A model generated the notes under the pieces. The model had not been told where the DNA came from. It did not search any database and worked only from the letters and a program-made list of their open reading frames with translations. A DNA stretch of 64,000 bases, from assembly GCF_023734095.1 (NCBI RefSeq), contig NZ_AP024620.1, positions 2,724,501 through 2,788,500 on the forward strand, in the 5' to 3' direction. Below, one piece after another: positions 1 to 64,000 of the stretch. This DNA comes from Moorella sp. Hama-1 (GTDB lineage Bacteria > Bacillota > DSM-521 > Neomoorellales > Neomoorellaceae). Each line of letters opens with the position of its first letter. The first letter of the stretch is position 1. Made by a program: the position numbers and the translations under genes.

Positions 1-69
1 CAAAGCGCTGTAACTATCGGCAGCATATTATTACAGCCGGAACTACCACCGGAAAAGGAGGCATTGTCT

Positions 70-741
70 ATGAAAACCGGGTATCACGTCGATAAAGAAA
101 CCCTGGCCCGCGACTGGCCGGCCCTGGTGGTCCTGGCGGCCATGTTCGTCGCCGGCATTATCCTCTACCCCCACCTGCCGGAACTGGTACCGGCCCACTG
201 GAACTTCCGCGGCGAAGTGGATAACTACTTTAGCCGCTTCTGGGGCGCCTTCGCCCCGCCCTTAATGGGTAGTGGCATCTACCTGCTCATGCTCTTTGCC
301 CCTTACCTGGACCCCAAGCGGGAGAATTACCCCCGCTTTAGCAAGGCCTATTGGGTGGTGCGCCTGGGACTGGTCCTCTTTATGGGGGTGATTTATGCCA
401 CCACCCTGGTCGCGGCCCTGGGCGGCCCGGCCAACCTGGTCAGCCGGGTGGTACCCCTGGCGGTAGGATTGCTCTTAATCCTGATTGGCAACTACCTGCC
501 CCAGGCGCGTTTCAACTACTTCTTCGGCGTCCGCACGCCCTGGACCCTGGCCAACGAAGAAGTCTGGCGGCGCACCCACCGCTTCTCCGGCTACGCCTTT
601 ATCCTGGCCGGGCTGATGTTTATAGCTGCCGCCTTCTTACCCCCGCCGGCCAACTTTATCCTGTGCCTGGCCGGCCCGGGCATAGCCGTGGCGGGTACGA
701 TAGTATATTCCTACCTGGCTTTTCGTCAGGTGGCGCACTGA
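70..741 (+). CDS. SdpI/DUF1648 family membrane protein
   Basis: A polytopic membrane protein of about 223 residues. An N-terminal DUF1648-type segment has the PxHWNFRGEVDNY pattern near residue 45, and the C-terminal half shows the SdpI-family signature (FFGVRTPWTL followed by a WxRTHRFSGY run). SdpI of Bacillus protects against the SdpC toxin, but most homologues are uncharacterised. The ATG at 70 is preferred over the in-frame TTG at 64 because AAGGAGG ends 8 nt before it. The frame is open to the window edge, so what lies upstream is unknown. A DUF1648 relative is encoded at 6369-6908. Confidence 0.85.
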   Translation: MKTGYHVDKETLARDWPALVVLAAMFVAGIILYPHLPELVPAHWNFRGEVDNYFSRFWGAFAPPLMGSGIYLLMLFAPYLDPKRENYPRFSKAYWVVRLGLVLFMGVIYATTLVAALGGPANLVSRVVPLAVGLLLILIGNYLPQARFNYFFGVRTPWTLANEEVWRRTHRFSGYAFILAGLMFIAAAFLPPPANFILCLAGPGIAVAGTIVYSYLAFRQVAH

Positions 742-831
742 CTTTATGAACTGGCGGCCGGCAGCGTGGACGCGGGTAGTTATTGCTTAAATCCGGGAGG
801 TTTGTAGCAGCTACCGACAGGTCAATAAATA

Positions 832-860
832 TTGACAAAACATAACAAAAATGCTACCAT
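832..860 (+). promoter_or_regulatory. Sigma-A promoter giving a nearly leaderless IS607 transcript
   Basis: TTGACA at 832-837 and TACCAT at 855-860 are separated by 17 nt. The recombinase ATG is at 867, so transcription would start at or within a base or two of the start codon, and no Shine-Dalgarno sequence fits between. This suggests a leaderless mRNA. Confidence 0.6.
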
Positions 861-866
861 AGAATC

Positions 867-1523
867 ATGGAACTGTTAACCATCAGCAAAGCAGCAAAAA
901 AATTGGGCGTTCACCCGAACAGCCTGCGTAATTGGGAGAAGCAGGGTTTGATCAAACCCGTTCGTTTGCCTGGCGGACAACGCCGGTACTCCATGGACGA
1001 ATTGAACCGGCTGTTGTCTTCCGGTCAGTTATTCAGTGAACCGGAAGCGGTTGTGCTTTACGCCCGGGTATCCACAAAAAAGCAGGCCGACGCCGGCAAC
1101 CTGGACCGGCAGATGGACCGGCTGCGCCAATATGCCCAGGAACACAACTTTACCATCAAAGCGGAATTAGCAGATGTAGCCAGCGGCTTGAACCAGAAGC
1201 GCCGGGGATTGGCTAATGTCCTCAAACTGGCCGAACAGGGCGAGTATAAGAAGCTAATAATCGCATATCCCGACCGGCTGGCCCGGTTTGGTTATGCATA
1301 CATTGAACGGCACCTGAAATATTGCGGCGTAGAAATAATCGCCGTCGCGGAAAAGGAACCGGAGGACGCCCAATCGGAACTGGTGCGGGACCTGCTGTCC
1401 ATCGTCACCTCCTTTTCAGCCCGGCTGTATGGAGCCAGGGGCGGCAAGAAAGTCAGGCAGGGGTTTCGGGAACTGATGGCGGGGGTAGAGAGGGATGGGG
1501 AAGCCGAAAAAGAGACCGATTAA
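867..1523 (+). CDS. tnpA: IS607-family serine recombinase TnpA
   Basis: A 218-residue transposase with the domain order of IS607 TnpA. A MerR-like helix-turn-helix occupies residues 1-50 (AAKKLGVHPNSLRNWEKQG, then the GGQRRY wing). A serine-resolvase catalytic domain follows from about residue 62, with the nucleophile in YARVSTKKQ and the downstream RLAR motif in YPDRLARFG. The length is full for the family. Its 3' end overlaps the next gene by 29 bp, suggesting translational coupling. It has no visible ribosome binding site, in keeping with the promoter placed immediately upstream. Confidence 0.95.
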   Translation: MELLTISKAAKKLGVHPNSLRNWEKQGLIKPVRLPGGQRRYSMDELNRLLSSGQLFSEPEAVVLYARVSTKKQADAGNLDRQMDRLRQYAQEHNFTIKAELADVASGLNQKRRGLANVLKLAEQGEYKKLIIAYPDRLARFGYAYIERHLKYCGVEIIAVAEKEPEDAQSELVRDLLSIVTSFSARLYGARGGKKVRQGFRELMAGVERDGEAEKETD

Positions 1524-2493
1524 CCCGGTTGAAGGCATCAAATACACCGTCTGCGGCGAATTTTTCCCGGCAATCTATCCGGCCCGGCGCAACGAGAAGT
1601 GGGCGAAGGGTGTGGAAGATCCCCTGACCACCGAGATGCGTCTTTTCTGCGCCTGTACCCGCTGGGCTTTCAACCGGCTGCTGGAAGGCGATTCGCGGGA
1701 AGAACTTAAAAAGCAGGGCCAGGAAGTGTTCGGCTTAAACTCCCGTTTTTGCGACGACGCCATACTAAAGGCAAGAGAAATCATCGGTTCCCAAAGAGAA
1801 CTGCTGGTCATGGAAATCAAGGAAACAGAAACTAAACTGGCTCGGGCCAAAAAGAAGCTCGGTTGGGCCGAAAAAGACCTGGCCAAGGCGATTAAAGCCG
1901 GCGATACCGTTAAAAGTGAAAAAGCCAAACGCACCGTCCATGGTCGTAAAATGCGGGTCAAAAAGCTGGCCGAAAAACTGGTGGGATTGCAAGACCACCA
2001 GAACAACGGCACCATACCCAAAGTAGTCTTCGGCGGCTGTTCCCTGTGGAAGCGGGTCTGCCAAGGCAGAGCCACCCGGGAAGAGTGGCGGAACGCTAGA
2101 CAAAACCGGCTCTACGCCCGGGGAGACGAAACCAAAGGCGGCAACCCGAACATTAAGATAAGCTATCGGAACGGGGATTTCTCCCTATCAGTAACTATCT
2201 CTCACCTGTCCGAACAAACCGGAGTGGACAGTAAAGGGCGACCAATTATGACCAAAGCGCCCCGGGTAGAAGGTAAATTGTGGCTGCCGGAAAAGCACCG
2301 GCTTAAAGTGTGGGAATTGCTTCTTACCGGAGCACCCTACACCGTGGATAAATACCTTGACGGCGAAGTTACTCCCTGTTTCCTGTGCCACCTTAACACC
2401 ATGCCGGGGGGCAGAATAGACCGCCATGTTAGAATGTATGAGACCAACTGTCGCAACGCCCTCAACCGTTCTCGCATCCCCACCATTGGATAG
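1495..2493 (+). pseudogene. TnpB-like IS607 accessory protein lacking the RuvC nuclease part
   Basis: 332 residues in TnpB position, overlapping tnpA. The N-terminal part looks like the N-terminal region of large TnpB/Cas12-like proteins: an early WAFNRLLEGDS helix, a lysine-rich coiled coil around residues 105-165, and a VFGGCSLWKR block. After GAPYTV (about residue 282) the sequence loses family character and ends without any recognisable RuvC DED motifs or the CxxC zinc finger. I infer that an internal deletion or frameshift joined the N-terminal region to the extreme 3' end. Nuclease activity is therefore not expected. Family assignment rests mainly on position. Confidence 0.6.
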
Positions 2494-2540
2494 ATTTTAT
2501 CCCTTCCATTGTAAGGCTTTATTTTAGTGTAAATTTGAGT

Positions 2541-2584
2541 TATAATTTCCTCAAACAAAACATATTATTTTTACGTAAAAATAA
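2541..2584 (+). promoter_or_regulatory. Toxin-antitoxin promoter with perfect 20-bp palindrome
   Basis: A TATAAT box at 2541-2546 is followed by the perfect palindrome TTATTTTTACGTAAAAATAA at 2565-2584, which ends 13 bp before the antitoxin ATG. The position fits an autoregulatory operator bound by the antitoxin or toxin-antitoxin complex. The -35 region is weak. The operator role is inferred from position and symmetry. Confidence 0.6.
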
Positions 2585-2597
2585 CAGGGGGGGTCGA

Positions 2598-2957
2598 ATG
2601 ATGGTCATGAGGCACGAGATGGAGGATCCCGTTCTTCTCAGCCCTTCCCAATTGGTGTCGTCCTCGCGATTAAGCAAAAACCTGGGAGCCTACTTGAATG
2701 AGGTGCGGAAAAGGCCGATTTTTGTCACCAGGGAGCAAGAAGTTGAAGCGGTACTCTTAAACCTTGATGACTACCGGGAACTTCTGGGTGAAGAACAAAA
2801 GATGGAAGAACTATACCTGGCGGTTTTGGCCCTGCGGCGATTGGCCGAAAACGCTAAAACACCGGAAAATCTTATAGAAATAGACGAGGTCCTGAAACGG
2901 TTCGGGATAACGCGGGAAGAATTGGCGGAGGAGCCTGGCGATGAAATGGAAAGTTAA
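2598..2957 (+). CDS. Phd/YefM-type antitoxin
   Basis: A 119-residue type II antitoxin. The region SSRLSKNLGAYLNEVRKRPIFVTREQEVEAVLL is the Phd/YefM fold that dimerises and binds DNA; the C-terminal half (after about residue 60) is acidic and helical, as expected of a toxin-wrapping tail. ATG 2598 is chosen because a GGGGGGG run ends 4 nt before it; an upstream TTG-started frame has no such site. The stop overlaps the toxin start by 17 bp, the usual coupled arrangement. The C-terminal extension is longer than in many Phd proteins. Confidence 0.85.
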   Translation: MMVMRHEMEDPVLLSPSQLVSSSRLSKNLGAYLNEVRKRPIFVTREQEVEAVLLNLDDYRELLGEEQKMEELYLAVLALRRLAENAKTPENLIEIDEVLKRFGITREELAEEPGDEMES

Positions 2958-3294
2958 ATGGCTACCGGAAGCCGTCAAAGATATGGAAGAATTGGACAGA
3001 AGCATCAAACTGAGGGTGTTGAAAGCTATCGTCAAGCTGGAAGACAACCCGTTGGGATATGGCGAACCCCTGGGAGAAAAGGCAGGTTTCGACTTGAGCG
3101 GGATGCATAAACTAAAGACGGCGCGGGGGTATAGAGTAGTTTACCGTGTAGAAGAAACCGCCGTAATCGTGCTTATAGTGGTCGTGGGTAAGCGCGAAGA
3201 TCTCCAGGTTTATAGAACCGCCGCCAAACGCATTTCCGCGTACAGGAAAAAAGCCGAGGCAGAGCTTAACCGTCTTGCCGATTTACTAAAATGA
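2941..3294 (+). CDS. RelE/ParE-superfamily toxin
   Basis: A basic protein of 117 residues with the RelE/ParE pattern: WLPEAVKDMEELDRSIKLRVLKAI helices, then the LGEKAGFDLSGMHKLKTARGYRVVYRV strands, and VVVGKRED near the end. RelE-type members cleave mRNA at the ribosome; ParE members inhibit gyrase. The LSGMHKLKTARGYRVVYRV region is closer to the RelE/YoeB-like side, but the target cannot be decided from sequence. Downstream lies about 200 bp of AT-mixed sequence with no gene. Confidence 0.85.
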   Translation: MKWKVKWLPEAVKDMEELDRSIKLRVLKAIVKLEDNPLGYGEPLGEKAGFDLSGMHKLKTARGYRVVYRVEETAVIVLIVVVGKREDLQVYRTAAKRISAYRKKAEAELNRLADLLK

Positions 3295-3539
3295 AGGTTT
3301 CCGGCTTTTCCATCTACGCTAGCTACGCTAGTTCTAACCTCACCGGGCTACGAACCCTTTGATCCCTACTACTTCATCAAGGTGCGCTCGCATTTTCCCT
3401 TGCACATCCGGGGCAATTCTTCATAATACACTGATATTTTTGCTCTATTTTCTTTTTACACCGGCCGGCCTTGCCACCCGGACGCCGGGATAGTAAGATA
3501 GATAGGTAAAATATGCTATGCGCTCTGGAGGCGATCCCC

Positions 3540-4268
3540 ATGCGTCTTGGTGCGGCCCAGGTGTTTATCGCCGACACCCTGGCAACTAATGAAGCCACCG
3601 TCCTGCGGATGGCCGAGGCAGCGGCGTCCCGGGGCGTTGATCTACTGGCTTTCCCGGAAATGGGCCTGACAGGCTATAACCCGGCTACCTTGAGCCGCCC
3701 CGGTTTTCCAGAAGAACTGGAAGGTTCCCTGGAGCGCATCTCCCAGCGGGTAAAGGAGCTGGGCCTGGGCCTGATTGTCGGCCACGCCGCCTTTTCAGGC
3801 GGCCGGCTGTATAACGCCGCCACGATTTTCCTGCCGGACGGCACCGCCCATGCCTACCGTAAAATCAACCTGACCGCCGCCGAAGCCAAATACTTCACCC
3901 CGGGCGCCACGCCCCTGACCTTCACCTGCCAGGGGCGTAAGTTCGGCGTGATCATCTGTCGCGACCAGAACTACCCGGAGCTGGCCCGCAGCCTGCGCGA
4001 AGAAGGGGCCGAAGCCATGTTCATCCTCTCCGCCCATTACTACCACCCCGCCGAGGCGCGCTGGAAGCTGCCCAAAAACCGCGCCCTGCCCATTGCCCGC
4101 GCCGTGGAGAACGGCATTTACGTCCTCCTGGCCAACGCCGTGGGCAGCCACATTGGCATGGTCAGCCTGGGGAACAGCCTCATAGCTGACCCGCAGGGCG
4201 CCCTGGTAATCCTGGCCGGCGAAGCCACCGAAACCCTCCTTACCTGCGACCTGCCCGCTGGCCGGTGA
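3540..4268 (+). CDS. Carbon-nitrogen hydrolase (nitrilase superfamily)
   Basis: A 242-residue cytoplasmic amidase of the nitrilase fold. The Glu-Lys-Cys triad is visible: Glu in AFPEMGLTGYN, Lys in AYRKINL and Cys in GVIICRDQNYPE. The substrate cannot be read from sequence; relatives act on carbamoylated amines, omega-amides or amino-acid amides. ATG 3540 is preferred over ATG 3513 because GGAGGCG lies 6-8 nt before it. The gene stands alone and is closed by a terminator hairpin just downstream. Confidence 0.85.
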   Translation: MRLGAAQVFIADTLATNEATVLRMAEAAASRGVDLLAFPEMGLTGYNPATLSRPGFPEELEGSLERISQRVKELGLGLIVGHAAFSGGRLYNAATIFLPDGTAHAYRKINLTAAEAKYFTPGATPLTFTCQGRKFGVIICRDQNYPELARSLREEGAEAMFILSAHYYHPAEARWKLPKNRALPIARAVENGIYVLLANAVGSHIGMVSLGNSLIADPQGALVILAGEATETLLTCDLPAGR

Positions 4269-4285
4269 GCGTTAACTTTTATCCC

Positions 4286-4315
4286 ACCCGGACCCATCTG
4301 CCGGGTATTTTATTT
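4286..4315 (+). terminator. Rho-independent terminator after the nitrilase gene
   Basis: ACCCGG (4286-4291) pairs with CCGGGT (4301-4306) and is followed by ATTTTATTTCC. It lies 17 bp after the nitrilase stop codon. The stem is short, so efficiency is uncertain. Confidence 0.55.
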
Positions 4316-4482
4316 CCTTCAAAGGCAACCAGCCTGATCGCCATTCCTGCTGCTGTTCCCCCGTAGCCTGATTAAACGAGGTAAAACCGGCAACAAAGAC
4401 AGCAGCTGCGTTCTAAGAAGAAAAAGCCCCCGTATCCGGTAACCAGCCAGATCCAGGGCCAATGCCGCTCTACCTCATGAAT

Positions 4483-4552
4483 GTCTATCGCGAAAATAAG
4501 GATCTTTACCATTTTCATCCTTCTGCTGCAGGCGCCGGCGGCATGGGCGTCT
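4483..4552 (-). repeat. Dispersed short repeat, copy 1 (DENGK repeat)
   Basis: On the minus strand this matches three other intergenic segments (13081-13142, 28556-28620, 35929-36004). The shared core reads GGATGAAAATGGTAAAGA, a variable stretch, then TATTTTC and GGATAG. One frame encodes KDENGKDPYFRD. The 349-bp space around it (4269-4617) holds no gene that I can support. Confidence 0.6.
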
Positions 4553-4617
4553 ATCTTGAAATGAAGGTATGCGTAACTGAAGGTTGTTGTTGGCGGCGTA
4601 GAGGTCCCCCTTCCACC

Positions 4618-5778
4618 TTATTCCACGACGGCTCGACGCGGCCAGGCCAGGACATGACGTCCCAGCCAAATTAGCCCGCTGCCCAGGGTAAAGATCACCC
4701 CCAGGATGGTGATTATCGTCCCTACCACAGGTATAAGGCCCAGCAGCCAGAGGATAGTCGCCCCCAGCAGGGTCTCCCAAATCAGGGAAAGCTGCCTGCC
4801 GCCCCCAAACCGGGCCAGCAACCAGTGACCTAGGAAAGCTCCCAGGATGGGTTTAAAGAGCAGGCCGGCGCCGAAAAGCAGGGCCAAATAGGCGATGCCC
4901 AGCAGGCCGGCTACTGACTGGCCGACTACCACCAGCGCCAGCAGGATAATGGCCAGGGGGGCCAGCACTATCCATCCCAGGCCTGCGCCCAGGCCACTCC
5001 AGGGTTTCTGCTGCAACACTTTCACCAGTGCCTCCAGGAACGGGGCCGCCAGGAGGGCCAGGAGCGAGGCCAGGGCCAGGAGTTTGATCAGGGCCAGCAG
5101 TTGCTGTCCCAGGACCTGCCACCAGGTTCTCCTGGCGGGTGTTTCAGGAGCAACGGTTGTGTAGCGGACCTGCCCCTGCACTACCGCCCCGGGCGCTATC
5201 TGCGGCGGGTTGGGCCCCCGCAGGACAATATCGCCATTTATACGCGCGCCAGGGAGTACGTCCAGCCTGGTGGCATCGACCTCCAGGTTGCCGCCCACCT
5301 GGCCGGAAACAGCCGCCGTATTGACCCAGGCGCGCACATTGCCGCCCACCGTACCATCCAGGTCCATATTTTCCCCGGCATAGATCAAGTTGCGGCCCAC
5401 CCGGGCGGCGGGCCCCAGGGTTAGCTGCTGGCCGAACAGGGTCATGGCCTTGTCTACATTGGCCGTGATGTTGATCACCTGTCCGGCCGCCCGTACATCA
5501 CCGCTTATACTGCCGCCCAGGTCGAGAAAGCGGCCGGCCGCCAGGACGTCGCCGCCGGTACGGCCAGCGCCGGTAACCGTCTCACCCGCAGCCATTAAAT
5601 CTCCCTTTACATCACCCTGGATCCTGATCATGCGGCCCGCGGCATAGAAATCATCGTTTACCACCTGGCCAGCCTCTAGTGTAACCCTGTCCCCTCCCGC
5701 CGCCAGAACCGGACCAGCCAGCATGATCAGGATAAAGACTACCAATCCCCAAAATAGCATCCTGCGCGATTTTAGCAT
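4618..5778 (-). CDS. Bactofilin-like membrane protein (polymer-forming cytoskeletal family)
   Basis: 386 residues with three parts. A signal peptide or membrane anchor (LFWGLVVFILIMLAGPVLA) comes first. Residues 30-200 then form a right-handed beta-helix of bactofilin type, with repeated GDV, GGDVLAAG, GNL and GDI turns. Four or five hydrophobic segments fill the last 170 residues. Such proteins are thought to be surface or membrane-associated scaffolds, but this architecture has no assigned function. ATG 5778 is preceded by GGGGGAG with a 4-nt gap. No operon partner is evident. Confidence 0.8.
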   Translation of the reverse strand: MLKSRRMLFWGLVVFILIMLAGPVLAAGGDRVTLEAGQVVNDDFYAAGRMIRIQGDVKGDLMAAGETVTGAGRTGGDVLAAGRFLDLGGSISGDVRAAGQVINITANVDKAMTLFGQQLTLGPAARVGRNLIYAGENMDLDGTVGGNVRAWVNTAAVSGQVGGNLEVDATRLDVLPGARINGDIVLRGPNPPQIAPGAVVQGQVRYTTVAPETPARRTWWQVLGQQLLALIKLLALASLLALLAAPFLEALVKVLQQKPWSGLGAGLGWIVLAPLAIILLALVVVGQSVAGLLGIAYLALLFGAGLLFKPILGAFLGHWLLARFGGGRQLSLIWETLLGATILWLLGLIPVVGTIITILGVIFTLGSGLIWLGRHVLAWPRRAVVE

Positions 5779-5897
5779 GTCGCTCCCCCTTCTATTCCCT
5801 GTCTTACTTTGGCACCGGGTACGGTAGAATATACCTTGATTATACCAGGGTCACATTAAATATCTGTTAACAAACATAGCTTATTTTGTTAATAATA

Positions 5898-6164
5898 TTA
5901 CTTGTGCCAGGCTATACCGGTCAGGGTAACTGCAGCCGCTCCCAGGGCGGTAGCTTTAACCACCAGCCCGGCAATTAAACCCAGGTAGGGGAGCCAGGTG
6001 ACCAGGCTGATGATGAGGATACCGGCCAGGGTGGCGGAGTAGATTTCCGCCTGCCGGCCCTCCAGGACAGCCAGGATCCTTTTACTGGTTGCCAGGCTTA
6101 AACCCGCCATCCCCAGGAAGTAGAGGCAGGCCAGGGCCAGCGTCAGTAAGAATGAACCTAACAC
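5898..6164 (-). CDS. Small membrane protein, possibly 5'-truncated
   Basis: 88 residues with three likely membrane segments (SFLLTLALACLYFLGMAGLSL, LAGILIISLVTWLPYLGLIAGL, ALGAAAVTLTGIAW). I do not recognise the family. The GTG at 6164 has no convincing ribosome binding site. The same frame stays open upstream to about 6316 and encodes a plausible soluble stretch (ILKKVFAGGFTERSGKIFA) without an ATG, GTG or TTG. The gene is therefore either a truncated remnant of a longer protein or uses an unusual start. Confidence 0.5.
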   Translation of the reverse strand: MLGSFLLTLALACLYFLGMAGLSLATSKRILAVLEGRQAEIYSATLAGILIISLVTWLPYLGLIAGLVVKATALGAAAVTLTGIAWHK

Positions 6165-6300
6165 CAGCCAGTATACCCCTAGGCGATTATTTCTTCTGGA
6201 TTCTCCCCTAAGTGTTTCACCCGGCCCCCCTGAACTGGCAAAAATTTTGCCGGAACGCTCCGTAAAGCCCCCGGCAAAAACCTTCTTGAGTATATTGCGG

Positions 6301-6330
6301 AAAAGGAGCCCTTAGATCAAGGCTCCTTTT
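6301..6330. terminator. Bidirectional terminator hairpin
   Basis: AAAAGGAGCC (6301-6310) pairs with GGCTCCTTTT (6321-6330). It lies downstream of the minus-strand DUF1648 gene that ends at 6369. A second inverted repeat, TTTTGCCGG/CCGGCAAAA, sits at 6245-6279. Confidence 0.7.
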
Positions 6331-6368
6331 TCTGTTCCCGCTGCGGGATACCTTGCCGGGAACTGGTC

Positions 6369-6908
6369 TTATTTGCTGCCGATCAGGAGCAGGCACCGGA
6401 TACCCAGGTAAAAAGCGGTAGCTGCAGCCATAATAGCAAAAACTAACCCCACCCAGCCAATACCGGTGGCCAGTCCCAGGGCCACCTGGACATTCTTGTA
6501 GGTCAAGTAAGCGCTCAGGCTTAGAATAAATATCTTCAGGACCAGCAGGCCTCGCAACGTTACCATACGCACTGCCTCGGCCGCCGCCGGCTGGATCTTT
6601 TTTCTATCCTTCTCCGGCGCACTTATAATCCGGCGGGGGTCGTCCACGGCGGCTATCCAGAGGGATATGCCGGTAAACAGGAGATAGATGGCGGCGGCGA
6701 TGAAGGGTATTACTAAAATCGATTTTTTGGGGCCCCAGTTGTCCGGCAAACCAGTAAAGCCGAAATGGGTCGGTATGCGCGCCGGCAGGTCGGCGTAAGG
6801 GCCGGCCAGGTACCAGAAAGCAAAGATCAGCAGTAGTACCGAAGGCACCTCCAGCCAGATCGGGTAATAACGATTCAATTTTTGCCAGCCACGCCAGATC
6901 CAACTCAT
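6369..6908 (-). CDS. DUF1648 domain membrane protein
   Basis: 179 residues, four to five membrane segments. The DUF1648 motif is clear near residues 37-60 (LPARIPTHFGFTGLPDNWGPK). Unlike the first protein of the window it lacks the SdpI-type C-terminal signature. Function is unknown; the family occurs with SdpR/SdpI-type systems and peptide stress modules. It lies 66 bp downstream of the MacAB-type exporter genes only in the sense that both are on the minus strand: the exporter ends at 6975, so the two may share a transcript. Confidence 0.75.
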   Translation of the reverse strand: MSWIWRGWQKLNRYYPIWLEVPSVLLLIFAFWYLAGPYADLPARIPTHFGFTGLPDNWGPKKSILVIPFIAAAIYLLFTGISLWIAAVDDPRRIISAPEKDRKKIQPAAAEAVRMVTLRGLLVLKIFILSLSAYLTYKNVQVALGLATGIGWVGLVFAIMAAATAFYLGIRCLLLIGSK

Positions 6909-6974
6909 CCCAAGTTCTCACCTGCCGTTTATTGTTAAGAGTTGCTGCTTAAACCAAGGGAAACGCCGCCTTCC

Positions 6975-8165
6975 TTACTCGTAGCGTAAAGCCTCGATGG
7001 GGTCCAGGCGGGCGGCCTTATTGGCCGGGTAGAGGCCGAAGAAGAGGCCCACAGCCGTACTGAAGGTAAAGGCGATGGCCACGGTACTCCCGGAAATCAG
7101 GGGCGGCCAGTGGGCGAAATGGGCGATGGCCAAGGCGCCGCCGGCACCGATGAGCATACCCAGGACGCCGCCCACTACGCTGATGGTGATGGCCTCCACC
7201 AGGAACTGGCCCATGATATCCCGGCGCCGGGCCCCCAGGGCCATGCGGATGCCGATTTCCCGCGTCCGCTCCGTCACCGAAACCAGCATGATATTCATAA
7301 CACCGATGCCACCGACAAAGAGGGAGATGGCGGCGATGGCGCCGATAATCAAGGTGAGAATCCCGGTCACCCGGTTGGCCACGGCCATCTGCTGTTCCAT
7401 GCTCATGGTCTGGTAACGACCCGGGGCGGCATTATGGCGCCGCTCCAGGATCCGGGCTGCCAGCTTCATGGCTGGGTCCACCTGGTCCTTGCTGGCAGCC
7501 TGGCCTTCCAGCTGGTTAATGGGCCGGTGGGGAAAGAGCTGCTGCCAGTAAGTGATGGGAATATAAACGGTACTGGTCTGATCGCCGCCGCTGAGGAAGG
7601 AGGATTCGGCTTTGGCGACGCCCACGATGACGGCGCTGGTTCCTTTCAAGAGTACCTTTTGACCGACGGCATCCCCGGAACGGAAGAGTTCCGCGGCCAG
7701 CTTTTCATCAATGACTACGGCCGGCCGGGCGGCGGCGACGTCGGCGCTGGTGAGAAAGCGGCCGTGGAGGGTCTCCACATTGCGTAGCGGGCCATAATCG
7801 GCGGTGGTACCCTGAACCGTTACCGCCTTCTCCTTACGGCCTGAGGAAATATTGGCCTGGTTGAAGCTGGAGGGAGCCAGGTATTTAACCGCCGACACCA
7901 GTTCTTTGATAGCCGTTACATCTTCCAGGGTCAACTCGTTTTCCCGCGGCATCTGGCTGCTGTTCCAGGGAATATAAACAGCGAAGAGGTTGCTGCCGAT
8001 CTTCTCCATCTCCTGCATTAGAACGGCGCGGCCCCCTTCCCCCACCGCCACCACGGTGATGACAGCGGCAATGCCGATGGTGATCCCCAGCATGGTCAGG
8101 AAGGAACGCAGCTTGTTGCTCCAGATGCCCTCCAGGGCCAGGAAGAAACCTTCCACCAGGTTCAT
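6975..8165 (-). CDS. ABC transporter permease, MacB/FtsX family
   Basis: 396 residues. An N-terminal membrane helix ([27 protein letters not shown]) is followed by a periplasmic-type MacB_PCD domain (about 45-235) and three C-terminal helices of the FtsX domain with the conserved [22 protein letters not shown] loop. Such permeases pair with a LolD-type ATPase in export or mechanotransmission. The start ATG overlaps the end of the ATPase gene by 4 bp (ATGA), so the two are translated together. The substrate is unknown; antimicrobial peptides or macrolides are typical guesses. Confidence 0.92.
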
Positions 8166-8893
8166 GGCTGCCGCCCCTCCTTTCCCGCCGCCAGGAGTTC
8201 CCTTGCTGTTAAAGGCCGGGGTACCTTTTCCTCTTTCAGCAAATGCCCGTCGCGAAAGTGGAGGATGCGGCCGGCGTGGCTGGCGATATCCCGCTCGTGG
8301 GTCACCAGGACGATGGTCACGCCGGCGTCGTGGAGCTCCTGGAAGATGGCCATTATCTCTTCCCCCGAGCGGCTGTCCAGGTTGCCGGTGGGTTCGTCGG
8401 CCAGGATCACCGGCGGCTGGTTGACCAGGGCGCGGGCGATGGCCACCCGCTGGCGCTGGCCGCCGGAGAGCTCGTTGGGGCGGTGGCGGTAGCGCTCTGC
8501 CAGGCCCACCCGCGCCAGGGCCGCCCGGGCCCGCTGCCGCCGCTCCGCCGCGGGTACACCGGCATAAATCAGGGGCAGTTCCACGTTACGCAGGGCCGTC
8601 TGGCGGGGCAACAGGTTAAAGGTCTGGAAGACAAAGCCGATCTTCCGGTTGCGCACCCGGGCCAGGGCCCCCTCGGCCAGGCCTTCCACCGGCTGGCCGT
8701 CTAAAAAGTAGCGGCCGCTGCTGGGCCGGTCCAGGCAGCCCAGGATATGCATCAGGGTCGACTTGCCGGAACCGGAGGGGCCCATAATGGCTACGAACTC
8801 CCCCGGCTGTACCTCCAGGGAGACATCCACCAGGGCCGGCACGGCAATGCTCCCCAGGCGGTAGATTTTACTTATCCCCTCCAGGCGAATCAC
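8162..8893 (-). CDS. ABC transporter ATP-binding protein, MacB/LolD type
   Basis: 243 residues with all ATPase motifs: Walker [11 protein letters not shown]-loop [11 protein letters not shown], signature LSGGQRQR, Walker [13 protein letters not shown] and the H-loop VTHE. The phrase [20 protein letters not shown] is typical of the MacB/LolD subfamily. The gene overlaps its neighbours by 4 bp at both ends, making a tight operon of adaptor, ATPase and permease. Confidence 0.95.
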
Positions 8894-10149
8894 TGCTTCT
8901 CCCCCTCGGGTTTCACGGTCACGCCGTCTTGGATTTTATCCGTGGGGTTCAAGATTACCTGATCGCCAGCCTGCAGGCCCGCCGTCACCTCGATATAGAG
9001 TTCATTCTCCAGCCCCGTCTGGACAACCACCTTCTGCGCCTTGCCGTCAACAATGCGGTAAACATAACGCTGGCCCTTTTCTTCCTGGACGGCTTCGAAG
9101 GGGACGGTCAGGGTCTGGGGCTTGCTGGCGATAGTAACCTTTAGGTCGACACTATAACCGGGTTTGAGCAGGGGCGCCGGCCCGGCCAGGGCGATAACGG
9201 CCTCCACCGTCGTCTCCGAACTCTGGTGGGACTGCCGGGTCACCGCCGCCAGGGCCGCCCGGGCCACTTTTCCCTGGTAGGTCGTGCTCCAGAAGGCGCG
9301 GCCGGTGATGGCCACGGCCTGTCCCGGCTGCAGGTTACCGCTGTCAGCCTCGGCCACGTTGGCCCGGATCTGCATGGTCGCCGGGTCCCCCACCCGTAAC
9401 AGGGTGGTTCCCGGGGTTACCCACTGACCAACCCTAGCCGTCACCTCCAGCACTGTGCCTTTTATGGGGGCGACCAGGGTTGTTCCGGCCAGCTGTTCCC
9501 GGGCCGCCGTGGCGGCGAGTTCCGCCTGGTGCAGCTGGGCCTCCAGGGCCGCGATATCCCCTGGCCGGGGACCGGCGGTCAGGGCCTGCAATTTGGCCTC
9601 GGCCTCCGCAACCTGGAGCTTCTGGCGAGCGACCTCATTCTGGGCCGCTTCCAGGTCGGCAGCCGGCACCGCCCCGGCGGCGGCCAGTTCCCGGGTCCGC
9701 TCCAGTTTCTTTTGCGCCTCCGCCAGGTTGACCCCGGCCTGCTCCCGGGCTATTTGGGCGGCCGTTACCTCTTCCGGGCGCGCCCCTTCCTTTGCTTTGG
9801 CCAGGTTGGCCCGGGCGACCTCTACGGCTGCTTCGGCTTCCCGGACCTTATCTGCCAGGTCAGGGGCCTCCAGGCGGATCAGGGTTTGTCCATTAGTGAC
9901 CCGGTCGCCCGGTTGCACCAGGACCGCCGCCACCTGGCCGGCGGTAGTCGCCGTTACCTCCTGCTCTCCGGCCAGCTCCACCCGGCCCGTAGTCAGGATG
10001 GTGGTGGTTAGATCCCGCTTTTCTACCCGGGCTGCTTTCACAGATAACCCGCCGGGCTGGCGGGTACGGTAGATGTTGGCCGTAATAATGGCCCCGATGA
10101 TCCCGATGACGGCGATGATGCCTGCAATGGTTAAAACCCTTTTCCCCAT
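8890..10149 (-). CDS. HlyD/MacA-type periplasmic adaptor subunit
   Basis: About 419 residues. One N-terminal membrane helix ([23 protein letters not shown]) is followed by a biotinyl-lipoyl-like half domain, a long alanine/glutamate-rich coiled-coil hairpin (roughly 95-210), the second lipoyl half ([21 protein letters not shown]) and beta-barrel/MP domains. It is a membrane fusion protein that works with the ATPase and permease encoded next. ATG 10149 is chosen, with GGAGG 5 nt before it; the in-frame TTG at 10161 lies within that site. In a Gram-positive cell the partner would be the cell surface rather than an outer-membrane channel. Confidence 0.9.
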
Positions 10150-10316
10150 GACAACCTCCAAATTTTTAATAGGGATGGCCTCTACCCACTCCGAAGTTTA
10201 TTACCCTTTCTGAAAATAGGGTTCTACCAAAAATGGTCACTGCTGGCATACAGCCACGGGCTGGTGGTAACAGGCTCCGGCCTTCAGTGCGGATTCCAAA
10301 AAGAAAGTGATATAGG

Positions 10317-10343
10317 AAAAGCCGGTCGTATAACCGGCTCTTT
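10317..10343. terminator. Terminator of the Yip1 gene
   Basis: AAAAGCCGGT...ACCGGCTCTTTT forms a GC stem with flanking A and T runs, immediately after the minus-strand stop codon at 10350. Confidence 0.7.
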
Positions 10344-10349
10344 TCGGGT

Positions 10350-11060
10350 TTAACCGGCGGCGGGGCTGAAGGCCGCCCCCGCCATACCTAAAGCCACGCT
10401 GAAAACTACATAAACCAGCCAGACAACAAAGGCCACCATCAAACCACACCGTTGCTCCACCCGGGCTACAGCCGCTGTCCCCATTCCCAGGAGAAGAAAG
10501 TTCCAGATTGTAAAGGGGTTGATTTTTGCCAGCAGCAGGTACCCTACACCTGGATGAGGCGCTGGTGGGAGCAGGGCTGCCAGGCTCAACTGAATCTGAT
10601 GCAGGGCTTCTGGGGGCAGGGACAGGAGTAAGACCGTCTGGATAAGGCCCCCCAGCAGGGCCGGTACCCAGGCCACTACAGTCACCGGCAACAGGTCGCC
10701 GTAGGTGGCCTGCAGGCCGAAGAAAACACGGCCCACCAGGCTGATAGCCACCGCCTCCAACACCCAGATCACCAGGGGGATGGCCAGGGCACCTAGAATG
10801 GCCATGGCCGGTACCCCATAATTGATAATCGTCGTAGCCATGGCCAGTTGGGGAGATCCGGCCGGTACGGGGCTTTGCTCCAGGGCCAGGAGGGCGGCGG
10901 CCTTGACTTTAGGCAGGGCGATCAGGGACAGGATGAGATTAAAACCCATCAGGGCCAGGGCCGGGGGCCAGAAGGGGGCCTTTTCCGGCCATTCACGAAA
11001 CGCTCCACACGGGTGTACTAAAACGCCTCCAAAACTGCCCACCCAGGAACCTGTCTGCAT
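10350..11060 (-). CDS. Yip1 family membrane protein
   Basis: About 236 residues with five predicted membrane segments. The order of a cytoplasmic N-terminus (HPCGAFREWPEKAPFWPP) and clustered helices matches bacterial Yip1-domain proteins, often encoded beside ABC exporters. Function is unknown. Either ATG 11078 or ATG 11060 could be the start: AGGAGG lies just before the latter, with only 3 nt of spacing, while the former has no visible site. Confidence 0.7.
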   Translation of the reverse strand: MQTGSWVGSFGGVLVHPCGAFREWPEKAPFWPPALALMGFNLILSLIALPKVKAAALLALEQSPVPAGSPQLAMATTIINYGVPAMAILGALAIPLVIWVLEAVAISLVGRVFFGLQATYGDLLPVTVVAWVPALLGGLIQTVLLLSLPPEALHQIQLSLAALLPPAPHPGVGYLLLAKINPFTIWNFLLLGMGTAAVARVEQRCGLMVAFVVWLVYVVFSVALGMAGAAFSPAAG

Positions 11061-11225
11061 TTTCCTTCCTCCTACCATTTTTTATGATGATTTCCATTTC
11101 CCCGGCGTCATGTCATCCAGGGCGGTGCTCCGCCAGAAGCTCTTCCTACTTTTACAGAACTCAATTCGCACCGCCGTCTATAAAATCCCGTTTAATGATG
11201 AATTTGTTTATATTTTAACATACAC

Positions 11226-11255
11226 ATTATATGGTACAGGTTAACAGCAGGTTAA
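11226..11255 (-). promoter_or_regulatory. Probable promoter of the Yip1 gene
   Basis: Read on the minus strand, TTAACC (11250-11255) and TATAAT (11226-11231) are 18 nt apart in AT-rich sequence, about 165 bp before the Yip1 start. Confidence 0.45.
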
Positions 11256-11367
11256 TAAATTATTAATTTTGGGTCTCGCCCCTGCCATTTTCTCCACCTT
11301 CAGGAAGATTACTGCCAGCTCTGGAATGGTAATGCTGTCTGTAATCCGGAACCAGGAGGTCGCGCTT

Positions 11368-11395
11368 AAAAACAACAAGCCCTGGTTAACAGGGC
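11368..11395 (-). terminator. Terminator of the GntR/ABC-2 operon
   Basis: On the minus strand GCCCTG-TTAAC-CAGGGC is followed by a T-rich run (TTGTTGTTTTT). It is about 70 bp after the permease stop codon. Confidence 0.65.
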
Positions 11396-11463
11396 AGCAG
11401 CATTAGCCACTGCCCCCAGCCTCGGCATCTGCCGGACAGGATTAAATCTTGCAAGCAGCCCGG

Positions 11464-12138
11464 CTAACGCACCTCCCGGCGGACAAAGGCCCGCCGGGCC
11501 AGGACAAGAAAGAGGACAAAGCAGGCCGCGGTCACCAGGGCCAGGAGTACCCCGGCTGCTACCAGGGGTGAAGGAAACAGCCCCATAGAACCCTGGTAGA
11601 GCCTTTGCCAAAGAGGACTATAACGGATTGTTTCAAAATAAAACATTAAGCCAAAATAAAAGACAAACCAGGTCATTAGGGAGGCGATCCTGGCAACCTG
11701 CATACCGAAACGGAAGAAGAGCCACAGGGTGGGGCTGTAAAGGATCCCCATGATGGCCAGGGAAGAGACAAGACCCCAGATAACCTCCGGCCCGGTAACT
11801 ACTTTTAAGCCCGTGACACTAATAAGGGTTACTATAACCAGTCCACAGACTCCGCCCAGGAGACCACCCAGGACCAGTTCCAGAAATTTGGCATCCACTA
11901 TCGCCCTGGCCGGCACGGGTAAGAGCCGCAAAAAGCTGAGGCTATTGTTTTTATCCTCGATTGCCAGGGAACTGAGGACCAGGAGATAGGCGGAGATCCC
12001 GCTGCTAATGGCCAGGATCGCCGCTGCTCCAGCCTGAAAGCCAAAAAAGTAGCTAAAAAATAGCAGAACTAAAACCCACCAGGCCTGCCGCCGCAAGAGA
12101 TAGAAATCCTTCGCCACTAATCCCCACATAATTATCAT
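11464..12138 (-). CDS. ABC-2 type permease
   Basis: 224 residues with six predicted membrane segments and a short cytoplasmic start (GLVAKDFYLLRRQAWWVLVL), as in ABC2_membrane_2 permeases. It is immediately downstream of an ATPase gene with no gap, and GGAGG precedes the ATG. With the ATPase and the GntR regulator it forms a YtrA/YtrB/YtrC-like module; in Bacillus the related operon responds to cell-wall antibiotics. The substrate here is not known. Confidence 0.85.
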   Translation of the reverse strand: MIIMWGLVAKDFYLLRRQAWWVLVLLFFSYFFGFQAGAAAILAISSGISAYLLVLSSLAIEDKNNSLSFLRLLPVPARAIVDAKFLELVLGGLLGGVCGLVIVTLISVTGLKVVTGPEVIWGLVSSLAIMGILYSPTLWLFFRFGMQVARIASLMTWFVFYFGLMFYFETIRYSPLWQRLYQGSMGLFPSPLVAAGVLLALVTAACFVLFLVLARRAFVRREVR

Positions 12139-13047
12139 CTAAGCCTCCTCCACCTTCGGCCACTCGTTACCAGCCAGGATAAGCATAATCTCTTCCAGGC
12201 CCAAAGGCCGGCGGGTAACCTCGCCTGCCGCCAACGCCTGCAGCTCCTGCAGCAAACGCGGGTTGTAAGCGCTGGTAACGGCCGCTACCTCCAGACCGCG
12301 TTCCTTCACATAGGGCACCAGGCGCTGTACCTGCCGGAGCTGGCCCGCATCTTTTAACCGGAAGGTAAGCTCCTGCCACTGCTCCAGGATGGTTTCCTTA
12401 TCGCCGTCCAGGGCTATCCGGCCGCCGACGATATAGGTCACCCGGTCGGCCACCTTCTCGATATCTTCGATGATATGGGAGGAAAAGAACACCCCCCGGG
12501 TCTCGTCCTGAATTACTTCCAGCAGTTCTTGCACCAGGGTGTGACGCACCACCGGGTCCACCCCGGAGGTGGGCTCATCCAGGATTAAAACCTCGGGCCG
12601 GTGGGCCAGGGCCAGGGCCACCGCCAGCTTGGTGCGATTGCCCTTGGAGAGCTGCTTGACTGTTTTGTTGCCGGGAACCTGGAATTTAGCCAGCAAAGCA
12701 TGGAAAAAGGTATCGTCCCAGGTGGGGTAATAGCGGCCAAGGAAACTGCCCAGCCAGTAACCGGTGGCCTCTTCATACAACTGGCTGTTTTCCGGGACAT
12801 AACCCAGGCGGGACTTGATCGCTACCTCGTCCCGGTCCCAGGTCCGCCCCAGCACCTCTACCCGGCCGCCGTCCGGCCGGACCAGATTGGTAATGATGCG
12901 GATGGTGGTGGTTTTCCCGGCGCCGTTGGGACCGACGAAGCCCAGGATACAACCCGGCGGTAGTTCCAGGTTAATGTCCTGGAGCTGGAAACCGGGATAC
13001 GCCTTGCTGACGCCCGTCAGGCGGAGAAGCGGTTGCGCTGCGCTCAA
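12139..13047 (-). CDS. ABC transporter ATP-binding protein, YtrB/BcrA type
   Basis: About 302 residues. Walker A GPNGAGKTT, a degenerate signature (LSKGNRTKLAVALAL instead of LSGGQ), Walker B VLILDEPTSGVDP and H-loop SSHI are visible, followed by a C-terminal extension of about 80 residues. The SKGN signature is typical of the YtrB/EcsA group. I prefer TTG 13047, which has GGAAGGTG 7 nt before it, over ATG 13083, which has no ribosome binding site. It works with the permease encoded directly downstream. Confidence 0.88.
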   Translation of the reverse strand: MSAAQPLLRLTGVSKAYPGFQLQDINLELPPGCILGFVGPNGAGKTTTIRIITNLVRPDGGRVEVLGRTWDRDEVAIKSRLGYVPENSQLYEEATGYWLGSFLGRYYPTWDDTFFHALLAKFQVPGNKTVKQLSKGNRTKLAVALALAHRPEVLILDEPTSGVDPVVRHTLVQELLEVIQDETRGVFFSSHIIEDIEKVADRVTYIVGGRIALDGDKETILEQWQELTFRLKDAGQLRQVQRLVPYVKERGLEVAAVTSAYNPRLLQELQALAAGEVTRRPLGLEEIMLILAGNEWPKVEEA

Positions 13048-13080
13048 AGTTGGACACCTTCCCTCAATGGAATAAACGTT

Positions 13081-13142
13081 CATACCGCTGGCGCGGCACT
13101 AGCAGTGGATGAAAACGGTAAAAAGCGTCATTTTCATGATAG
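13081..13142 (+). repeat. Dispersed short repeat, copy 2 (DENGK repeat)
   Basis: Contains GCACTAGCAGTGGATGAAAA and TCATTTTCATGATAG, matching the other three copies. One frame encodes VDENGKKRHFHD. It overlaps the region just upstream of the ABC ATPase gene. Confidence 0.6.
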
Positions 13143-13328
13143 TCATTTACGCCAGTCACCCATACAGTATTAGTAATCAGGCCACGTGAAGCCTGGCTTC
13201 AGGTCTAACCCCGGCAGATGCGCCCGGCCTGGTTCCTCCTGGCCGGCGGGGCGCGAGGTCCTCCCACCTTGGTTGCCGGAAGGCTGTAGGGTGGTACGTG
13301 ATAACAAGGGCGTTTAACCGGGCCGTCT

Positions 13329-13718
13329 TTACCCGGGTGGCTCTCGTCCCCGCCCGAGAAGCTCATCCAGGAGTGCCCGGAGCTCCTGCTCCTGCATGCC
13401 CACCCGCCTGGCTTCCTGGATGGCGGCGTGGAGGTGTTCCTTTACCCGAGCCTGCTTCAGGGAGGCTACCATCTCCGGCCGGACCCCGGCGACAAAGGTC
13501 CCCAGGCCCGGACGGGTGATAATCAGGCCTTCCTTTTCCAGCTCCAGGTAGGCGCGTTTGGTGGTGATCATACTGGTGGTCAGCTCTTTAGCCAGCTCGC
13601 GGATGGAGGGCAGCTGGCTGCCAGGGGGCAGTTCACCAGCCAGGATTTTGGCCCGCACCTGCTCCATGATTTGTTGGTAAAGGGGGACCGGGTTCCGGGG
13701 TGAAATGGAAAATAGCAT
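13329..13718 (-). CDS. GntR family regulator, YtrA subfamily
   Basis: 129 residues. A winged helix occupies residues 1-75 (PVPLYQQIMEQVRAKILAGE, LPSIRELAKELTTSMITTKRAYLELEKEG, then the GLGTFVAG wing). Only a short C-terminal tail of about 50 residues follows, the mark of the YtrA subfamily. Such regulators usually repress their own operon with the adjacent ABC genes. The ATG is preceded by AGGT and lies about 50 bp from a strong promoter containing a dyad. Confidence 0.9.
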   Translation of the reverse strand: MLFSISPRNPVPLYQQIMEQVRAKILAGELPPGSQLPSIRELAKELTTSMITTKRAYLELEKEGLIITRPGLGTFVAGVRPEMVASLKQARVKEHLHAAIQEARRVGMQEQELRALLDELLGRGREPPG

Positions 13719-13768
13719 CTTTTTTTACCTGCCCGCTCTATTTTAACCCTATTATCTGTATAGTACCG

Positions 13769-13814
13769 TGTATAATCTATATATACATTATAGCTAAAAA
13801 AATAGCCCTGTCAA
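13769..13814 (-). promoter_or_regulatory. Promoter and candidate operator of the GntR/ABC-2 operon
   Basis: On the minus strand TTGACA (13809-13814) and TATAAT (13787-13792) are 16 nt apart. A dyad TGTATA-N7-TATACA at 13769-13787 lies directly downstream of the -10 box, well placed for repression by the GntR protein. The operator role is inferred. Confidence 0.7.
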
Positions 13815-13836
13815 GGGAGAACGGATAACTAGAAAC

Positions 13837-14409
13837 TTAAAAGATACTTTCTACTTGCACTACCAACCCGGCTATCACCCGCGACCTTACCGTCCCCTGC
13901 TGCTCCGCTTCCTGGTCCAGGACGAACTTCCCGTCCTGTAAACAAAAGACCTGTACTGATTTTTGCCGGGGATCGACAATCCAGTATTCCCTGACACCAC
14001 TCTTTTCGTAAACCTTATATTTGGTACGCAGGTCGTAATAGCCGGTCCCGGGGGAAAGAATCTCCACTACCAGATCCGGGGCGCCCTTAATGCGCTTCTC
14101 TTCAATAATGTCCAGCCTCGAGGTGGCAATAAAAATAATGTCTGGCTGGTAGGTTTCTTCTTCATCCAGATAGACATCAACCGGGGCATATAAAATAACC
14201 CCCAGCCCCTTCTCCAGGACAAAGCCCGCCATTTGTAATTCCAATTTCATGGATACCATCTGGTGATAGGGTGTCGGTGAAGGCGTCATTACCAGTTCCC
14301 CCCCGATCAGCTGATAGGGCGACCCTTCCGGCAGGCGGCAATAATCCTCATAGGTATACCGTTCCCGGCCTGCCGCCAGTTCCGCCAGGGTAAGGCTCAT
14401 CTCCTGCAC
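13837..14409 (-). CDS. Uma2 family (DUF820) endonuclease-fold protein
   Basis: 190 residues with the Uma2/DUF820 pattern: YTYEDYCRLPEGSPYQLIGGELVM at the start, VDVYLDEEETYQPDIIFI in the middle, and the PD-(D/E)XK core APDLVVEILSPGT followed by KYKVYEKSGVREYWIVDP. The family has a restriction-endonuclease-like fold but its biological role is not established; copies are numerous in cyanobacteria and thermophilic Firmicutes. GGAGGTG lies 6 nt before the ATG. It is a single-gene unit. Confidence 0.9.
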   Translation of the reverse strand: MQEMSLTLAELAAGRERYTYEDYCRLPEGSPYQLIGGELVMTPSPTPYHQMVSMKLELQMAGFVLEKGLGVILYAPVDVYLDEEETYQPDIIFIATSRLDIIEEKRIKGAPDLVVEILSPGTGYYDLRTKYKVYEKSGVREYWIVDPRQKSVQVFCLQDGKFVLDQEAEQQGTVRSRVIAGLVVQVESIF

Positions 14410-14544
14410 CTCCTCATCTGGTAGTGAATTTTATTATTGACAGCTTTTTTCTTTATTTTACCTAAGGGTTACCGATTGAGCAAGGGAGAATGCCTGGAGC
14501 TTTATTCTTAACTCCATATCCCTTTACTCCCGGGCACCGGGAAA

Positions 14545-14632
14545 GCGAAAAAGGCGCCGCAGCGCCTTTACCAGAACTATAGTAACGTAGAAGTGGAACC
14601 CTTACTTAATCGACCCTGCTATCTTCCCACTT
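14545..14632 (-). repeat. Copy of the 3' end and terminator found after the GH18 gene
   Basis: This segment matches 24314-24401 closely and in the same orientation: hairpin AAAGGCGC/GCGCCTTT, then TATAGTAACGTAGAA and CTTACTTAATCGACCC. On the minus strand it would end a gene in KIAGSIK and terminate it. Here the body of that gene is absent. Confidence 0.6.
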
Positions 14633-14697
14633 AAACTGGCTGCGTCTGATCAAGGTAGCTTCATCCACATCTGCATCTTCTTCTCCTTTGGGGGTCC
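14606..14697 (-). pseudogene. Short 3' remnant of an unidentified gene
   Basis: The minus strand has an open stretch of about 30 codons encoding a charged tail (GEEDADVDEATLIRRSQFKW) and ending at a stop just before the copied terminator. It breaks off at about 14697 where a chitinase-like remnant begins on the other strand. I do not recognise it. Confidence 0.25.
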
Positions 14698-14699
14698 CC

Positions 14700-15124
14700 T
14701 TCACTATATTAAGAGGCCATGCCCTGGCAGTGGTTCATGTCACGGACGGCGATGGTACCATTTCTTCCCTGGTGGCGAGTGAGGTTGCTATGACCAGGGC
14801 AGTCAATGATATAACGAAAGAGGCTCGATGGTGTCACGGCGTAAACCTCGATTTTGAGGGCCCGGGTTATCAGGATAGCGGAGAACAATTACCAATCGTA
14901 CAGGGCAGGTTTACCAGGTTCATGGGGCTGCTGTCCACTCAGTTGAAGACCGCCGGCCTTAACCTGACCCTTACCCTCCACGCTCCCAACAACGCTTATA
15001 AGGGTTATGACTACAAAGCAGCGGGAGAAATTGCTGACCGGATTATCATTATGGCTTAAGACTATAGTTCCACACCGGAGCCGGTAAGCCCTCTCGAGCA
15101 AGCTGTGGAGATGGCCCGAAGAAA
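14700..15124 (+). pseudogene. GH18 (chitinase/YaaH-like) gene fragment
   Basis: The translated segment matches the middle of the GH18 protein encoded at 24474-25793: VTDGDGTISSLVASE, HGVNLDFEGPGYQDSGEQL and LTLTLHAPNNAYKGYDYKAAG. The catalytic DxDFE-type motif survives as NLDFEG. An in-frame TAA replaces a codon after IIIMA, and similarity continues for about 20 codons more (TPEPVSPLEQAVEMARR). Both ends of the protein are missing, so this is a dead duplicate. It runs opposite to the intact copy. Confidence 0.8.
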
Positions 15125-15175
15125 TCTGGCGAGATTTCCTCATACCCGGTCATTGACCAAAATCGCTCCCCCTCA

Positions 15176-16606
15176 CTATTTCCCGGCGGAAGCTACCTGG
15201 GCCGTGGTTACCTCTAAATCGTATTCCTCCGGCCTCCATTTTTCGATATCCAGCTCTTTTTGTATTTCGTACCAGAACTCTTCCCCGTCGTCGGGTATTG
15301 TTTCGATTTGGGAGCTGATGATGTCCAGCCACTTCTTCTCTCTGGGGGACACCAGAACTTTGCCCTGGGCCATCCCCCGCTTGATGACCTCCACCGCCAG
15401 GGCGGCCGCCTTTTTGGTCGCAATGAAAGCGTCCTTTTCCTTAACCAGTTCCTGACTGATCTCCAGCACTATGCCCGGCTTCAGGACGTAGGCCTGGGGA
15501 TCAAGCCTGGAATCGGAGTCGGCCAGCCAGTCCCGCATCTTCAGGGCAAAGCTGCGCCCGTCCGCCGCCGCTTCGTTCATCAGCCGGCAGTCGTAGATAA
15601 GCTGTTCCGTGGATACAACGGGTGCCGGAGCGCTCAGAAGCTTGACGTTCTGGACGGATTCGTTGCTCCACATGTCGCAGACACAGGCTGCGATGTTGCC
15701 GATGGCACTTAAATGGGCACATGCCGCCGTCTTGCCTTCCATGGAAATTGGCACCCCGGCGATGGCTTTCATGTATGGCCCCTCATAGCCGCAGTCTTTA
15801 TCAGGCCCGGTGGCACCCATTTCCAATGCCACCAGGCTCCTGGGGATGGTGGCCACCCTGTCCACCGCCGCAAACACCCTGGGGATCATCCCCTGTTCCG
15901 CCAGGGCGAGGGCGGTGTTGGCAAACCCGCATGCCGTATCTCCACCGGCTATTGAGCCGGTCCGTTCGGCGATCCTGACAATGTTGGACCAGAGGAACCG
16001 CATGTCCCTGGCCCCCAGGACACCCAGGGCGAAAATGGCCTTCCTGATGTTGCAGGTGACGAGCGCCTCGTCGTGGACCTCCTTGCCGCCCGTAGACTCG
16101 ATGGACAGGATATCAGCCCCGGCCTCGGCGCATTTCTCGAAGGTGATGAACATGTTTTCCAGGAGTTCGCCCCGCCTCATCAGCGGCGGCCTGAGAATCT
16201 CCCTGGTATCGTTTGGGGTACACCTCAGGAGGCTTTTCAACCCGTACTTATCCTCGTACTCGTACATCTTGTCCCGCAGGATTTTGTTAATCTCGATCCC
16301 CCACTTCGGCTTCATGGTAGTCTCCGGGAGCAGTTCAAGTTCCACGATGATGCCGGGGGCGTACAGGTCCTTCGCCCTCTTTAAAATCCCCTCGATCATC
16401 TCCGCATACTGCCTTCTGACTTCGGGCATGGTGCTCTCGTCAATATTCATCGGCGGAAGGGTCATGTTGATCTCGGGGTAAACCGTCCCTCCACCGATCA
16501 CCATGCCGTTCTTTGCTCTCACGGGATGGGGCGCAATCCCGTAAACGAAATCATCAAGAGATTTGACCGCCAGTTCGCCGAAGGTTTTAACAGGCTTGTA
16601 ATCCAT
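15176..16606 (-). CDS. mtaB: Methanol:corrinoid methyltransferase MtaB
   Basis: 476 residues, the length of MtaB. This zinc enzyme moves the methyl group of methanol onto the Co(I) corrinoid of MtaC. The three zinc ligands known from the Methanosarcina enzyme have clear counterparts: Glu in DILSIESTGGKE, Cys in GDTACGFANT and Cys in EGKTAACAHLSAIGN. The gene is last in a minus-strand unit of pterin methyltransferase, mtaC and mtaB, with AGGAGG before the ATG. Such clusters let acetogens grow on methanol. Confidence 0.95.
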   Translation of the reverse strand: MDYKPVKTFGELAVKSLDDFVYGIAPHPVRAKNGMVIGGGTVYPEINMTLPPMNIDESTMPEVRRQYAEMIEGILKRAKDLYAPGIIVELELLPETTMKPKWGIEINKILRDKMYEYEDKYGLKSLLRCTPNDTREILRPPLMRRGELLENMFITFEKCAEAGADILSIESTGGKEVHDEALVTCNIRKAIFALGVLGARDMRFLWSNIVRIAERTGSIAGGDTACGFANTALALAEQGMIPRVFAAVDRVATIPRSLVALEMGATGPDKDCGYEGPYMKAIAGVPISMEGKTAACAHLSAIGNIAACVCDMWSNESVQNVKLLSAPAPVVSTEQLIYDCRLMNEAAADGRSFALKMRDWLADSDSRLDPQAYVLKPGIVLEISQELVKEKDAFIATKKAAALAVEVIKRGMAQGKVLVSPREKKWLDIISSQIETIPDDGEEFWYEIQKELDIEKWRPEEYDLEVTTAQVASAGK

Positions 16607-16668
16607 TATGGATTCCCTCCTATCCCTTCCTTAATTCCGGCTTTAGCCGGGGCTGCCGCCCGGTCTTC

Positions 16669-17328
16669 CTACGCCGACAGGTCAACCCGGCCGTTTTCCT
16701 TCTGGAGCTGCTTGCAGAGTTCGGTGGCCGAGGCGGCATCGGGGGCGTACCCGTCTGCCCCGATCTCGTCCGCAAAACCCAGGGTGATAGGCGCTCCGCC
16801 GACGATCACCTTTACCTTGTCCCTCAGCCCGGCTGCGACCAGGGCATCGATGGTGGACTTCATGTTCATCATGGTGGTGGTCAGCAGGGCAGACATGGCC
16901 ACGATGTCCGGCTGGTACTTCTTCACCGCCTCCACGAATTTACCCGGCTCGATATCCACGCCCAGGTTGTAAACCGTGAAACCGCTGCTCTCCATCATCA
17001 TGCCTACCAGGTTTTTACCGATATCGTGCAGGTCCCCCTTGACGGTTCCCAGCACGATCTTCCCCATGGACGGCATGTCAAAGGCCTGCTGGCTCTCCTT
17101 CACCACCTCCACGCCGGCGTTCATCGCCCTGGCCGACATCAGGACCTCCGGCACGAACATCTCGTTGTTCTTGAACAGCACACCGACCCGATCCATGCCC
17201 GCGATCAGGCCCTTGTTGATCACATCCAGAGGGTCCGCTCCACTGCTCAACAAACTCTTTGTAACTTCCACTACCCGTGCTTCATCACCATCAAATACCG
17301 CCTGTGACAGTTCATCAAAGCTGGCCAT
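16669..17328 (-). CDS. mtaC: Methanol-specific corrinoid protein MtaC
   Basis: 219 residues: a helical cap (about 1-85) and a Rossmann-type B12 domain with the base-off/His-on motif DxHxxG in TVKGDLHDIGKNLVG. The SALLTTTMMNMKSTIDAL and VGGAPITLGFADEIGADGYAPDA segments complete the binding site. It carries the methyl group between MtaB and the pterin or corrinoid methyltransferase. ATG 17328 is chosen because GGGAGGA precedes it; a longer frame starting at 17460 would overlap the upstream gene and add 44 unrelated residues. Confidence 0.95.
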   Translation of the reverse strand: MASFDELSQAVFDGDEARVVEVTKSLLSSGADPLDVINKGLIAGMDRVGVLFKNNEMFVPEVLMSARAMNAGVEVVKESQQAFDMPSMGKIVLGTVKGDLHDIGKNLVGMMMESSGFTVYNLGVDIEPGKFVEAVKKYQPDIVAMSALLTTTMMNMKSTIDALVAAGLRDKVKVIVGGAPITLGFADEIGADGYAPDAASATELCKQLQKENGRVDLSA

Positions 17329-17452
17329 CTCGACAAATCCTCCCTCATTTTTAATGATTTTTGATTGACCCGTAATCCCCGCCGGACACATCCGGCCCCT
17401 ACGGGAAAGAGATGCGGCCGGGTATTGCCGGGATACCGGAGCACGGCTGGTA

Positions 17453-18256
17453 TCAGTCATGCCTGTACAATCCCCTGCGGTGGGCCTTCAGGTAGCCGCT
17501 GCAGAAGGGATCCTTCCCCAGCAGTGCCTTTGAGGCGTGGAAGAAGCCCATCATCTCCCTGTCCAGGGGGTCCAGGATATATGAATCCATTCCGGCGGTC
17601 ATCAACTGCACCATGCAGACCTGGTTGAGAACCCGCCTGTTGGGCAACCCGAAGCTGATGTTGCTGAGACCACAGATGATGTGTACGCCAGGGTAAGTCT
17701 TCCGGATGAAACCCACGGCTTCAATCAGTTCAACCCCCGCCTGGTCGCTGGTGCTGACCGGCTTCACCAGCGGGTCGATGTAGATGTCGTCCCTCTCGAC
17801 ACCGGCTGCTGTCAGGTCTTCCACCAGCTTACCGACGATCTCAATTCTCTTCTCCGCGGTGGACGGTATACCGTCGTTATCCATGCACAGGGCCACCACC
17901 CTGGCGTTGAAGCTCTTCACGATGGGCAAGACCGCCTCGAACCGGTCCGGTTCCGCGGTGATGGAGTTTAACATGGGCCGGCCCCTGGTCGCCAACTTCA
18001 ATCCCATTTCCAGAGCCTGGGGATTGGGGCTGTCAATACACAGGGGAACGTCTACCGCTTCCCTTACGGTATTGACCAGCCAGGCCATGATCTCCGGTTC
18101 ATTGTGAATCAGGGTTCCGCAGTTGACGTCGATGTAATCCGCCCCGGCCTCCGCCTGCTTCACCGCGATGTCGTGGATGTAAGCGGCATCACCCCTTTCA
18201 ATTGCCTCTTTAATCGGTTTGCGACTGGTGTTGATCAATTCTCCCACAATGAGCAT
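17453..18256 (-). CDS. Methyltetrahydrofolate:corrinoid methyltransferase (MtvA/AcsE-like)
   Basis: 267 residues of the pterin-binding TIM-barrel family, which includes AcsE and the second methyltransferase of O-demethylase systems. Visible marks are MLIVGELINTSRKP, the pterin site AGADYIDVNCGT, PLCIDSPNPQALE, NSITAE and HIICGLSNISFGLPNRR. It would pass the methyl group from MtaC to tetrahydrofolate, linking methanol to the Wood-Ljungdahl pathway without an MtaA/coenzyme M step. It is first in the mta unit. A homologue is encoded at 53393-54190. Confidence 0.92.
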   Translation of the reverse strand: MLIVGELINTSRKPIKEAIERGDAAYIHDIAVKQAEAGADYIDVNCGTLIHNEPEIMAWLVNTVREAVDVPLCIDSPNPQALEMGLKLATRGRPMLNSITAEPDRFEAVLPIVKSFNARVVALCMDNDGIPSTAEKRIEIVGKLVEDLTAAGVERDDIYIDPLVKPVSTSDQAGVELIEAVGFIRKTYPGVHIICGLSNISFGLPNRRVLNQVCMVQLMTAGMDSYILDPLDREMMGFFHASKALLGKDPFCSGYLKAHRRGLYRHD

Positions 18257-18417
18257 CGGCTGCTACCTCCCAACCCGGTATGGATTAATCCAGCTTCCTT
18301 TAACGATAGAATTGTGTTAAACTTAAGATCATGAATCAACTCCCCCTATCACATCCCTTTTAACAGTTTCAGATCCATCAGAACCAGTTCCTGTGCCCCC
18401 GCCTTGAATTATACGTT

Positions 18418-18488
18418 ACGACAATATTAAGATCATGTAAAAAAGGCAATAATTTGTGGCTAATTTATAGTGAATTGTCGTGTATAAT
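18418..18488. promoter_or_regulatory. Divergent control region of the mta genes with distant dyad
   Basis: ACGACAAT (18418-18425) and its exact complement ATTGTCGT (18474-18481) lie 48 nt apart, the second touching a TATAAT box at 18483-18488 that serves the plus-strand corrinoid gene. The -35 region is weak, suggesting activation. The segment lies between the divergent transcription units. An operator function is inferred. Confidence 0.45.
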
Positions 18489-18526
18489 TTATTTACGAAG
18501 GAATAAACAGGAAAGCCGGTGATACC

Positions 18527-19201
18527 TTGAGCGACCGTACCCAAATATTTCAGGACATTATTTCCGCCATCCTGAGGGGAGAGGCCAACGGTGTATTGAA
18601 ATCAATTAACTTGGGGCTGCAGATGGGGATGAGTGCTGACGAGATCCTGGAGGAGGCTATGATACCGGCAACCGTCCAGACCCTGGACAAATACCAGGGG
18701 GCGGATTTTTACATCCCTGATGTCATCAATGCTTCCCACGCCATCGAGGCCGGTCTGTTCGCCTTGAAACCCTACATTAAAAAAAGCCTCCAGAAGCGAA
18801 AGAAAATCGTCATCGGCACTGTGGAAGGGGATATTCATGACATCGGAAAAAACCTGGTGGCCCTGTCCCTGGGTTACGCCGGGTTTGAGGTCGTCGACCT
18901 GGGTGTGAATGTCTCGCCGGCGGAATTCGTCAGGTCGGTAGAGCAGCACCGCCCGGAGATCCTGGCAATGTCGGCATTACTGACCACAACCATGGGCGAA
19001 ATGGCAAGGGTAATCAAGGCCCTGGAGAAGCACCACCTGCGCAAAAGCGTCAGGGTGCTGGTGGGTGGAGGGCCTGTGACGAGGGAGTTTGCTGAGTCCA
19101 TCGGGGCGGACGCCTACGGCAGCTCGGCCCGTGAGGCCATCAGTATCGCCCAATCCCTGGTGAGCCGGTGCAGTGAGCGAGAAAGGAATTGTGCCTGTTG
19201 A
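18527..19201 (+). CDS. Second MtaC-like corrinoid protein
   Basis: 224 residues with the same architecture as MtaC: helical cap, then the B12 domain with GTVEGDIHDIGKNLVAL (DxHxxG), LSALLTTTMGEMARVI and VGGGPVTREFAESIGADAYG. The TTG start at 18527 follows a purine-rich site (GAAAGCCGGTGA). It is transcribed away from mtaC, with no methyltransferase directly beside it, so it may serve an unlinked methyltransferase or act as a spare carrier. The C-terminal CSERERNCAC contains three cysteines, not seen in the neighbouring copy. Confidence 0.88.
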   Translation: MSDRTQIFQDIISAILRGEANGVLKSINLGLQMGMSADEILEEAMIPATVQTLDKYQGADFYIPDVINASHAIEAGLFALKPYIKKSLQKRKKIVIGTVEGDIHDIGKNLVALSLGYAGFEVVDLGVNVSPAEFVRSVEQHRPEILAMSALLTTTMGEMARVIKALEKHHLRKSVRVLVGGGPVTREFAESIGADAYGSSAREAISIAQSLVSRCSERERNCAC

Positions 19202-19214
19202 AAGGGGAAGAACG

Positions 19215-19248
19215 ACTGCCCGTACGGTGTTCGCACGGGCAGTTTTTT
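19215..19248 (+). terminator. Terminator of the second corrinoid gene
   Basis: ACTGCCCGT (19215-19223) pairs with ACGGGCAGT (19235-19243), followed by six Ts. Confidence 0.85.
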
Positions 19249-19250
19249 AT

Positions 19251-19496
19251 TCAGGCTAATGGAGAGAAATTATTTCTCCTGTACTCGTTGGGACTCAAGC
19301 CGGTAATTTTTTTGAAAACCTTGCAGAAATAACTGCGCTCTTTAAAACCCGTCTGTATGGCGACCGACTCGACAGTCTGTTCGGTTTGACTAAGCAAGAG
19401 CTTGGCCTGTTCGATCCTCACCTTGTTAATGTGCTCTGTGAGGGAATAGCCCATCTTCTTTTTGAACAGTTGCCCCAGATATGCCGGCCGCGACCG
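19251..19496 (-). pseudogene. AraC-type DNA-binding domain, N-terminally truncated
   Basis: The minus strand encodes only the C-terminal HTH domain of an AraC or YesN-type regulator: AYLGQLFKKKMGYSLTEHIN, RIEQAKLLLSQTEQTVESVA, TGFKERSYFCKVFKKITG. A stop codon lies in frame about 2 codons upstream of the conserved part, and the rest of the protein is missing. It ends where an Rpn nuclease fragment begins. Its location beside the mta genes suggests it once regulated them, perhaps with a kinase like the one at 51432-53255. Confidence 0.75.
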
Positions 19497-19502
19497 CTTT
19501 TA

Positions 19503-19740
19503 TCGCCGAGGTGGTACAACCCCGCCCAATAGTAACATGGTCCTTTTATCGATATTGTACTGGTCGGCTACCTGGACTTCGATGTTGAGGCGGGTGCCTG
19601 CTTCCGTCCGAGCGAGGACGTCCAGTCTGGCTCCACGGTCCAGCAGGTATTGGGGGTCTATCTCCCGGTCCAGTAGTTCGACGCGGACCAGTTCCCGACC
19701 GGGCGGTACCAGGAAAAGCTCTTTACACCGGTACACCAGA
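19503..19740 (-). pseudogene. Rpn family (PD-(D/E)XK) nuclease fragment
   Basis: A fragment of about 80 residues with the Rpn/PDDEXK_2 core: VELLDREIDPQYLLDRGARLDVLAR, then NIEVQVADQYNIDKR, giving the D...ExQ catalytic pattern. The N-terminal recognition part and the C-terminal half are both lost. Rpn proteins are recombination-promoting nucleases often spread in repeats. The fragment abuts remnants on both sides. Confidence 0.65.
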
Positions 19741-19748
19741 CGCAAAAG

Positions 19749-20879
19749 GTGGGGCCATATACTGTAACTTTGGAAAGACTGCTCCTGGATAGCACCCGGA
19801 CGGTGGTTTTTTATCACGTTGAACCGGCCCTCAGCGAACACCCCTTAGAGTTAAAAATGGCGGATGATAAGGGTAACAATTACGAGCAGCGTTCTTGCCG
19901 GGGTTACCAGGGCCGGGATTTCGTCGCCGAACTGGTCGCAGTAGACCCGGCGGCGGAGCGGCTCCAGCTGACCTTTGCCACCCCGGATGAGCCGGCCCGG
20001 GCCCAGTTTGATATAGCCGTCAACCCGGCCGCCGTCCAGGCCACCACCAGGGAGCTGTGGCCTGATCTCCAGCTTAACCTGGGGGAATTGCGCCTGGACG
20101 TCGAACACGTCCTGCTGGGCGTCAGCCGCAGCCAGGTGGATATCCACGCCTTCTGGCCCCTGGATCAAGGCATCCGCGGCCTGGGGTTGGGTAAAGTCTT
20201 CCTGCCGGGACCGGTCATGGACGCCGGGAAGCCGCGCAGCGCCGCCGCCGGCTTCGTTAACGCCGGCCGTGGGGAGGCGCCCCCGGGAGAGCAGGCCGGA
20301 CTTCTGGACGTTACCAATCGCCGCGAATTAGCCCCCGAAGGCATAGAATGGCAGACGGACAGCACCAGCGGCGGCCTTAGGACCAAACTCTCCTTTGAGC
20401 CCATGATTGGTACCAGCCGGGAACTGTCTTTACGGCTGCCGCCCCTTTACCTCTACCGCACCCTGGCGTCGCCGGCAGCAGCGCCATTAGATTTAGCAGC
20501 AGCCGGCAGCGGCAGTTTGAACCTGAGCCTGCCGGCCGGAGATGTCAACCTGCACCTGACGGGAATGAGCCGCGAAAAGAATAAGCTCCTGGTTGACTAC
20601 CAGCTCCCCGGCCCCGGTGAAGGGCAGTGGCCCCTCTATTTGCCGGAGCTGGTCTTGGTGACGCCGGCGGGCCGGGAAATAGACGGTCGCCTGGAAGAAG
20701 TGGACGCGGATGGGGGCCGGGTAGTATTTTATCTCCCTACCCGGATGGAAACGGGAGGTGGCCAGGCTGCTGCTAATACGGATCCCACCGGCCAGAGTAT
20801 CACCATCAAGATAAAAAGCCTGGGCAAGAAGGTGGCCGGGGAGCGGGAATTGACCATCCCGGTACCCGCCCTGGATTAG
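19749..20879 (+). pseudogene. DUF4179/DUF5643-like surface protein, N-terminus missing
   Basis: About 376 residues of beta-rich extracellular sequence beginning GPYTVTLERLLLDSTRTVVFYHVE, which resembles the C-terminal half of DUF4179 proteins (YtpI-like anti-sigma or surface proteins). No signal peptide or membrane segment is present, and the frame starts at a GTG directly at the junction with the Rpn fragment, so the 5' part was probably replaced. In related genomes such proteins accompany ECF sigma factors, and one is encoded next. The family call is moderate. Confidence 0.55.
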
Positions 20880-21013
20880 AGATCGGAAGCAAGAAGTCAG
20901 AGGTCGGAAAAGCGCCGGAAAAACCTAAAACCGGTTCCGGATTGCAGCCTGCCTCATAGCGGGCCAAATCTGACCTGTTGCCCTGTTAAACCGGGGGCTG
21001 GGAGGGGTTCTAA

Positions 21014-21487
21014 GTGAACGACCCGATCTGGGACGAAAAAAGCCTGCGTAAGATCTACACCCTGGCCTACCGCCTCACCGGCGATGGGCAGGCGGCAGCG
21101 GCACTGGCGGAAGAGGTCTGCGTCCGCCTGGGCCGCCGGGGAGTAAACCCGGATTCCCTTAACGCCCTACCCCTCCGTACCTTCCAGGAGGCCAGCAGCC
21201 TTTACCTGCGCCGGTACCGGCACCTGCCGGCCGCCAACCCGGCGCCCGCCGACGGGGCCCCGGCGGGGCAGCAGGCCTTGAACGCCCTGCCGCCGGAAGA
21301 AAGGGTCGCCGTTATCCTGCGGGATATGTTCCGGTTGCCCTTAAAAGAACTGGAAACCATCCTGGCCTGGCCGCGGCATGAGGTGGGGGCCGCCCTGGCC
21401 CGGGGCCGCCGTAACCTCTGCCGGCACCTGGGTAACGGGAACGAGGTTTCCCGGATCGGGGTTAATCCAAATAAAATGAATGGATGA
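21014..21487 (+). CDS. ECF-type RNA polymerase sigma factor, divergent
   Basis: 157 residues with a sigma-70 region 2-like start (LRKIYTLAYRLTGDGQAAAALAEEVCVRLG) and a region 4-like end (LNALPPEERVAVILRDMFRLPLKELETIL, then EVGAALARGRRNL). The region 2 part is weak, lacking the usual acidic -10 recognition helix. The GTG start has GGAGGGG 7 nt upstream. It probably works with a membrane anti-sigma factor; the damaged gene upstream is a candidate. It converges on the next gene and overlaps it by 26 bp. Confidence 0.7.
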   Translation: MNDPIWDEKSLRKIYTLAYRLTGDGQAAAALAEEVCVRLGRRGVNPDSLNALPLRTFQEASSLYLRRYRHLPAANPAPADGAPAGQQALNALPPEERVAVILRDMFRLPLKELETILAWPRHEVGAALARGRRNLCRHLGNGNEVSRIGVNPNKMNG

Positions 21488-22142
21488 GCTTTATCATTTC
21501 TACCCTGGAATCGTTTTTAATCGTCCTATTTACCAAACTACCGTCGCTTTTGTCGAAATCGAAGATCAAATACCCCCCATCTTCAACCTCAAACCACCCC
21601 TGGAGGGTACCTTCCCCATGCCTGCTTTGCGGCTCCTTATATTTAGCCCTGTATTTTGCCAGGACATCTTTAGCGCTATCTCCCACCTTTGCCCCCAGGT
21701 TAGTTTTCCATACCGGGGTATAGACCGTTATGTCCAGCACTTTTAAGGAATCCTTGCCCATTACAATCTCTATACCCTGATCATACTTCCATATATACTG
21801 CCCCTCGCCGTAATAGGCCGGCTCTTCGTTCACTGTTTCTTTGTATTTATTCCCCAGGATTTTCTTGACATCATCCCGGGAATCGCCCAGATGGATACCG
21901 GCTATACTGGTCCTTGCAGCAGTTTCTTCTTTCGATTCAGGGGCTCGGGCTGGGGTTGATGTTGAGCCCTGGTCAGGATTGGCAGTTGGCGGCGGGGTTT
22001 GGGCCGGCGAATCATCCTGTCTGTTGGTAGTATTCGGCGACGGGGCAGTATCTGTACCTTTGCCGCCACCGCCGCGACCGCAACTGATTAACGTCAGGGA
22101 CAGGGCTACCACAAGCAGTATTACCAGGAATTTTGGTCGCAA
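21462..22142 (-). CDS. Putative lipoprotein
   Basis: About 226 residues. A signal peptide ends in the lipobox LTLISCGRGGG, so the mature protein would be anchored at Cys. A low-complexity linker rich in T, P, N and Q (about 25-75) follows, then a compact domain with SIAGIHLGDSRDDVKKILG and DYTVYTPVWKTNLGAKVGDS-like repeats, reminiscent of two SmpA/OmlA-type or DUF4309-like halves. TTG 22142 is chosen because GAAGGAG lies 9 nt upstream; longer frames run through the ribosome binding site. Function is unknown. Confidence 0.75.
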   Translation of the reverse strand: MRPKFLVILLVVALSLTLISCGRGGGGKGTDTAPSPNTTNRQDDSPAQTPPPTANPDQGSTSTPARAPESKEETAARTSIAGIHLGDSRDDVKKILGNKYKETVNEEPAYYGEGQYIWKYDQGIEIVMGKDSLKVLDITVYTPVWKTNLGAKVGDSAKDVLAKYRAKYKEPQSRHGEGTLQGWFEVEDGGYLIFDFDKSDGSLVNRTIKNDSRVEMIKLIHSFYLD

Positions 22143-22196
22143 CAGAATCAACTCCTTCGAAAATGGATGTGGGATGTGGGAGGTGGGAGGCTTGTC

Positions 22197-22217
22197 GGAA
22201 CTGGCTACGCCAGTTCC
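22197..22217. repeat. Dispersed hairpin GGAACTGGC
   Basis: GGAACTGGC-TAC-GCCAGTTCC is a perfect 9-bp hairpin. Nearly the same hairpin, preceded by similar G-rich sequence, lies at 31186-31206. Confidence 0.6.
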
Positions 22218-22367
22218 TGAATTAAAGCTTGCCACGCCTCTCATTTTCCACCGTTCGATGGTGGCCGCATGCCACCATGGGTAACTCCTTCAGATAATCA
22301 TGGTTATACTTGTTCCCCTCCAGAAATAACTAACCGCAAAAAAGGGTGGGGGATTGTAATGACGTCA

Positions 22368-22820
22368 TTAAAAATTTTTACCCTGGTTGCCAGCAGGCAT
22401 GGCGGTTATATCATGGTAAAACTGGCGCACCAGGGGGTAATAATCAAAGTAATCGCGCCAGGTTGTTTCCAGGAAGGTATAGCGGGCAGGCTCATCGCGG
22501 CTAAAAAGCAGTTGACCCTGGCTAATATGATACCGGAGAGGCAGGGGAGCATGGTTCAACACTTGAAGATCGACAGGCAAACCTATCAGTAACTCGAGCT
22601 CTATTCCTTTCTCTATTTCGTATTGTAATATTTCAGCAGGTGATAATCCTTCTTCAGCAAGGTAAACACCGACATCAATGTCGTTGAAGGGCAAACCCTC
22701 GCTAAAAGACCCATAGAGGTAGGCAAACAGGACCTCTTTATAATCACGCAGGCGGGCCACCAAGAGATCTTCCTTATGTTCCCTTTCCTGGGGGGTTAGA
22801 ATGTGTTTTTTATCCTTCAT
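22368..22820 (-). CDS. mntA: MntA-type nucleotidyltransferase antitoxin
   Basis: 150 residues of the minimal nucleotidyltransferase fold. The catalytic motif is visible as YGSFSEGLPFNDIDVGVYL (GS followed by the D-x-D pair). MntA proteins neutralise HepT by adding AMP to it. The gene overlaps the 3' end of the hepT gene by 11 bp, the standard module order. The C-terminal end (YYPLVRQFYHD) lies in DNA that is partly duplicated at 23682-23722. Confidence 0.88.
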   Translation of the reverse strand: MKDKKHILTPQEREHKEDLLVARLRDYKEVLFAYLYGSFSEGLPFNDIDVGVYLAEEGLSPAEILQYEIEKGIELELLIGLPVDLQVLNHAPLPLRYHISQGQLLFSRDEPARYTFLETTWRDYFDYYPLVRQFYHDITAMPAGNQGKNF

Positions 22821-23277
22821 GTTCCAGCACCCCGTTTACAAATCCGGCTATTTGAACTACATAATCCTCCAGGTCTTTTAATTCATGGTTAATAATGGTA
22901 TATACTTGTTTGTTATCAATATCGGCGTATTGATGCACCAGCAGGTTTCTAAATTTAGCCATAGCGGCCAGCTTGGTGGCCAGTTCCCTGGTGATGATCC
23001 CGGATTGAGCCAGGATTAAGAAGCACTCGGCATAACTGGTGGGGGCTTTCCTGGCTACCCGGGCCGCCAGATGGTTGCAGATTGCCTGGGCGGCTTCAAT
23101 AGCCACCAGAAGTTGATATTTAGCCGCCGCAAGGATGGTTTCGTCGGCTAAAAAATCTTCCTCCTGGATGGCGGCATATTGGGCCAGTAGCTGGAGGGCC
23201 TTCCTTATATCGGCGGCCCGTTTATTTATGAGATCCAGGTTCAAATAAAGGCGGGTAAAATCCTTTTCGTTACCCAT
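22810..23277 (-). CDS. hepT: HepT-type HEPN RNase toxin
   Basis: About 155 residues, all-helical. The HEPN catalytic motif R-x4-H is seen in KFRNLLVHQYADID, followed by the Tyr that MntA modifies in characterised systems. HepT cuts RNA when not AMPylated. ATG 23277 is used because CAGGAG lies 9 nt before it; the frame could begin earlier at 23304. The pair forms a toxin-antitoxin module with possible anti-phage function. Confidence 0.88.
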   Translation of the reverse strand: MGNEKDFTRLYLNLDLINKRAADIRKALQLLAQYAAIQEEDFLADETILAAAKYQLLVAIEAAQAICNHLAARVARKAPTSYAECFLILAQSGIITRELATKLAAMAKFRNLLVHQYADIDNKQVYTIINHELKDLEDYVVQIAGFVNGVLEHEG

Positions 23278-23799
23278 TTTAGTATTCTCCTGTAAAATTG
23301 GCAAAACGGAAACCCTACAGGCAGAGAGCCTTTTTAACTCACCGTAACTTGGAGCCGTCCCCGGTTATATCTATACATAATTTTCCACCAAATACATCGT
23401 ACCATATCTCTATTTATAATGCAATCGCAAGCCAGAACGCATACTTGCTTATCATCAATATCGTCTATATACAGCCATAGATAAATAAGCCCGGGGCCCT
23501 CCGACCGCTAAAACCGCCGGAGAGCCCCGGGCTACCGCTTCTACCTTTACTGCCGGCCCTGTCTGAAGCTATAGCTTGAAAATAGATGCTGCCGGCCGTT
23601 TGTTAGCGCCTTAAGGGAAGGGTTGTATTTCCCTTTTTCAAGGTGAATTGTAGTTTCACGCCTAACCCCAACTGAATTAATTTCATGGTAAAACTATCGC
23701 ACCAGGGCCTGGTTATGATAGAATTGATTATACTTATACCAGTTCGCTGTTATTACGGGTTCACCCTGGAATTACTATACTAATTAAAGGGGGATGCCA
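23278..23799. other. Intergenic region with degraded duplicates and a large hairpin
   Basis: Roughly 500 bp without a gene. AGCCCGGGG (23488-23496) pairs with CCCCGGGCT (23525-23533). Positions 23556-23596 resemble the end of the ydcF-like pseudogene (28085-28130), and 23682-23722 resemble the 3' end of mntA, with an in-frame stop. These look like remnants of earlier duplications. Confidence 0.55.
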
Positions 23800-24072
23800 A
23801 TGACGTCATTAAAAAAATATTGGCGGGTAGGGTTGTTGGGCCTTTTTTTCATCGCCGGGTTAATTCTAATATCCAACTGCATTGGTTATGGAGAAGACCT
23901 TACGTCAGAAATCATACGCCGGCACGGGGGCAGTATGGACACAAGCACTTATTTAATCTACCTGCAAGAGTCAATCGCGAAGTATAAAACCCTGGGAACG
24001 GTCCTGGCAGTTTTCGGCGGGTCGGGATTAATAGCGGAGATGCTTCTTTTCCACATCAAAAAAGTTAATTGA
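23800..24072 (+). CDS. Small membrane protein (MTSLKKYW family)
   Basis: 90 residues with two membrane segments (VGLLGLFFIAGLILISNCIG and LGTVLAVFGGSGLIAEMLLF) and a hydrophilic loop between. I do not recognise a family. ATG 23800 has AAAGGGGG 6 nt upstream; the ATG at 23794 is too close to it. The same start region recurs in truncated form at 22359 and 26152, so the gene has been duplicated locally. It is followed closely by another tiny membrane protein. Confidence 0.65.
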   Translation: MTSLKKYWRVGLLGLFFIAGLILISNCIGYGEDLTSEIIRRHGGSMDTSTYLIYLQESIAKYKTLGTVLAVFGGSGLIAEMLLFHIKKVN

Positions 24073-24126
24073 GGATAAAGATGCTATAAACGTTAAATCA
24101 AACTGCTTTAAGAAGGGATAAAGGGC

Positions 24127-24306
24127 ATGAACAATTTTTTTAACAGCAACGCCTGGAACACTTTTGTCCTTGTAATCATGGGCATAATCGCTTTTTTCAC
24201 CAGGGAGATAGTAACCTTTTTTATGCTGGGCTTTGTAATCATCAGCCTGACTAATATCTATAATGTCCTCAAAGAGATCTCCAGCAAGCTGGATGATCGC
24301 AAGTAA
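24127..24306 (+). CDS. 59-residue membrane protein
   Basis: A short frame from ATG 24127 with AAGGGATAAAGG upstream. One or two membrane helices are predicted (TFVLVIMGIIAFFTREIVTFFMLGFVIIS), followed by a charged tail (NVLKEISSKLDDRK). It lies 54 bp after the preceding small membrane gene and likely shares its transcript. Function is unknown. Confidence 0.55.
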   Translation: MNNFFNSNAWNTFVLVIMGIIAFFTREIVTFFMLGFVIISLTNIYNVLKEISSKLDDRK

Positions 24307-24313
24307 TTCTAAA

Positions 24314-24401
24314 GCGAAAAAGGCGCCGCAGCGCCTTTACCGGAACTATAGTAGCGTAGAATTGGGACCCTTACTTAATCGACCCCGCTATCTTGAGCAT
24401 C
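24314..24401. repeat. Terminator and 3'-end segment duplicated at 14545-14632
   Basis: Contains the hairpin AAAGGCGC/GCGCCTTT and the CTTACTTAATCGACCCCGC stretch. On the minus strand it terminates the GH18 gene; on the plus strand it could end the small membrane gene. Confidence 0.65.
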
Positions 24402-24403
24402 TC

Positions 24404-24460
24404 CTCCAGGGTAAGCCAGCCGCTGTCCTCCAGGGTAAGCCAGCCGCTGTCCTCCAGGGT
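24404..24460. repeat. 24-bp tandem repeat at the GH18 gene 3' end
   Basis: Two perfect copies of a 24-bp unit (24404-24427 and 24428-24451) and a partial third. In the frame one base off the GH18 stop, the minus strand encodes GWLTLEDS repeats and ends in MLKIAGSIK. Confidence 0.75.
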
Positions 24461-24473
24461 GTAACCTCCGGAG

Positions 24474-25793
24474 TCAATCAGTCCAGGTTTCAGCAGGAGA
24501 GGTGGTTTTAGCCGGTGCCCTCCTTGGAACTACGGTAGTCCGCAGCGCCTCCCACATCGTGTCGCTGACCAGACCTAACCGCCAGAGGGCTATGCCACCC
24601 AGGTTATAACGTTTAGCGATACCCACTTTGCCCAGGATGCTGGCCGCCGTTTCGGTAGGGGCGGAGATGCCCAGGACCAGCTTTGATGACGGAACAGCCG
24701 CCCGGGCCATTGTCACTGCTTCCTCGACAAGGCTTACCGGCTCCGGTGTGGAACCATAGTCGTAAGCCATAATGATAATCCGGTCAGCAAGCGATCCCAG
24801 CGCTTTGTAGTCATAACCCTTATAAACGCTGTTGGGGGCGTGCAGGGTCAGGGTCAGGTCAAGACCGGCGGCCTTCAACTCTCTGGACAGCAGCCCCACG
24901 AACCTGGTAAACCGGTCCTGGACGATCTGTAATTGGGCGCCGCTATCCTGATAACCCAGGCCCTCAAAATCGAGGTTAACGCCGTGATACCCGCGGGCGC
25001 GGGCCTCTTGCGTCAGATCAGTGGCAGCCCTGGCCATGGCCGCCTCATTTGCCAGCAGGGAGGAAAGGGTACCATCGCCGTCGGTGACCTGGACTACCAT
25101 TTCCGTCTTTAATTTATAGTTCCAGGCCGATGCCAGCACCTGTACCCAGCCTTCCGGCATTTGCCAGCCAGTCCTGCTCCGGGTGAGGAGGTTGCCATCC
25201 TTATCCACACTATACCAGCCTAATGCCAGTTCCCTTACCACGTCCGTATTCCCAACGGCAGTTTCCGGGTAGGGCTTACCAAAGAGGTCGGTCCAACTGC
25301 TGGTACCGGTTTTGGGATCACCAAGAGCATAGAAGCCAATGACGGCCATCTCTTTGGGCGGGGAGGTAATCCTAACACCGTTGATGGCGTCATCCCAATT
25401 CACCTGGCAGCCAAAGGCTTCACTGAAGAACCGTAGCGGGATCAATGTTCTGCCGCTAATAATTTGCGGCGCCACATCAAGAAGGATAGGAGAATTATTG
25501 CGGTAAGCGGTCTGGTTGCCGACCTGGAGCCGGATAGCGTTTTTCCCGTCCGTAGCACTTACCGTGCGCGTATTGCCGTCCCAATTCACCTGCACGTTCA
25601 ACGCTGCGGCTACGGCGCGAAAGGGCACCAGGGTGCGCTCCTCCTGGATGACCGGCGGTACATCAAAGGTTACTGGCAGGCCATCCACCAGTACTGGAAT
25701 TTGTCCCCCCGGTTCTTGCGCCAAAGCCGGCAGCGGGAAACCGGCTGCCAGCGTAGCCATAACAATAAGGGTAATCAAGAGTAGTCGTTTCAA
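24474..25793 (-). CDS. Secreted GH18 protein with copper-amine-oxidase-like N-domain
   Basis: 439 residues. A signal peptide (LLLITLIVMATLAAGFPLPALA) precedes a Cu-amine-oxidase N-domain of about 110 residues, with paired RTLVPFRAVAAALNVQVNWD and GRTLIPLRFFSEAFGCQVNWD repeats, a cell-wall attachment module in Firmicutes. The GH18 barrel follows; the catalytic motif is GVNLDFEGLGYQD and it resembles spore-cortex and wall hydrolases such as YaaH/YdhD. The TTG start has GGAGG 9 nt upstream. The stop lies upstream of a different-frame repeat tail, so the original C-terminus may have been longer. Confidence 0.88.
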   Translation of the reverse strand: MKRLLLITLIVMATLAAGFPLPALAQEPGGQIPVLVDGLPVTFDVPPVIQEERTLVPFRAVAAALNVQVNWDGNTRTVSATDGKNAIRLQVGNQTAYRNNSPILLDVAPQIISGRTLIPLRFFSEAFGCQVNWDDAINGVRITSPPKEMAVIGFYALGDPKTGTSSWTDLFGKPYPETAVGNTDVVRELALGWYSVDKDGNLLTRSRTGWQMPEGWVQVLASAWNYKLKTEMVVQVTDGDGTLSSLLANEAAMARAATDLTQEARARGYHGVNLDFEGLGYQDSGAQLQIVQDRFTRFVGLLSRELKAAGLDLTLTLHAPNSVYKGYDYKALGSLADRIIIMAYDYGSTPEPVSLVEEAVTMARAAVPSSKLVLGISAPTETAASILGKVGIAKRYNLGGIALWRLGLVSDTMWEALRTTVVPRRAPAKTTSPAETWTD

Positions 25794-26151
25794 GCTGTTT
25801 ATCCTCCTGGCATGGCGAATGTTAAGGTAGCGCAGGAAACATATAGTAACTTCGCCATCAGGGTGCTAAATCCTCCCACCGGAAGTGAGAAATATCTTCA
25901 TAAACCCTGGCGGCCCGGAAGTGCCCCTGACACTCCCGGCTCTGGATAAAAATGGAAAACCACCCGGGGTTCCACAGGTATAGTGGTGATATCCCCGCCG
26001 CCGGGGACAGAACTGGTGTATAGTTTATCTTAACTCCGGGGCAGGGTGGCAGGCTGGAAGGGAACAAGCGTGCCACCTGTTTGTATTGCCCGTCAGTGTA
26101 ATTCCTGATATTATAATATTAACGATCAAGTTGTAAAAAGGAAGAAATACA

Positions 26152-26226
26152 TGCCATTATTAAAATATTGGCGGGATGGATTCTTTACCCTTTTTTTCAT
26201 TGCCGGATTCACAGGAAGGCGTACTT
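26152..26226 (+). pseudogene. Truncated copy of the MTSLKKYW membrane protein start
   Basis: ATGCCATTATTAAAATATTG at 26152 encodes MPLLKYWRDGFFTLFFIAGF, matching the first 20 residues of the protein at 23800-24072. The match ends where the ribosome binding site of the DUF401 gene begins. Confidence 0.6.
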
Positions 26227-27426
26227 ATGCCGGCTTTTAAACTGCTAGCCGTATTCGCCCTGATGATGGCCCTGCTCTGGCAGCGGGCGCCGCTGGTGCC
26301 GGTGATCTGCGGCAGTTCCTGCCTCCTGGCCCTCCTTTACCGCCTCAGCCCGGCCGCTTTTATAACCGCCATCGGGCAAACCCTTACGGACCCGGCCACC
26401 ATCGAACTGGAAATCGTCCTGATGCTAATTATGTTGCTGGAACACCTCCTGGGCAAGCACGGCTACCTGGAAAGGATGCTGGCCAGTTTACGTAACCTCC
26501 TGCATAACCGCCGCCTGCTGGTAGCGACGTTGCCGGCTCTGATTGGCCTCATGCCCTCCCTGGGGGGTGCTTTCTTTTCCGCCCCCCTGGTCGCCCAGGC
26601 GGCGGCAGGCACTCCCCTGACCGCGGAAGAGAAAAGTTTCATTAATTATTATTACCGTCATATCTGGGAATACTGCCTGCCCCTCTACCCGAGCCTGTTA
26701 ATTACTGCCCGCGTTTGCGAAATCCCCCTGGCGAAGTTAATCCAGGCCCTGGTTCCCTATGCCCTGCTGGTGGCCCTGCTGGGGATGCCGGTCCTGCGGC
26801 GCATCCCGGTGACAAATGAGCAACGCCCCACGGATTACCTCCTGCTCACCAGAGAGGTCCTGCTCAATATCGCCCCGGTGCTGGCCGTAGTTTTAATGGT
26901 CCTGTTGCTGCAGGTCAAGGTCTGGGTGGCGGTGGGACTCGTCCTGGGAGCGCTCATGTGGCACCATCGCTATACCCCATGGCAAATCCTCCAGCTGGGC
27001 CGGGAAGCAGTACAGGTAAAAACCCTGGTCCTCGTGCTGGGCATCATGTTTTTTAAGCAGATAATCCTTGCCACCCGGGCCGTTGACGGCCTTTCCTACC
27101 TCCTGGCGACGCTGCCCGTACCGGAGTTTGTCATCTTCGGGATCTTCGGCTTCCTGGTGGGTTTAATCACCGGCACGGTCTCTTACTCCATGGGCATCAT
27201 TTTCCCCGTCGTCGTAGTTGCAGCCGGGGGGCAGATAGGTATACCCCTGGCGGTGTTTGTTTTTGTGGCCGGTTTTACGGGCGCCATGTTTACCCCTATG
27301 CACCTCTGTTTGACCTTGACTGTCGATTTCTTTCAGGCCGACCTGCGCAAAGTCCTACGGATGCTCATCCTCCCGGAAGCCGCCCTGCTCACCATCGCCG
27401 CCGCTCTGTATGCCGTCCTTAGATGA
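26227..27426 (+). CDS. DUF401 family membrane protein
   Basis: About 399 residues with ten or more membrane segments, matching the DUF401 family within the ion-transporter/gluconate-permease-like clan. Family marks include EIVLMLIMLLEHLLGKHGYLERM, PSLGGAFFSAPLVAQAA and the late GTVSYSMGIIFPVVV. The substrate is unknown; relatives are thought to be anion or organic-acid carriers. ATG 26227 is selected with AGGAAGG 6 nt upstream. The longer frame starting at 26176 only reads through a remnant of another gene. Confidence 0.8.
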   Translation: MPAFKLLAVFALMMALLWQRAPLVPVICGSSCLLALLYRLSPAAFITAIGQTLTDPATIELEIVLMLIMLLEHLLGKHGYLERMLASLRNLLHNRRLLVATLPALIGLMPSLGGAFFSAPLVAQAAAGTPLTAEEKSFINYYYRHIWEYCLPLYPSLLITARVCEIPLAKLIQALVPYALLVALLGMPVLRRIPVTNEQRPTDYLLLTREVLLNIAPVLAVVLMVLLLQVKVWVAVGLVLGALMWHHRYTPWQILQLGREAVQVKTLVLVLGIMFFKQIILATRAVDGLSYLLATLPVPEFVIFGIFGFLVGLITGTVSYSMGIIFPVVVVAAGGQIGIPLAVFVFVAGFTGAMFTPMHLCLTLTVDFFQADLRKVLRMLILPEAALLTIAAALYAVLR

Positions 27427-27512
27427 TCATTGACAACTTTTATTCCCGTCAATAAAGGAGTTTTAGTCGTTATCATCCACTGGTTTACCATTGATAAAGA
27501 CGGGGGTGATCA

Positions 27513-27749
27513 ATGGCAGCAAATAAGACAGGCAGAAAGAGCAAAGATCAACCACCAGCCAGTTGCCGTGAATATGTCCGCCGGGAGGATCAGCGTATAG
27601 CCGAAAAATGCCCGGCGAAGAAGCCAACGAATGATTTTGTCCGCCATTGCTTCAGCTTCGTTCCTAGCCGCAGTGAGCCGCTCGTCTGGCTTTTTCGGTC
27701 CTTTCTGCCAACAGTTTCCTTATTTTCTCCGGGAAGTGACGGGACATAA
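27513..27749 (+). CDS. Hypothetical small protein, possibly a remnant
   Basis: 78 residues. A GGGGGTG site lies just before the ATG, and the first 40 residues are charged and plausible (RREDQRIAEKCPAKKPTNDF), but the second half looks like out-of-frame sequence. It directly precedes a ydcF-like pseudogene, so it may be part of the same decayed region. No family is recognised. Confidence 0.3.
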   Translation: MAANKTGRKSKDQPPASCREYVRREDQRIAEKCPAKKPTNDFVRHCFSFVPSRSEPLVWLFRSFLPTVSLFSPGSDGT

Positions 27750-28228
27750 AAAGATATGCCGCCGTCTGGAAGTCCGGGGTTTGGTGCTGCATTCTGGCCC
27801 AACGGGCCCAGCCCGGCCTTGCTGGAACGTATCTCCCTGGCCGAAAGCCTATACCGGCAGGGATATGCTCCGGAGATAATAACGGCCGGGGCATTGGCAA
27901 TCTGAATCGGACCCCCGAAGGTGCTGCTGCCCGGCAGGTCCTTATTTCACGGGGTATACCTGCCGGTGCCATTCACGATGAAGTCAATTCCCGTAGTACC
28001 AGGGAGAACCTGGTAGAAGCCCGGAAGACAATGCAGCGCTACGGGTGGCAACGAGCTATTATTGTAACCCACGACTATCATTTACTACGGACCCTGTCTC
28101 AAGCTCGCAGTTTGAAAATAGATGCTTCCGGCGCCGGGGTCCACGAAACAGCTATGTTCAGGCCACCTTTGGTTTTACGTGAAGTAGCTGCCTGTGTAGT
28201 AAAAGCCGTTATAAGAATGATCGAATGA
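27750..28228 (+). pseudogene. YdcF-like (DUF218) protein, frameshifted
   Basis: The DUF218 fold can be pieced together across frames. AAFWPNGPSPALLERISLAE and LYRQGYAPEIITAG lie in the first frame, up to a stop near 27903. ARQVLISRGIPAGAIHDEVN and STRENLVEARKTM follow in another. RYGWQRAIIVTHDYHLLRTL through FRPPLVLREVAACVVKAVIR end it. The catalytic-site region THDYH survives. At least one indel and one in-frame stop inactivate the gene. Confidence 0.75.
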
Positions 28229-28696
28229 TGACTTGCCGGCCAAGCGACCTTCCCGGCATAACGCACCGGCCCGAAGAACCGGTGGGTGGTAAGCCAGTTC
28301 GTCCAGCTGGGCCGCCAATCCCGCCGGCGTTAATCTGTACCCAATGATCTATATCACAAACCGCCTCACTTACATGGTTTCATTTAAGGTTGACAAGAAA
28401 AAAGCAGACCTCCGAGCACCAAATCCATCTGCTTGTGGCTGCCCCATCCCTGAGGCGAGGGCATAATGAAGTCTAACTCCTTTTGTAGGTGGAAGCTAAC
28501 GCCGGGGACGGTTCTTGACTTGCCTAGTAATATACAGTAACATGATACGAGACGCTCATGCAGCCAGCGCGGCACCAGCAGAAGGATGAAAATGGTAAGG
28601 AATACCATTTTCGGGATAGGGATGAAAATTATACCGGGGCAAGATTTTGGGGGTACAAGGGGATCAAATGCTACATAGGATTTTAAACGAAGACTG
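28229..28696. other. Intergenic region containing a dispersed repeat
   Basis: About 470 bp. It contains a small GC hairpin around 28262-28284 (CACCGGCCCGAAGAACCGGTG), AT-rich sequence, and the DENGK repeat copy at 28556-28620. No credible gene was found on either strand. Confidence 0.55.
28556..28620 (+). repeat. Dispersed short repeat, copy 3 (DENGK repeat)
   Basis: Has a perfect hairpin GAAAATGGTA-AGGAA-TACCATTTTC at its core. One frame encodes KDENGKEYHFRD. Matches copies at 4.5, 13.1 and 36.0 kb. Confidence 0.65.
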
Positions 28697-29572
28697 ATGG
28701 TGAGGGAGAACCATCATTATAGGTGGGGGTTGCTACTTGCCGCCCTGGCAGCCGCCGCCCTGGGGGCAGAAGGAATAGCCGCCAAGCTGGCATACGCTGG
28801 TGGAGCTAATATATTAACCACCCTGTCCCTGCGTTTTTTACTGGCTGCCGTAATGTTTTGGGTGAGTATAGTAATCTTTCCCGTGCAGTGGCGGCTGGAC
28901 CGACCCACCCTGGTGCGCCTGGTTGCCCTGGCCCTGGGAGGCCAGGCTACCACAGTTTTGCTATTGTTTTATGCCTTTCAGCATATCCCGGCTGCGGTAG
29001 CTATCCTTTTTTTCTATATCTACCCGGCAGTGGTAATCCTGCTGGCAGCCCTATTCTTACATGAACCCCTGACCAGGGCCAAGGTAGGTGCCCTGGCCTT
29101 GACTTTTATTGGTTTGCTTATCATCCTGGGTTTCCCTATGGGTTCCCTGGATATAAGGGGAATAGCAGCCGCCCTCCTGGCAGCCCTGGGTAACGGTGTT
29201 TATCTAATAGGCCAGAACAACCTGTTAAAACGCCTGGAACCGCGCACCTTCAATACCTGGGCCACGACAGCCATAGCCCCGGCCTTCTTCCTTATGGCTT
29301 TGACTAGCGGTAACTTTAGCCTGGCTTTTAATAACCAGGCTTTGCTGGCTATCCTTATCCTGGCCCTTATCTGCACAGTTCTGGCCTATACAGCTGTGGC
29401 CTGGGGCCTGAGGTATATCGGCGCCTCACGTTTGGCCATTATATCCACCCTGGAACCAGCCATTACGACAGTCTTAGGTTTTTTAGTTCTGGGTGAAAGG
29501 TTACACCCTTACCAACTTTTGGGTGGGGTCTTGATCCTGGTAGGGGTAACCTGGCAGCAGATCAGGTCGTAG
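28697..29572 (+). CDS. EamA/DMT family transporter
   Basis: 291 residues with ten predicted membrane helices in two EamA repeats. Repeat one includes ALGAEGIAAKLAYAGG and AFQHIPAAVAILFFYIYPA; repeat two includes GLRYIGASRLAIISTLEPAITTVLGFLVLGERL, a signature of RhaT/YdcZ-like exporters. It sits in the cytoplasmic membrane and probably exports amino acids or metabolites, though the substrate is not predictable. The ribosome binding site before ATG 28697 is weak, and a slightly different start is possible. Confidence 0.88.
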   Translation: MVRENHHYRWGLLLAALAAAALGAEGIAAKLAYAGGANILTTLSLRFLLAAVMFWVSIVIFPVQWRLDRPTLVRLVALALGGQATTVLLLFYAFQHIPAAVAILFFYIYPAVVILLAALFLHEPLTRAKVGALALTFIGLLIILGFPMGSLDIRGIAAALLAALGNGVYLIGQNNLLKRLEPRTFNTWATTAIAPAFFLMALTSGNFSLAFNNQALLAILILALICTVLAYTAVAWGLRYIGASRLAIISTLEPAITTVLGFLVLGERLHPYQLLGGVLILVGVTWQQIRS

Positions 29573-30046
29573 CTTTGAGGTCAGCCATGCTGTACACCAG
29601 CAAAAGCAGCTGGAACTCTCTGGTAACCGTCGGCATCTATATCAACAAAAAAGATCCGTAAACAAAAACGAAACAGGCGATAACCTTGTGGGCGAATTCC
29701 GGGTTCCGGATCACGTCTCGAAGCAGAACTCCGTGCCCCTCAGGCTGGCCGCCACGGTGAAAGGCCCGACGATGATCACCCCCGGAGTTACCTCCTGACC
29801 TGCTTTATCCTGCAGGATCCTGGCTGCCGTCAGGGTTGTCTTAATGAATTCATCGCGGTCCAGGGCGGCCAGTTCTATATTCTAGATGTTTCACAGCATT
29901 TCTTCATAATTGATATTCCTAATAGTTATAGTTATGGCGTCTGGACATTATTACCCAAGCCGGGGCCATCAAGGCTGTAGCCAGCTCTTCCTGGCCCTGC
30001 ATAATTATATTCCTGGCGGCACAGACTAAACCAGGGGTGTCATGCC
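29573..30046. other. Intergenic region with a methyltransferase gene fragment
   Basis: Apart from the UroD-like fragment at 29705-29884, I see no gene. The sequence to 30040 may contain a further degraded segment of the same gene, but no conserved motif is left. Confidence 0.4.
29705..29884 (-). pseudogene. UroD/MtaA-family methyltransferase fragment
   Basis: The minus strand encodes ALDRDEFIKTTLTAARILQD then VTPGVIIVGPFTVAASLRGT, which resembles the GPFTLA region of MtaA/MtbA-type uroporphyrinogen-decarboxylase-like methyltransferases. It stops soon after and has no start. It is a remnant unrelated to its direct neighbours, but in keeping with the other methyl-transfer genes of the window. 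Confidence 0.45.
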
Positions 30047-30568
30047 TTGAATGAGCAGGACCTCATCCGCAGCCTTAACTGGTTCTACAGCCTGGAAATT
30101 GAGCAGATGGACCTCTATAACACCCAGGCCCGGGCGGCCGGCGACCTCTACCTGCAGCAGGTCCTCACCCGGGTGGCGGAGATTGAACAGAAGCACGTCA
30201 TCAACCTGGAAGCCGAGCTCAAACGCCGCGGCGCCACGCCCACCCGCCTGGGGACGATCATTGCTCCCATCCTGGGGATAGCGGCTGGCACCATCCTCAA
30301 CTGGACCAGCACCCGCACCGTCCTCTGGGCCAACATCACCTTGGAGGAAAAGGCCATGGCCGATTACAAGGGCTTGATCCTTAAAGTTGGCGAAAAACCC
30401 CTCTTTGACCTCCTCTGGAGCCACCTCATTGACGAAGACCTGCACACCGCCTGGTTCACTAATAAATTGAAAGAGCTGGACCGCCTGGCCGCGTTCCGGA
30501 GCCGAAAACACTCCTCCCGGCCCGGGAGGATTATAAGAAAGCCTGGGCGTCAATCTGAAACCCGATAG
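30047..30568 (+). CDS. Ferritin-like di-iron protein
   Basis: 173 residues forming a four-helix bundle with two E-x2-H motifs (AEIEQKH, residues 47 and 50; DEDLHTAW, 130 and 133) plus E17 or E19 and E101 as further ligands. The pattern resembles rubrerythrin or demethoxyubiquinone-hydroxylase-like proteins. It may handle iron or peroxide. The TTG at 30047 is the only start keeping the first helix in frame; an ATG at 30051 is out of frame. It precedes Rrf2 and cytochrome bd genes, suggesting oxygen defence. The last 25 residues are basic and probably disordered. Confidence 0.75.
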   Translation: MNEQDLIRSLNWFYSLEIEQMDLYNTQARAAGDLYLQQVLTRVAEIEQKHVINLEAELKRRGATPTRLGTIIAPILGIAAGTILNWTSTRTVLWANITLEEKAMADYKGLILKVGEKPLFDLLWSHLIDEDLHTAWFTNKLKELDRLAAFRSRKHSSRPGRIIRKPGRQSETR

Positions 30569-30574
30569 CAAGTC

Positions 30575-30603
30575 TTGACAGCAAGAACAGTACGAGTTAT
30601 TAT
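30575..30603 (+). promoter_or_regulatory. Promoter of the Rrf2 gene
   Basis: TTGACA (30575-30580) and TATTAT (30598-30603) with a 17-nt spacer. The AT-rich ACTATACCAAATGAATATAC stretch just downstream could be the Rrf2 operator. Confidence 0.65.
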
Positions 30604-30653
30604 TACTATAAACTATACCAAATGAATATACTTTAACAAGGAAGAAGCCCTGC

Positions 30654-31064
30654 ATGCGCTTAAACCAGGCGACCGACTATGCCTTCCGCGCCGTTCTTTA
30701 CCTGGCGCGCTTAGAACCCGGTACCCTTGCTGAGGCCCAGGCTATTGCCACCCACGAGGAGATCCCGATGCGCTTCTTATTAAAAATAATGCGCTCCCTG
30801 GTTCAGGCTGGGATAGTAAAATCCTACCGCGGCGCCAGCGGCGGTTTCGCCCTGGCCCGGCCAGCCCGGGAAATCACCCTGCTGGACGTCGTGGAAGGAG
30901 TGGAAGGACCCGTCACTATTAACCGCTGCTTGCTGGACCCGGGGTACTGTAACCGCCATGGCGCTCCCGGTTGTCCAGTCCACCTGGCCCTGGGTTCTAT
31001 CCAGGATACTCTGCGCCGGGAGCTGGCCCATTACAACTTCGCCGACCTGGCCGGCCAGGGTTGA
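30654..31064 (+). CDS. Rrf2 family transcriptional regulator
   Basis: 136 residues. A winged helix (residues 1-60, LNQATDYAFRAVLYLARL, then SLVQAGIVKSYRGASGGFALAR) is followed by the cluster-binding loop with three cysteines: RCLLDPGYCNRHGAPGCPVH. That spacing is the [2Fe-2S] or [4Fe-4S] loop of IscR/NsrR-type proteins, so it probably senses oxygen, NO or Fe-S status. It lies between a ferritin-like gene and cydAB and is a strong candidate for their regulator. It has its own promoter. Confidence 0.92.
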   Translation: MRLNQATDYAFRAVLYLARLEPGTLAEAQAIATHEEIPMRFLLKIMRSLVQAGIVKSYRGASGGFALARPAREITLLDVVEGVEGPVTINRCLLDPGYCNRHGAPGCPVHLALGSIQDTLRRELAHYNFADLAGQG

Positions 31065-31185
31065 ATCTATACTGTAAAGGGGATGGAGCAGGCAAAAGTA
31101 GCGAACCCTATCTTCGGGGATGCCCCTCATAGGGGTATGCCGGAACTAATTAAGGGAAGACATGAGAAGTAAACAGGCTTAGTCG

Positions 31186-31206
31186 GGAACTGGCATAGCC
31201 AGTTCC
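31186..31206. repeat. Dispersed hairpin GGAACTGGC, second copy
   Basis: GGAACTGGC-ATA-GCCAGTTCC, a perfect 9-bp hairpin, 60 bp before cydA. It resembles the hairpin at 22197-22217. Confidence 0.55.
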
Positions 31207-31267
31207 GCCAAGGATCCCACCTCTCACTTCCAACTTCTCACATCTCATTACAGGGGAGGAGATAACT

Positions 31268-32653
31268 GTGGACGCCCTCTGGTTGGCCCGATTGCAGTTC
31301 GGGATTACCTCCGTTTACCATTTTCTTTTTGTCCCCTTAACCTTGGGACTATCCGTCCTGGTGGCCATCATGGAGACCATCTACGTCCGTACTGGTGATG
31401 AAACTTACAAGCACATGACCCGGTTCTGGGGTAAACTCTTTCTCATTAACTTCGCCATGGGTGTGGTAACCGGCATCGTCCAGGAATTTCACTTCGGCAT
31501 GAACTGGTCGGAATACTCGCGTTTCATGGGGGATATTTTCGGCGCCCCCCTGGCCATAGAAGCCCTGGCAGCCTTCTTCCTGGAATCCACCTTCCTGGGC
31601 CTGTGGCTCTTCGGCTGGGATAAACTGCCTAAAACCCTGCACGCCACCTGCATCTGGCTGGTAGCCTTTGCCTCCAACCTCTCTGCCTTCTGGATCCTGG
31701 TGGCTAATTCCTTTATGCAGGAGCCGGTGGGTTTTGCTTTACGAAACGGCCGCGCCGAGATGACGGATTTCTTCGCCCTCCTGACCAACCCCCACGTCCT
31801 CTACCAATTTCCCCATACTGTCCTAGCCGGCTTTGTCACGGCTTCCTTTTTCGTCCTGGGGATCAGCGCCTACCACCTGCTGCGCCGCAGCCAGTTGGAG
31901 CCCTTTCGCCGTTCCTTCCGGCTGGCGCTGATTATGGGCCTCATTAGTAGCCTGCTGGTGGCGGGTATCGGGCACCTCCAGGGCCAGCACCTGGTCGCTT
32001 CCCAGCCCATGAAGATGGCAGCAGCCGAAGCCCTCTGGGACAGTGCCGACCCGGCGCCCCTGGCCCTGGTGGCCGTAGTTAATGAAAGCCAGCAGGCGAA
32101 TTCCTTTGAGATTAAGATCCCCGCCCTCACCAGTTTCCTGGCCTATAACCGCTTCCAGGGTGAGGTGAAAGGGTTGAAGGACCTCCAGGCCGCAGCGGCA
32201 GCCCAATACGGACCGGGGAACTATATCCCCCCCGTGACTACCGTCTTCTGGAGCTTCCGCCTGATGATCGCCGCCGGGTTGTGGCTGATCCTGCTGGCCT
32301 TATATAGCCTGTACCTCTGGCGACGGGGACGACTGGAGGCAAGCCCCCTGGTCCTCCGGCTCCTGCTCTGGAGCATCCCTGTACCTTATATCGCCAACAC
32401 CGCCGGCTGGTTAATGGCGGAAATCGGCCGTTATCCCTGGATCGTCTATGGCTTGCAGCGCGTAGAAGCCGCCGTCTCGCCGGGGGTGGGCGCCGGTGCC
32501 ATTTTATTCACCCTGCTGGCCTTCACCCTCCTGTACGGGGTCCTGGCGGTAGCCGACATCTATCTCCTGGCCAGGTACGCCCGCCAGGGGGTGGCGCCGG
32601 GACCGGACGCCGGGATAGTAACCAATATTGGGGAGGTATCATTATGGATCTAA
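31268..32653 (+). CDS. cydA: Cytochrome bd oxidase subunit I
   Basis: 461 residues with nine membrane helices. The high-spin heme ligand His sits in ITSVYHFLFVPLTLGL; the heme b558 His is in LYQFPHTVLAGFV, and the conserved Glu region EFHFGMNWSEYSR is present. The Q-loop is short, as in Firmicutes, and contains ESQQANSFEIKIPALTSFL. With CydB it reduces oxygen to water using quinol. In an anaerobic acetogen this is mainly oxygen removal. GTG 31268 has GGGGAGGAG upstream. It overlaps cydB by 10 bp. Confidence 0.96.
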   Translation: MDALWLARLQFGITSVYHFLFVPLTLGLSVLVAIMETIYVRTGDETYKHMTRFWGKLFLINFAMGVVTGIVQEFHFGMNWSEYSRFMGDIFGAPLAIEALAAFFLESTFLGLWLFGWDKLPKTLHATCIWLVAFASNLSAFWILVANSFMQEPVGFALRNGRAEMTDFFALLTNPHVLYQFPHTVLAGFVTASFFVLGISAYHLLRRSQLEPFRRSFRLALIMGLISSLLVAGIGHLQGQHLVASQPMKMAAAEALWDSADPAPLALVAVVNESQQANSFEIKIPALTSFLAYNRFQGEVKGLKDLQAAAAAQYGPGNYIPPVTTVFWSFRLMIAAGLWLILLALYSLYLWRRGRLEASPLVLRLLLWSIPVPYIANTAGWLMAEIGRYPWIVYGLQRVEAAVSPGVGAGAILFTLLAFTLLYGVLAVADIYLLARYARQGVAPGPDAGIVTNIGEVSLWI

Positions 32654-33648
32654 ACGTCCTGTGGTTCATCCTGATCGCCGTCCTCTTCACCGGTTTCTTC
32701 TTCCTGGAGGGTTTCGACTATGGCGTCGGCATCCTGGTGCCCTTCCTGGGGAAGAACGACGGCGAGCGCCGGGCCATTATCAACAGCATCGGCCCTTTTT
32801 GGGATGGTAACGAGGTCTGGATGCTCACCGCCGGCGGCGCCCTCTTCGCCGCCTTCCCCCACTGGTACGCTACCCTATTTAGCGGTTTCTACCTGGCGTT
32901 ATTCCTGATCCTGGTGGCTCTGATCCTGCGCGGGGTGGCCTTTGAGTTTCGCAGCAAGGATGAGCGACCGGCCTGGCGCAACTTCTGGGACTGGATGCTC
33001 TGCCTGGGGAGCCTCCTGCCGGCCCTCCTGTGGGGCGTAGCCATGGCCAACCTGATTCGCGGGGTGCCCATCGACGGCCGTATGCAGTACGCCGGTACCT
33101 TCTTCGATCTCCTCTCCCCCTACACCCTCCTCGGGGGCCTGGCCTTCCTCCTGGTCTTCCTCCTCCAGGGAGCCCTGTTCCTGACCCTGAAAACCGGGGA
33201 AGATCTACCGGAACGCGCCCGCCAGGCTGGTTTACGGGCCGGTAGCGCCGCCGCGGTCGTCTTCTTGTTGCTGGTTATCCAGAGCTACAGCCAGACGGAT
33301 ATCTCGTCCCGTCCCCTGGCGGCGCCGGCCCTCTGGGGCGCCCTGGTCACCCTGGTCCTGGCCTGGTGGTTGCTGCGCTCCCGGCGTTACGGCGGGGCTT
33401 TCTTCCTCAACGGGTTGACTATTATCCTGGGCACCGCCGCCCTCTTCAGCGGCCTCTTCCCCCGGGTGATGGTCTCCAGCCTGAACCCGGAGTGGAGCCT
33501 GACCATCTACCGGGCCTCCTCCAGCCCCTATACCCTGAAGGTGATGACCATTGTCGCCCTGACCCTGGTCCCGGTGGTCCTCATCTACCAGGCCTGGACC
33601 TACTGGGTTTTCCGGCAACGGGTTAAAGCCCGGGATATGCGGTATTAG
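32644..33648 (+). CDS. cydB: Cytochrome bd oxidase subunit II
   Basis: 334 residues with about nine membrane helices. Family marks are VLFTGFFFLEGFDYGVGIL at the start and FWDGNEVWMLTAGGALFAAFP, followed by RGVAFEFRSKD. It forms the heterodimer with CydA. Its start lies inside the end of cydA, with GGGGAGG before the ATG, indicating coupled translation. A structured RNA-like element separates it from cydD. Confidence 0.96.
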   Translation: MDLNVLWFILIAVLFTGFFFLEGFDYGVGILVPFLGKNDGERRAIINSIGPFWDGNEVWMLTAGGALFAAFPHWYATLFSGFYLALFLILVALILRGVAFEFRSKDERPAWRNFWDWMLCLGSLLPALLWGVAMANLIRGVPIDGRMQYAGTFFDLLSPYTLLGGLAFLLVFLLQGALFLTLKTGEDLPERARQAGLRAGSAAAVVFLLLVIQSYSQTDISSRPLAAPALWGALVTLVLAWWLLRSRRYGGAFFLNGLTIILGTAALFSGLFPRVMVSSLNPEWSLTIYRASSSPYTLKVMTIVALTLVPVVLIYQAWTYWVFRQRVKARDMRY

Positions 33649-33674
33649 AGGTGGGAAGTGGGAGGTTGAGGTGG

Positions 33675-33914
33675 GGGGCTGGCGGGTACAGGCGGAAGGC
33701 GACTTGGTTTAAGGCGACAGCAAACTCAGCGAAGCCGTAGGGAGGCGGCGGTGAACGGGATGGGGATCGTAACGTAAGATGAGAAACTAAGAACTTTACT
33801 CCTCGCTGCGATTATTCAAAGGGATAAAGTTAAGCCACCCCGCCGCTTAAGCAACTCAGTGCCAAGTTTGCTAGCCGAGAACCACCGGGGCCTGTAGCCT
33901 GTACCGCCAGCCCC
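33675..33914 (+). ncRNA. Structured RNA-like element, long copy (candidate HEARO/omega-RNA type)
   Basis: A 240-nt intergenic element whose ends pair: GGGGCTGGCGGGTACAGG (33675-33692) with CCTGTACCGCCAGCCCC (33898-33914). AGCAAACT (33719-33726) pairs with AGTTTGCT (33865-33872) and could form a pseudoknot or a long internal helix. The blocks GCGAAGCCG, GGCGGCGGTGAACG and CTAGCCGAGAACCACCGG recur in the 51.2-kb copy, and the first two, slightly altered, in the 47.5-kb copy. The layout recalls HEARO (IscB omega-RNA) elements, but identity needs a covariance search. A leader role for cydD cannot be excluded. Confidence 0.6.
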
Positions 33915-33957
33915 TTGCCAAGTGCTGGCCAATAGAACGGAGGAGGCGAGCGGGAAC

Positions 33958-35862
33958 TTGCTACTGGAACGGAATCTCCTGGGCGAAGCCCGCCGGGTGC
34001 GCCTGCACCTGGCCCTGACGGTAGGCCTGGGGCTGGGAACCGGTCTCCTAACCATCCTGCAGGCCGGCTACCTGGCCCGGGTGATCAACGCTGTCTTCCT
34101 GGGCGGCCAGGGTCTGGATAGCGTCCGGCCCTGGCTCCTCAGCCTCCCGTTGGTTTTCTGCCTGCGGGCCGTCCTTGTTTGGGGGGGCAGGGTGACAGCC
34201 CACCGGGCCGCCGCCCGGGTAAAATACGATTTACGGCAGCGCCTGGCCAGCCACCTCCTGGCCCTGGGGCCGGTACCCTTGAAAAGCGAGCATACCGGCG
34301 AACTGGTCAACGTCCTGACGGAGGGAGTTGAGGCCCTGGAGGGTTACTTTGCCGGCTACCTGCCCCAGCTGGCCCGGGCCGCCTTGCTCCCCCTGCTGAT
34401 CCTGGCCTTCGTTTTCCCCCGGGACCTGACTTCCGGCCTGATCCTCCTGGGCACCGCTCCCCTCATCCCCCTGTTCATGTTCCTTATCGGCCAGCGGGCC
34501 GAGGCCATGAGCCAGCAACAGTGGGCGACCCTGGGCCGGTTGAGCGGCCATTTCCTGGATGTCCTCCAGGGCCTGACCACCCTAAAGATCTTCAACCGCA
34601 GCCGGGACCAAATCAAAATCCTGGCCCGGGTAAGCGACCGTTTCCGGGACACCACCCTGGGGGTTTTACGGGTAGCCTTCCTCTCCGCCCTGGTGCTGGA
34701 ACTCGTTGCCACCCTGAGCACCGCCCTGGTAGCCGTAACCATAGGCCTGCGCCTGGTATATAACCGGATGCCCTTTGAGCAGGCCCTCTTTCTCCTCCTC
34801 CTGGCGCCGGAGTTTTACCTGCCCCTGCGTCTCCTGGGCAGCCGGTTTCACGCCGGCCTGGACGGCGTTACGGCCGCCCGGCGCATCTTCGCCATCCTCG
34901 ACCAGCCCTTGCCGGCCGCGGTGAGTTCGGTAGCAGGGCCAGGGTTGGAAGACGGGGACGAAAATGGAAAGATAGCGTTTACTGGCCATCCGCCGTACTC
35001 TCCCCATGGTAGAAACACGCCCGGCCCCGTAGTTCCAACGAAGGACCATAATTACCTGCCTCGCCAGTCCGGTCTCCACCTTGCCCTGCAGGACGTTTAC
35101 TACAGCTACGACAGGGGCAGCCGGGAGGCCCTGACGGGGGTTTCCCTGGAGTTGCACCCCGGAGAAAAGGTAGCCCTGGTTGGTCCCAGTGGTGCCGGTA
35201 AGTCAACCATCGCCAACCTGTTACTGCGTTTCAGCGAACCTGACCGGGGGACGATCCTGGTCAATGGTATCCCTTTAAGTCAGATACCCCCGCAGGAGTG
35301 GCGGCGGCAGGTGGCCCTGGTGCCCCAGCATCCCCACCTCTTTCACGGCAGTATCGCTGATAATCTCCTGGTGGCCCGCCCGGATGCCTCCAGGGAGGAG
35401 CTGATCGCCGCGGCCGAGCAGGCCGGTGCCCACAAATTCATTACCCGGCTGCCCCTGGGCTACGATACCCCCATAGGTGAAAGGGGGTCACGCCTCAGCG
35501 GCGGCCAGCGGCAGCGCCTGGCGATCGCCCGGGCCTTCCTGAAGGATGCTCCCCTGCTGGTCCTGGATGAAGCCACCGCCAACCTGGATCCCGCCACCGA
35601 CCGGGTAATCCAGGCCGCCCTGGAACGCCTGATGGTAGGTCGCACGGCCCTGATAATCACCCACCGGCTGACCACTATCTACCGGGCCGACCGCATCCTG
35701 GTCCTGGCCGGCGGCCGGGTCATCGAGGCGGGGCGCCACGAGGAACTCATAGCCCGGCAGGGTCTTTATTATCGCCTGGTTGAGGCTTTTAATGACCCCG
35801 TTGCTACCAGGTCCGGGGACTTTGCCGCCAGCCGGGAGCCTGCCACCGGAGTTGCAAAATGA
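33958..35862 (+). CDS. cydD: Cytochrome bd assembly ABC exporter, CydD
   Basis: About 634 residues: six membrane helices (to about 310) and an ATPase domain with Walker A GPSGAGKST, signature LSGGQRQR, Walker B LLVLDEATANLDP and H-loop ITHR. With CydC it exports glutathione or cysteine and binds heme, needed to assemble cytochrome bd. A linker of about 60 residues between the domains is longer than usual. TTG 33958 is favoured because GGAGGAGG lies 11 nt upstream; the in-frame GTG at 33922 has none. Confidence 0.9.
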   Translation: MLLERNLLGEARRVRLHLALTVGLGLGTGLLTILQAGYLARVINAVFLGGQGLDSVRPWLLSLPLVFCLRAVLVWGGRVTAHRAAARVKYDLRQRLASHLLALGPVPLKSEHTGELVNVLTEGVEALEGYFAGYLPQLARAALLPLLILAFVFPRDLTSGLILLGTAPLIPLFMFLIGQRAEAMSQQQWATLGRLSGHFLDVLQGLTTLKIFNRSRDQIKILARVSDRFRDTTLGVLRVAFLSALVLELVATLSTALVAVTIGLRLVYNRMPFEQALFLLLLAPEFYLPLRLLGSRFHAGLDGVTAARRIFAILDQPLPAAVSSVAGPGLEDGDENGKIAFTGHPPYSPHGRNTPGPVVPTKDHNYLPRQSGLHLALQDVYYSYDRGSREALTGVSLELHPGEKVALVGPSGAGKSTIANLLLRFSEPDRGTILVNGIPLSQIPPQEWRRQVALVPQHPHLFHGSIADNLLVARPDASREELIAAAEQAGAHKFITRLPLGYDTPIGERGSRLSGGQRQRLAIARAFLKDAPLLVLDEATANLDPATDRVIQAALERLMVGRTALIITHRLTTIYRADRILVLAGGRVIEAGRHEELIARQGLYYRLVEAFNDPVATRSGDFAASREPATGVAK

Positions 35863-35928
35863 TATGCTTCCGCCAGGGAAGCTGTTCCGGTGGGATAGCG
35901 GGGACCGGCAGGCAGGGGGTAGCAGGAC

Positions 35929-36004
35929 AGACATCCATGCCGCCCAGGCGGTACTAGCAACGGATGAGAATGGTAAAGAACCTTATTTTCCGGATAGCGG
36001 GTAG
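35929..36004 (+). repeat. Dispersed short repeat, copy 4, between 15-bp direct repeats
   Basis: The repeat core (CGGATGAGAATGGTAAAGAA, then CTTATTTTCCGGATAG) encodes TDENGKEPYFPD in one frame. It is flanked by GGGTAGCAGGACAGA at 35917-35931 and again at 35999-36013, an exact direct repeat that looks like a target-site duplication. It lies between cydD and cydC. Confidence 0.7.
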
Positions 36005-36045
36005 CAGGACAGAGGTTTAGGAGAAAAAGGAAGGAGCGTGCAAGG

Positions 36046-37902
36046 GTGAAGCAAAGCAACTGGCAGGCGTTCAAGTATCTCCTGGGGCTGACGGCTTCCT
36101 CCCGGAAGCCCCTGATCCTGGCCGCCTTCCTGGGCTTTCTAACCATCGGCAGTAATATCGGCCTGATAGCTACAGCCGCCCTGCTCATAGCCAGTGCCGC
36201 CCTCCATCCCCCGGTGCTGGACCTGATGCCCGCCATAGTCGGGGTGCGCTTCTTTGGCATCTCCCGGGCCCTCTGTCGCTACCTGGAACGTTACGCCGGC
36301 CACCAGGCTACCCTTCAGTTCCTGGGTGAGTTGCGGGTATCCTTTTACCGCGCCCTGGAGCCCCTGCTCCCGGCCCGGCTGCCGGATTACCGCAGCGGTG
36401 AACTCCTCGACCGGGTCGTAGCCGATGTGGAAACCCTGAAGGATTTCTACCTCCGGGTCCTGCTCCCGCCCCTGGTGGCCTTGATGGTTATGGCGGCAGT
36501 CTTTATTTTTCTGGCCCGTTTCAGTATTAACCTGGCCCTGGCCTGGCTGGTTTGTTTCCTGGTTGCCGGGGTGGCCCTGCCCCTGGTCCTAGGAGCGGCC
36601 AGAGGCCCGGACCGCCGGCAGGAGGAGGTCCGGGCTTCCCTCAACGCCACTCTGGTGGATACCGTGCAGGGTATGACCGAGATCCTGGCCTGCGGCCGGG
36701 AGCAAGAACAGCTACAGCGCCTTAACACCTTGGGCCGGGAATTACAGCGTCACCAGGAAAAAAGTGCCAGCCGCGACGGCCTGGCGGTAGCTCTAACCGG
36801 CCTGGCCGGCGACCTGTCCCTCTGGCTAGTGCTAGTATTGGCCATCCCCCTGGTAACTGCGGGCAAGCTTGATGGCGTCTTCCTGGCCATGCTCGCCCTA
36901 GCAACAGCAACCAGTTTTGAAGCCATATCATCCCTGCCGGCAATCAAAGATTATCTTCAAGCCAGCCTGGGGGCCACCCGGCGTCTTCTGGCCGTTATCG
37001 CCACCTCAACCCCTGACGGGGTGGAGGACGGCCATAAGAACCCCAGGCAGCGGACCCCGGCCAACCCCCAACCCTTCAGCCTGCAGGTCCCGGCCGGCCC
37101 CGGGTTATCTAACCCCGGATTAGGTAGTACCCGCAAGGTCCTTCCCCTGGCCCGGCAGACCCGGCCCGGCCACCTGCAGGTCAAGGGTTTGCGTTTTCGT
37201 TACGGCCAGGATGAACCCCCGGCCCTGGACGGCATCGACTTCACCCTGCCCGCAGGCGGCCGGCTGGCCCTGGTCGGCCCCAGCGGCGCCGGTAAAAGTA
37301 CCCTGGTCAACCTCCTCCTCCGCTTCTGGGACTATGAGGAGGGCTCCATCTGCCTGGGTGGGCGTGAGCTCAAAGATTATCCTGTGGAAGACCTGCGGCG
37401 CTTGCTGGCAGTAGTCAGCCAGCCCACCCATCTTTTTAACGCCTCCCTGGCGGAAAACCTGCTCCTGGCCCGGCCGGATGCCGGTGCGGCGGAACTATGG
37501 TCGGTCCTCCGGGCCGCCGGCCTGGAAGACTTTATCCACAGCCTGCCCCGGGGCCTGGCTACCTGTATCGGTGAAGAGGGGTTAAAACTCTCCGGCGGCC
37601 AGCGCCAGCGCCTAGCCTTGGCCCGGGCCCTCCTGAAAAATGCCCCCATCCTGATCCTGGATGAAGCTACCAGCGGCCTGGATGCAGTGACGGAGCAGGA
37701 AGTGCTGCAGACCATCTACCAGGTCATGACCGGCCGGACCACCCTGGTCATTACCCACCACCTGGCGGGCCTGGAAGCTATGGATGAGATCCTGGTCCTG
37801 GACAGGGGACGGGTAGTCCAGCGGGGGTGCCACGAAGAACTCTTCCACCAAGAAGGCCTCTACCGCCGTCTGTGGGAGATGCAACAGGTGATAGCGCCAT
37901 AA
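36046..37902 (+). CDS. cydC: Cytochrome bd assembly ABC exporter, CydC
   Basis: 618 residues with the same plan as CydD: six membrane helices, then an ATPase with [29 protein letters not shown] and ITHH. A proline-rich linker of about 70 residues (near 325-395) separates the two domains. It forms the heterodimeric exporter with CydD. GTG 36046 follows AAGGAG with a suitable gap. A hairpin without a T-run lies 5 bp after the stop. Confidence 0.92.
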   Translation: MKQSNWQAFKYLLGLTASSRKPLILAAFLGFLTIGSNIGLIATAALLIASAALHPPVLDLMPAIVGVRFFGISRALCRYLERYAGHQATLQFLGELRVSFYRALEPLLPARLPDYRSGELLDRVVADVETLKDFYLRVLLPPLVALMVMAAVFIFLARFSINLALAWLVCFLVAGVALPLVLGAARGPDRRQEEVRASLNATLVDTVQGMTEILACGREQEQLQRLNTLGRELQRHQEKSASRDGLAVALTGLAGDLSLWLVLVLAIPLVTAGKLDGVFLAMLALATATSFEAISSLPAIKDYLQASLGATRRLLAVIATSTPDGVEDGHKNPRQRTPANPQPFSLQVPAGPGLSNPGLGSTRKVLPLARQTRPGHLQVKGLRFRYGQDEPPALDGIDFTLPAGGRLALVGPSGAGKSTLVNLLLRFWDYEEGSICLGGRELKDYPVEDLRRLLAVVSQPTHLFNASLAENLLLARPDAGAAELWSVLRAAGLEDFIHSLPRGLATCIGEEGLKLSGGQRQRLALARALLKNAPILILDEATSGLDAVTEQEVLQTIYQVMTGRTTLVITHHLAGLEAMDEILVLDRGRVVQRGCHEELFHQEGLYRRLWEMQQVIAP

Positions 37903-37907
37903 CAAAA

Positions 37908-37937
37908 CCCGGGGGGCACCTGCCTCTGCCCCCCGGG
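37908..37937 (+). terminator. Strong hairpin after cydC
   Basis: CCCGGGGGGCA (37908-37918) pairs with TGCCCCCCGGG (37927-37937). There is no T-run behind it, so it may stabilise the mRNA end rather than terminate. Confidence 0.5.
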
Positions 37938-38128
37938 ATAATAGTTTCGCTACGTTGAGATGCCGCCCGGAACGATAGTAGTTGCCAACCGGGTTTAGCC
38001 TTCATTTAGTTAGCGCCCAACAGGTTGCCGGATGCTGGTACAAAGTCCGGACTACCTGATGATAGTGAACTACACATCCGCCCGGGTAAACCTGTTTTCC
38101 TGCCCGGCGACTGGCAGGGTTTTAAAAA

Positions 38129-38776
38129 TTAGCTTTCTTTCCCCGAACCCCTCCGGGAATACTCTGTAAGTATCCGGACCAGTTTCCCCCCGGCCCGTTC
38201 CAGGTCGTCGTTGATAATCACATGCCGGTATTTGTCAATGTAACCCATTTCCATGGCCACCCGTTCCAGCCTTCGGGCAATCACGGCGGGATCCTTTTCC
38301 CTCCCCGCCAGCCGGTGACGCAATTCCTCCAGGTTGGGTGGGGCGATAAAAATAGGCACCACATTATCCGGGAAGCGCTTCATAACTTCGGCGCATCCCA
38401 GGACATCCATATCGGTGATAATATCATAGCCGTTCTCCAGGGCGTAAAGGATGGTCGGCAGGTGGGTGCCGTAGTAATCCCCCGAGTAGATCTGTTTCCA
38501 TTCCAGGAAGGCGCCGGCGGCTATCATGGCTTCAAAATCCTTTTTGCTTACAAAAAAATAGGGAGAACCCTGGGACTCCCCCGGCCGAACCGGGCGGGTG
38601 GTAATGGAAGGGAGGTAGTAGATACCGCTCGTCCTCTTCAAGGCAAAATGGAGCAGGGTGTTTTTCCCGACCCCGGAAGGCCCGGAAATGATAAAAAAGA
38701 GGCCCGGCCTCTCTTTGCGATCATGGGTTTGAAAGTCGATGATAAGCCCTGCCGTAAATTTATTTCCATCTTCCAT
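38129..38776 (-). CDS. Guanylate kinase-like protein
   Basis: 215 residues of the guanylate kinase family: P-loop SGPSGVGKNT, the GMP-site segment TTRPVRPGESQGSPYFFVSKKDFE, YYGTHLPTI, and IFIAPPNLEELRHRL with an arginine-rich lid (GREKDPAVIARRLERV). It phosphorylates GMP to GDP, fitting the nearby guaA and hpt. The P-loop reads GKNT rather than GKGT or GKST, and an N-terminal extension of about 25 residues is present. A second, canonical gmk probably exists elsewhere, so this may be a specialised paralogue. Confidence 0.85.
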   Translation of the reverse strand: MEDGNKFTAGLIIDFQTHDRKERPGLFFIISGPSGVGKNTLLHFALKRTSGIYYLPSITTRPVRPGESQGSPYFFVSKKDFEAMIAAGAFLEWKQIYSGDYYGTHLPTILYALENGYDIITDMDVLGCAEVMKRFPDNVVPIFIAPPNLEELRHRLAGREKDPAVIARRLERVAMEMGYIDKYRHVIINDDLERAGGKLVRILTEYSRRGSGKES

Positions 38777-38978
38777 AGATATTCATCACACACCATAAAA
38801 GTTATGAGGCCTAGCAAATTAAATACATTTTAGCATACCTCTTCAGGAGGAGCAATCTACTTTTCCCGGTGGCGGCGGTTGAAGTTGCGTACTGCCTGGA
38901 TTCATAAGAAAAATCTTCTTAAAGCAAGGATATTTTTCTTCCTGGCAGGTTATGGCGCCGGAGCTAGTGTAATGGCAT

Positions 38979-39007
38979 TTTACTGTTCCTTTTTTCGACG
39001 GTATAAT
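38979..39007 (+). promoter_or_regulatory. Promoter of the c-di-AMP riboswitch transcript
   Basis: TTTACT (38979-38984) and TATAAT (39002-39007) with a 17-nt spacer, ending about 15 nt before the aptamer. Confidence 0.65.
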
Positions 39008-39023
39008 TAAAAAGTCATATTTT

Positions 39024-39150
39024 AGCACCGAATTCCCGTAAAGACGGGATACGGGGGATTTTTTTTGGGGTGAAGAGCTATCTGCTCCGGGCTAACTCTC
39101 GGTCCGAACCCGGCAACTAACCTCGTAGGTGTGCGAGAGTGAGGTCTTTA
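39024..39150 (+). ncRNA. c-di-AMP riboswitch (ydaO/yuaA class)
   Basis: The leader has the conserved blocks of the ydaO motif in order: CCGAATTCCCG, ACGGGGGA, GGGGTGAA, then GGTCCGAACCCGGCAACTAA and CCTCGTAGG. This class binds cyclic di-AMP and commonly controls NlpC/P60 wall hydrolases, as here. The 3' side of the aptamer runs close to the gene's GAGG ribosome binding site, so control of translation start is possible. No terminator hairpin is obvious after it. Confidence 0.85.
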
Positions 39151-39155
39151 GATAA

Positions 39156-39809
39156 TTGAAAAAATGGTCGAAGTATTGCCTTACTGCCGCCCTGGCCGGG
39201 GCCTTTACCCTGGCGGCCGCCGGGGTAGCCCTGGCCCGGCCCTATGAAGTACAAAGGGGCGACACCCTCTGGGCCCTGTCCAGGCGCTATGGTGTAACGG
39301 TAGCGCAGATTCAAGCCGCAAATAACCTGGATTCCTCCCTGATTCTTGTTGGCCAAATCCTGGAGATCCCCACCGGCGATAACACGCCTATCAATCGTTA
39401 TGAACCCACCCCAGCATCGCGTAGCGAAAGAGTTGCTCCCTCTACCATAGGTGCTCGTATCGCTACTATCGCCCGCCAGTATGAGGGTGCCCCCTACCGC
39501 TGGGCTGGGACAAGCCCTAAGGGTTTCGATTGCTCCGGATTTACCCTGTACGTATTTGACCGTCTGGGTATTGAACTGCCCCATTCGGCGAAAGACCAGG
39601 CCTCCCTGGGTACCCATGTGGATAAAAGTGACCTCCTGCCCGGCGATCTCGTCTTTTTCCACACCTATGCCCAGGATATTAGCCATGTGGGCATCTACCT
39701 TGGGGATGGCGATTTTATCAGCGCCACCAATGGCGGCGTATCCATCGACAGCATCAACGATCCCTATTACTGGGGGCCGCGCTACGTCGGTGCCCGCCGG
39801 GTGAGATAA
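39156..39809 (+). CDS. Secreted LysM-NlpC/P60 peptidoglycan endopeptidase
   Basis: 217 residues. A signal peptide (CLTAALAGAFTLAAAGVALA) is followed by one LysM domain (about 31-75, YEVQRGDTLWALSRRYGVTV) and an NlpC/P60 domain with catalytic Cys in GFDCSGFTLYVFDRLG, His in ISHVGIYLGDG and a third polar residue near the end. It cuts peptidoglycan stems outside the cell. TTG 39156 is the start and lies just after the riboswitch. It is closed by a terminator. Confidence 0.93.
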   Translation: MKKWSKYCLTAALAGAFTLAAAGVALARPYEVQRGDTLWALSRRYGVTVAQIQAANNLDSSLILVGQILEIPTGDNTPINRYEPTPASRSERVAPSTIGARIATIARQYEGAPYRWAGTSPKGFDCSGFTLYVFDRLGIELPHSAKDQASLGTHVDKSDLLPGDLVFFHTYAQDISHVGIYLGDGDFISATNGGVSIDSINDPYYWGPRYVGARRVR

Positions 39810-39820
39810 AAGAAAAGCAG

Positions 39821-39855
39821 AAGCACGCTCTTCCTTTGGGCGTGCTTTACTTTTT
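39821..39855 (+). terminator. Terminator of the NlpC/P60 gene
   Basis: AAGCACGC (39821-39828) pairs with GCGTGCTT (39840-39847), then a T-rich run. Confidence 0.8.
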
Positions 39856-39951
39856 AAAATGCTGGCCTTAAGCCTACCTGTTTACAAAGTTCACCTGGCG
39901 GTAATTCTATCAAGTATCCGACGGTGTTAACAGGTATGGAAATATTTCTGC

Positions 39952-41502
39952 TTACTCCCATTCTATCGTCGCCGGGGGTTTGGAGGTGATATCGTAGACG
40001 ACCCGGTTGACGTGGCGCACCTCGTTGACAATCCGGGAAGAGATACGCTCCAGCAGGTCATAAGGCAGCCGCGCCCAGTCGGCCGTCATGGCGTCGTCGC
40101 TGGTCACCGCCCGCAGGACGATGGGGTAGGCGTAGGTGCGCTCATCCCCCATTACCCCGACGCTCTTCATCGACGGCAGCACGGCAAAGGACTGCCAGAT
40201 CTCCCGGTAGAGGCCGGCTCGCCGGATCTCCGCGGTGACAATGGCGTCGGCCTGGCGTAAAATGGCCAGCTTCTCCGGGGTAACCTCCCCCAGGATGCGG
40301 ATGGCCAGGCCCGGACCGGGGAAGGGCTGGCGCCAGACGATCTCCTCCGGCAGGCCCAGTTCCTCCCCCACCCGGCGCACCTCGTCCTTAAATAAAAGGC
40401 GCAGGGGTTCCAGGAGTTTTAGTTCCATGTCCTCCGGCAGGCCGCCGACGTTATGGTGGCTCTTGATAACGGCTGCCGTTGCGGTACCGCTCTCAATGAC
40501 GTCAGGGTAGAGGGTTCCCTGGACCAGGAAGTCCACCCGGCCCAACTTCCGGGCTTCTTCCTCAAAGACGCGGATAAACTCGTGACCGATGATCTTGCGT
40601 TTTTCTTCCGGGTCTACCACCCCGGCCAGTTTGCTTAAGAACCGCTTTCTGGCGTCGACGTAAACCAGGTTGATCTTCATGGCCTGGCCGAAGGTCTGTT
40701 GCACCTGTTCGGCCTCACCCTGGCGCAGGAGACCGTGGTTAACAAAGACACAGGTCAGGGCCGCACCTACGGCCCGGTGGACCAGGGCGGCGGCGACGGA
40801 GGAATCCACCCCACCGCTCAAGGCGCAGAGGACGCGGCCGTTACCCACCTGCCGGCGAATGACCGCCACCTGGTCTTCAATGAAGGAACTCACGGACCAG
40901 TCGCCCCGGCAACCGCATACCTGGAACAAAAAATGACGCAGAATCTCCTGGCCGTGGGGCGTGTGCCTGACTTCGGGGTGGAACTGGACGCCGTACAGGC
41001 GGTGCTGCGGGTCGCTCATGGCCGCCACCGGCGTGTAAGCCGAGCGGGCCGTTATCTGGAAGCCCGGCGGCGGGGCGCTGATATAGTCGCCGTGGCTCAT
41101 CCAGCACGGCATGGTGCGGGGCAGGCCGGCAAAGAGGACGTCGTCGCTCCTAACCTCCAGTTCCGTCTTGCCGTATTCTCTCCCGGCGGCCGCTTCTACC
41201 CTGCCCCCCAGGTCGTGGGCCATGAGCTGCATGCCGTAGCAGATGCCCAGAATGGGAATGCCGCTTGTATAAAGAGCCCGATCGATCCGGGGAGCACCAG
41301 GGCTGTAGACACTGGCCGGGCCGCCGGAAAAGACTATCCCCCTGGGCTGCCGGGCCAAAATCTCCTCCAGGGGGGTATTAAAAGGTATCATCTCCGAGTA
41401 AACGCCGGCTTCGCGGATACGCCGGGCGATCAGCTGGTTGTACTGGCCGCCAAAATCCAGTACCAGCACTATTTCCGCCGGTTGTTTATTTCCTTCATTC
41501 AT
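39952..41502 (-). CDS. guaA: GMP synthase (glutamine-hydrolysing)
   Basis: 516 residues, full length. The N-terminal class I amidotransferase has its nucleophile in [10 protein letters not shown] and the His-Glu pair in [11 protein letters not shown]. The synthetase half has the P-loop [13 protein letters not shown] and the C-terminal dimerisation domain ending in PPATIEWE. It makes GMP from XMP, the last step of guanine nucleotide synthesis. Together with hpt just upstream on the same strand it forms a purine unit. Confidence 0.97.
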
Positions 41503-41546
41503 CTATCTTAACCTCACCAGTTAATTGAATTGGGCCTTAATGACCA

Positions 41547-42113
41547 TCATTTTTTCCGGTTATAAACCTCCGGTTTCAAAACGCAGATATCAGGCAGGTG
41601 GCGGTACTTCTGGGCATAATCCAACCCGTAACCAACGACAAAGTAATCCGGGATGCAGAAACCGCTGTAGTCAACATGGACATCCACCAGCCGCCGTTCC
41701 GGTTTGTCCAGGATGGTGCAGGCGCGGACGCTCAAGGGCTGGCGGGCCTTCAAGTTTTCCAGTAAGTATTTCAGCGTCAGGCCGGTGTCGACAATATCTT
41801 CCACGATCAGCAGGTGTTTATCTTCCACCGGTACCTCCAGATCCTTCAAGATCCGCACCGCCCCCGAGGTGCTGATACCGGCGCCGTAGCTGGAAACGGC
41901 CATAAAATCAAGCTGCAGGGGGATAGTGATCTCCCGCACCAGGTCGGCCAGGAAAATAATCGCCCCTTTGAGGATACCAACCACCAGCAGGTCTTTTCCC
42001 GCATAATCGCGGCTGATGGCCGCACCCATCTCTTTGACCCTTTTTTGAATATCGGCGGCGCCGACCAGGACTTCGGCAATGTCTTCCCGCAAACTACCTT
42101 CCTCCCCCGGCAT
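41547..42113 (-). CDS. hpt: Hypoxanthine phosphoribosyltransferase
   Basis: 188 residues. The phosphoribosyl-pyrophosphate motif is HLLIVEDIVDTGLTL, with the flexible loop near AVSSYGAGISTSG and the purine-contact region near DYFVVGYGLDYAQKYRHLPDI. It salvages hypoxanthine and guanine. The gene is 44 bp upstream of guaA on the same strand and may be co-transcribed with it. The start at 42113 is followed by PGEEGSLREDIAEVLV, slightly longer than usual; the true start could be a few codons later. Confidence 0.94.
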   Translation of the reverse strand: MPGEEGSLREDIAEVLVGAADIQKRVKEMGAAISRDYAGKDLLVVGILKGAIIFLADLVREITIPLQLDFMAVSSYGAGISTSGAVRILKDLEVPVEDKHLLIVEDIVDTGLTLKYLLENLKARQPLSVRACTILDKPERRLVDVHVDYSGFCIPDYFVVGYGLDYAQKYRHLPDICVLKPEVYNRKK

Positions 42114-42135
42114 ACCTGCTTTATTAATATACCGC

Positions 42136-42164
42136 TTGACAGTTTACCATAACCCTGTTATCTT
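42136..42164 (+). promoter_or_regulatory. Promoter of the J-domain gene
   Basis: TTGACA (42136-42141) and TATCTT (42159-42164), spacer 17 nt, about 64 bp before the ATG. Confidence 0.6.
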
Positions 42165-42227
42165 CGCTATATAACCTTAAAATCCTGCCTGAGTGATCAG
42201 TTTTACCGGACGGAAGGGGCCGCCAGA

Positions 42228-42536
42228 ATGACCGTTAGAAACACGACCCTGGAGGACAGGGCGCGCCAGGTCCTGGGGGTGGATGCCGATGCCGGCATCA
42301 TGGATATAAAAAAAGCCTACCGCCGCCTGGCCAGGCAGTACCACCCCGATTGCAACCGTGGTTCCAGCTCAAACACTGAGAGGTTCATGTTGATTACCGA
42401 GGCGTATAATTACCTCCTGCGCCACCAACTGCCCGGGCGGAACTCCCCCCTGGCGTCCGGCCTCACCCTGGAAAAGGAAGACCCAGATGCAGCCTACGCT
42501 TCCTGGTGGATGGAGCATTACCGCGATTTTTTCTAA
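42228..42536 (+). CDS. Short J-domain protein
   Basis: 102 residues, mostly one J domain (residues 10-65) with the HPD tripeptide in ARQYHPDCNRG and the flanking ILGV-like start (QVLGVDADAGIMDIKKAYRRLAR). No Gly/Phe or zinc-finger region follows, so it is a J-domain-only co-chaperone rather than DnaJ itself. It would stimulate DnaK ATPase on specific clients. It has its own promoter and no operon partner. Confidence 0.88.
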   Translation: MTVRNTTLEDRARQVLGVDADAGIMDIKKAYRRLARQYHPDCNRGSSSNTERFMLITEAYNYLLRHQLPGRNSPLASGLTLEKEDPDAAYASWWMEHYRDFF

Positions 42537-42808
42537 TAACCTTTTCAGTTCTATATCATTCATAGAACGTTAATTCCCTCCCGGCTGATATTTTGGTAAA
42601 AAGGCCCGGCTTGAAAGGAAGGTGATTGAAATTCCTTGATATCACATATCAGCGGGATTACCGAGACATCCTTATGTAAGCTAATTTCATAAGCTTCGTC
42701 GATAATAGCTTCACGAGTTTTCTCCTTTATTATTACCCTACTTGATTATTACCCTACTTGCCCTTCCGCGGCATCTATGTTATATACTAAAAGGTAACAG
42801 TTGAATAT
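42537..42808. other. Intergenic region before the pab leader
   Basis: About 270 bp with no gene. Contains an imperfect direct repeat around 42730-42762 (TTATTACCCTACTTG-type, twice). Confidence 0.5.
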
Positions 42809-42888
42809 GAGTTAAGGTTAGCCGCATAGTTCCGGCGAGATGAGGCGAGATAAGGATAGATGAGACGACTCGGAGTTTTTGGGGTGAG
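42809..42888 (+). promoter_or_regulatory. Probable TRAP-binding site in the pabB leader
   Basis: A run of GAG/TAG triplets: starts at 42809, 42819, 42827, 42837, 42842, 42847, 42857, 42862, 42873 and 42886, with an AAG at 42852. From 42837 to 42862 the spacing is exactly 5 nt, the spacing used by the tryptophan-sensing TRAP ring (MtrB). A terminator follows at once. In Bacillus the folate operon carries a TRAP site because it encodes the shared amidotransferase. The role here is inferred. Confidence 0.7.
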
Positions 42889-42917
42889 GACCAGCGGGAT
42901 TCGTGCTGGTTTTTTTG
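42889..42917 (+). terminator. Leader terminator before pabB
   Basis: ACCAGC pairs with GCTGGT around a GGGATTCGT loop and is followed by seven Ts. It lies between the triplet repeats and pabB, so it is probably an attenuator. Confidence 0.8.
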
Positions 42918-42997
42918 TTATCCTTTAAACCTGTAAACCTGCGCCCGGGCGCGTCACACCGCGCAACCTTTGTCCAACTCACTGGAGGCATGATATA

Positions 42998-44407
42998 TTG
43001 CTGCCCATCGTCACTGAAATCAAGGCCCCTGCCGATCCGGAAGCCCTTTATCTCACTCTGACCAGCGGCCGAGCAAACAGCTTTTTGCTGGAGAGCGCCC
43101 TCTTGCACTCCCGTTTGGGCCGCTACTCCTTCCTGGGCGGCGACCCTTTCCTGGTCCTTAAAACCAGGGGCCATCAGGCCCTCCTCTACCGGCCCGGCGG
43201 CGTAACTAAAACGATTACCGGCAACCCCTGGGATATTATCCGCTCCCTCCTGGCCCGTTACCGCTTACCGCGGCAGGAGCAACCCATCCCTTTTACCGGG
43301 GGTGCCGTCGGTTGCCTGGCCTATGACCTGGGCCGTTATATAGAAAAGATACCGGCATGGGCCGCCGACGACCTGCCCTTCCCGGAGGGCTACCTGGCTT
43401 TCTATGATACCATCGTAGCCATTGACCACCAGGAAGAAAAGGTCTATCTGGTCGCCAACGGTTTCCCGGACACCGGCCCGGCGGCAGAAAAAAAGGCCCT
43501 GGCCAGGATCAAAGAACTTGCCCCGCGCCTGGAAGGGACCAGGTCCCCGGAACCCCCGGCCGGCCTTGACGGCGAAAAGCCGCCCGTTACCTCCCTGTTT
43601 ACCCGGGAAGCTTACTGCCGGGCCGCCGCCAGGGCCAGGGAGTATATCGCCGCCGGGGATATTTTTGAAGTTAACTTGTCCCAGCGCCTGCAGGCGCCCC
43701 TGGCTATGGAGCCCTGGGAGCTATACCGCCGCCTGCGGCGGGTCAACCCGGCGCCCTTCGCCGCCTACCTCCCTTTAAAAGAAGGGGCCATAGCCAGCGC
43801 ATCGCCGGAAAGGTTCTTGCAGGTAAGCCAGGGGAAGGTAGAAACCCGGCCCATCAAGGGCACCCGACGCCGGGGAAACAGCCCGGAAGAAGATCAAGCT
43901 CTGCGGCAGGAGTTATGGCAAAGCGCTAAGGACCGGGCCGAGCTGGTAATGATCATCGACCTGGAGAGGAACGACCTGGGCCGGGTCTGCCAGGCTGGAT
44001 CGGTGCAGGTACCGGAGCTTTTCGTCCTGGAGGAGTACGCCACCGTTTTCCACCTGGTAAGCACCGTCACCGGCGTCCTGGAACCGGGAAGGGATATGGT
44101 GGACCTCTGGCGGGCCACCTTCCCTGGCGGTTCCATCACCGGGGCACCAAAGGTACGTTCCATGGAAATCATCGAAGAACTGGAGCCCGTACGACGCAGC
44201 GTTTACACCGGCGCTATCGGCTACCTGGGGTTTGACGGGGAAGCCGACTGGAATATTGTCATCCGGACCTTCCTTCTCGCCGGCGGACAGGCCTATTTCC
44301 AGGTCGGCGGCGCCGTGACGGCCGACTCCCAACCCCTCCTTGAATACCAGGAGACTCTAGACAAAGCCCGCGGCTTGATCGCGGCTTTACATGGAGGAAA
44401 AGTATAA
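42998..44407 (+). CDS. pabB: Aminodeoxychorismate synthase component I
   Basis: 469 residues of the chorismate-binding family. The key PIKGT motif in TRPIKGTRRRGN marks it as PabB (anthranilate synthase TrpE has PIAGT). Other marks are SASPERFL, ELVMIIDLERNDLGRVC, and FPGGSITGAPKVRSMEII. It converts chorismate to aminodeoxychorismate for folate. No glutamine amidotransferase subunit is encoded beside it, so it probably borrows TrpG/PabA from elsewhere. TTG 42998 has GGAGG 9 nt upstream. Confidence 0.94.
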   Translation: MLPIVTEIKAPADPEALYLTLTSGRANSFLLESALLHSRLGRYSFLGGDPFLVLKTRGHQALLYRPGGVTKTITGNPWDIIRSLLARYRLPRQEQPIPFTGGAVGCLAYDLGRYIEKIPAWAADDLPFPEGYLAFYDTIVAIDHQEEKVYLVANGFPDTGPAAEKKALARIKELAPRLEGTRSPEPPAGLDGEKPPVTSLFTREAYCRAAARAREYIAAGDIFEVNLSQRLQAPLAMEPWELYRRLRRVNPAPFAAYLPLKEGAIASASPERFLQVSQGKVETRPIKGTRRRGNSPEEDQALRQELWQSAKDRAELVMIIDLERNDLGRVCQAGSVQVPELFVLEEYATVFHLVSTVTGVLEPGRDMVDLWRATFPGGSITGAPKVRSMEIIEELEPVRRSVYTGAIGYLGFDGEADWNIVIRTFLLAGGQAYFQVGGAVTADSQPLLEYQETLDKARGLIAALHGGKV

Positions 44408-44408
44408 A

Positions 44409-45263
44409 ATGACAGGATCGGTTGTCTATTTAAATGGCTCCCTGCACCCCACCGCCGTAGCCGGTATCGACCCGGCCGCTCCCGGTTTTCTGTATGGGGC
44501 CGGACTCTTTGAGACCATTCGCATAGAAAATAGCCGGCTCCTGTTTCTCAATGAACACCTGGAACGCCTTACCAGCAGTGCTGGGCGCCTAGGCTGGCCG
44601 GCACCGGAAAAAGAGACCATCCCTGCCGCCCTCCTGGCGGCCATCGCCGCCAAGGGGGTAACCACCGGCCGCGCCCGCCTTAATTTTTTTCAGGGCCGGG
44701 AAGGCTTTAACCTGCTCCTGGCGGTAGATGACGGCCTGCCCTATACCTCCCAAGACTACCGCCGAGGCTGCCAGGCGGCCATTGTGAGCATACCCCGCAA
44801 CCAGCGTTCCCCCCTGGCCGGCCTGAAAACCATGAACTACCTGGAAAACCTCCTGGCCCTGGCTGAGGCCCGGGCAAAGGGCGCCCAGGAGGCTCTTCTG
44901 TTGAACCTGGATGGTTACCTGGCCGAGGGTAGCCGCAGCAATCTTTTTATCGTTTGTGACGACATCCTCTATACCCCCGATCTGGCCAGCGGCCCCCTGC
45001 CCGGCCTGGCCCGCGCCCGGGTCCTAAAAATAGCTGCCGGCCTGGGCCTGACGGTTAAAGAAGAACCTTTACCGCCAGGGGCGCTCGCTACAGCAAAGGA
45101 AGCCTTCCTGACCAACAGCCTGATGGAGATCCTCCCCCTGACGCTAGTAGACGGTCGGCCCGTTGGTAATGGCCGCCCCGGACCGGTGACGGCCCTGCTC
45201 CAGGCCCGTTACCAGGAGGAAAAGGCTGCTGCCCGGGGTAAAAAAACTCCTACCACACCATAG
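44409..45263 (+). CDS. pabC: Aminodeoxychorismate lyase (class IV aminotransferase)
   Basis: 284 residues of the class IV PLP fold. Marks are the LYGAGLFETIRI start, Lys in AGLKTMNYLENLLAL, and the GYLAEGSRSNLFIV loop. It releases pyruvate to give p-aminobenzoate. ATG 44409 follows pabB after 1 nt and has GGAGGA upstream, so the pair is translationally linked; an upstream in-frame ATG (44391) lies within pabB and its ribosome binding region. A branched-chain or D-amino-acid aminotransferase is less likely given the neighbour. Confidence 0.9.
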   Translation: MTGSVVYLNGSLHPTAVAGIDPAAPGFLYGAGLFETIRIENSRLLFLNEHLERLTSSAGRLGWPAPEKETIPAALLAAIAAKGVTTGRARLNFFQGREGFNLLLAVDDGLPYTSQDYRRGCQAAIVSIPRNQRSPLAGLKTMNYLENLLALAEARAKGAQEALLLNLDGYLAEGSRSNLFIVCDDILYTPDLASGPLPGLARARVLKIAAGLGLTVKEEPLPPGALATAKEAFLTNSLMEILPLTLVDGRPVGNGRPGPVTALLQARYQEEKAAARGKKTPTTP

Positions 45264-45356
45264 TGACGGTGCAGAGGGAAGGCGACGTCCTGGCGGCCCA
45301 ATGTACCTGTATTACCCTTCCGCCATGTTGCCCAAGCTTAAAGAGTAGCCTCCTTT

Positions 45357-45386
45357 GCCGGTGGTCTAAAAACTACCGGCTTTTTT
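45357..45386 (+). terminator. Terminator of pabBC
   Basis: GCCGGT (45357-45362) pairs with ACCGGC (45375-45380) and is followed by six Ts. Confidence 0.8.
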
Positions 45387-45390
45387 AATA

Positions 45391-45414
45391 AAACCGCCCC
45401 TACTGGGGCGGTTT
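45391..45414 (-). terminator. Terminator overlapping the stop of the next gene
   Basis: AAACCGCCCC-TACT-GGGGCGGTTT; on the minus strand it is followed by a T-rich run, and its loop contains the minus-strand TAG stop. Confidence 0.75.
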
Positions 45415-46089
45415 GATGTTGATGCGCTTATTAAAGTCGTAAAAGTCGACGATCATGGTCAGTTTATCCTGGGGGTGTTCTCGGTGGCTGGCTTCCAGGG
45501 AGACCCGGCGGATGTAGGTGCTGCCCCGTTCCACCAGGAACTGGTAGTTGAAGTCCTGCCAGTAGCTGTTGAGAAACTGGTTGTTGACCCGGGGCTTGCA
45601 GGTCAGGAGGTAGGGCCGGCCTGGGATCTTCTTCTGGCGGCCCAGGTACTGCAGGTCGTTGACCTGCATGATCTTTAAGATAGACATGGGATTAATTTCA
45701 GCCATAAACTTTTCCTGCTCCAGGGGGCTGTTGCCCGGAGTTACCATCCAGCGTTTGGAGGATGGGTCGCGGAAATAGGTCGTTTCCTTGACTTGATAGA
45801 TCTCCACGGGCTGGCCGGTCATCTGTCCCTTTAGATACAGGCTGCCGTCGCCGGCCCTTTCCCCGTCCAAATTGCTCAAGGCGACTTTATTACCACCCGT
45901 CATGAGGCTGGCCTCCACATGAAAGCGGTAACTGCCGGCCTGGTTGGTGGTATCCAGGGCCTGCACAATCAGCTTTTGGGGGTCGACCTTGACCTCTCGC
46001 AGGTAATAGTTATAGGCCCAAATGCTGCCCAAAGCTACGATTAATACTACCGGAAGGATGATTTGCCAGCGTAAGAACTTTTGAATCAA
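45400..46089 (-). CDS. Membrane-anchored protein of unknown function
   Basis: About 229 residues. One N-terminal membrane helix (FLRWQIILPVVLIVALGSIWAYNYY) is followed by an extracellular beta-rich domain. Segments such as SYRFHVEASLMTGG, LYLKGQMTGQPVEIYQ and YFRDPSSKRWMV resemble LppX/LprAFG-like or DUF6612-type lipoprotein folds, where a hydrophobic cavity binds lipids. I cannot assign a family with certainty. The start is uncertain; TTG 46089 follows a GGGGGG run. Confidence 0.65.
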   Translation of the reverse strand: MIQKFLRWQIILPVVLIVALGSIWAYNYYLREVKVDPQKLIVQALDTTNQAGSYRFHVEASLMTGGNKVALSNLDGERAGDGSLYLKGQMTGQPVEIYQVKETTYFRDPSSKRWMVTPGNSPLEQEKFMAEINPMSILKIMQVNDLQYLGRQKKIPGRPYLLTCKPRVNNQFLNSYWQDFNYQFLVERGSTYIRRVSLEASHREHPQDKLTMIVDFYDFNKRINIKPPQ

Positions 46090-46209
46090 TAACTCCCCCC
46101 CTCTCCTGCCATGGTTTCCTCTAGACACGCGTTCTATTTAATGGTATGGCAGGCGGCCGGGGTTATACCAGGATATTTCTGGTAGGCCGCCGGTTCGACT
46201 ACAGGGCAT

Positions 46210-46233
46210 AAAAAAACCTGACTGAAAGTCAGG
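46210..46233 (-). terminator. Terminator downstream of the UroD-family gene
   Basis: CCTGACT-GAA-AGTCAGG; on the minus strand it is followed by seven Ts. It ends the 46.4-54.8-kb cluster, about 140 bp after the last stop codon. Confidence 0.75.
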
Positions 46234-46373
46234 CTCGTAATTGCTAGGTAACGACCATATCGCCCACCAGCGATCCAATCTAAGCCAAAGGCCATATCGC
46301 AGGGAACTTAACGAGCCAGACGATGCCAGCTCGTGATCGTGATATAGTTATTTCCGGAATAGATATATCTAGC

Positions 46374-47390
46374 TTACCGGTAGATCCCATATTTATCTAC
46401 GGCCCGGTACAGGGCCAGGACATTTTCCGGGGGCAGGGAGGCGTTCAAAATACCGCAGGCTGTCGAGAAGATATAGCCCCCGCCGGGGGCCGCAACGTCC
46501 AGCAGGCTGCGGGTGGCGGCAGTTATAGTATCCGGGTTGCCGGTAACCAGGAGATCCAGATCGAAGTTGCCCATCAGGCACCACCTCTCCCCGTATTCCC
46601 TTTTAACGGCCCCTATATCCATGCCGGCGGCCGGCTCCAGGCCCTGGAGGCCGTCCAGGGGCAAACCGGCCAGGTCGGGCAGAACGGCCTGGAGATTGCC
46701 ATCGGAGTGGTACAGGACCGGCAGGCCCATTTCTTTGATCCCCTCTACCTGACACCGCAAAAGGGGTAAAAAGAGCTCCCGCCAGAGGTCCGGCCGGATG
46801 TAGGTCCCCCGGCCGTAGGCAATATCGTCGCCGATGATAATACCGTGGGCCCCCGCCTGCCGGCAGAGGCGCGCCAGTTTTATATTGAAGTCGACGACGG
46901 CCGCCGCCAGTTTCCCGATGGCTTCCTCCCCGGCCGCCGCGGCCAGGAGAAATTCGGTAAAGTCCAGGAGTCGCCCCGTCCCCTGGAAGGGGCCGTCGAT
47001 AAAGGCCAGGACAAAGAAGTCCGTTTCCTCCCGCCAGCGACGGATAGCCTGCAGGTTGAAGGAGACGGGGTCCGGCAGGGTATAATCTGCGGCGACCCGG
47101 ATGGCCGGGATGGCTGGCGCCAGGGGCACCTTCAAGTTCCCCCGGTTAGCATAACGGCAACCCCAGGCATCCCGGTAGCTGCCGGACCCCGCTTCCGCCA
47201 CCGGCGCCGCCGGGGTAATAGCCAGGAGGTCCATCCCCAGGAGTTCCCGGGCCGCCACCTCAGACTGGAAGTCAGGGGCCCGGCCCAGCAGAACGGCCAC
47301 CAGGCCTGGTTCCAGTTCGAACTCCCCCCGGGGTACCCGGTCGGGCCTACCGCCGGCCAGGGCCACCTGCACCCTTTCGATATGAGTCAC
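46374..47390 (-). CDS. UroD-superfamily methyltransferase, candidate methyltransferase I
   Basis: About 338 residues of the uroporphyrinogen-decarboxylase/MtaA superfamily. Marks: HIERVQVALAGGRPDRVPRG at the start, IIIGDDIAYGRGTYIRPDLWR in the middle, LYHSDGNLQAVLPDLA and FSTACGILNASLPPENVLAL late. MtaA-type enzymes bind zinc by HxC and a later Cys; here the first motif reads HSD, so a different ligand set is used. Placed last in a corrinoid cluster, it may load methyl groups from an O-methyl substrate. GTG 47390 matches the family start better than ATG 47408. Confidence 0.78.
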   Translation of the reverse strand: MTHIERVQVALAGGRPDRVPRGEFELEPGLVAVLLGRAPDFQSEVAARELLGMDLLAITPAAPVAEAGSGSYRDAWGCRYANRGNLKVPLAPAIPAIRVAADYTLPDPVSFNLQAIRRWREETDFFVLAFIDGPFQGTGRLLDFTEFLLAAAAGEEAIGKLAAAVVDFNIKLARLCRQAGAHGIIIGDDIAYGRGTYIRPDLWRELFLPLLRCQVEGIKEMGLPVLYHSDGNLQAVLPDLAGLPLDGLQGLEPAAGMDIGAVKREYGERWCLMGNFDLDLLVTGNPDTITAATRSLLDVAAPGGGYIFSTACGILNASLPPENVLALYRAVDKYGIYR

Positions 47391-47470
47391 GTTCCTTTTT
47401 TCCTCCATTCAACTGTAAGACCATGTTCATTATTGACTACTGATGAAGATAGAATGTAGGCTCTATTAGA

Positions 47471-47575
47471 GGGCTGCTGGGTACAGACGAAAGGTGACTC
47501 GGTTCGAGACGTTAGCAAACTCAGCGAAGCCGAAAGTTTCGCGGCGGTGAACGTGGGAAACGAAAGGCAGCCAGG
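47471..47575 (+). ncRNA. Structured RNA-like element, degraded short copy
   Basis: Shares with the 33.7-kb copy the opening GGGCTGCTGGGTACAG, GGTGACTCGGTTCGAGACG and GTTAGCAAACTCAGCGAAGC, and GGCGGTGAACG. The 3' half is missing; GCAGCC at 47567-47572 can pair with the opening GGCTGC. It lies between the UroD and activator genes. Confidence 0.5.
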
Positions 47576-47627
47576 TTTTAATCTGAAACCGGCGCAGCCA
47601 GTTTCAACAGGCCTCTCACCTCTCCGT

Positions 47628-49463
47628 TCATGGTAGCAAAAGCGAATTTACGTATACTTCCTGGAAGGAAGGCCGGGTCATCAGCTCAATATAGCCCACC
47701 TGCCGGGCAATATGCTCGCACCGGCGGCGTTCCGTCATAGAGATGAGGGCCAGGCGCGCCCCGGTGCCGGCGGCATTGCCCAGCTGGTGGAAGGCCGTCA
47801 GGGGCAGGTTGGGGAACATGCCGATGGTAACGGCGCTCTCCAGTTTCAGGTGGGTACCAAAGGCCCCGGCGACCACGACCTCTTTCAGGTCCGCCAGGTT
47901 CAGCCCGGCCGCCTCTAGGAGCAGCAGGGTACCGCTGGCAATGGCGGCCTTGGCCAGCTGGATCTCGCTGACGTCCTTCTGGGTGACCACCAGGTCGCTG
48001 TCTATACCGGCCTCTTCCGCCGGCACCAGGAGGAACTCCGGCGGACCCCCTTCAGCCGGCCGCCTTACCCGGGGGTGTTTTAGATCCATCCGGCCGCTTT
48101 TGTTGATGATACCGGTGCGGTACAGCTCGGCCACGGCGTCCAGGATGCCGGAACCGCAGATGCCTAAAGGCGGCGCCCCACCGATGCTCTCCCAGAAGAC
48201 CTCCCGGCCGTCGTCACTCAGGCGAACGGCGGATATGGCGCCGGTGATAGCCCGCATACCCTGGGCGATATGGGCGCCTTCGAAGGCCGGCCCCGAGGCG
48301 CAGGAACAGGAGAGCATCTTGCCGCCGTAGCTCAGGACAATCTCCGTATTGGTGCCGATATCCAGGCCCAGGGTGACCTTGCGGGCCTCATCGAGGCGGC
48401 TGCCCAGGATCATGGCCACATGGTCGCCACCGACAAAACCGGCGATTACCGGCTGCAGGTAAACATAGGCCCCCGGGCTAAAATTCAAGCCCAGGCTCCG
48501 GGCCTTTACCTCCACCGGCGTAGTCAAAGCCGGCACGTAGGGCGCCCGGGCCAGCTGGGCCACCGGCAGGTGCAGTAACAGGTGGTGCATGGCCGTATTG
48601 CCGACAATTACGGCTTCCTCAATATCCGTCGGGGCCACACCGGCCTTTGCCGCCAGGGTGGCGGCCAGGCGGTTCAAACCTTCAATCTCGACTTCCTGGA
48701 TACGCCGGTACTCCTCTTCGCCCTCCAGGGCATAGCCCAGGCGGGCCATGACGTCTTCCCCGTAAGCTATCTGGGGGTTCATAATACCATCGGCCGCCAG
48801 GGTCGCACCTGTCTCCAGGTTGATGAGAAAACCGGCTACCTTGGTAGTGCCCAGGTCGACGGCCAGGCCCACCGGTGGTGCCGGCCGGCCGGCATAAACA
48901 TTGATCACCTCGGACCCGCGTACCGTGACCACACCCTGGCCCCCCGCCGCCAGGGGTTCCCCCTCCCGGGCCAGGCCAAAGTCCACCACAGCCCGGTGCA
49001 GGCCATAGGTGCTCTCCAACTCCCCGGCCACCTGTTGCCAGATAGGGTGGGGATTTTCAATAGTAGTCTTATTCAAAGATATGTTATATCTTTTTACCGG
49101 GGGCTCGGGGACAACCTCCACCTCCAGCCCCTCGACCTGAAGTTTCTGAACTCCGAGCATGGATTCCGGTGGGATTTCCACCTTCAAGGGAGCGGTGACT
49201 ACAGCCTGGCAGGCCAGGCGATAACCCTGTTCCAGCTGAGCCGGGGTAAGGAAACGCCGCTCTGCCGGCGTTATCTCTCCGGCCTGCCCGGAGGCTACCC
49301 GGACCCGGCAGCGGCCGCAGAGGCCGCGGCCACCGCAGGGAGCAGTCAGACCGCCGGACCCCAGGGACAATCCCAGTTGCTGGGCGGCAGCCAGAATCGT
49401 CTGGCCGGTCGCCACCTCAGCCCGCCGGCCCACCGGCTGGAAATCAACTAACACTTCTGCCAT
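47628..49463 (-). CDS. Corrinoid protein reductive activator (RACo/RamA type, ASKHA domain)
   Basis: 611 residues. An N-terminal plant-type [2Fe-2S] domain binds iron through Cys43, Cys49, Cys52 and Cys85 (APCGGRGLCGRCRVRV, then YRLACQA). A linker and a large ASKHA ATPase-like domain follow: VDLGTTKVAGFL, VIVGNTAMHHLLL, GLDIGTNTEIVL, CASGPAFEGAHI and VVAGAFGTHL. Such proteins spend ATP to reduce the inactive Co(II) corrinoid to Co(I). ATG 49463 has GGGGGTG upstream and overlaps the regulator gene by 20 bp. Confidence 0.93.
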   Translation of the reverse strand: MAEVLVDFQPVGRRAEVATGQTILAAAQQLGLSLGSGGLTAPCGGRGLCGRCRVRVASGQAGEITPAERRFLTPAQLEQGYRLACQAVVTAPLKVEIPPESMLGVQKLQVEGLEVEVVPEPPVKRYNISLNKTTIENPHPIWQQVAGELESTYGLHRAVVDFGLAREGEPLAAGGQGVVTVRGSEVINVYAGRPAPPVGLAVDLGTTKVAGFLINLETGATLAADGIMNPQIAYGEDVMARLGYALEGEEEYRRIQEVEIEGLNRLAATLAAKAGVAPTDIEEAVIVGNTAMHHLLLHLPVAQLARAPYVPALTTPVEVKARSLGLNFSPGAYVYLQPVIAGFVGGDHVAMILGSRLDEARKVTLGLDIGTNTEIVLSYGGKMLSCSCASGPAFEGAHIAQGMRAITGAISAVRLSDDGREVFWESIGGAPPLGICGSGILDAVAELYRTGIINKSGRMDLKHPRVRRPAEGGPPEFLLVPAEEAGIDSDLVVTQKDVSEIQLAKAAIASGTLLLLEAAGLNLADLKEVVVAGAFGTHLKLESAVTIGMFPNLPLTAFHQLGNAAGTGARLALISMTERRRCEHIARQVGYIELMTRPSFQEVYVNSLLLP

Positions 49464-51099
49464 AGTTGGCACCCCCAATTTTACGGAAGACACTTGGTGT
49501 GTAACCTTCCTGCTTTTTAAAGACCTGGCCAAAGTAGCGGGCGTCGTGGTAACCCACCCGGGCGGCGATCTCCGCTACCGGCAAATTGGTGTTTAATAAC
49601 AACTCTTTAGCCGCCTTGAGGCGTACCCTGGTGAGATAATCAATGAAGGTTAACCCCTTGAACTGCTTAAAAAGGCGGCTAAAATAACAAGGGCTCAAGT
49701 AGACCTGCTGGGCTACCTCCTCCAGGGGCAGATCCTGGCTGAAATTGGCCTCAATGTACTTACCGGCCCGGTCAATGAGGGAGGAGTTACGCTGCTCCCT
49801 GGTTTCCGCCACCTGGCCCACCAGGGCCATCAGGCGTTCCAGGATGCGTTCCCGCATATCGGCCAGGTTATCCAGGGTGAGAAACTCGTCACTGCTGGCC
49901 AGGGCAAGATTAGAAACAGCGTCGGCGTCGGCACCACCCTCCAGGGCGGCCCGGGCCGTCAGGGCGTTCAGTTCCAGGAGTTTCATCTTCAATATCGCCG
50001 GCCGCTTTTCCTGCTCCAGGAAGAGCTGCATCAAAATATTATTGACCCGCTCGTAGGCAGCCTGGCTGTCGCCCATCCGGATAGCCTGGGTCAACTCCTG
50101 CTCTTCCGGACCCTGAAGTAACTGCTCAACATTGGACCGGGCGATAACGTCATCAGCATGGATAACCTGGTCACCGCCATAGAGCAACCGGAATTCCGCC
50201 GCTGCCGCCGCCTCAGCGTAAGATCTGGCCAATTCGGTGACCTTCTCCACGGGCCGGCCAATACCTACCGTTACCGTGACCCTGGTATCCCGGCGAACCT
50301 GGCGGCAGATACTATCCCCCAGTTCGATAACGGCCCGGCGGCTGGCTTCACCGCCGGGCAGGTGGTCCAGAGGTAGAAGAATGACGAATTCATCCCTGGT
50401 AACGGGGGCGAGCAAAGCACCCGGCCAGGATGTCGTCGCCCCTTCCAGAACCTCTTTAACCTGCTGCTTTAAAATCTGGCGTTCGACCTCCGTCCCCTCC
50501 CGGGCCAGGGTAACGAAGTTATCGATATCCATCAACAGGGCTATCCGGGGCAGGGCGGTGATTCCCAGAAAGCGCGCCCGGCTGACAGCTTCATCTTCTG
50601 AAATGTTACCGTTGATCAGGTCCATAATGAAGCCCAGGCGAATAAAGGGTTTAGTTTCCTCCAGGGCGGCCCGCAGCCGGGTCGTCTCCTGCAGGCGCCG
50701 GCGGGCGGCGGCAATGCCGGCGGCCAGCTCGTCGAGGAGGGGCAGCATCTCTTCCCCGGCTACTGGCTTTAATAAATACTTGGAGGCGCCCAGGGAGACT
50801 GCTTCCCGGGCATAATCAAATTCACCGTAGGCGGTGACAAAGATTAGCCTGGCCTCGGGGAGAAGAGCCCGGATCTCCTGCCCGGCGGCCAGCCCGTCCA
50901 TGACAGGCATTTTGATGTCCAGGAAGATGATATCCGGCTGGAGCCTGGAGGCCTGGTTTACCGCTTCGACCCCGTTACCTGCTTCGCCTACTACTTGATA
51001 GCCGGGGCGTTCCCGGGCCAGTAAAAAACGGATGGCCTGGCGCTCCAGGGGTTCATCGTCGACAAGCAGGATCTTGACATCCTTGACATCCGTAGCCAA
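49444..51099 (-). CDS. YesN-type response regulator (receiver, degenerate GGDEF-like, AraC HTH)
   Basis: 551 residues. The receiver (8-125) has the acidic pair D14/D15, phosphoacceptor D61 in IIFLDIKMPVMDG and Lys in YLLKPVAG. A long middle part (140-430) resembles the degenerate GGDEF-like domain common in YesN regulators (TRDEFVILLPLD). Two AraC helix-turn-helices finish it (LPLEEVAQQVYLSPCYFSRLF; AEIAARVGYHDARYFGQVFK). It is the natural partner of the kinase encoded just upstream. TTG start, with GGAGG 12 nt before it. Confidence 0.9.
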   Translation of the reverse strand: MATDVKDVKILLVDDEPLERQAIRFLLARERPGYQVVGEAGNGVEAVNQASRLQPDIIFLDIKMPVMDGLAAGQEIRALLPEARLIFVTAYGEFDYAREAVSLGASKYLLKPVAGEEMLPLLDELAAGIAAARRRLQETTRLRAALEETKPFIRLGFIMDLINGNISEDEAVSRARFLGITALPRIALLMDIDNFVTLAREGTEVERQILKQQVKEVLEGATTSWPGALLAPVTRDEFVILLPLDHLPGGEASRRAVIELGDSICRQVRRDTRVTVTVGIGRPVEKVTELARSYAEAAAAAEFRLLYGGDQVIHADDVIARSNVEQLLQGPEEQELTQAIRMGDSQAAYERVNNILMQLFLEQEKRPAILKMKLLELNALTARAALEGGADADAVSNLALASSDEFLTLDNLADMRERILERLMALVGQVAETREQRNSSLIDRAGKYIEANFSQDLPLEEVAQQVYLSPCYFSRLFKQFKGLTFIDYLTRVRLKAAKELLLNTNLPVAEIAARVGYHDARYFGQVFKKQEGYTPSVFRKIGGANYGRSVS

Positions 51100-51189
51100 A
51101 GCTGAGCTCTGCCTCCTTAAGCCAATAACGTGGAGCCCTCATGGGGGCGAACGCCCTCACCAGCAAACTATGAAAATACGGACTGAGCA

Positions 51190-51337
51190 GGGGCTGGAGG
51201 TTACAAGCGGAGGGCGACTTGGTCCGAGGCGCTAGATACTTGCGCGAAGCCGCGGGGAGGCGGCGGTGAACGGGATGGGGATCAGCGCCAAGTTTGCTAG
51301 CCGAGAACCACCGGAGCCCGGAGCTGTACCTCCAGCC
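51190..51337 (+). ncRNA. Structured RNA-like element, short copy
   Basis: 148 nt. The ends pair: GGCTGGAGGTTACA (from 51192) with TGTACCTCCAGCC (51325-51337), keeping the pairing of the 33.7-kb copy despite base changes. GCGAAGCCG, GGGAGGCGGCGGTGAACG and AAGTTTGCTAGCCGAGAACC are conserved. About 90 nt found in the long copy are absent. It lies between the kinase and regulator genes, on the opposite strand to them. Confidence 0.6.
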
Positions 51338-51431
51338 AACAAGAAGCTGGATTTTAGCTTAACCAACAGTAACCATTTTGGGTAGAACCCTATTTGCGAA
51401 GAAGCGGAGAGAACCCCTCCTGCTCCCCCCT

Positions 51432-53255
51432 CTACTCCTCAGTATAAGGGAAAGTCAGCTGAACGCAAGTACCTTTTCCTGGGGTACTGGCTACGTCCAG
51501 GGCGCAGTTGCTGCCGAACTGGTGCTGCAGGCGCCGGTAGACGTTGACCACCCCCAGGCCGCTCACCTGCCCCTTACCGCTCCGCCGGACCTCCAGGTCA
51601 AAAATGGCCTTTTTGACCTCGGGCGCGATGCCCACGCCGTCGTCTTTAATCTCCACCTGGACTTGATCTCCCACCAGGCGCACCGCAACGGTTATTTCGC
51701 CGCCCTCTTCTTTGGGCTCCAGGCCGTGGATAACGGCATTCTCCACCAGGGGCTGCAGGATCATGCAGGGCACCCGGGCCTTCAGGGCGGCTTCTTCGAC
51801 CACTACCCGGCCCCGGATGCGGTCCGAAAACCGTGTTTGCTGGATATAGAGGTAATCACGCACGGCAGTGATCTCTTCCGCCAGGGCAACTGACTCCTTG
51901 ACCTGGTAGAGGCTGTAGCGCATAAGGCGGGCCAGGGCGCGGACCATTTTTTCCGTATCCGCCGCCTCTTCTAGGAGGGCCAGGCGGGCGATGGTGTTTA
52001 AAGAATTAAAAAGAAAGTGGGGGTTGACCTGGGACTGGAGGGCCTTGAGTTCGGCTTCCTTCAGGGCCTGTTCCAGCTGGTGCTGCCGCTTGAGGAAGTG
52101 GATAAAACTGCTCCGCTGGTCCTCCAGTTCTTTATTGGCCAGCAGCACCGTATTGAGCTGCATAATCTGGCCGGATACGAAGGAAAGCAAGCCGCAGACG
52201 GCTTCCAGGTCCGCCAGGGAGAGGACCGGGACGGCTGCCTGCAAATCGGCCGGGGCGGGATCGCCCTCCAGCAGGCAGTGGCCGCAGAGGACGGCCCCCA
52301 CTGTCCCGTCTTCATTGGCCAGGGGGTAAGAGATTTCCAAGAGCCCGGCGTGGCAGCGGTAGATAAAGGCTTCTTTAAAATTACTCTGCAGGGTGGTGAC
52401 GTCCAGGGGCCGGGCCGGGTTTTCCCGCAGCAGGTGGCAGTGACGGGAACACTCCAGGAACCCCCCCAGGGGCGTCAGGGGGTTGCCGGCGGCATCCACC
52501 ATCACCAGGTGCAGGCCCGTCATCCGGGTAAAGGCCCGCTGCAGGTCCTCCAGGGAACCCTCACCAAAAAATAGATCCAGGGTAGCTGGCGCCAGGACGG
52601 CCTGGCGCTTGCGGTCGGCGCCGATCAGGTTTTTAATCAAGGGGATGGCCGCTGTGGCATCGGCGGCGTAGCCGTCAGCCCCCATGCGGGCGGCAATCTG
52701 GGCATTCAAGGGTGTGCCGCCCACCACAACCTTGATCTTGTTACGCCACCCGGCCTCCTGTAGAGCGGCAATGGTATCCTCCATGGCGTTCCGGGTGGAA
52801 GAGAGGAGGGCCGACAGGCAAAGGACGTCAGGGTGGTGTTTAATAACGGCTTCGACAAAAGTGCTGGGGGCTACATTAACGCCCAGATCAATGACTTCGA
52901 AGCCCGAGGCTTCCAGCATGATGGCCAGGAGATTCTTACCAATATCATGGATATCCCCCTGAACGGTCCCGACAATAGCCCGCCCCACCGGCGGCACCTT
53001 TCCGGCCAGCATCAACGGTTTGAGTTCTTTTAAACCGGTATGCATGGCCCTGGCGGTGATAATCAGGTCGGTAACGTAAATCTCATTTCGCTCGAACCTT
53101 TCCCCCACCACATCCATGGCTGCCACAAAGCCTTCGGTGATAATCCGGGTCGGTTCGCTGCCGGCGGCCAGGGCTTTTTTGATCTCTTCCCGCACCTGGG
53201 CGGCATTACCATTGATTACAGCCTGGATCAGGGTTTCCAGGGAGAAGGATGCCAT
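51432..53255 (-). CDS. Corrinoid-binding/PocR sensor histidine kinase
   Basis: 607 residues. Residues 1-213 are a complete MtaC-like corrinoid protein: helical cap, then DxHxxG in TVQGDIHDIGKN (D101, H103, G106) and VGGTPLNAQIAARMGADGYA. Residues 224-345 are a PocR ligand domain with cysteines at 269, 273, 301, 324 and 327. A linker helix leads to a LytS/YesM-type kinase with His413 in QSQVNPHFLFNSLNTI, an N-box QPLVENAVIHGL (N506) and DDGVGI. No membrane segment is present. It probably senses corrinoid or methylation state and phosphorylates the adjacent regulator. Confidence 0.9.
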   Translation of the reverse strand: MASFSLETLIQAVINGNAAQVREEIKKALAAGSEPTRIITEGFVAAMDVVGERFERNEIYVTDLIITARAMHTGLKELKPLMLAGKVPPVGRAIVGTVQGDIHDIGKNLLAIMLEASGFEVIDLGVNVAPSTFVEAVIKHHPDVLCLSALLSSTRNAMEDTIAALQEAGWRNKIKVVVGGTPLNAQIAARMGADGYAADATAAIPLIKNLIGADRKRQAVLAPATLDLFFGEGSLEDLQRAFTRMTGLHLVMVDAAGNPLTPLGGFLECSRHCHLLRENPARPLDVTTLQSNFKEAFIYRCHAGLLEISYPLANEDGTVGAVLCGHCLLEGDPAPADLQAAVPVLSLADLEAVCGLLSFVSGQIMQLNTVLLANKELEDQRSSFIHFLKRQHQLEQALKEAELKALQSQVNPHFLFNSLNTIARLALLEEAADTEKMVRALARLMRYSLYQVKESVALAEEITAVRDYLYIQQTRFSDRIRGRVVVEEAALKARVPCMILQPLVENAVIHGLEPKEEGGEITVAVRLVGDQVQVEIKDDGVGIAPEVKKAIFDLEVRRSGKGQVSGLGVVNVYRRLQHQFGSNCALDVASTPGKGTCVQLTFPYTEE

Positions 53256-53392
53256 AATATTCCTCCTAAGGAAAAAGGCCGCAGCAGGGAACTAACCCTC
53301 CTGAGGCCGCAAGGAATTCCCACTTAATCATAAATTTGACGTCAGACACAAATTCCCTTCCCCGGCAGGCCGCCTCATTAAAGAGTTGGAGT

Positions 53393-54190
53393 CTAAGCTT
53401 TAATCTTTCCGGCCCGGGCCGCCGCGATGTACTCCAGGCAATATTCATCCTGGCCGTACAGGGCGGTGGCGGCCCGCAACAATCCCATTAAAGGCATATC
53501 CAGGGGATCCATAATAAAGGCGTCCATGCCCCGGGTGAGGCACATGACCATAAAGGCCCGATTTAACAGCCGCCGCTCCGGCAGGCCGTAGGAAACATTG
53601 GAGAGACCACAGATGGCATGAACCTTGGGATATTTTTGCCGCAAGGCGGCCACCGACTCCAGGGCTTCGACGCCGTACTGGCTGTTAACCCCCAGGGGTT
53701 TGATCAAGGGGTCCAGGTAGATATGGTCTTCCGGTATGCCGGCCTCTACCAGGCCCGGTACCAGCCTTTCTGCTACCCGCAGGCGATCTTCCACCGTTTC
53801 CGGCATACCGCCGTCATCCATGCACAGGGCGATGACTTTGGCCTTATATTTCTGCAAAAGGGGCAAAACCTCAGCCCAGCGTTGCTTCTCGGCAGTGATA
53901 GAATTGACCAGAGCCTGACCCTTATGGGCCGCCAGGCCGGCAGCCAGGGCTTCGGCGCTGGGGCTGTCGATACAAAGGGGAACATCAACGACTTCCTGGA
54001 CGCTGTTTACCAGCCAGGTCATGACCTTTTCTTCTTCACCGATGCTTGTCCCGCAGTTGACATCAATAATATCGGCTCCGGCCTCGGCCTGTTTACGGGC
54101 CAGGTCCTGGATATAGGCCTGGTTGCGGTCGGCGATGGCCTGGGCGATAGCCTTACGGCTGGAGTTGATTAACTCTCCGACGACGAGCAT
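53393..54190 (-). CDS. Methyltetrahydrofolate:corrinoid methyltransferase (MtvA-like)
   Basis: 265 residues, the same family as the gene at 17453-18256: MLVVGELINSSRKA, the pterin motif AGADIIDVNCGT, PLCIDSPSAEALA, NSITAEKQRW, HAICGLSNVSYGLPERR. It would move the methyl group from the adjacent corrinoid protein to tetrahydrofolate, completing an O-demethylase. It lies 18 bp after the corrinoid gene. In Moorella the vanillate O-demethylase is MtvB/MtvC/MtvA; the substrate here cannot be determined. Confidence 0.92.
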   Translation of the reverse strand: MLVVGELINSSRKAIAQAIADRNQAYIQDLARKQAEAGADIIDVNCGTSIGEEEKVMTWLVNSVQEVVDVPLCIDSPSAEALAAGLAAHKGQALVNSITAEKQRWAEVLPLLQKYKAKVIALCMDDGGMPETVEDRLRVAERLVPGLVEAGIPEDHIYLDPLIKPLGVNSQYGVEALESVAALRQKYPKVHAICGLSNVSYGLPERRLLNRAFMVMCLTRGMDAFIMDPLDMPLMGLLRAATALYGQDEYCLEYIAAARAGKIKA

Positions 54191-54208
54191 TCCTTGGCCT
54201 CCTTATAG

Positions 54209-54838
54209 TTACGAAACGAGAAGTTGTCCCGCCAGATCAACGGCCGAAGCGGCATCAGGGGCATAACCATCGGCGCCGATCTCATCGGCGAACTTCTGGG
54301 TTACCGGGGCGCCACCGATCATAATCTTAATCTTATCCCTGTAGGCAGCCAGACCTTCGACGGTCTTCTTCATCTGCATCATGGTGGAGGTCAACAGGGC
54401 GGAAATACCCACCAGCTGGGGTTTCTGCTCTTCCACAGCCTGGATAAATTTCTCTACCGGCACGTCGATCCCCAGGTCAACAACCTTGTAGCCGGCGCCT
54501 TCCATCATCATGATGACCAGGTTCTTGCCGATATCATGCAGGTCGCCTTTGACTGTACCGATAACGAAGGTACCTTTCTCTTTCAGCTCGCCGCCGGCCA
54601 GCAGGGGTTTAACCACATCCATGCCGGCGTGCATGGCCCGGGCCGCTACCAGGACCTCTGGCACATAGACTTCGTTATTCTTAAATTTAACGCCAATAAT
54701 GTTCATGGCCGCAATCAGGCCATCATTGATGATGGTGTTGGGTTCGATACCCTCATCCACAGCCTTCTGGGCCAGTTCCCTCACCTTGTTGGCATTACCG
54801 ACCATCAACGCTTCTTTGATTTCCTCCAGGACTGCCAT
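54209..54838 (-). CDS. O-demethylase corrinoid protein (MtvC-like)
   Basis: 209 residues: cap domain and B12 domain with DxHxxG in TVKGDLHDIGKNLVI, SALLTSTMMQMKKTVEGL and GGAPVTQKFADEIGADGYAPDA. It is the methyl carrier of this system and is first in the minus-strand cluster, with AAGGAGG before the ATG. An AT-rich stretch upstream (54850-54905) probably holds the promoter, but I see no consensus. Its fold is shared by the N-terminal domain of the kinase encoded two genes later. Confidence 0.94.
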   Translation of the reverse strand: MAVLEEIKEALMVGNANKVRELAQKAVDEGIEPNTIINDGLIAAMNIIGVKFKNNEVYVPEVLVAARAMHAGMDVVKPLLAGGELKEKGTFVIGTVKGDLHDIGKNLVIMMMEGAGYKVVDLGIDVPVEKFIQAVEEQKPQLVGISALLTSTMMQMKKTVEGLAAYRDKIKIMIGGAPVTQKFADEIGADGYAPDAASAVDLAGQLLVS

Positions 54839-55006
54839 TTGCCGTTCCTCCTTAAAATATAAGTTGGTTCATTTTTAAGTTTATTTTAAGATAAGTGGAA
54901 CGGCAAGGCGAAATTATTGCTAAAGGTTGATTTTCTTGCCCTTGGCGGAAATTGGCTGGCTCTCTTCACCGCCGGGATAGGGCTCGTCCTGGACCCCGGC
55001 CGCCCT

Positions 55007-55773
55007 TTACGGCTCGTTGGCTTTCTCCGCCGCCTGCAGTATTTGTAAGGATGGCCGCCAACCGGGAGGTAAATCAAGTCTGTCCTGGTCGTGGTTTGGG
55101 GAAACGTGATGTCCTTTTACCAGGAAGATCGTTGCCGGGGGAAAGCCCAGCACCGCCAAAATCCCGGCCCCGATAGCCGCATGGTCATCACCTTCCCCAC
55201 TACTAAAGGCCAGGCCGATATCGTGGAGTAAGGCCGCTGCATAAAGACTGGTTGTATCTACGGGCGTTGGCAGCCCGGCAACCATCTCCTGACAGGTAGC
55301 GACTACGCTTTGAGAATGGCCGCTGCGCTGGAGCCGTTTTTCCCCCAGGTCGTTGAGATGCCGGGCCACCCGCAGCCGCCTGGCATCATAATGCTGCTGG
55401 CGCCGGGAGAAATTAGCGGCTAATAATACCAGCTCCTGCAGATCCAGGGGTTTATTCAAGAAGGCATCTACCCCGGCCTGAAAGGCACGCATCCGGTTTT
55501 GTTTATCCGGGAAGGCACTGGTGACAATTATCGGCGGCGCTAATTGGCCGTCCTGCCGGGTTAGATTCTCAGCCACGACGAAACCGTTTTCCCCGGAAGG
55601 CGCAGGTCCAGAATAATTAAATCGAAGCTTTCCCTTTTAGCCCGTTCGATAGCGTCGACGCCGTTATTTTCATGGGTCACTACCGCCGCCCCTTTAGCGG
55701 TCAAGAGGTCCTTGAGCAACCGGGCGCTATTAACGTCATCTTCTACTAATAATACCCGCGCAGCCTGCATCAT
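55007..55773 (-). pseudogene. Receiver-HD domain response regulator, frameshifted
   Basis: Two adjoining frames make one protein. The first (55773-55561) is a receiver start ([30 protein letters not shown] with the phospho-Asp). The second (55576-55007) continues the receiver (PPIIVTSAFPDKQNRMRAFQ, FLNKPLDLQELV) and adds an HD domain (AAALLHDIGLAFSSGEGDDHAAIGAGIL, KGHHVSPNHDQDRLD). The join needs one more G in the four-G run at 55591-55594 (read on the minus strand), so a single-base deletion or sequencing error is likely. Confidence 0.8.
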
Positions 55774-55817
55774 AAACTTTATTCTCCTTTGCGGCCCTCG
55801 TTTACGGCCGGTAGGGT

Positions 55818-55910
55818 TAATCCCGGCGCAGAAATTTATGGATCAGTTCCGGCAGGGCCTGCGTGTCAATGGGTTTGACGATAAACCCGTCGCAGCCGGG
55901 GAGCATTCGG
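55818..55910 (-). pseudogene. C-terminal receiver-domain fragment
   Basis: The minus strand encodes [20 protein letters not shown] followed by LIHKFLRRD and a stop, the last helix and Lys-Pro motif of a receiver domain. The preceding part is replaced by the start of a radical-SAM gene on the other strand. Confidence 0.6.
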
Positions 55911-56472
55911 TCCACGACGGCCCCGGCTGCCGGACGTTAATTTTTATGAGCGGCTGCCCCTTGCACTGCGAATGGTGCGCCAACCCCGAAGGGATGGCCT
56001 TCCGGCAACGGGGGTGAGGCGGGTTCCTTCCGCCTTCCGGCCACTCACTGGTTGCGCCTTTCTGGAAGTTATGCGCTATGTGGATTGGGCCTTTATTGAT
56101 ATCAAACACATGGACCTGGAAAAGCACCGGGAAAAAACTGGCGTGACCAATGAACTAACCTTGAATAATATAGCCGCTCTGGTGGCTTCGAGCTGGCCGG
56201 GCCGGTTGATTATCCGCATGCCAATCATTGAAAACTTCAATGATATGGATGCCAACATTATTGCCACCGCGGCTTTCCTCAACCAAACCGGCCTGCGCGA
56301 GATCAACATCCTGCCATTTCACCGCCTGGGCGACTCCAAGTGGGCCCAGCTGGGTTTAAAATATCCCTACGGTGAGTATCCGGGTACCTCAGGCGAAAAA
56401 TTGGAACACATAAAAAGCTTGTTTCAGGAACGTGGTATAGCCTGTTACGCTGGTTCCGATACGCCGTTTTAG
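55880..56472 (+). pseudogene. Glycyl-radical enzyme activating protein, internally deleted
   Basis: The N-terminal part has [20 protein letters not shown] with the radical-SAM motif CPLHCEWC. The frame ends soon after (GMAFRQRG). The C-terminal part is in a different frame: YVDWAFIDIKHMDLEKHREK, NIAALVASSWPGRLIIRMPI, INILPFHRLGDSKWAQLGL. The middle third, including the extra ferredoxin insert of this family, is missing. No glycyl-radical enzyme gene is nearby. Confidence 0.75.
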
Positions 56473-56570
56473 CGGCGTGTCCTTCAGCTACAGCCAACAA
56501 TCAAAGAGAACCAGCCCCACTCCAGGGAATCTGCCTCAATTAACCCGGCGCGGAATAATTGTGCAAACTA

Positions 56571-56599
56571 TTGACATGCTTTGCCGAATTATTTAAGAT
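56571..56599 (+). promoter_or_regulatory. Promoter of the ABC uptake operon
   Basis: TTGACA (56571-56576) and TAAGAT (56594-56599), spacer exactly 17 nt. Confidence 0.7.
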
Positions 56600-56690
56600 A
56601 AACTTGTAACATCAACCGGCTGGCCCGCCGGCATAGAACGGTAGCATGGCAGGAAGGGCAATAACGCTCCCTCCGGGGCGTATTTTTATT
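56600..56690 (+). promoter_or_regulatory. Leader with hairpins and an internal terminator
   Basis: Between promoter and gene lie a small hairpin (CCGGCTGGCCCGCCGG) and a terminator (ACGCTCC-CTCC-GGGGCGT, 56664-56681, then ATTTTTATT). AGGAAGGGC just upstream can pair with the terminator's left arm, giving a possible antiterminator. No known riboswitch class was recognised. Confidence 0.5.
56664..56687 (+). terminator. Leader terminator before the ABC uptake operon
   Basis: Seven-base-pair stem ACGCTCC/GGGGCGT (one G-T pair) with a 4-nt loop and a T-rich tail, 60 bp before the start codon. Confidence 0.6.
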
Positions 56691-56749
56691 TATGATGCCC
56701 AACAAACTGCCTTACCGGCCGGAGAATCTTCTAAGGAGGCAAGGGAGAA

Positions 56750-57778
56750 ATGAAAAAAAGATTGAGACAAAGATTTGCGGCAGGATGGCTCCTGGTTATC
56801 CTCCTGACCCTGTTACTGGCTGGCTGCGGTTCCGGGGGAGGCAAACAGCAAGCCGGCAGTGGCGGTGCAACAACGGGCCAGGCTAAAAATGTCAAACTGG
56901 GTATCATCCAGATCGTCGAGCACCCGGCCCTGGATGCGGCCCGGAAGGGTTTCCTGGCCGCGCTGAAGTCCGGCGGTTATGAAGAAGGCAAAAACTTGCA
57001 GGTGGATTTTCAAAACGCCCAAAACGACCAGTCCACCCTGCAGAACATCGCCCGCAAATTCGCCCAGGATAAAAAGGATCTCATCCTGGCTGTGGCCACC
57101 CCCTCGGCTATGGCTATGGCCAACGAAACCCAGGATATTCCCATCCTGATTACCGCCGTCACCGATCCGGTCACCGCTAAAATGGTTAAGAGCATGGACA
57201 AACCCGGCACTAACGTCACCGGTACCACGGACATGAACCCTATCAAGGAACAGCTGCAGCTCCTTAAACAGCTGGTCCCGACGGCTAAAAATATCGGCGT
57301 TATCTATAACTCCAGCGAGGTCAATTCCCAGGTCCAGGTAAAGGTAGTTAAACAGGAAGCGCCCGGTCTGGGCCTGAATGTGGTCGAGGCCCCGGTCACG
57401 GCCAGCAGTGAAGTGGTCCAGGCAGCCCAGTCCCTGGTGGGGCGGGTAGAGGCCGTCTATGTCCCCACCGACAACACCATAGTCTCCTCCATTTCCGGGG
57501 TGCTGCAGGTAACGGAACAGCACAAAATACCGGTAATTGCCGGGGAGAGCGGTACCATTGAGGCCGGCGTCCTGGGCACTATTGGCATTGATTACTACAA
57601 ACTCGGGGAGCAGACCGGACAGATGGCCCTCCGGGTGCTCAAAGGCGAAAAACCCCAAGATATGCCCATAGAAAAACAAAAGGATTTGAGTATCGTTTTA
57701 AACGCTAAAACAGCGGCGGCCCTGGGAATAAACATCCCCGACGAGCTCCAAAAGAAGGCCACCAAGATCGTTAAGTAG
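56750..57778 (+). CDS. ABC substrate-binding lipoprotein (ABC_sub_bind family)
   Basis: 342 residues. A lipoprotein signal with lipobox LLAGCGSGG is followed by a two-lobed binding protein of the PF04392 type: VKLGIIQIVEHPALDAARKG, ILAVATPSAMAMANETQDIP, GTTDMNPIKEQLQLLKQLVP and IPVIAGESGTIEAGVL. Such proteins work with the permease and ATPase that follow (TrpXYZ-like arrangement), and some take up tryptophan or other small ligands. The ligand here is unknown. AAGGAGG lies upstream of ATG 56750. Confidence 0.9.
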   Translation: MKKRLRQRFAAGWLLVILLTLLLAGCGSGGGKQQAGSGGATTGQAKNVKLGIIQIVEHPALDAARKGFLAALKSGGYEEGKNLQVDFQNAQNDQSTLQNIARKFAQDKKDLILAVATPSAMAMANETQDIPILITAVTDPVTAKMVKSMDKPGTNVTGTTDMNPIKEQLQLLKQLVPTAKNIGVIYNSSEVNSQVQVKVVKQEAPGLGLNVVEAPVTASSEVVQAAQSLVGRVEAVYVPTDNTIVSSISGVLQVTEQHKIPVIAGESGTIEAGVLGTIGIDYYKLGEQTGQMALRVLKGEKPQDMPIEKQKDLSIVLNAKTAAALGINIPDELQKKATKIVK

Positions 57779-57788
57779 GTGAAATCCT

Positions 57789-58709
57789 ATGTCCTTAAGC
57801 ATCTGGTTGGGGGCCCTGGAGCAGGGCTTATTATGGGGGGCCATGGTCCTGGGGGTTTATATTACCTTCAGAATCCTGGATTACCCGGATCTAACTGTTG
57901 ACGGCGCCTTCACCCTGGGGGCGGCCATAGCCGCCAGGGTGATTATGTCCGGCTATAATCCCTGGTTGGCCCTGCTGGTAGCCGTCCTTGGCGGCGCTCT
58001 GGCCGGTTGGATTACCGGCATCCTGCATACCCGCCTGGGGGTTGCCCCCCTGCTCTCCGGTATCCTGACTATGATTGCCCTTTATTCGATTAATCTACGG
58101 ATCATGGGACAGGCCAACCTGTCCCTCCTTCGTGTCCCGACCATCTTTACCGGCGTTAAAAAAATGCCCGGCATCGACCCCTTTGGCCCCGCTTTACTGG
58201 GCCTGTTGCTGGTGGTGGTAGTCGTTGTCCTGCTCTACCTTTTCTTCCAGACGGAACTGGGGATGGCCATCCGGGCTACCGGCGATAATGACCAGATGAT
58301 CCGCAGCCTGGGGGTAAATACCGGCACCATGAAACTGGTAGGCCTGGCCTTTGCCAATGCCCTGGTGGCCCTTTCCGGCGGGCTGGTCGCCCAGTACCAG
58401 GGTTTCGCCGATATCGGCATGGGCATTGGCATGATCGTGGCCGGCCTGGCCGCTGTAATTATCGGTGAGGCCCTGGTAGGCAGTGCCACCCTGTCTCGTG
58501 CCCTGCTGGCTGCCATCGTCGGTTCCATTATCTACCGGTTTGTCATCAGCCTGGTCCTGCAGTTGGGCCTGCCGGCCACAGACCTCAAACTCCTGACCTC
58601 GTTAATTGTCGTGGTAGCCATGGCCTTGCCCCTGGTACGCCGGCGCCTGGGATGGCGCGCCCTACGTTTAAGGAGTGAGCAAAGTGCTGCAACTGGCCAG
58701 CGTAACTAA
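57789..58709 (+). CDS. ABC transporter permease (branched-chain/TrpY-like)
   Basis: 306 residues with eight to nine membrane helices of the BPD_transp_2 family. Marks: RILDYPDLTVDGAFTLGAA, TRLGVAPLLSGILTMIALYS, TELGMAIRATGDNDQMIRSLG and NALVALSGGLVAQYQGFADI. It forms the membrane channel of the importer. It lies 10 bp after the binding-protein gene; the ATPase start overlaps its 3' end. Confidence 0.92.
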   Translation: MSLSIWLGALEQGLLWGAMVLGVYITFRILDYPDLTVDGAFTLGAAIAARVIMSGYNPWLALLVAVLGGALAGWITGILHTRLGVAPLLSGILTMIALYSINLRIMGQANLSLLRVPTIFTGVKKMPGIDPFGPALLGLLLVVVVVVLLYLFFQTELGMAIRATGDNDQMIRSLGVNTGTMKLVGLAFANALVALSGGLVAQYQGFADIGMGIGMIVAGLAAVIIGEALVGSATLSRALLAAIVGSIIYRFVISLVLQLGLPATDLKLLTSLIVVVAMALPLVRRRLGWRALRLRSEQSAATGQRN

Positions 58710-59577
58710 AACCTTTAATCCCGGCGGGGTCAATGAAAAATTGGCTTTGCGGGAAATCTCCTTACAGGTTAAGCCGGGCGAAGTTGTCACCATCATCGGC
58801 AGCAACGGCGCCGGGAAATCGACCCTGTTAAACGTAGTGGCCGGGGTTTATGAAATCGAGGCTGGTCAGGTTTTTTTGGACGGTCAAGATATCACCAGCT
58901 GGCCCGAGCATAGCCGCGCCTCCTTAATTGGCCGGGTTTTTCAGGACCCGCTCAAGGGCACGGCTGCCACCATGACCATTGAAGAAAACCTGGCCCTGGC
59001 TTTACGCCGCGGTCACCCCCGCCGTTTACGCCGGGGTATTACGGCGGCCGAGCGGCAGACATTTAAAGAGCGCCTGGCCCTGCTGGGACTGGGCCTGGAG
59101 GAACGCCTGAAGACCCGGGTGGGCCTGCTGTCCGGCGGCCAGCGCCAGGCCCTGACGGTCCTCATGGCTACCATTGCCACACCCAAACTGCTCCTGCTGG
59201 ATGAGCACACCGCCGCCCTGGATCCGCGGACAGCCGGGATAGTGTTGGAGCTAACCGCCAAAATAGTCGCCCAGAACCGGCTGACCACCCTGATGGTGAC
59301 CCATAACCTGGAACAGGCCCTGCGTACCGGCGACCGGACTATTATGCTGCACGAGGGCCGGATCATTCTGGACCTGTGCGGCCCGGAACGGGCCCGGGCC
59401 ACCGTAGCCGATCTGCTGAAAATGTTTGAAAGGGCCAGCGGCAACGCCTTGACTGATGACCGGGTGCTGCTGGGGGAGAGTTACAGTAGCTCCGTTACCG
59501 GCGGTGGTTGTGCCCCCAGGCCAGCGGCCAGCGCTACCATCACCCCCCTCTCTTCCCGGCGGCGGATGCGGGGTTGA
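58684..59577 (+). CDS. ABC transporter ATP-binding protein (TrpZ-like)
   Basis: About 297 residues: Walker A GSNGAGKST, Q-loop VFQDPLKGTAATMT, signature LSGGQRQALT, Walker B LLLLDEHTAALDP and H-loop VTHN. The EHTAALDP Walker B variant is typical of this importer group. GTG 58684 is favoured because AAGGAG (58670-58675) lies 8 nt upstream; GTG 58675 is part of that site. The last 45 residues are poorly conserved. A terminator follows. Confidence 0.92.
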   Translation: MLQLASVTKTFNPGGVNEKLALREISLQVKPGEVVTIIGSNGAGKSTLLNVVAGVYEIEAGQVFLDGQDITSWPEHSRASLIGRVFQDPLKGTAATMTIEENLALALRRGHPRRLRRGITAAERQTFKERLALLGLGLEERLKTRVGLLSGGQRQALTVLMATIATPKLLLLDEHTAALDPRTAGIVLELTAKIVAQNRLTTLMVTHNLEQALRTGDRTIMLHEGRIILDLCGPERARATVADLLKMFERASGNALTDDRVLLGESYSSSVTGGGCAPRPAASATITPLSSRRRMRG

Positions 59578-59593
59578 TATAGCTATAAAAAAT

Positions 59594-59615
59594 AACCCCG
59601 CGAACGGGGTTAAAC
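59594..59615 (+). terminator. Terminator of the ABC uptake operon
   Basis: AACCCCG (59594-59600) pairs with CGGGGTT (59605-59611), then AAACTTTT. Confidence 0.7.
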
Positions 59616-59703
59616 TTTTACATCCGAGCCGTACTAATTCAGAATGAAGCCCGTCCACCTCACACCATTCTTGGGTTAAACTTTTACATCTGAGTCGTAT
59701 TAG
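59607..59703. repeat. 31-bp imperfect direct repeat
   Basis: GGGTTAAACTTTTACATC (59607 onward) recurs at 59673-59703 with a few C-to-T changes, 66 bp apart. The second copy overlaps the end of the carbamate kinase gene. Confidence 0.65.
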
Positions 59704-60694
59704 CACCTGTCATACTGTGGAAAAGGCTGTCGGCGGAGGTTGCGGAAGGCCGACCCGGGGCCACTATCCGGGTTCCCGCCTTTCCTTCCACGGCCCTTAC
59801 CAGTTCCCCGGGTGAAGTAATCAGGCCTTCCTTACCGCCACGGCCGAGGTAACGCAGGATGGCCTTAACCTTGGGACCCATATTACCCGGCGGGAAGTGG
59901 CCGGCCGCCAGGTAGGCTTCAGCTTCGGCCGCCGTCAGGTGGTCCAATTCTTTTTGATCGGGTTTACCGAAATTGATGGCCACCCGGCTGACGCCGGTGG
60001 AGATGACCAGCAGGTCGGCGCCAATGGCCGTCGCTAACAGGGAGGAGGCGTAGTCTTTATCAATGACAGCGGCCACGCCCTCCAGGAGACCCTCCCTCTC
60101 AATTACCGGTACTCCCCCGCCCCCGGCGCAAATGGCTATATAACCGGCGTTAATTAGATCCTTGATGGCCGCGCCTTCTACAATTTTTTGTGGCTCTGGC
60201 GAGGGCACCACCCGCCGCCAGCCCCGGCCGGCATCCTCGACTACCGTCCAGCCGTCTTCCCGGGCGTGGCGCTCGGCTTCCTCCCTGGTCATAAAACTGC
60301 CGATGGGCTTGGTGGGATTTTTAAAGGCCGGGTCGTTTTGATCGACTACTACCTGGGTGACGACGGTTACGGCCTGCCTGGCGATACCCCTTTGCCAGAA
60401 CTCGTTCATCAGGGATTGCTGGATCATATAACCTATGGCCCCCTGGGTATCGGCCACGGCAAACTCCAGGGGTATCAGGGGCAACTCCCCCGTTGCCAGC
60501 TCTGCCCGGCGGATTAAGAAACCCACCTGGGGGCCATTGCCGTGGGTAACGGCCACGTTCCAGCCCGTTTGCACCAGCTCGGCAATCTGCCGGCAGGTCT
60601 CTTTAACTGTGGCCAGCTGGCTATATAAGTCAACATGACGCTTATCTTTAATCAAGGAATTACCGCCGATGGCTACCACTGCCAGTTTACCCAT
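59684..60694 (-). CDS. arcC: Carbamate kinase
   Basis: 336 residues of the amino-acid-kinase fold: VVAIGGNSLIKD at the start, VTHGNGPQVGFLIRRAE, VPSPEPQKIVE, VIDKDYASSLLA and MGPKVKAILRYL. It makes ATP from carbamoyl phosphate, the energy step of arginine or purine/allantoin breakdown. It lies beside xanthine dehydrogenase-type genes, so purine degradation is favoured. The C-terminal 25 residues (after RIVAPGRPS) are not family-like and end in a duplicated sequence. ATG 60694 has GAGGGGG upstream. Confidence 0.93.
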   Translation of the reverse strand: MGKLAVVAIGGNSLIKDKRHVDLYSQLATVKETCRQIAELVQTGWNVAVTHGNGPQVGFLIRRAELATGELPLIPLEFAVADTQGAIGYMIQQSLMNEFWQRGIARQAVTVVTQVVVDQNDPAFKNPTKPIGSFMTREEAERHAREDGWTVVEDAGRGWRRVVPSPEPQKIVEGAAIKDLINAGYIAICAGGGGVPVIEREGLLEGVAAVIDKDYASSLLATAIGADLLVISTGVSRVAINFGKPDQKELDHLTAAEAEAYLAAGHFPPGNMGPKVKAILRYLGRGGKEGLITSPGELVRAVEGKAGTRIVAPGRPSATSADSLFHSMTGANTTQM

Positions 60695-60863
60695 TAACCG
60701 TTCCCCCTCTGATTGCGAAGTCTTGCTATAATGTAATTTAAATACTGAGGGGTGATTTCCTTTGTAGTAATAAACCAAACAGCAGGGTGGATTATTATCA
60801 AATGTTAACAGCCAGCCTGGCCGCTGAACGCCAAGGTGTTGTCCCAGGACCAGGGGGGAATGG

Positions 60864-61331
60864 CTATTTCATCCTGGCTGCGGCCAGTTGCACGGCGGCT
60901 ATAATACTTTCGTAACCCGTACAGCGGCAGAGATGGCCACTCAAGGCTGCCTTAATCTCCTCTACACCAGGGTCAGGGTGACGCGTCAGCAAGGCTTTGC
61001 TCGCCAGCAACATCCCCGGCGTACAAAAGCCGCATTGGACGGCTCCCTTTTCCATAAAGGCCTCCTGGAGGGGGTGGAGTTTACCGCCTGTAGCCAGCCC
61101 CTCCACGGTTTCTATTGTTGCACCCTCTGCTTCCACGGCCAACACCAGGCATGATTGAACGGGTTCACCGCTCAGCAAAACGGTACAGGCGCCGCATTCA
61201 CCGATTTCGCAGCCGGCCTTGGTGCCTACCAGACCCATTTCCTCTCGTAAAAGGCGCACAAGGGTCAGATGGAGCTCAACCTCGCCCTCCCATTGTTCTC
61301 CATTCACCGTTACGGTAAGGTGATGTTTCAT
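60864..61331 (-). CDS. Xanthine dehydrogenase-type [2Fe-2S] subunit
   Basis: 155 residues with two [2Fe-2S] clusters. The plant-type site is GCEIGECGACTVLL with the later Cys in PVQSCLVLA. The second is CGFCTPGMLLASK and CRCTGYESI. It passes electrons from the molybdopterin subunit to the FAD subunit in xanthine or purine hydroxylases (PucE/CoxS/XdhC type). Its start overlaps the end of the FAD-subunit gene by 4 bp (ATGA), but that gene is destroyed, so this subunit probably has no working partner. Confidence 0.9.
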   Translation of the reverse strand: MKHHLTVTVNGEQWEGEVELHLTLVRLLREEMGLVGTKAGCEIGECGACTVLLSGEPVQSCLVLAVEAEGATIETVEGLATGGKLHPLQEAFMEKGAVQCGFCTPGMLLASKALLTRHPDPGVEEIKAALSGHLCRCTGYESIIAAVQLAAARMK

Positions 61332-61573
61332 AGCCGGGCTACCTCCCCGAGGCGATATTCCAGGGCCGCCAGTTTTGCCAGGGCCATCTCCATGAGTTGG
61401 CCAACCATTTCTTTCTTATACTCCGGCGTTGCCCGCAAGCTGCCGGCCCGCGGCGCAATAACCTCGGCAAATCTATCCCGGGCCTGGCGTACGCGTTCAT
61501 AAGTCAGCGGTCCCTGCTTTAAAATCTCTTCTACTGCTCCAACCCTGGCCGGGGTTGCTAAGTGCTCCCTAAC
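61328..61573 (-). pseudogene. Xanthine dehydrogenase FAD subunit, C-terminal fragment
   Basis: About 81 codons encode the end of a CoxM/PucC-type flavin subunit (EHLATPARVGAVEEILKQGP, AGSLRATPEYKKEMVGQLME). It starts abruptly at the edge of an IS630-like remnant near 61574. The matching N-terminal fragment is at 63164-63274. Roughly 170 codons in the middle are missing from both. Confidence 0.8.
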
Positions 61574-61647
61574 ATAAATACGATGACGTATTATCTGTTG
61601 TGAATTTAGGTATAGATGTGATATGATGCTCTCAAGAGGTGAGCATC

Positions 61648-62590
61648 ATGCCAAGAAAAAGTCCATTTAAAATCAATTTGACGCCACACGAAAGAAACGT
61701 CCTTGAAACAGAAGCAAGAAAATATACGTCACCGTATTGTAACGTAATTCGGGCAAAGATCGTCTTGTTGGCTGCTCAAGGTTACAGCAATGATGAAATA
61801 GCTTCCCGCTTGGATATACCGCGTCAAATCGTGAGCAAGTGGCGAAAGCGTTTCTATTATGAACGCTTAATGGGCCTGCAAGATCTGCCCCGGGGTGGAC
61901 GTCCCAGTTCTTTTTCCCCCGGCGGTGATAATCGAAATTAAGGCTCTTGCTTGTGAACTTCCCCGAAATCTGGGGGTGCCATTGTCTCGTTTATCAATAG
62001 CTGAGTTGCACAAAGAAGTGACCAGCCGGGGAATTGTAGCTCAGGTAAGTGGCATGACCCTGTGGCGGTGGTTGAGCGAAGATGCCATTCGGCCCTGGCG
62101 TTACCGCAGCTGGATTTTCCCCAGGGACCCTGCCTTTTCGGAAAAAGCCGCACGGGTACTGGGTCTTTATGAAGGGTTCTGGGATAATCAACCACTTGGC
62201 CCTAGGGATTATGTTATATCTGCTGATGAAAAAACCAGTATTCAGGCTCGAAAACGCAAGTATTGTTCTCAAGGGCCTAAACCGCAGCAAGCCATGCGTA
62301 TTGAGCACGAATATGAAAGAAAAGGGGCATGGGCCTATTTGGCTGCCTGGGATGTAAAAAGGGCGAAAATCTTTGGCCGTTGCGAAAGCAAAAGTGGGAT
62401 AGCTCCATTTGAGAGGCTCGTTCGCCAGGTGATGAGTCAAGAACCTTATGCTTCGGCAAAAAGAGTTTTCTGGATTATGGATAATGGCTCTTCTCATCGA
62501 GGAGAACGCTCAATTGAACGCCTTCAAGCGCAATGGCCTACGATTATACCGGTTCATTTGCCCATTCACGCCAGTTGGCTTAATCAAACT
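61648..62590 (+). pseudogene. IS630-family transposase, frameshifted and truncated
   Basis: An N-terminal HTH (LLAAQGYSNDEIASRLDIPR, VSKWRKRFYYERLMGLQDLP) is followed, after a +1 shift at the TTTTTCCCCC run near 61911-61920, by the DDE domain: YVISADEKTSIQA, WIMDNGSSHRG and HASWLNQ. The catalytic Glu that should follow LNQ is lost at the junction with the next element. The shift could be programmed or a mutation. Confidence 0.8.
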
Positions 62591-63083
62591 GTCATGCGAG
62601 CAATTACGAAAGAAGGAACGGTTCGGGCAGCTTGTTAAAATACGTCACCGTAATTATGTTTTAAAGTACTTAGATAAAAACATCCTCTTCACCAACCAGG
62701 ATGAATGGCCGGATAGCACCATTGTTGCCACCTACCGAGGTCAGGCCAGCATTGAGGAGGCTTTCAAGGTAATGAAAAACCCCCATTTCATTGGCTGGAG
62801 CCCCATGTACCACTGGACCGATGCCAGGATCCGCGTCCATGCTTTCTACTGTGTCCTGGCTTTGACCCTGGCTTCCCTGCTCCGCCGGGAAATTTATCAA
62901 AAAGGGCTCGACTTAAGCCTCACTTCCCTCCTGGAGGAACTGGCGGGAATTTATGAGGTCGCTCATATCTACCCGCCGGAAGCTAAACAGAAAGATGTAT
63001 TTACCCTTTCTGCGTGCAATGAAACGCAACAGAAGCTTATTGAGCTATTGGCATTGGATAAAATGCATCAGGCGGTTGCCTGA
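62590..63083 (+). pseudogene. IS1634-type transposase, C-terminal fragment
   Basis: About 160 codons of an IS4-clan (IS1634-like) transposase: LVKIRHRNYVLKYLDKNILF, STIVATYRGQASIEEAFKVM (with the catalytic Glu), IRVHAFYCVLALTLASLLRR. The N-terminal two thirds are missing. Confidence 0.75.
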
Positions 63084-63163
63084 GGGTTAACAACAGGTCG
63101 CTATTCCTTCTAAGCTAGTAGTATCAAGGTTTTTGTGCTATTGCAGTCTCGTAACTAGGAAAG

Positions 63164-63274
63164 TTACGCTAGAAGATCAGTTCCTCCTGCCAGGGCTACC
63201 GCGCCTTCCTGCTTTAAAGCAGCCGAAGCTTCGGCAATGGTCCCGGCACGGAAATAATCAAAGGACCCGGGCAT
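63164..63274 (-). pseudogene. Xanthine dehydrogenase FAD subunit, N-terminal fragment
   Basis: 36 codons from ATG 63274, behind AAAGGAGGTG: MPGSFDYFRAGTIAEASAAL then VALAGGTDLLA, the flavin-binding start of CoxM/PucC subunits. A stop follows at the insertion edge. The ATG overlaps the end of the large-subunit gene, as in intact clusters. Confidence 0.85.
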
Positions 63275-63735
63275 ACTTTTCACCTCCTTTGTCGGTTGGC
63301 CTTATCCCCGTCTTTTTTAAAGCCCGGAGCACGGCATCCGGGGTCAGGGGTAATTCGTAAAAGTCAATCCCCAGGGCTACATAAAGGGCATTGGCGATGG
63401 CCGGCGGGATGGCTACTGCGCCGTGTTCCCCCAGGCCCCGGGTGCCAAAGGGGCCCGTCGCATCAGGAGTCTCGATGAAAATCGTTTTTAATTCCGCCGG
63501 CAGATCCCTAGCTGTCGGTATTTTGTAATCCGTCAGGGTGGGGTTACGCATGGCACCGTTGGAACTAAAAATGAGCTTTTCCGACAGCGCCGAGCCCATC
63601 GCCTGAACCATGGCTCCTGTCAACTGCCCCCTGGCAGTCAGGGGATTGAGCACCCGGCCGGGATTAATAGCTGTGACCAGCTTTAATACCTCAATCGCAC
63701 CCGTCCGCAGATCAACTTCTATCCCGGTAGGAACT
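63258..63735 (-). pseudogene. Xanthine dehydrogenase molybdopterin subunit, C-terminal fragment
   Basis: The last 150 codons of the large (PucD/XdhA-type) subunit: IEVDLRTGAIEVLKLVTAIN, LTARGQLTGAMVQAMGSALS, GPFGTRGLGEHGAVAIPPAI. The last segment holds the conserved Glu of the molybdenum site (GLGEHG). The 5' part is cut off by a transposase gene at about 63725. Any remaining part would lie beyond the window. Confidence 0.85.
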
Positions 63736-64000
63736 CTGCTACCGGAACTTCCCGCCAGGATTTATGTTTGCCATTCGGTTTTAGGGCTTTGATATTGGAC
63801 ATAATGGCCTGTCCATTACCCCGATAAACTTCAGCCGGGGTTAATCTCCCCAGGCTCTGGTGGGGGCGAACATGGTTGTGCTGGTAGGCTTCTTCCGCCA
63901 GCATAGTCAGTAGCTGAGGTAAAGTGGTAGTGGCCGTGAGCCGGCTGACGACGTGATCTTCAACATCCCGGAACACTCGTTCGATTTTGGCGTTGCAACG
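63719..64000 (-). CDS. Integrase-type transposase (IS3/IS481 group), partial at window end
   Basis: The minus-strand frame runs off the window edge. It has the last catalytic region and C-terminal marker of rve-type transposases: CNAKIERVFRDVEDHVVSRL, EAYQHNHVRPHQSLGRLTPA. The last residues (VPVAEFLPG) read into the large-subunit fragment, so the element's end lies close to its stop codon. The family subgroup is not settled. Confidence 0.75.
   Translation of the reverse strand, partial: RCNAKIERVFRDVEDHVVSRLTATTTLPQLLTMLAEEAYQHNHVRPHQSLGRLTPAEVYRGNGQAIMSNIKALKPNGKHKSWREVPVAEFLPG

Follow-up and report, generated by a model that had tools for sequence, protein, structure and literature searches.

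The pabB-pabC locus and its leader

The window, by which we mean the whole 64,000-nucleotide stretch of Moorella sp. Hama-1 DNA that was analyzed (G000:C1:2724501-2788500, in a genome of 3.32 Mb), carries on its forward strand a gene for aminodeoxychorismate synthase component I (pabB, 42998..44407, TTG start, 469 aa). The protein scored 350.6 bits against TIGR00553 (cut-off 328.4) and stayed below the cut-offs of the trpE models. It contains PIKGT and TrpE of the same genome contains PIAGT, a difference that we take to separate the two enzymes. PabB is 80-82% identical to its counterparts in M. thermoacetica DSM 21394, M. sulfitireducens and M. stamsii. An overlapping gene on the same strand (44391..45263) encodes a 290-aa class IV aminotransferase (PF01063); it reached no pabC equivalog cut-off and is called pabC-like by its context. 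A previous reading made from the sequence alone had pointed out that PabB has no local amidotransferase partner, and indeed no PabA gene lies next to pabB here. Because of this, and because the trp operon of the same genome encodes TrpG after TrpE, it is plausible that PabB shares TrpG with anthranilate synthase. As a general rationale for tryptophan control, sharing fails, since such an array, in most of the related leaders that have it, stands ahead of an operon with its own pabA.

A probable sigma-A promoter, TTGCCC-17-TATATA, was recognized by consensus at 42758..42786 (+), and TTG(C/T)C(C/T), a 17-nt spacer and TAT... occur at the same place in all eight leaders of the genus. A pattern scan for promoters missed this site, its rule demanding T at position 6, and gave an alternative at 42970-42999. 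The leader ends in an intrinsic terminator, GACCAGC-loop-GCUGGUU followed by a U run (42889..42916, +), which was supported by alignment covariation, direct reading and a terminator scan that placed it at 42886-42914 with the T run up to 42916. As the earlier reading had stated, it comes right after the triplets. Fold programs gave the terminator as the most stable state; the stability of the window leader was not above that of shuffled sequences (z 0.17), and minimum-free-energy folding of the leader was uninformative.

Positions 42809-42917 contain exactly ten GAG/TAG triplets (42809, 42819, 42827, 42837, 42842, 42847, 42857, 42862, 42873 and 42886), in full agreement with the earlier count. 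They form two blocks. In the 5' block (42809..42829, +), an AAG at 42814 completes a 5-nt grid with 42809 and 42819, and the TAG at 42827 is flanked by linkers of 5 and 7 nt. The main block (42837..42864, +) fills the six slots of the grid from 42837 to 42862 as GAG-GAG-GAG-AAG-TAG-GAG with 2-nt linkers; it was identified by chain score, direct reading and a genome-wide pattern. GAC-UCG-GAG (42867..42875, +), a non-canonical slot and the last triplet (GAG 42873-42875), prolongs the array through linkers of 2 and 3 nt into the loop of a conserved helix, S1, which is described below. The array departs from the ideal in three linkers (longer, or off the grid) and in three slots, two with AAG and one with GAC; the 10-triplet chain is accompanied by the GAC and GAG slots. 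The tenth triplet, GAG at 42886, most likely serves as the 3' strand of S1 rather than as a TRAP site. According to one report, at least seven triplets suffice for stable TRAP binding (PMC4027176).

The array was evaluated with a triplet-chain score of our own design (GAG 1, TAG 0.9, AAG 0.35, off-grid spacing penalized), the weights and gap penalties of which were chosen by us. The pab leader scored 6.80 with 10 triplets, a value reached by none of 2000 dinucleotide shuffles (mean 2.51, sd 0.76). On both strands of the 64-kb window only two peaks reached 4.0, namely the pab leader, which was the best, and a peak of 4.75 at 3341 on the minus strand. The proposed likeness to TRAP-binding sites was borne out to this extent, and we regard the triplets as candidate sites on the grounds of their sequence.

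TRAP and its arrays in the genus

The genome encodes TRAP (mtrB, PF02081, 137.1 bits, G000:C1:2276152-2276352:-), as had been suggested as a check, and the protein matches solved TRAP chains, e.g. 1c9s at E 3.4e-31. PF02081 was found in 10 of the 11 genomes of the genus, the missing one being 58% complete. The other check named was for the same kind of repeats before the trp operon, and arrays do lie upstream of trpE in 11/11 genomes (0/500 shuffles in each). We then scanned the Hama-1 genome with a pattern of five (G/T)AG triplets at 5-nt intervals, tolerating one mismatch, and used the reversed pattern as control. There were six matches, compared with 0 forward and 1 reverse for the control: two overlapping ones in the pab leader, one in the trp leader, one in a trpP leader and two at or within ORF ends. 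The last two have no terminator and were taken as chance. The trpP array (L208, G000:C1:2709978-2710000:-) lies outside the window, before a TrpP-family gene (PF17099, 35.1 bits against a cut-off of 27.2). By eye, L208 has a promoter and a terminator, and downstream the TrpP-family ECF substrate component is followed by an ECF ATPase. This arrangement suggests that TRAP may control tryptophan uptake at the level of transcription.

PabB at 80% identity or more was present in 7/11 genomes of the genus, and an eighth (G003) retains a decayed piece with in-frame stops. The leader motif CGACTCGGAGNTTTTGGGG, with 2 mismatches allowed, occurred once in each of these eight genomes and in none of the other three, so that the leader stands upstream of 7/7 intact pabB genes and of the decayed one. 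In G003 (locus L029, G003:C1:66470-66887) the leader has lost its terminator by deletion, and TrpE is retained in the genome. No PabB-type gene was found in G002 (99% complete), G004 or G006 (84% and 58%).

Across these leaders the terminator-proximal part is almost invariant and the array drifts. The array was not equaled by any of 2000 shuffles in G000, G010, G001 and G009; it was marginal in G005, G007 and G008 (33, 45 and 55 of 2000 shuffles, respectively) and not significant before the decayed pabB of G003 (519/2000). The earlier reading had named two refuting outcomes, the absence of a TRAP homologue and poor conservation of the triplet spacing in related strains. Its central claim withstood both, TRAP being encoded and the leader standing before every intact pabB, but array strength is uneven, with three genomes marginal. 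The four weak arrays are what would be expected of a purine-rich leader with chance triplets ahead of an ordinary unregulated terminator. We consider this explanation very unlikely in view of the shuffle tests, the trp and trpP arrays, and two observations given below, the co-occurrence with TRAP and the loss of arrays together with the loop triplet.

A conserved RNA element next to the terminator

The reading of this leader as a TRAP attenuator was well supported by the array, the TRAP gene and the trp arrays; it had overlooked a conserved RNA element just upstream of the terminator. This element of about 30 nt, GACGACUCGGAG-N-GGGGUGAGN-ACCAG, takes the triplets into its 5' side and is abutted by the terminator at its 3' side. 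Element and terminator together (42864..42916, +) were described by alignment A2 and by model R1, which scored 71.4 bits in the Hama-1 genome. A search of Rfam 15 gave no match at E <= 1 for the window leader or for four array-less loci. The segment GGGGUGAGNACC bears what we take to be a superficial resemblance to the T-box motif; a T-box was rejected, there being no stem I or specifier region, a leader of <90 nt and no Rfam match. A literature search returned no paper that places TRAP at a pab leader or describes the element, nothing on TRAP with Moorella, and nothing combining TRAP, tryptophan, attenuation and the pab operon; most subscription journals are outside its coverage, so that absence is unproven.

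We examined 80 loci that encode PabB relatives (651,424 bases in all), and R1 found the element in 28 of them at E <= 3.1e-13; 26 of these are model-building members or near copies and do not form an independent test. Model R2 added one locus, L043, with a variant element read by eye. The array scan of both strands of the same loci gave 15 peaks of at least 4.5, of which 12 lie just upstream of the element and three (L113, L107 and L081) overlap ORFs. Most operons at these loci are pabA-pabB-pabC. In L058, L111, L131 and L136 the same leader precedes pabA-X-pabB, in which X looks by eye like DAHP synthase; if so, early aromatic synthesis would come under the same switch.

In 398 genomes of the phylum, R1 gave 33 matches at E <= 4.2e-8, and 39 element-bearing genomes were counted once the matches of R2, the model for array-less copies, had been added and the sequences read. 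A pabA or pabB gene lies within 1.5 kb downstream in 29/30 loci checked, the exception being G084 at a contig end. Six weak R1 matches (<=30 bits) were read. Those in G312 and G311 are real array-less elements, but the other four (G191, G171:C53, G080 and G272) proved to be terminators of no relation. Nine weak matches of R2 were read as well, and six are unrelated. The remaining three, L203 (G196), L204 (G070) and L197 (G118), are trpE-like genes preceded by strong TRAP arrays of 7-11 triplets, with terminators that partly resemble the pab terminator.

To describe pairing and arrays, 53 distinct copies of the element were collected. Helix S1 joins CUC at 42869..42871 (+) to GAG at 42886..42888 (+). 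Its first pair is C-G in 52 copies and A-G in 1, its second U-A in 33 and G-C in 20, and its third C-G in all 53. S1 thus switches between CUC:GAG and CGC:GCG with no mismatch in the middle pair, a result equaled by none of 10000 shuffles, although the relatedness of the sequences makes such P-values optimistic. The G-C state is not confined to one form of the element, for it occurs also in L045, which is otherwise like the copies with U-A. Covariation was seen as well in the terminator pair abutting S1 (29:51), as G-U, A-U, G-C and C-G.

A second helix, S2, is proposed between UGG at 42880..42882 (+) and CCA at 42891-42893. The copies speak for it less clearly. Its U-A position pairs in 44/53 and fails in 9 (1626/10000 shuffles as good), and the next outer pair, present in 42/53, is uninformative. 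The outermost pair, which alone favors S2, forms in 21/53 overall (0/10000 shuffles as good) and in 16/20 of the CGC subtype (288/10000). By hypothesis, S2 would cross S1 and hold the 5' arm of the terminator, forming an H-type pseudoknot antiterminator. The helix that covaries, S1, overlaps the array; support is weak for S2, the helix by which the terminator would be excluded. Other pairings were discarded. The CYGAG triplets on the 5' side pair well with CUCGG in many CUC-type leaders, by eye, but this pairing is lost where S1 is CGC:GCG, and we therefore read them as TRAP triplets only. An ACUC:GGGU helix proposed by RNAalifold is incompatible with the CGC variants, and GGU:ACC as the second helix is broken by the GGGA variants.

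Several copies share a reading frame that includes a Trp codon (TTRSFWGEDQ or RTRNYWDANQ), as a leader-peptide attenuator depending on ribosome stalling would require. This explanation was rejected as scarcely credible: the two halves are separated by a spacer whose length changes in steps of one nucleotide and not of three, the position 5' of GGGG changes from T to C and so turns W into R, and, by eye, the window leader has no in-frame start codon past the last stop.

Arrays (score of at least 2.0) precede 42 of the 53 copies, and 11 copies have no triplets. With 300 shuffles each, 40/42 arrays gave P <= 0.05 (the exceptions being L102 and L072) and 29/42 gave P <= 0.01. In the array copies the triplet directly before GAC is GAG in 37, TAG in 2, AAG in 1 and CAG in 1, with one out of register, and the S1 loop holds (G/T)AG in 40/42 and CAG in 2. 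In the 11 array-less copies the loop lacks (G/T)AG in 8 and has TAG shifted by at least one position in 3. All 33 CUC-type copies have arrays, as do 9/20 of the CGC type. TRAP was found in 27/27 sampled genomes with array-bearing elements versus 199/398 overall, and in 10/12 with array-less elements, where it was not detectable in G311 and G393. Among the named genomes 27/28 have TRAP, and the missing one (L058) is a 1.6-Mb MAG. These counts are uncorrected for kinship of the genomes.

S1, the terminator and the GGGA/GCG core are all retained in the array-less copies, which stand before pabA or pabB; an example is GGACGCUAAUAGCUGGGAUGCGAACCAGC, immediately 5' of pabB in G171. By eye, the -10 box and the element are only some 20 nt apart in G311 and G171. 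In one family (f29), 8 of 18 leaders lack TRAP triplets and have instead a partly conserved stretch, e.g. GACACCUCGGGGCAG, before the element (L141, L142, L145, L156, L157, L158, L159 and others). L160 and L161 are array-less and carry a strong GC hairpin of the GCGGGC...GCCCGC type directly before GGGACGC.

A fold kept in related leaders that have no TRAP sites hints at a second sensor. The element may itself be an independent sensor, acting as a riboswitch-like pseudoknot or bound by a protein other than TRAP, with TRAP as an added input in some lineages. We regard this as a serious alternative, though less likely than not, because of the marginal arrays, the array-less copies, the invariance of the element, the weak S2, the position of S1 and the genomes without TRAP. 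Retention of S1, core and terminator in 11/53 copies, the two genomes without detectable TRAP, the short distance to the -10 box and the lack of an Rfam match are all in its favor. However, the candidate has no assigned ligand or partner, TRAP is still present in 10/12 sampled genomes with array-less elements, and antiterminator/terminator mechanics alone could account for the conservation. In its evolutionary form, which we hold to be possible at the same tentative level, the 30-nt element would be a pseudoknot sensor of Bacillota pab operons, TRAP-free in some lineages, to which the array was fused in Moorella and its relatives. The final triplets would pass through S1 and its loop, and a single fold would respond to two signals or would have exchanged one master for another.

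Proposed control of pabB-pabC by TRAP

We favor, with reasonable confidence, a TRAP-controlled transcription attenuator for pabB-pabC that is built on the conserved pseudoknot-like element. Without tryptophan, the element upstream of the terminator would fold through S1 (CUC with GAG) and S2 (UGG with CCA). The two helices together would serve as the antiterminator; the 5' arm of the terminator would be held, and RNA polymerase would continue into pabB-pabC. When tryptophan is available, TRAP would wrap the triplets, including KAG-AC-GAC-UCG-KAG at 42862-42875, which comprises the 5' strand and loop of S1. Folding of the element would then be blocked, the terminator would form and pabB-pabC would be turned down. 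The array, the terminator, the TRAP gene, the trp and trpP arrays, the conservation, and the covariation of S1 and of the terminator are direct results of sequence analysis. We infer TRAP binding, the role of S1 plus S2 and the sign of the response from these patterns, and plentiful tryptophan probably turns pabB-pabC down in Moorella sp. Hama-1.

The sign could be the opposite. S1 abuts the terminator directly, and S1 alone need not oppose termination. If it were a pro-terminator hairpin stacked on the terminator, TRAP would break it and pab expression would rise with plentiful tryptophan. That the end of S1 is the start of the terminator stem and that the abutting pair 29:51 covaries fit such activation, which we nevertheless judge improbable: the intrinsic terminator is complete without S1, and the known TRAP targets, as far as they are covered in PMC3913778, are repressed.

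The trp leader of B. subtilis has an A/B antiterminator and 11 repeats (PMC3913778). The pab leader resembles it in having an array of (G/U)AG triplets, most of them 2-3 nt apart, and an intrinsic terminator downstream, in a genome that encodes TRAP. It differs in that pabB-pabC is the controlled operon, in that an almost unvarying element with a CUC:GAG helix is joined to the terminator, and in that there is no conserved long antiterminator hairpin within the array. The trp leaders of the genus look like the classical type, with GAGCC(U)GG against CCAGGGCUC, by eye.

In B. subtilis, trpG is repressed by TRAP. Reportedly, this control of trpG (pabA) was described by Yang et al. in 1995 as a block of trpG translation inside the folate operon. 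TRAP would thus act on a p-aminobenzoate operon in both cases; here, unlike in trpG control, a transcription attenuator would stand ahead of the first gene, pabB. TRAP control of trpP in B. subtilis is translational. The third array of the Hama-1 genome also precedes a TrpP-family gene (PF17099), and here an apparent intrinsic terminator follows, by eye. The preQ1-I riboswitch is a small H-type pseudoknot. Our element is similar in that it is proposed to be a pseudoknot of about 30 nt whose 3' strand is the 5' arm of the terminator, but it has no Rfam sequence match and its second helix is weakly supported.

If the favored mechanism is correct, acetogens, sulfate reducers and related bacteria would use TRAP to attenuate transcription at the start of their pab operons and so to control the synthesis of a folate precursor, and the TRAP regulon of these bacteria would widen to trp, trpP-type transport and pab. 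The fold is a compact RNA that occurs with and without the array, and comparing the two forms could reveal how an array bound by a protein comes to be joined to an RNA switch. The array-less form would be an orphan RNA, the trigger of which can be sought directly.

Follow-up and report, generated by a model that had tools for sequence, protein, structure and literature searches.

How does an acetogen choose which of its methyl-removing systems to make? The choice among many methyltransferase systems in acetogens has been described as largely unexplored (PMC13222342), and a run of six minus-strand genes in Moorella sp. Hama-1 raises the question for one such system, whose sensor, regulator and DNA site can be named here. 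We analyzed a window of 64,000 nucleotides (the whole stretch of DNA studied), which comes from a genome of 3.32 Mb on a single contig whose named relatives are Moorella. The most likely answer is that the six genes form a self-regulated three-component methyltransferase system, in which a sensor kinase reads the supply of methyl donor by means of its own corrinoid. Taken as a whole, this explanation combines one promoter, a UroD-superfamily protein as MT I, a corrinoid-reading kinase and an operator-bound activator, and we consider it slightly more probable than its negation. All of the component families are already known. In this arrangement they would make up a conserved methyl-removal operon in heat-loving, acetate-making Moorella and relatives.

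The six-gene locus and its conservation

Read along the minus strand, the locus begins with a corrinoid protein of 209 aa (CoP, 54209..54838; PF02607 and PF02310), which carries DxHxxG according to both Pfam and alignment. It is followed by a 265-aa methyl-THF:corrinoid methyltransferase (MTII, 53393..54190; PF00809), whose score of 367.7 bits against NF005719 lies above the cut-off of 259 and assigns it to the methyl-THF:corrinoid type. Next come a sensor kinase of 607 aa (51432..53255; Pfam B12-binding_2, B12-binding, PocR, His_kinase and HATPase), a YesN-type response regulator in which Pfam finds a receiver, a GGDEF-like domain and an AraC HTH (49444..51099), and a RACo/AcsV-like reductive activator of corrinoid proteins (RACE, 47628..49532; PF14574, PF17651 and PF00111). 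The activator is AcsV-like and not AcsV, as it reaches 409 bits where the NCBIfam cut-off for AcsV is 800. The last gene encodes a UroD-superfamily protein that is probably the MT I (46374..47408; PF01208). Pfam and NCBIfam bear out the preliminary description, which had placed all six minus-strand genes at these coordinates and in these families. Judging from orthologue lengths and Shine-Dalgarno positions, the annotated starts of the UroD and RACE genes may be slightly early, and the UroD protein likely starts at 47390.

Because orthologues in other Moorella genomes keep the same order, we regard the six ORFs as real genes. Moorella orthologues of the UroD protein are 68-84% identical and those of the kinase 81-90% identical. 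The order CoP-MTII-kinase-regulator-RACE-UroD is kept in G001-G005, in G008-G010 and in the related genera G016 and G017, and the order CoP-MTII-kinase-regulator recurs in a distant family (G129). At the orthologous loci the block is followed by a LolA-like gene and then mostly by hpt and guaA. Every complete Moorella genome examined has the six-gene block, with the exception of M. caeni. In that species (DSM 21394, G006) the part from kinase to UroD is intact and CoP and most of MTII are lost, the best CoP match being 55% as against 94% in G005. The locus is split across two contigs in G015 and partial in G014, and in the incomplete genome G007 the C-terminal half of the kinase alone is kept.

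An ABC transporter at 56750-59577 was considered as a member of the cluster and rejected, since it does not adjoin the cluster in orthologous loci. In the window, a receiver-HD gene (55007-55783) looks frameshifted, an open frame at 55007-55576 covering the second half of its receiver, and a radical-SAM activase-like gene (55712-56472) is divided between two frames; locus L067 of G007 has longer homologues of both. A second methyl-transfer locus lies at 15176-19201. It comprises an MtaB-like gene (15176-16606), a corrinoid protein (16669-17460) and a methyl-THF methyltransferase-like gene (17453-18256), all on the minus strand, together with a further corrinoid protein on the plus strand (18527-19201), and by resemblance it is probably a methanol system.

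The six genes had been called close or overlapping, a statement that fails at the junctions between kinase and regulator (332 nt) and between activator and UroD (219 nt). Both wide gaps contain copies of a dispersed repeat, one at 51125..51300 and a degenerate one, approximately 70% identical, at 47471..47553 (both minus strand). In G005 the corresponding gaps measure 42 nt and 67 nt. Because they contain repeat copies here and are narrow in G005, we interpret the wide gaps as late insertions rather than operon borders. The repeat itself is GC-rich and about 95-155 bp long, and the genome carries at least 41 copies of it, mostly 78-90% alike; two copies are within the operon and a further copy in the window is at 33675-33768. 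A terminator had been proposed downstream of the UroD gene, and the terminator scan does find a terminator-like hairpin 3' of it (46214..46236, minus strand). However, the scan as a whole is no richer than shuffled sequence, with 15 terminator-like sites against a shuffled mean of 16.3.

The operator and the corrinoid-carrying kinase

The cluster had been described as self-contained and as having built-in regulation. Both claims hold, and an operator makes the regulation more specific. This operator, CAAGAAAATCAACCTTTAGCAATAATTTCGCCTTG, is a 35-bp sequence on the minus strand (54904..54938), roughly 66 nt 5' of the CoP gene, with two CAA-type half-sites spaced about 19-21 bp. It forms a conserved island: across 12 loci, from Moorella to G015-G017, the 35-bp block upstream of CoP is conserved and its flanks are not. 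Allowing up to 3 mismatches, there is one operator per genome in the genus, upstream of CoP only.

Beyond the genus, a matrix trained on sites of the Moorella family alone finds the operator before CoP in G129 at 37.1 bits, where the highest score among 40 shuffles is 4.2. The same matrix gives 24.0 bits in G053, the highest of 40 shuffles being 10.1. The fusion kinase is present in 13 of 398 Bacillota genomes, namely those of the Moorella family, G053, G129 and G086, and its domain make-up was confirmed in the last three. When the same 398 genomes were scanned with a broadened pattern that drew on every known site, those of G129 and G053 included, exact operator matches were found in 11, all of them among the 13 with the fusion kinase. 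In the remaining 385, no match comes closer than two mismatches, and the two found at that distance equal the two matches of the reversed control pattern. The kinase genomes without an operator are G006, which has lost CoP and the promoter, and G086; neither has CoP beside the kinase. Since most of the 13 genomes are close relatives, these are not 13 independent events, and the independent support comes from G129 and G053, both of one family. Operator conservation and co-occurrence with the kinase make the predicted regulatory wiring well supported.

In locus L190 of G053 (5483-8199), a second operator with one mismatch lies about 60 nt in front of another CoP-MTII-UroD operon, just upstream of which FAD-dependent-oxidoreductase-like and ASKHA-like genes can be recognized by eye.

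About 15 nt past the operator there is a TAAAAT or TAGAAT element, which in the window is TAAAAT (54883..54888, minus strand, 15 nt past the operator) and, from its sequence and conservation, a probable -10 element. There is no good -35 element, and the operator overlaps the -35 position. The element together with the lack of a good -35 suggests an activator-dependent promoter. Control by a riboswitch was rejected, as no Rfam match was found within 44-58 kb at E values up to 0.1.

The kinase consists of a corrinoid-carrier domain (residues 1-212), PocR (234-336), a long helix and a YesM-type core (401-605). Residues 1-212 correspond to a full carrier, with helical cap, B12 (Rossmann) domain and the cobalt-ligand histidine, and are best matched by models of MtgC/MtbC-type carriers. 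DxHxxG, SALL and GG do not vary in a joint alignment of four carriers with nine kinases drawn from three families. In a wider kinase set that includes distant orthologues, the same holds for His413 and the ATP-site residues. Asp61 and Lys111 of the regulator receiver are invariant as well. With PF06580 and HATPase in the kinase, a receiver and AraC HTH in the regulator, and intact phospho-residues, the pair is of the YesM/YesN type. The structure model of the kinase (pLDDT 72, pTM 0.36) is too weak a guide to how its domains are arranged or to whether UroD could reach its corrinoid.

That the carrier domain is complete suggests that the kinase reads the methylation of its own corrinoid. It is possible, at somewhat less than even probability, that the signal is instead cobalamin supply or the Co(I)/Co(II) redox state, with the corrinoid domain as a gate for B12 status and PocR detecting the substrate. 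A PocR ligand alone may also be the signal. An intact corrinoid site is consistent with this role, and PocR is a predicted small-molecule sensor for which dichloromethane binding has been proposed in MecA (PMC9768040). The kinase of G086 also lies apart from methyl-transfer genes. However, a full methyl carrier closest to the MtgC/MtbC type exceeds what a B12 sensor would need, and in the genomes examined the operator stands before CoP and not before B12 synthesis genes. Both points argue against this alternative.

In locus L186 of G086 (7502-11027), the corrinoid-PocR kinase and YesN regulator are found beside rpoN/whiA/cofD/rapZ and gapA-pgk-tpiA. Because this pair adjoins gapA-pgk-tpiA in a locus with no methyltransferase genes, the kinase and methyl transfer do not go together in every genome. 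This locus has no operator either, and the alignment of the regulator HTH gave no explanation for that absence.

The UroD-superfamily protein

The favored candidate for MT I is the UroD protein. It has His234-Ser-Asp236 where MtaA has His-x-Cys, as the preliminary description had read. The distinct metal site proposed on that basis is real as an H-S-D motif, but it is not peculiar to this protein, being found clade-wide across several phyla; an H-S-D site unique to this protein was rejected for the same reason. The clade is widespread, with members in Bacillota, Neomarinimicrobiota, Chloroflexota and others in our tree, and its signature is E..DD..HxDG. Of 96 UroD sequences, 84 to 90 retain E29, D194, D195, H234 and D236, and position 318 is freely variable. 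At the second Cys position of MtaA, orthologues in Moorella have Cys, Ser or Gly. The protein does not have the His-x-Cys...Cys zinc ligands of MtaA/CmuA and scores 74 bits against TIGR01463 (MtaA/CmuA), below the curated cut-off of 235.4. An MtaA-like or mlp-like S/Se-methyltransferase was rejected because the ligands are absent.

The AlphaFold2 model of the protein (pLDDT 97) has the UroD/MtaA fold and matches MtaA (4ay7/4ay8) at a TM of 0.76-0.79. HemE matches equally well, and with fold-search Z scores of 31.9 for HemE and 30.6 for MtaA, decarboxylase and methyltransferase are not separable by fold. Structure prediction had been suggested as a means of locating the metal ligands, and the model places the DD pair, H234, D236 and N281 at the C-terminal ends of barrel strands. 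By its secondary structure, the E, DD, H and D of the signature would lie at these strand ends, where MtaA holds zinc.

The label "O-demethylase-type" was not established by our analysis, as the MtvB-type enzyme of Moorella belongs to a clade that does not include this protein. In the tree, L078, presumably MtvB1-like from its gene position, and its relatives split from the UroD protein at 100/100 support, and L078 has the motif FFAEGNW where the UroD protein has LYHSDGNL. An O-demethylase of the Mtv/Odm type for methoxylated aromatics would share its list of components with the known three-component O-demethylases, and Moorella uses vanillate and syringate (PMC11328732). We nevertheless consider it improbable, since the protein is outside the MtvB-type clade and without its motif, and Moorella already has Mtv systems (PMC13391211, PMC11328732). 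Membership in the E..DD..HxDG clade, which is neither MtaA-like nor MtvB-like, makes the term O-demethylase a guess. Carboxylates replacing Cys have been argued to favor oxygen-bound methyl groups (PMC10418091), and the UroD-type MT I CdmB works without metal (PMC13222342). Because carboxylate ligands would fit an oxygen-bound methyl, O-demethylation, though not in the Mtv sense, is the best guess.

Gene neighbors were rejected as a guide to the substrate, as they have no common thread across relatives. Desulfosporosinus relatives adjoin menaquinone-biosynthesis, AMP-ligase or sulfite-reductase-type genes, and the one in S. ovata adjoins an ABC transporter. In Sporomusa loci L166 and L165, a UroD of the same clade comes directly after ABC transporter genes and is followed by a SPOCS-domain gene (Pfam, L166). 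In locus L185 of G053 (1701-8986), two UroDs with E/DD/HSDG, a TRAP transporter and a D-2-hydroxyacid dehydrogenase are found near a kinase of the same type; these neighbors hint at O-methylated hydroxy acids as donors.

Could the UroD protein be a partner of RACE, for example in clearing or loading corrinoid, with the cluster working for MT I enzymes encoded at other sites in the genome? A clade UroD directly follows RACE in 20 of the 93 UroDs of the tree set, on several branches, and within a subclade of 58 rows (98/98 support) many members do so. A length of only approximately 293-305 aa is seen in several syntenic orthologues, and other UroD-type MT I candidates are nearby in L120, L146, L152 and L158. 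In the mec cassette, MecI, a URO-D protein of 288 aa, comes after the reactivation genes mecGH, and its role has been called unexplained (PMC9768040, PMC10344839). However, no further UroD-type candidate was found close by in L132, L148, L150 and L156, Neomarinimicrobiota members of the clade adjoin CoP with no RACE in view, and the G053 UroDs, with the same signature, sit with CoP and a TRAP transporter. The active-site residues are also conserved as in an enzyme. We consider an accessory role unlikely and retain the UroD protein as the MT I candidate.

Proposed mechanism and known systems

We propose that one activator-dependent promoter would drive expression of CoP, MTII, kinase, regulator, RACE and UroD. 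As MT I, the UroD protein would bind the donor, probably by its oxygen at a His/Asp/Glu metal site, and transfer its methyl group to the Co(I) of CoP. MTII would pass it from CoP to tetrahydrofolate, feeding the Wood-Ljungdahl pathway, and RACE would reduce the CoP corrinoid again whenever it had lapsed into the Co(II) state. The corrinoid of the kinase would be methylated by UroD and donor, or back from methyl-CoP, and this methylation together with a PocR ligand would set kinase activity. Once phosphorylated, the regulator would bind the 35-bp operator and activate the operon, its own gene included. The complete set of component families (CoP, MTII, RACE, UroD, kinase and regulator) speaks for this scheme; operon transcription, activation rather than repression, the route of the methyl group from donor to tetrahydrofolate, the role of UroD as MT I and methylation as the signal are parts of it that we infer.

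We take G005 to be M. thermoacetica DSM 521. In that strain mtvA3 (Mothe_c21690) and mtvC5 (Mothe_c21700) were placed outside the complete systems by a 2026 study, and their transcripts are up on methanol (PMC13391211). Counting from mtaA4 (c21560), the MTII of the cluster would be c21690, its CoP c21700 and its UroD approximately c21650. If this mapping is right, mtvA3 and mtvC5 are not solitary, and the system is at least indirectly induced by methanol. The number of complete systems in M. thermoacetica would then rise to four, the added one having a candidate MT I, an activator and a switch of its own.

The methyl group might also flow in reverse, from methyl-THF through MTII, CoP and UroD to an acceptor, in a route of synthesis or detoxification. 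Methyl direction is not readable from sequence, and the solved methyltransferase closest in fold, MtaA, takes its methyl group from CoP and delivers it to an acceptor. We regard reverse flow as very unlikely, however, because acetogen systems for donor catabolism typically have a RACE of their own and are expressed inducibly, under the control of a sensor. The rise of mtvA3 and mtvC5 on methanol points the same way (PMC13391211).

If the proposed donor-consuming mechanism is true, a methyl-carrying corrinoid domain serves as a signal input, and a B12 carrier of its own in the sensor would let the cell sense a donor via the very chemistry that consumes it. More tentatively, UroD may methylate both the kinase corrinoid and CoP, so that the donor would be measured by reaction and not by binding, and kinase, YesN regulator and operator may be a module carried between different UroD-type operons. 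In the limited open-access literature that we searched, we found no description of a corrinoid-carrier kinase with a defined operator before methyltransferase operons.

The kinase has a cobalamin-binding sensor input and a lower-ligand histidine in common with CarH photoreceptors, whereas its output is a histidine kinase. Residues of the two were matched by motif alignment to the CarH spacing as we assume it to be. On this matching, CarH W131, E141 and H142 (PMC11796333) correspond to F54, L64 and I65, and H103, the equivalent of CarH H177 (PMC11796333), is the only CarH residue present in the kinase. An AdoCbl photoreceptor of the CarH type was rejected because equivalents of W131, E141 and H142 are absent.

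Type 1 mlp clusters combine UroD-family proteins with CoP and RACE, as here (Kountz and Balskus, PMC10418091). Their Mlp2 and Mlp3 have His-Cys-Cys zinc sites and no H4folate methyltransferase accompanies them, whereas the present locus has one UroD with His-Asp and has MTII, which places it outside that type. The mec cassette (MecA-J, dichloromethane) has in common with the locus a PocR-containing kinase, response regulator, CoP, UroD proteins, MTII and RACE. However, MecA has 430 aa and is described with PocR only (PMC9768040), in contrast to the 607-aa carrier-bearing kinase here, and mec has three URO-D proteins (MecE, MecC and MecI) and a transporter where our locus has one UroD, so that by description the two are set apart.

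The acetogen three-component systems (MtaABC, MtvABC, Odm/Vdm and CdmBCA) share CoP, MTII and corrinoid activator with the locus, and in Mtv, Odm, Vdm and Cdm the MT I belongs to the UroD superfamily, as does the candidate here. The locus differs from them in the clade and metal-site motif of its UroD, and in carrying within the operon its own corrinoid-kinase two-component system and a dedicated operator.

Follow-up and report, generated by a model that had tools for sequence, protein, structure and literature searches.

A carrier-type cobalamin module on a PocR histidine kinase encoded within a corrinoid methyltransferase gene run of Moorella

MsmS-type kinases of methanogens are archaeal sensor kinases with a heme cofactor that are linked to corrinoid methyltransferases. 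How acetogens choose among their many corrinoid methyltransferase systems is largely unknown: Acetobacterium dehalogenans has 26 such systems, whose regulation is largely unexplored (2026 paper, PMC13222342). The dichloromethane mec cassette, a methyltransferase cassette, encodes a PocR histidine kinase, MecA, together with a paired regulator; MecA has 430 amino acids, and PocR is the only domain reported in it (PMC9768040). CarH and the photocobilins are established photoreceptors in which an enzyme-related B12-binding module is joined to an output domain (PMC10979010, PMC11796333); they bind adenosylcobalamin, sense light with the GxxW and EH signature, and act through DNA binding or a diguanylate cyclase. 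The corrinoid methyl carriers themselves (MtvC, MtaC, MtgC and MttC; 1y80, 7xcn and 2i2x) consist of a two-part module with the motifs DxHxxG, SxL and GG.

A 64,000-nucleotide stretch of DNA from Moorella sp. Hama-1 (the window) encodes a kinase that resembles each of these systems in part. Like MecA, it combines PocR with a histidine kinase and has a partner regulator encoded with it among methyltransferase genes, and its PocR domain lies N-terminal to the kinase core; unlike MecA, it adds a B12 module, so that PocR is not its sole sensor domain, and the B12-less PocR kinases that we sampled are not near corrinoid genes. With the MsmS-type kinases it shares the plan of a cofactor-binding sensor kinase tied to corrinoid methyltransferases, those kinases differing in being archaeal and in using heme. 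It shares with the carriers their whole two-part module, their motifs and a common gene run, but its module is fused to PocR and a kinase, has an invariant Cys146 in place of Gly or Ala, has lost Pro62 and belongs to a separate lineage or lineages. Like CarH and the photocobilins, it thus appears to use an enzyme-related cobamide module as a sensor, but its module is carrier-type, lacks the light signature, and sits on a kinase encoded within the very pathway it resembles. We found no description of this B12-PocR-kinase architecture in the open-access literature. For the choice among methyltransferase systems, the kinase and the single putative operator mapped here offer a directly testable case.

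The open reading frame of the kinase, which an earlier note on this DNA had reported with no strand given, is real and lies on the minus strand, with a ribosome-binding site (TAGGAGG) immediately upstream of its ATG. That note had also read the protein as a complete carrier-like cobalamin module followed by PocR and a LytS/YesM-type kinase, and matches in Pfam, in NCBIfam and among known structures agree, placing the module in the N-terminal ~212 residues; all five domains exceed the curated Pfam cut-offs (Table 1). The core is of the LytS/YesM type (PF06580), with the H-box QxNPHFLFN, the N box and the G boxes all present, and H413, N417, N506, D538, G540, G542, G566 and G568 are invariant among divergent B12-PocR kinases. 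The residues singled out beforehand, D101, H103, G106 and H413, are as described and are invariant among relatives. No clear membrane segment was seen in the kinase (top 19-residue hydropathy 1.8), and the best reading is of a soluble, cytosolic sensor. Most members also carry a pattern of cysteines in PocR (CxxxC, YRC and CG; residues 269, 273, 301 and 324) that could bind metal; it is largely gone in the most divergent kinases.

Table 1. Features of the kinase, its gene run and the upstream regulatory DNA. Positions are those of the window, or residues of the kinase where indicated.
Feature	Position	Strand	Remarks
Corrinoid methyl carrier protein (MtvC/MtgC-like)	54209..54838	minus	first gene of run
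Methyltetrahydrofolate:corrinoid methyltransferase (MeTr, PRK07535, MtvA-like)	53393..54190	minus	
B12-PocR histidine kinase (P0001)	53255..51432	minus	607 aa, ATG start
Kinase: cobamide module	residues 6-211		
Kinase: B12-binding_2	residues 6-79		Pfam 1.4e-19
Kinase: B12-binding	residues 92-204		Pfam 6.7e-26
Kinase: PocR	residues 234-336		Pfam 1.1e-16
Kinase: linker helix	residues 347-407		AlphaFold2 model
Kinase: His_kinase	residues 401-480		Pfam 4.5e-28
Kinase: HATPase_c	residues 499-605		Pfam 2.7e-16
Kinase: His413 kinase core	residues 401-605		
Response regulator: receiver + GGDEF-like + AraC-type HTH	49444..51099	minus	
RACo, corrinoid reductive activator	47628..49532	minus	start codon uncertain; listed ORF overlaps regulator gene end
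UroD/MtaA-CmuA-type methyltransferase	46374..47408	minus	candidate substrate:corrinoid methyltransferase (putative role)
Two direct repeats, GCAAGAAAATCAACCTTTA and GCAATAATTTCGCCTTG	54904..54939	minus	putative operator of response regulator; single match in genome
SigmaA-like promoter TTGCCG-17-TAAACT	54878..54906	minus	conserved; read from alignment
GC-rich hairpin, then U-run	53272..53308	minus	between MeTr and kinase genes

Searching NCBIfam with residues 1 to ~212 gave 200 bits for corrin_MtgC_2, 172 bits for pyl_corrinoid and 42 bits for CarH. The first two scores are below the curated carrier cut-offs (370 and 215 bits, respectively); the free carrier of the same gene run also falls short of the pyl_corrinoid cut-off (209 vs 215), so this cut-off is a strict one. 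Judged by these profiles, the N-terminal part is carrier-like yet not a filed carrier. Its nearest PDB match is 1y80, the factor IIIm-binding protein of M. thermoacetica (2.5e-56), to which Foldseek aligned the kinase model with a TMt of 0.97 and 53% identity. The AlphaFold2 model (mean pLDDT 76.6, pTM 0.38), which can be relied on for the individual domains but not for how they are arranged, also matches the cobalamin modules of MttC, MtaC and MetH and, at its C-terminus, the LytS-type kinase GanS; in it, a predicted helix of 61 residues links PocR to the phospho-acceptor helix. Since the module and the closest carriers encoded in its genome are 44–46% identical, the module might be a working methyl carrier tethered to the kinase and serving turnover. 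We consider this very improbable: a free carrier is encoded two genes upstream of the kinase, carrier-shared residues have been lost from the kinase modules, and in the tree these modules stand apart from the neighbouring carrier as a lineage or lineages of their own (p-AU 0.50 and 0.36, which neither establish nor reject a single kinase clade). The tree likewise led us to reject a recent duplication of the adjoining carrier as the origin of the module.

In order of transcription, the gene run comprises the corrinoid protein, MeTr, the kinase, an AraC-type response regulator, RACo and a UroD/MtaA-type methyltransferase. Clustering of the kinase with the corrinoid protein, its methyltransferase and its reductive activator had been claimed before, and all three genes are there; the response regulator and the UroD-family methyltransferase are additions to that account. 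This order is kept in Moorella and two sister genera, the response regulator gene adjoins the kinase gene in every relative examined, RACo lies beside the pair in Moorella, in the sister genera and in G237/G405, and protein searches also placed MeTr at the kinase locus of G004. Between the kinase and regulator genes, positions 51105-51425 hold a copy of a dispersed repeat, present dozens of times in the genome with a ~150-base core, that has no Rfam match and no unusual folding energy; the same gap in other Moorella measures only about 25–45 bases. Upstream of the corrinoid gene, at 55007-56472, lie the apparently truncated remains of a response-regulator/HD protein and a radical-SAM activase, longer relatives of which occur in L070.

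The kinase was found in all 11 Moorella genomes searched, in one of them as a fragment only. Across 398 genomes forming an even sample of the phylum, 20 contain the full B12-PocR-kinase layout (L048 and L050 being counted as full length), ten of them outside the family. As a check, the earlier note had asked whether the architecture follows methyltransferase clusters, and it does. We scanned the neighbourhoods of 18 B12-PocR-kinase loci and 15 B12-less PocR-kinase loci, ~9 kb per side where the contig allowed, for genes encoding a corrinoid protein, MeTr, UroD-type methyltransferase, RACo, MtaB or MttB; three of the 18 had contigs too short to be read and were left out. Such genes lay near 14 of the 15 readable B12-kinase loci, L065 being counted as positive on UroD-type genes alone, as compared to none of the 15 B12-less loci, which were returns of the same search and not a random draw (Fisher 2e-7); the Moorella loci in this test are not independent, and restriction to distant loci gave 7/8 vs 0/15 (Fisher 3e-5).

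Aligning the kinases revealed a sharp difference in constraint between the two sensor domains. The corrin-binding motifs are invariant in all 20 aligned kinases, and among eleven divergent members 34 of 206 positions are invariant in the B12 domain (including T97, G100-D101, H103-D104, G106-K107-N108, S148, L150 and G179-G180) vs 3 of 112 in PocR, which makes the B12 module the constant sensor part. Identity in PocR falls to 11–22% in the most divergent relatives. PocR is the most variable part between loci, as expected of a substrate-specific domain, and could itself be the real sensor, of a methylated substrate; the B12 module would then be a relic, or would dock the kinase to RACo or the methyltransferases. 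The predicted ligands of PocR domains are small hydrocarbon derivatives, and MecA is thought to sense dichloromethane (PMC9768040). We judge this improbable: neither a dock nor a relic would need corrin-binding residues that stay invariant over kinases 36–60% identical to that of the window, and PocR kinases devoid of the B12 module were near corrinoid genes in 0/15 cases. The photoreceptors provide a precedent for a B12 module fused to an output domain, and a sensor of their kind would respond to light by photolysis of an alkyl-cobamide. However, the published GxxW/EH signature is missing from all 20 kinases (Phe at the Trp place in 20/20, Wx9EH in 0/20), and the CarH family scored 42 bits vs 172–200 for carriers; light sensing was thus rejected, and we give it almost no credence.

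Comparing ten kinases with 29 non-redundant carriers, a set from which we excluded L074_1, an apparent carrier with Cys146 that is a kinase fragment, revealed several positions at which the two differ: firstly, residue 146, two residues ahead of S148 in the SxL motif, is Cys in 10/10 kinases, the carriers having Gly (17), Ala (11) or Cys (1); secondly, Pro62 occurs in none of the ten kinases vs 26/29 carriers, and Thr153 in 2/10 vs 24/29; thirdly, Arg92 is found in 9/10 kinases vs 2/29 carriers. Met155, common to the carriers, is variable in the kinases and often lost. The carrier-shared residues lost from the sensor are located at the cap and the corrin edge, and strand geometry suggests that the side chain of Cys146 should face the lower-ligand pocket. 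Because Pro62 and often Met155 are lost and Cys146 is gained, enzymes that act on the carrier are not to be assumed to act on the sensor, and the loss of carrier-shared residues suggests that the sensor and the enzymes of the operon may exchange no methyl groups. Shared descent alone could account for the differences between kinases and carriers.

In an alignment of the region preceding the corrinoid gene in twelve genomes, a single block was conserved; it consists of the direct repeats followed by the promoter, the -35 element of which overlaps the second repeat. Searched with up to three mismatches, the 36-base repeat pattern has exactly one match per genome in 11 of the 12 genomes, always upstream of the corrinoid gene (the reversed control gave 0 matches), and it occurs as a single copy in G129, a distant family, as well. 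Repeats abutting a promoter are a layout suited to an AraC-type activator, so the operon probably activates itself; regulation of the operon by its own products through the mapped repeats is likely, given this sequence pattern, and we infer that the repeats are the site of the response regulator and act by activation rather than repression. A wider regulon was considered and, on match counts, rejected, as the half-site GCAAKAAWWYNRMCCTT gave matches only moderately above those of the reversed-pattern control.

Like the window, six other genomes have a GC-rich hairpin and a U-run after it between the MeTr and kinase genes. A generic scan did not list it, and in our own reading it is a probable attenuator; if real, the carrier and MeTr would be made in excess over the kinase and regulator. 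In M. thermoacetica DSM 521, mtvA3 (Mothe_c21690) and mtvC5 (c21700) are up on methanol, and the part of that report drawn on here names the RACo homologue c11760 as activating enzyme and does not mention the kinase (PMC13391211). Locus-tag order and map position suggest that mtvA3 and mtvC5 are the MeTr/corrinoid pair beside the kinase; in G012 (2,527,564 bp), MeTr-type copies lie at 0.303, 1.126, 1.141, 1.258 and 2.109 Mb and the fused corrinoid gene at 1.384 Mb, a map that agrees with the DSM 521 locus tags and would put c21690/c21700 at the pair beside the kinase.

An Rfam scan of 51000-55100 returned no match at E <= 1, and a cobalamin riboswitch on the operon was rejected on this ground. 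With no riboswitch to do that job, the kinase might merely tell the apo form from the cobamide-bound form, so that methyltransferase genes are made whenever cobamide is present, in any state of methylation or redox. Retention of all corrin-binding residues together with changes in the carrier-shared cap residues is what would be expected of a cofactor bound without turnover. That RACo accompanies the kinase in several lineages points instead to a role for redox state, and Moorella synthesises its own cobamide, so that supply is seldom limiting; we regard a pure availability sensor as unlikely, though a reading to be kept in view.

The reading towards which we lean is a cytosolic two-component sensor of the state of the cobamide, or methyl carrier, pool that activates its own operon. 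At the sequence level it draws on the domains, the conserved corrin-binding residues, the gene order and the unique conserved repeats at the promoter. The N-terminal module would hold its cobamide in the base-off form, H103 serving as the lower ligand, as in the carriers; a change in upper ligand or oxidation state would shift the helical cap; this shift and the binding of a small ligand by PocR would be relayed through the linker helix to His413; and the AraC-type regulator would act at the single operator before the corrinoid gene, switching on the carrier, MeTr, the kinase, the regulator, RACo and the UroD-type methyltransferase. Residue conservation and the fold model make cobamide binding by the kinase likely. 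That its input is the methylation or redox state, and not simply cobamide supply or a PocR ligand, is a reasoned guess whose chances we put at about even, and which of the states named in the earlier note would be read (methylation, redox or availability) we infer. We know of no other non-photochemical kinase of cobamide state; if corrinoid state is read, this would be the first known to us and could readily be built into biosensors of methyl or Co(I)/Co(II) status. More tentatively, and with considerable doubt, these proteins may be the first kinase family to read methyl-group flux directly: the cobamide in their carrier-type fold, tuned by Cys146, would become methylated or oxidised in parallel with the carrier pool, RACo would reset it, and the level of their own operon would be set in this way.

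Two loci, like the loss of carrier-shared residues at the cap and the corrin edge, speak against the sensor reading. In G013 (L134 10000-12600), the corrinoid gene and operator are gone and the MeTr gene has decayed, yet the kinase, regulator, RACo and UroD genes are retained. G086, the exception in the neighbourhood scan, has no corrinoid gene in reach of its B12-PocR kinase. At this locus (L061 7302-10827), the kinase and regulator genes are situated between rpoN and gapA-pgk-tpi-gpm-eno on the same strand, a place before the glycolytic genes often occupied by cggR in other Firmicutes; the placement possibly links cobamide state to glycolysis.

Elsewhere in the window, a second methyltransferase group at 15176-19201 resembles the methanol system: its minus strand encodes MtaB, a corrinoid protein and a MeTr, and a further corrinoid protein is encoded on the plus strand. 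A c-di-AMP riboswitch (39016-39146, 74 bits) lies just before a plus-strand open reading frame that starts at 39156.
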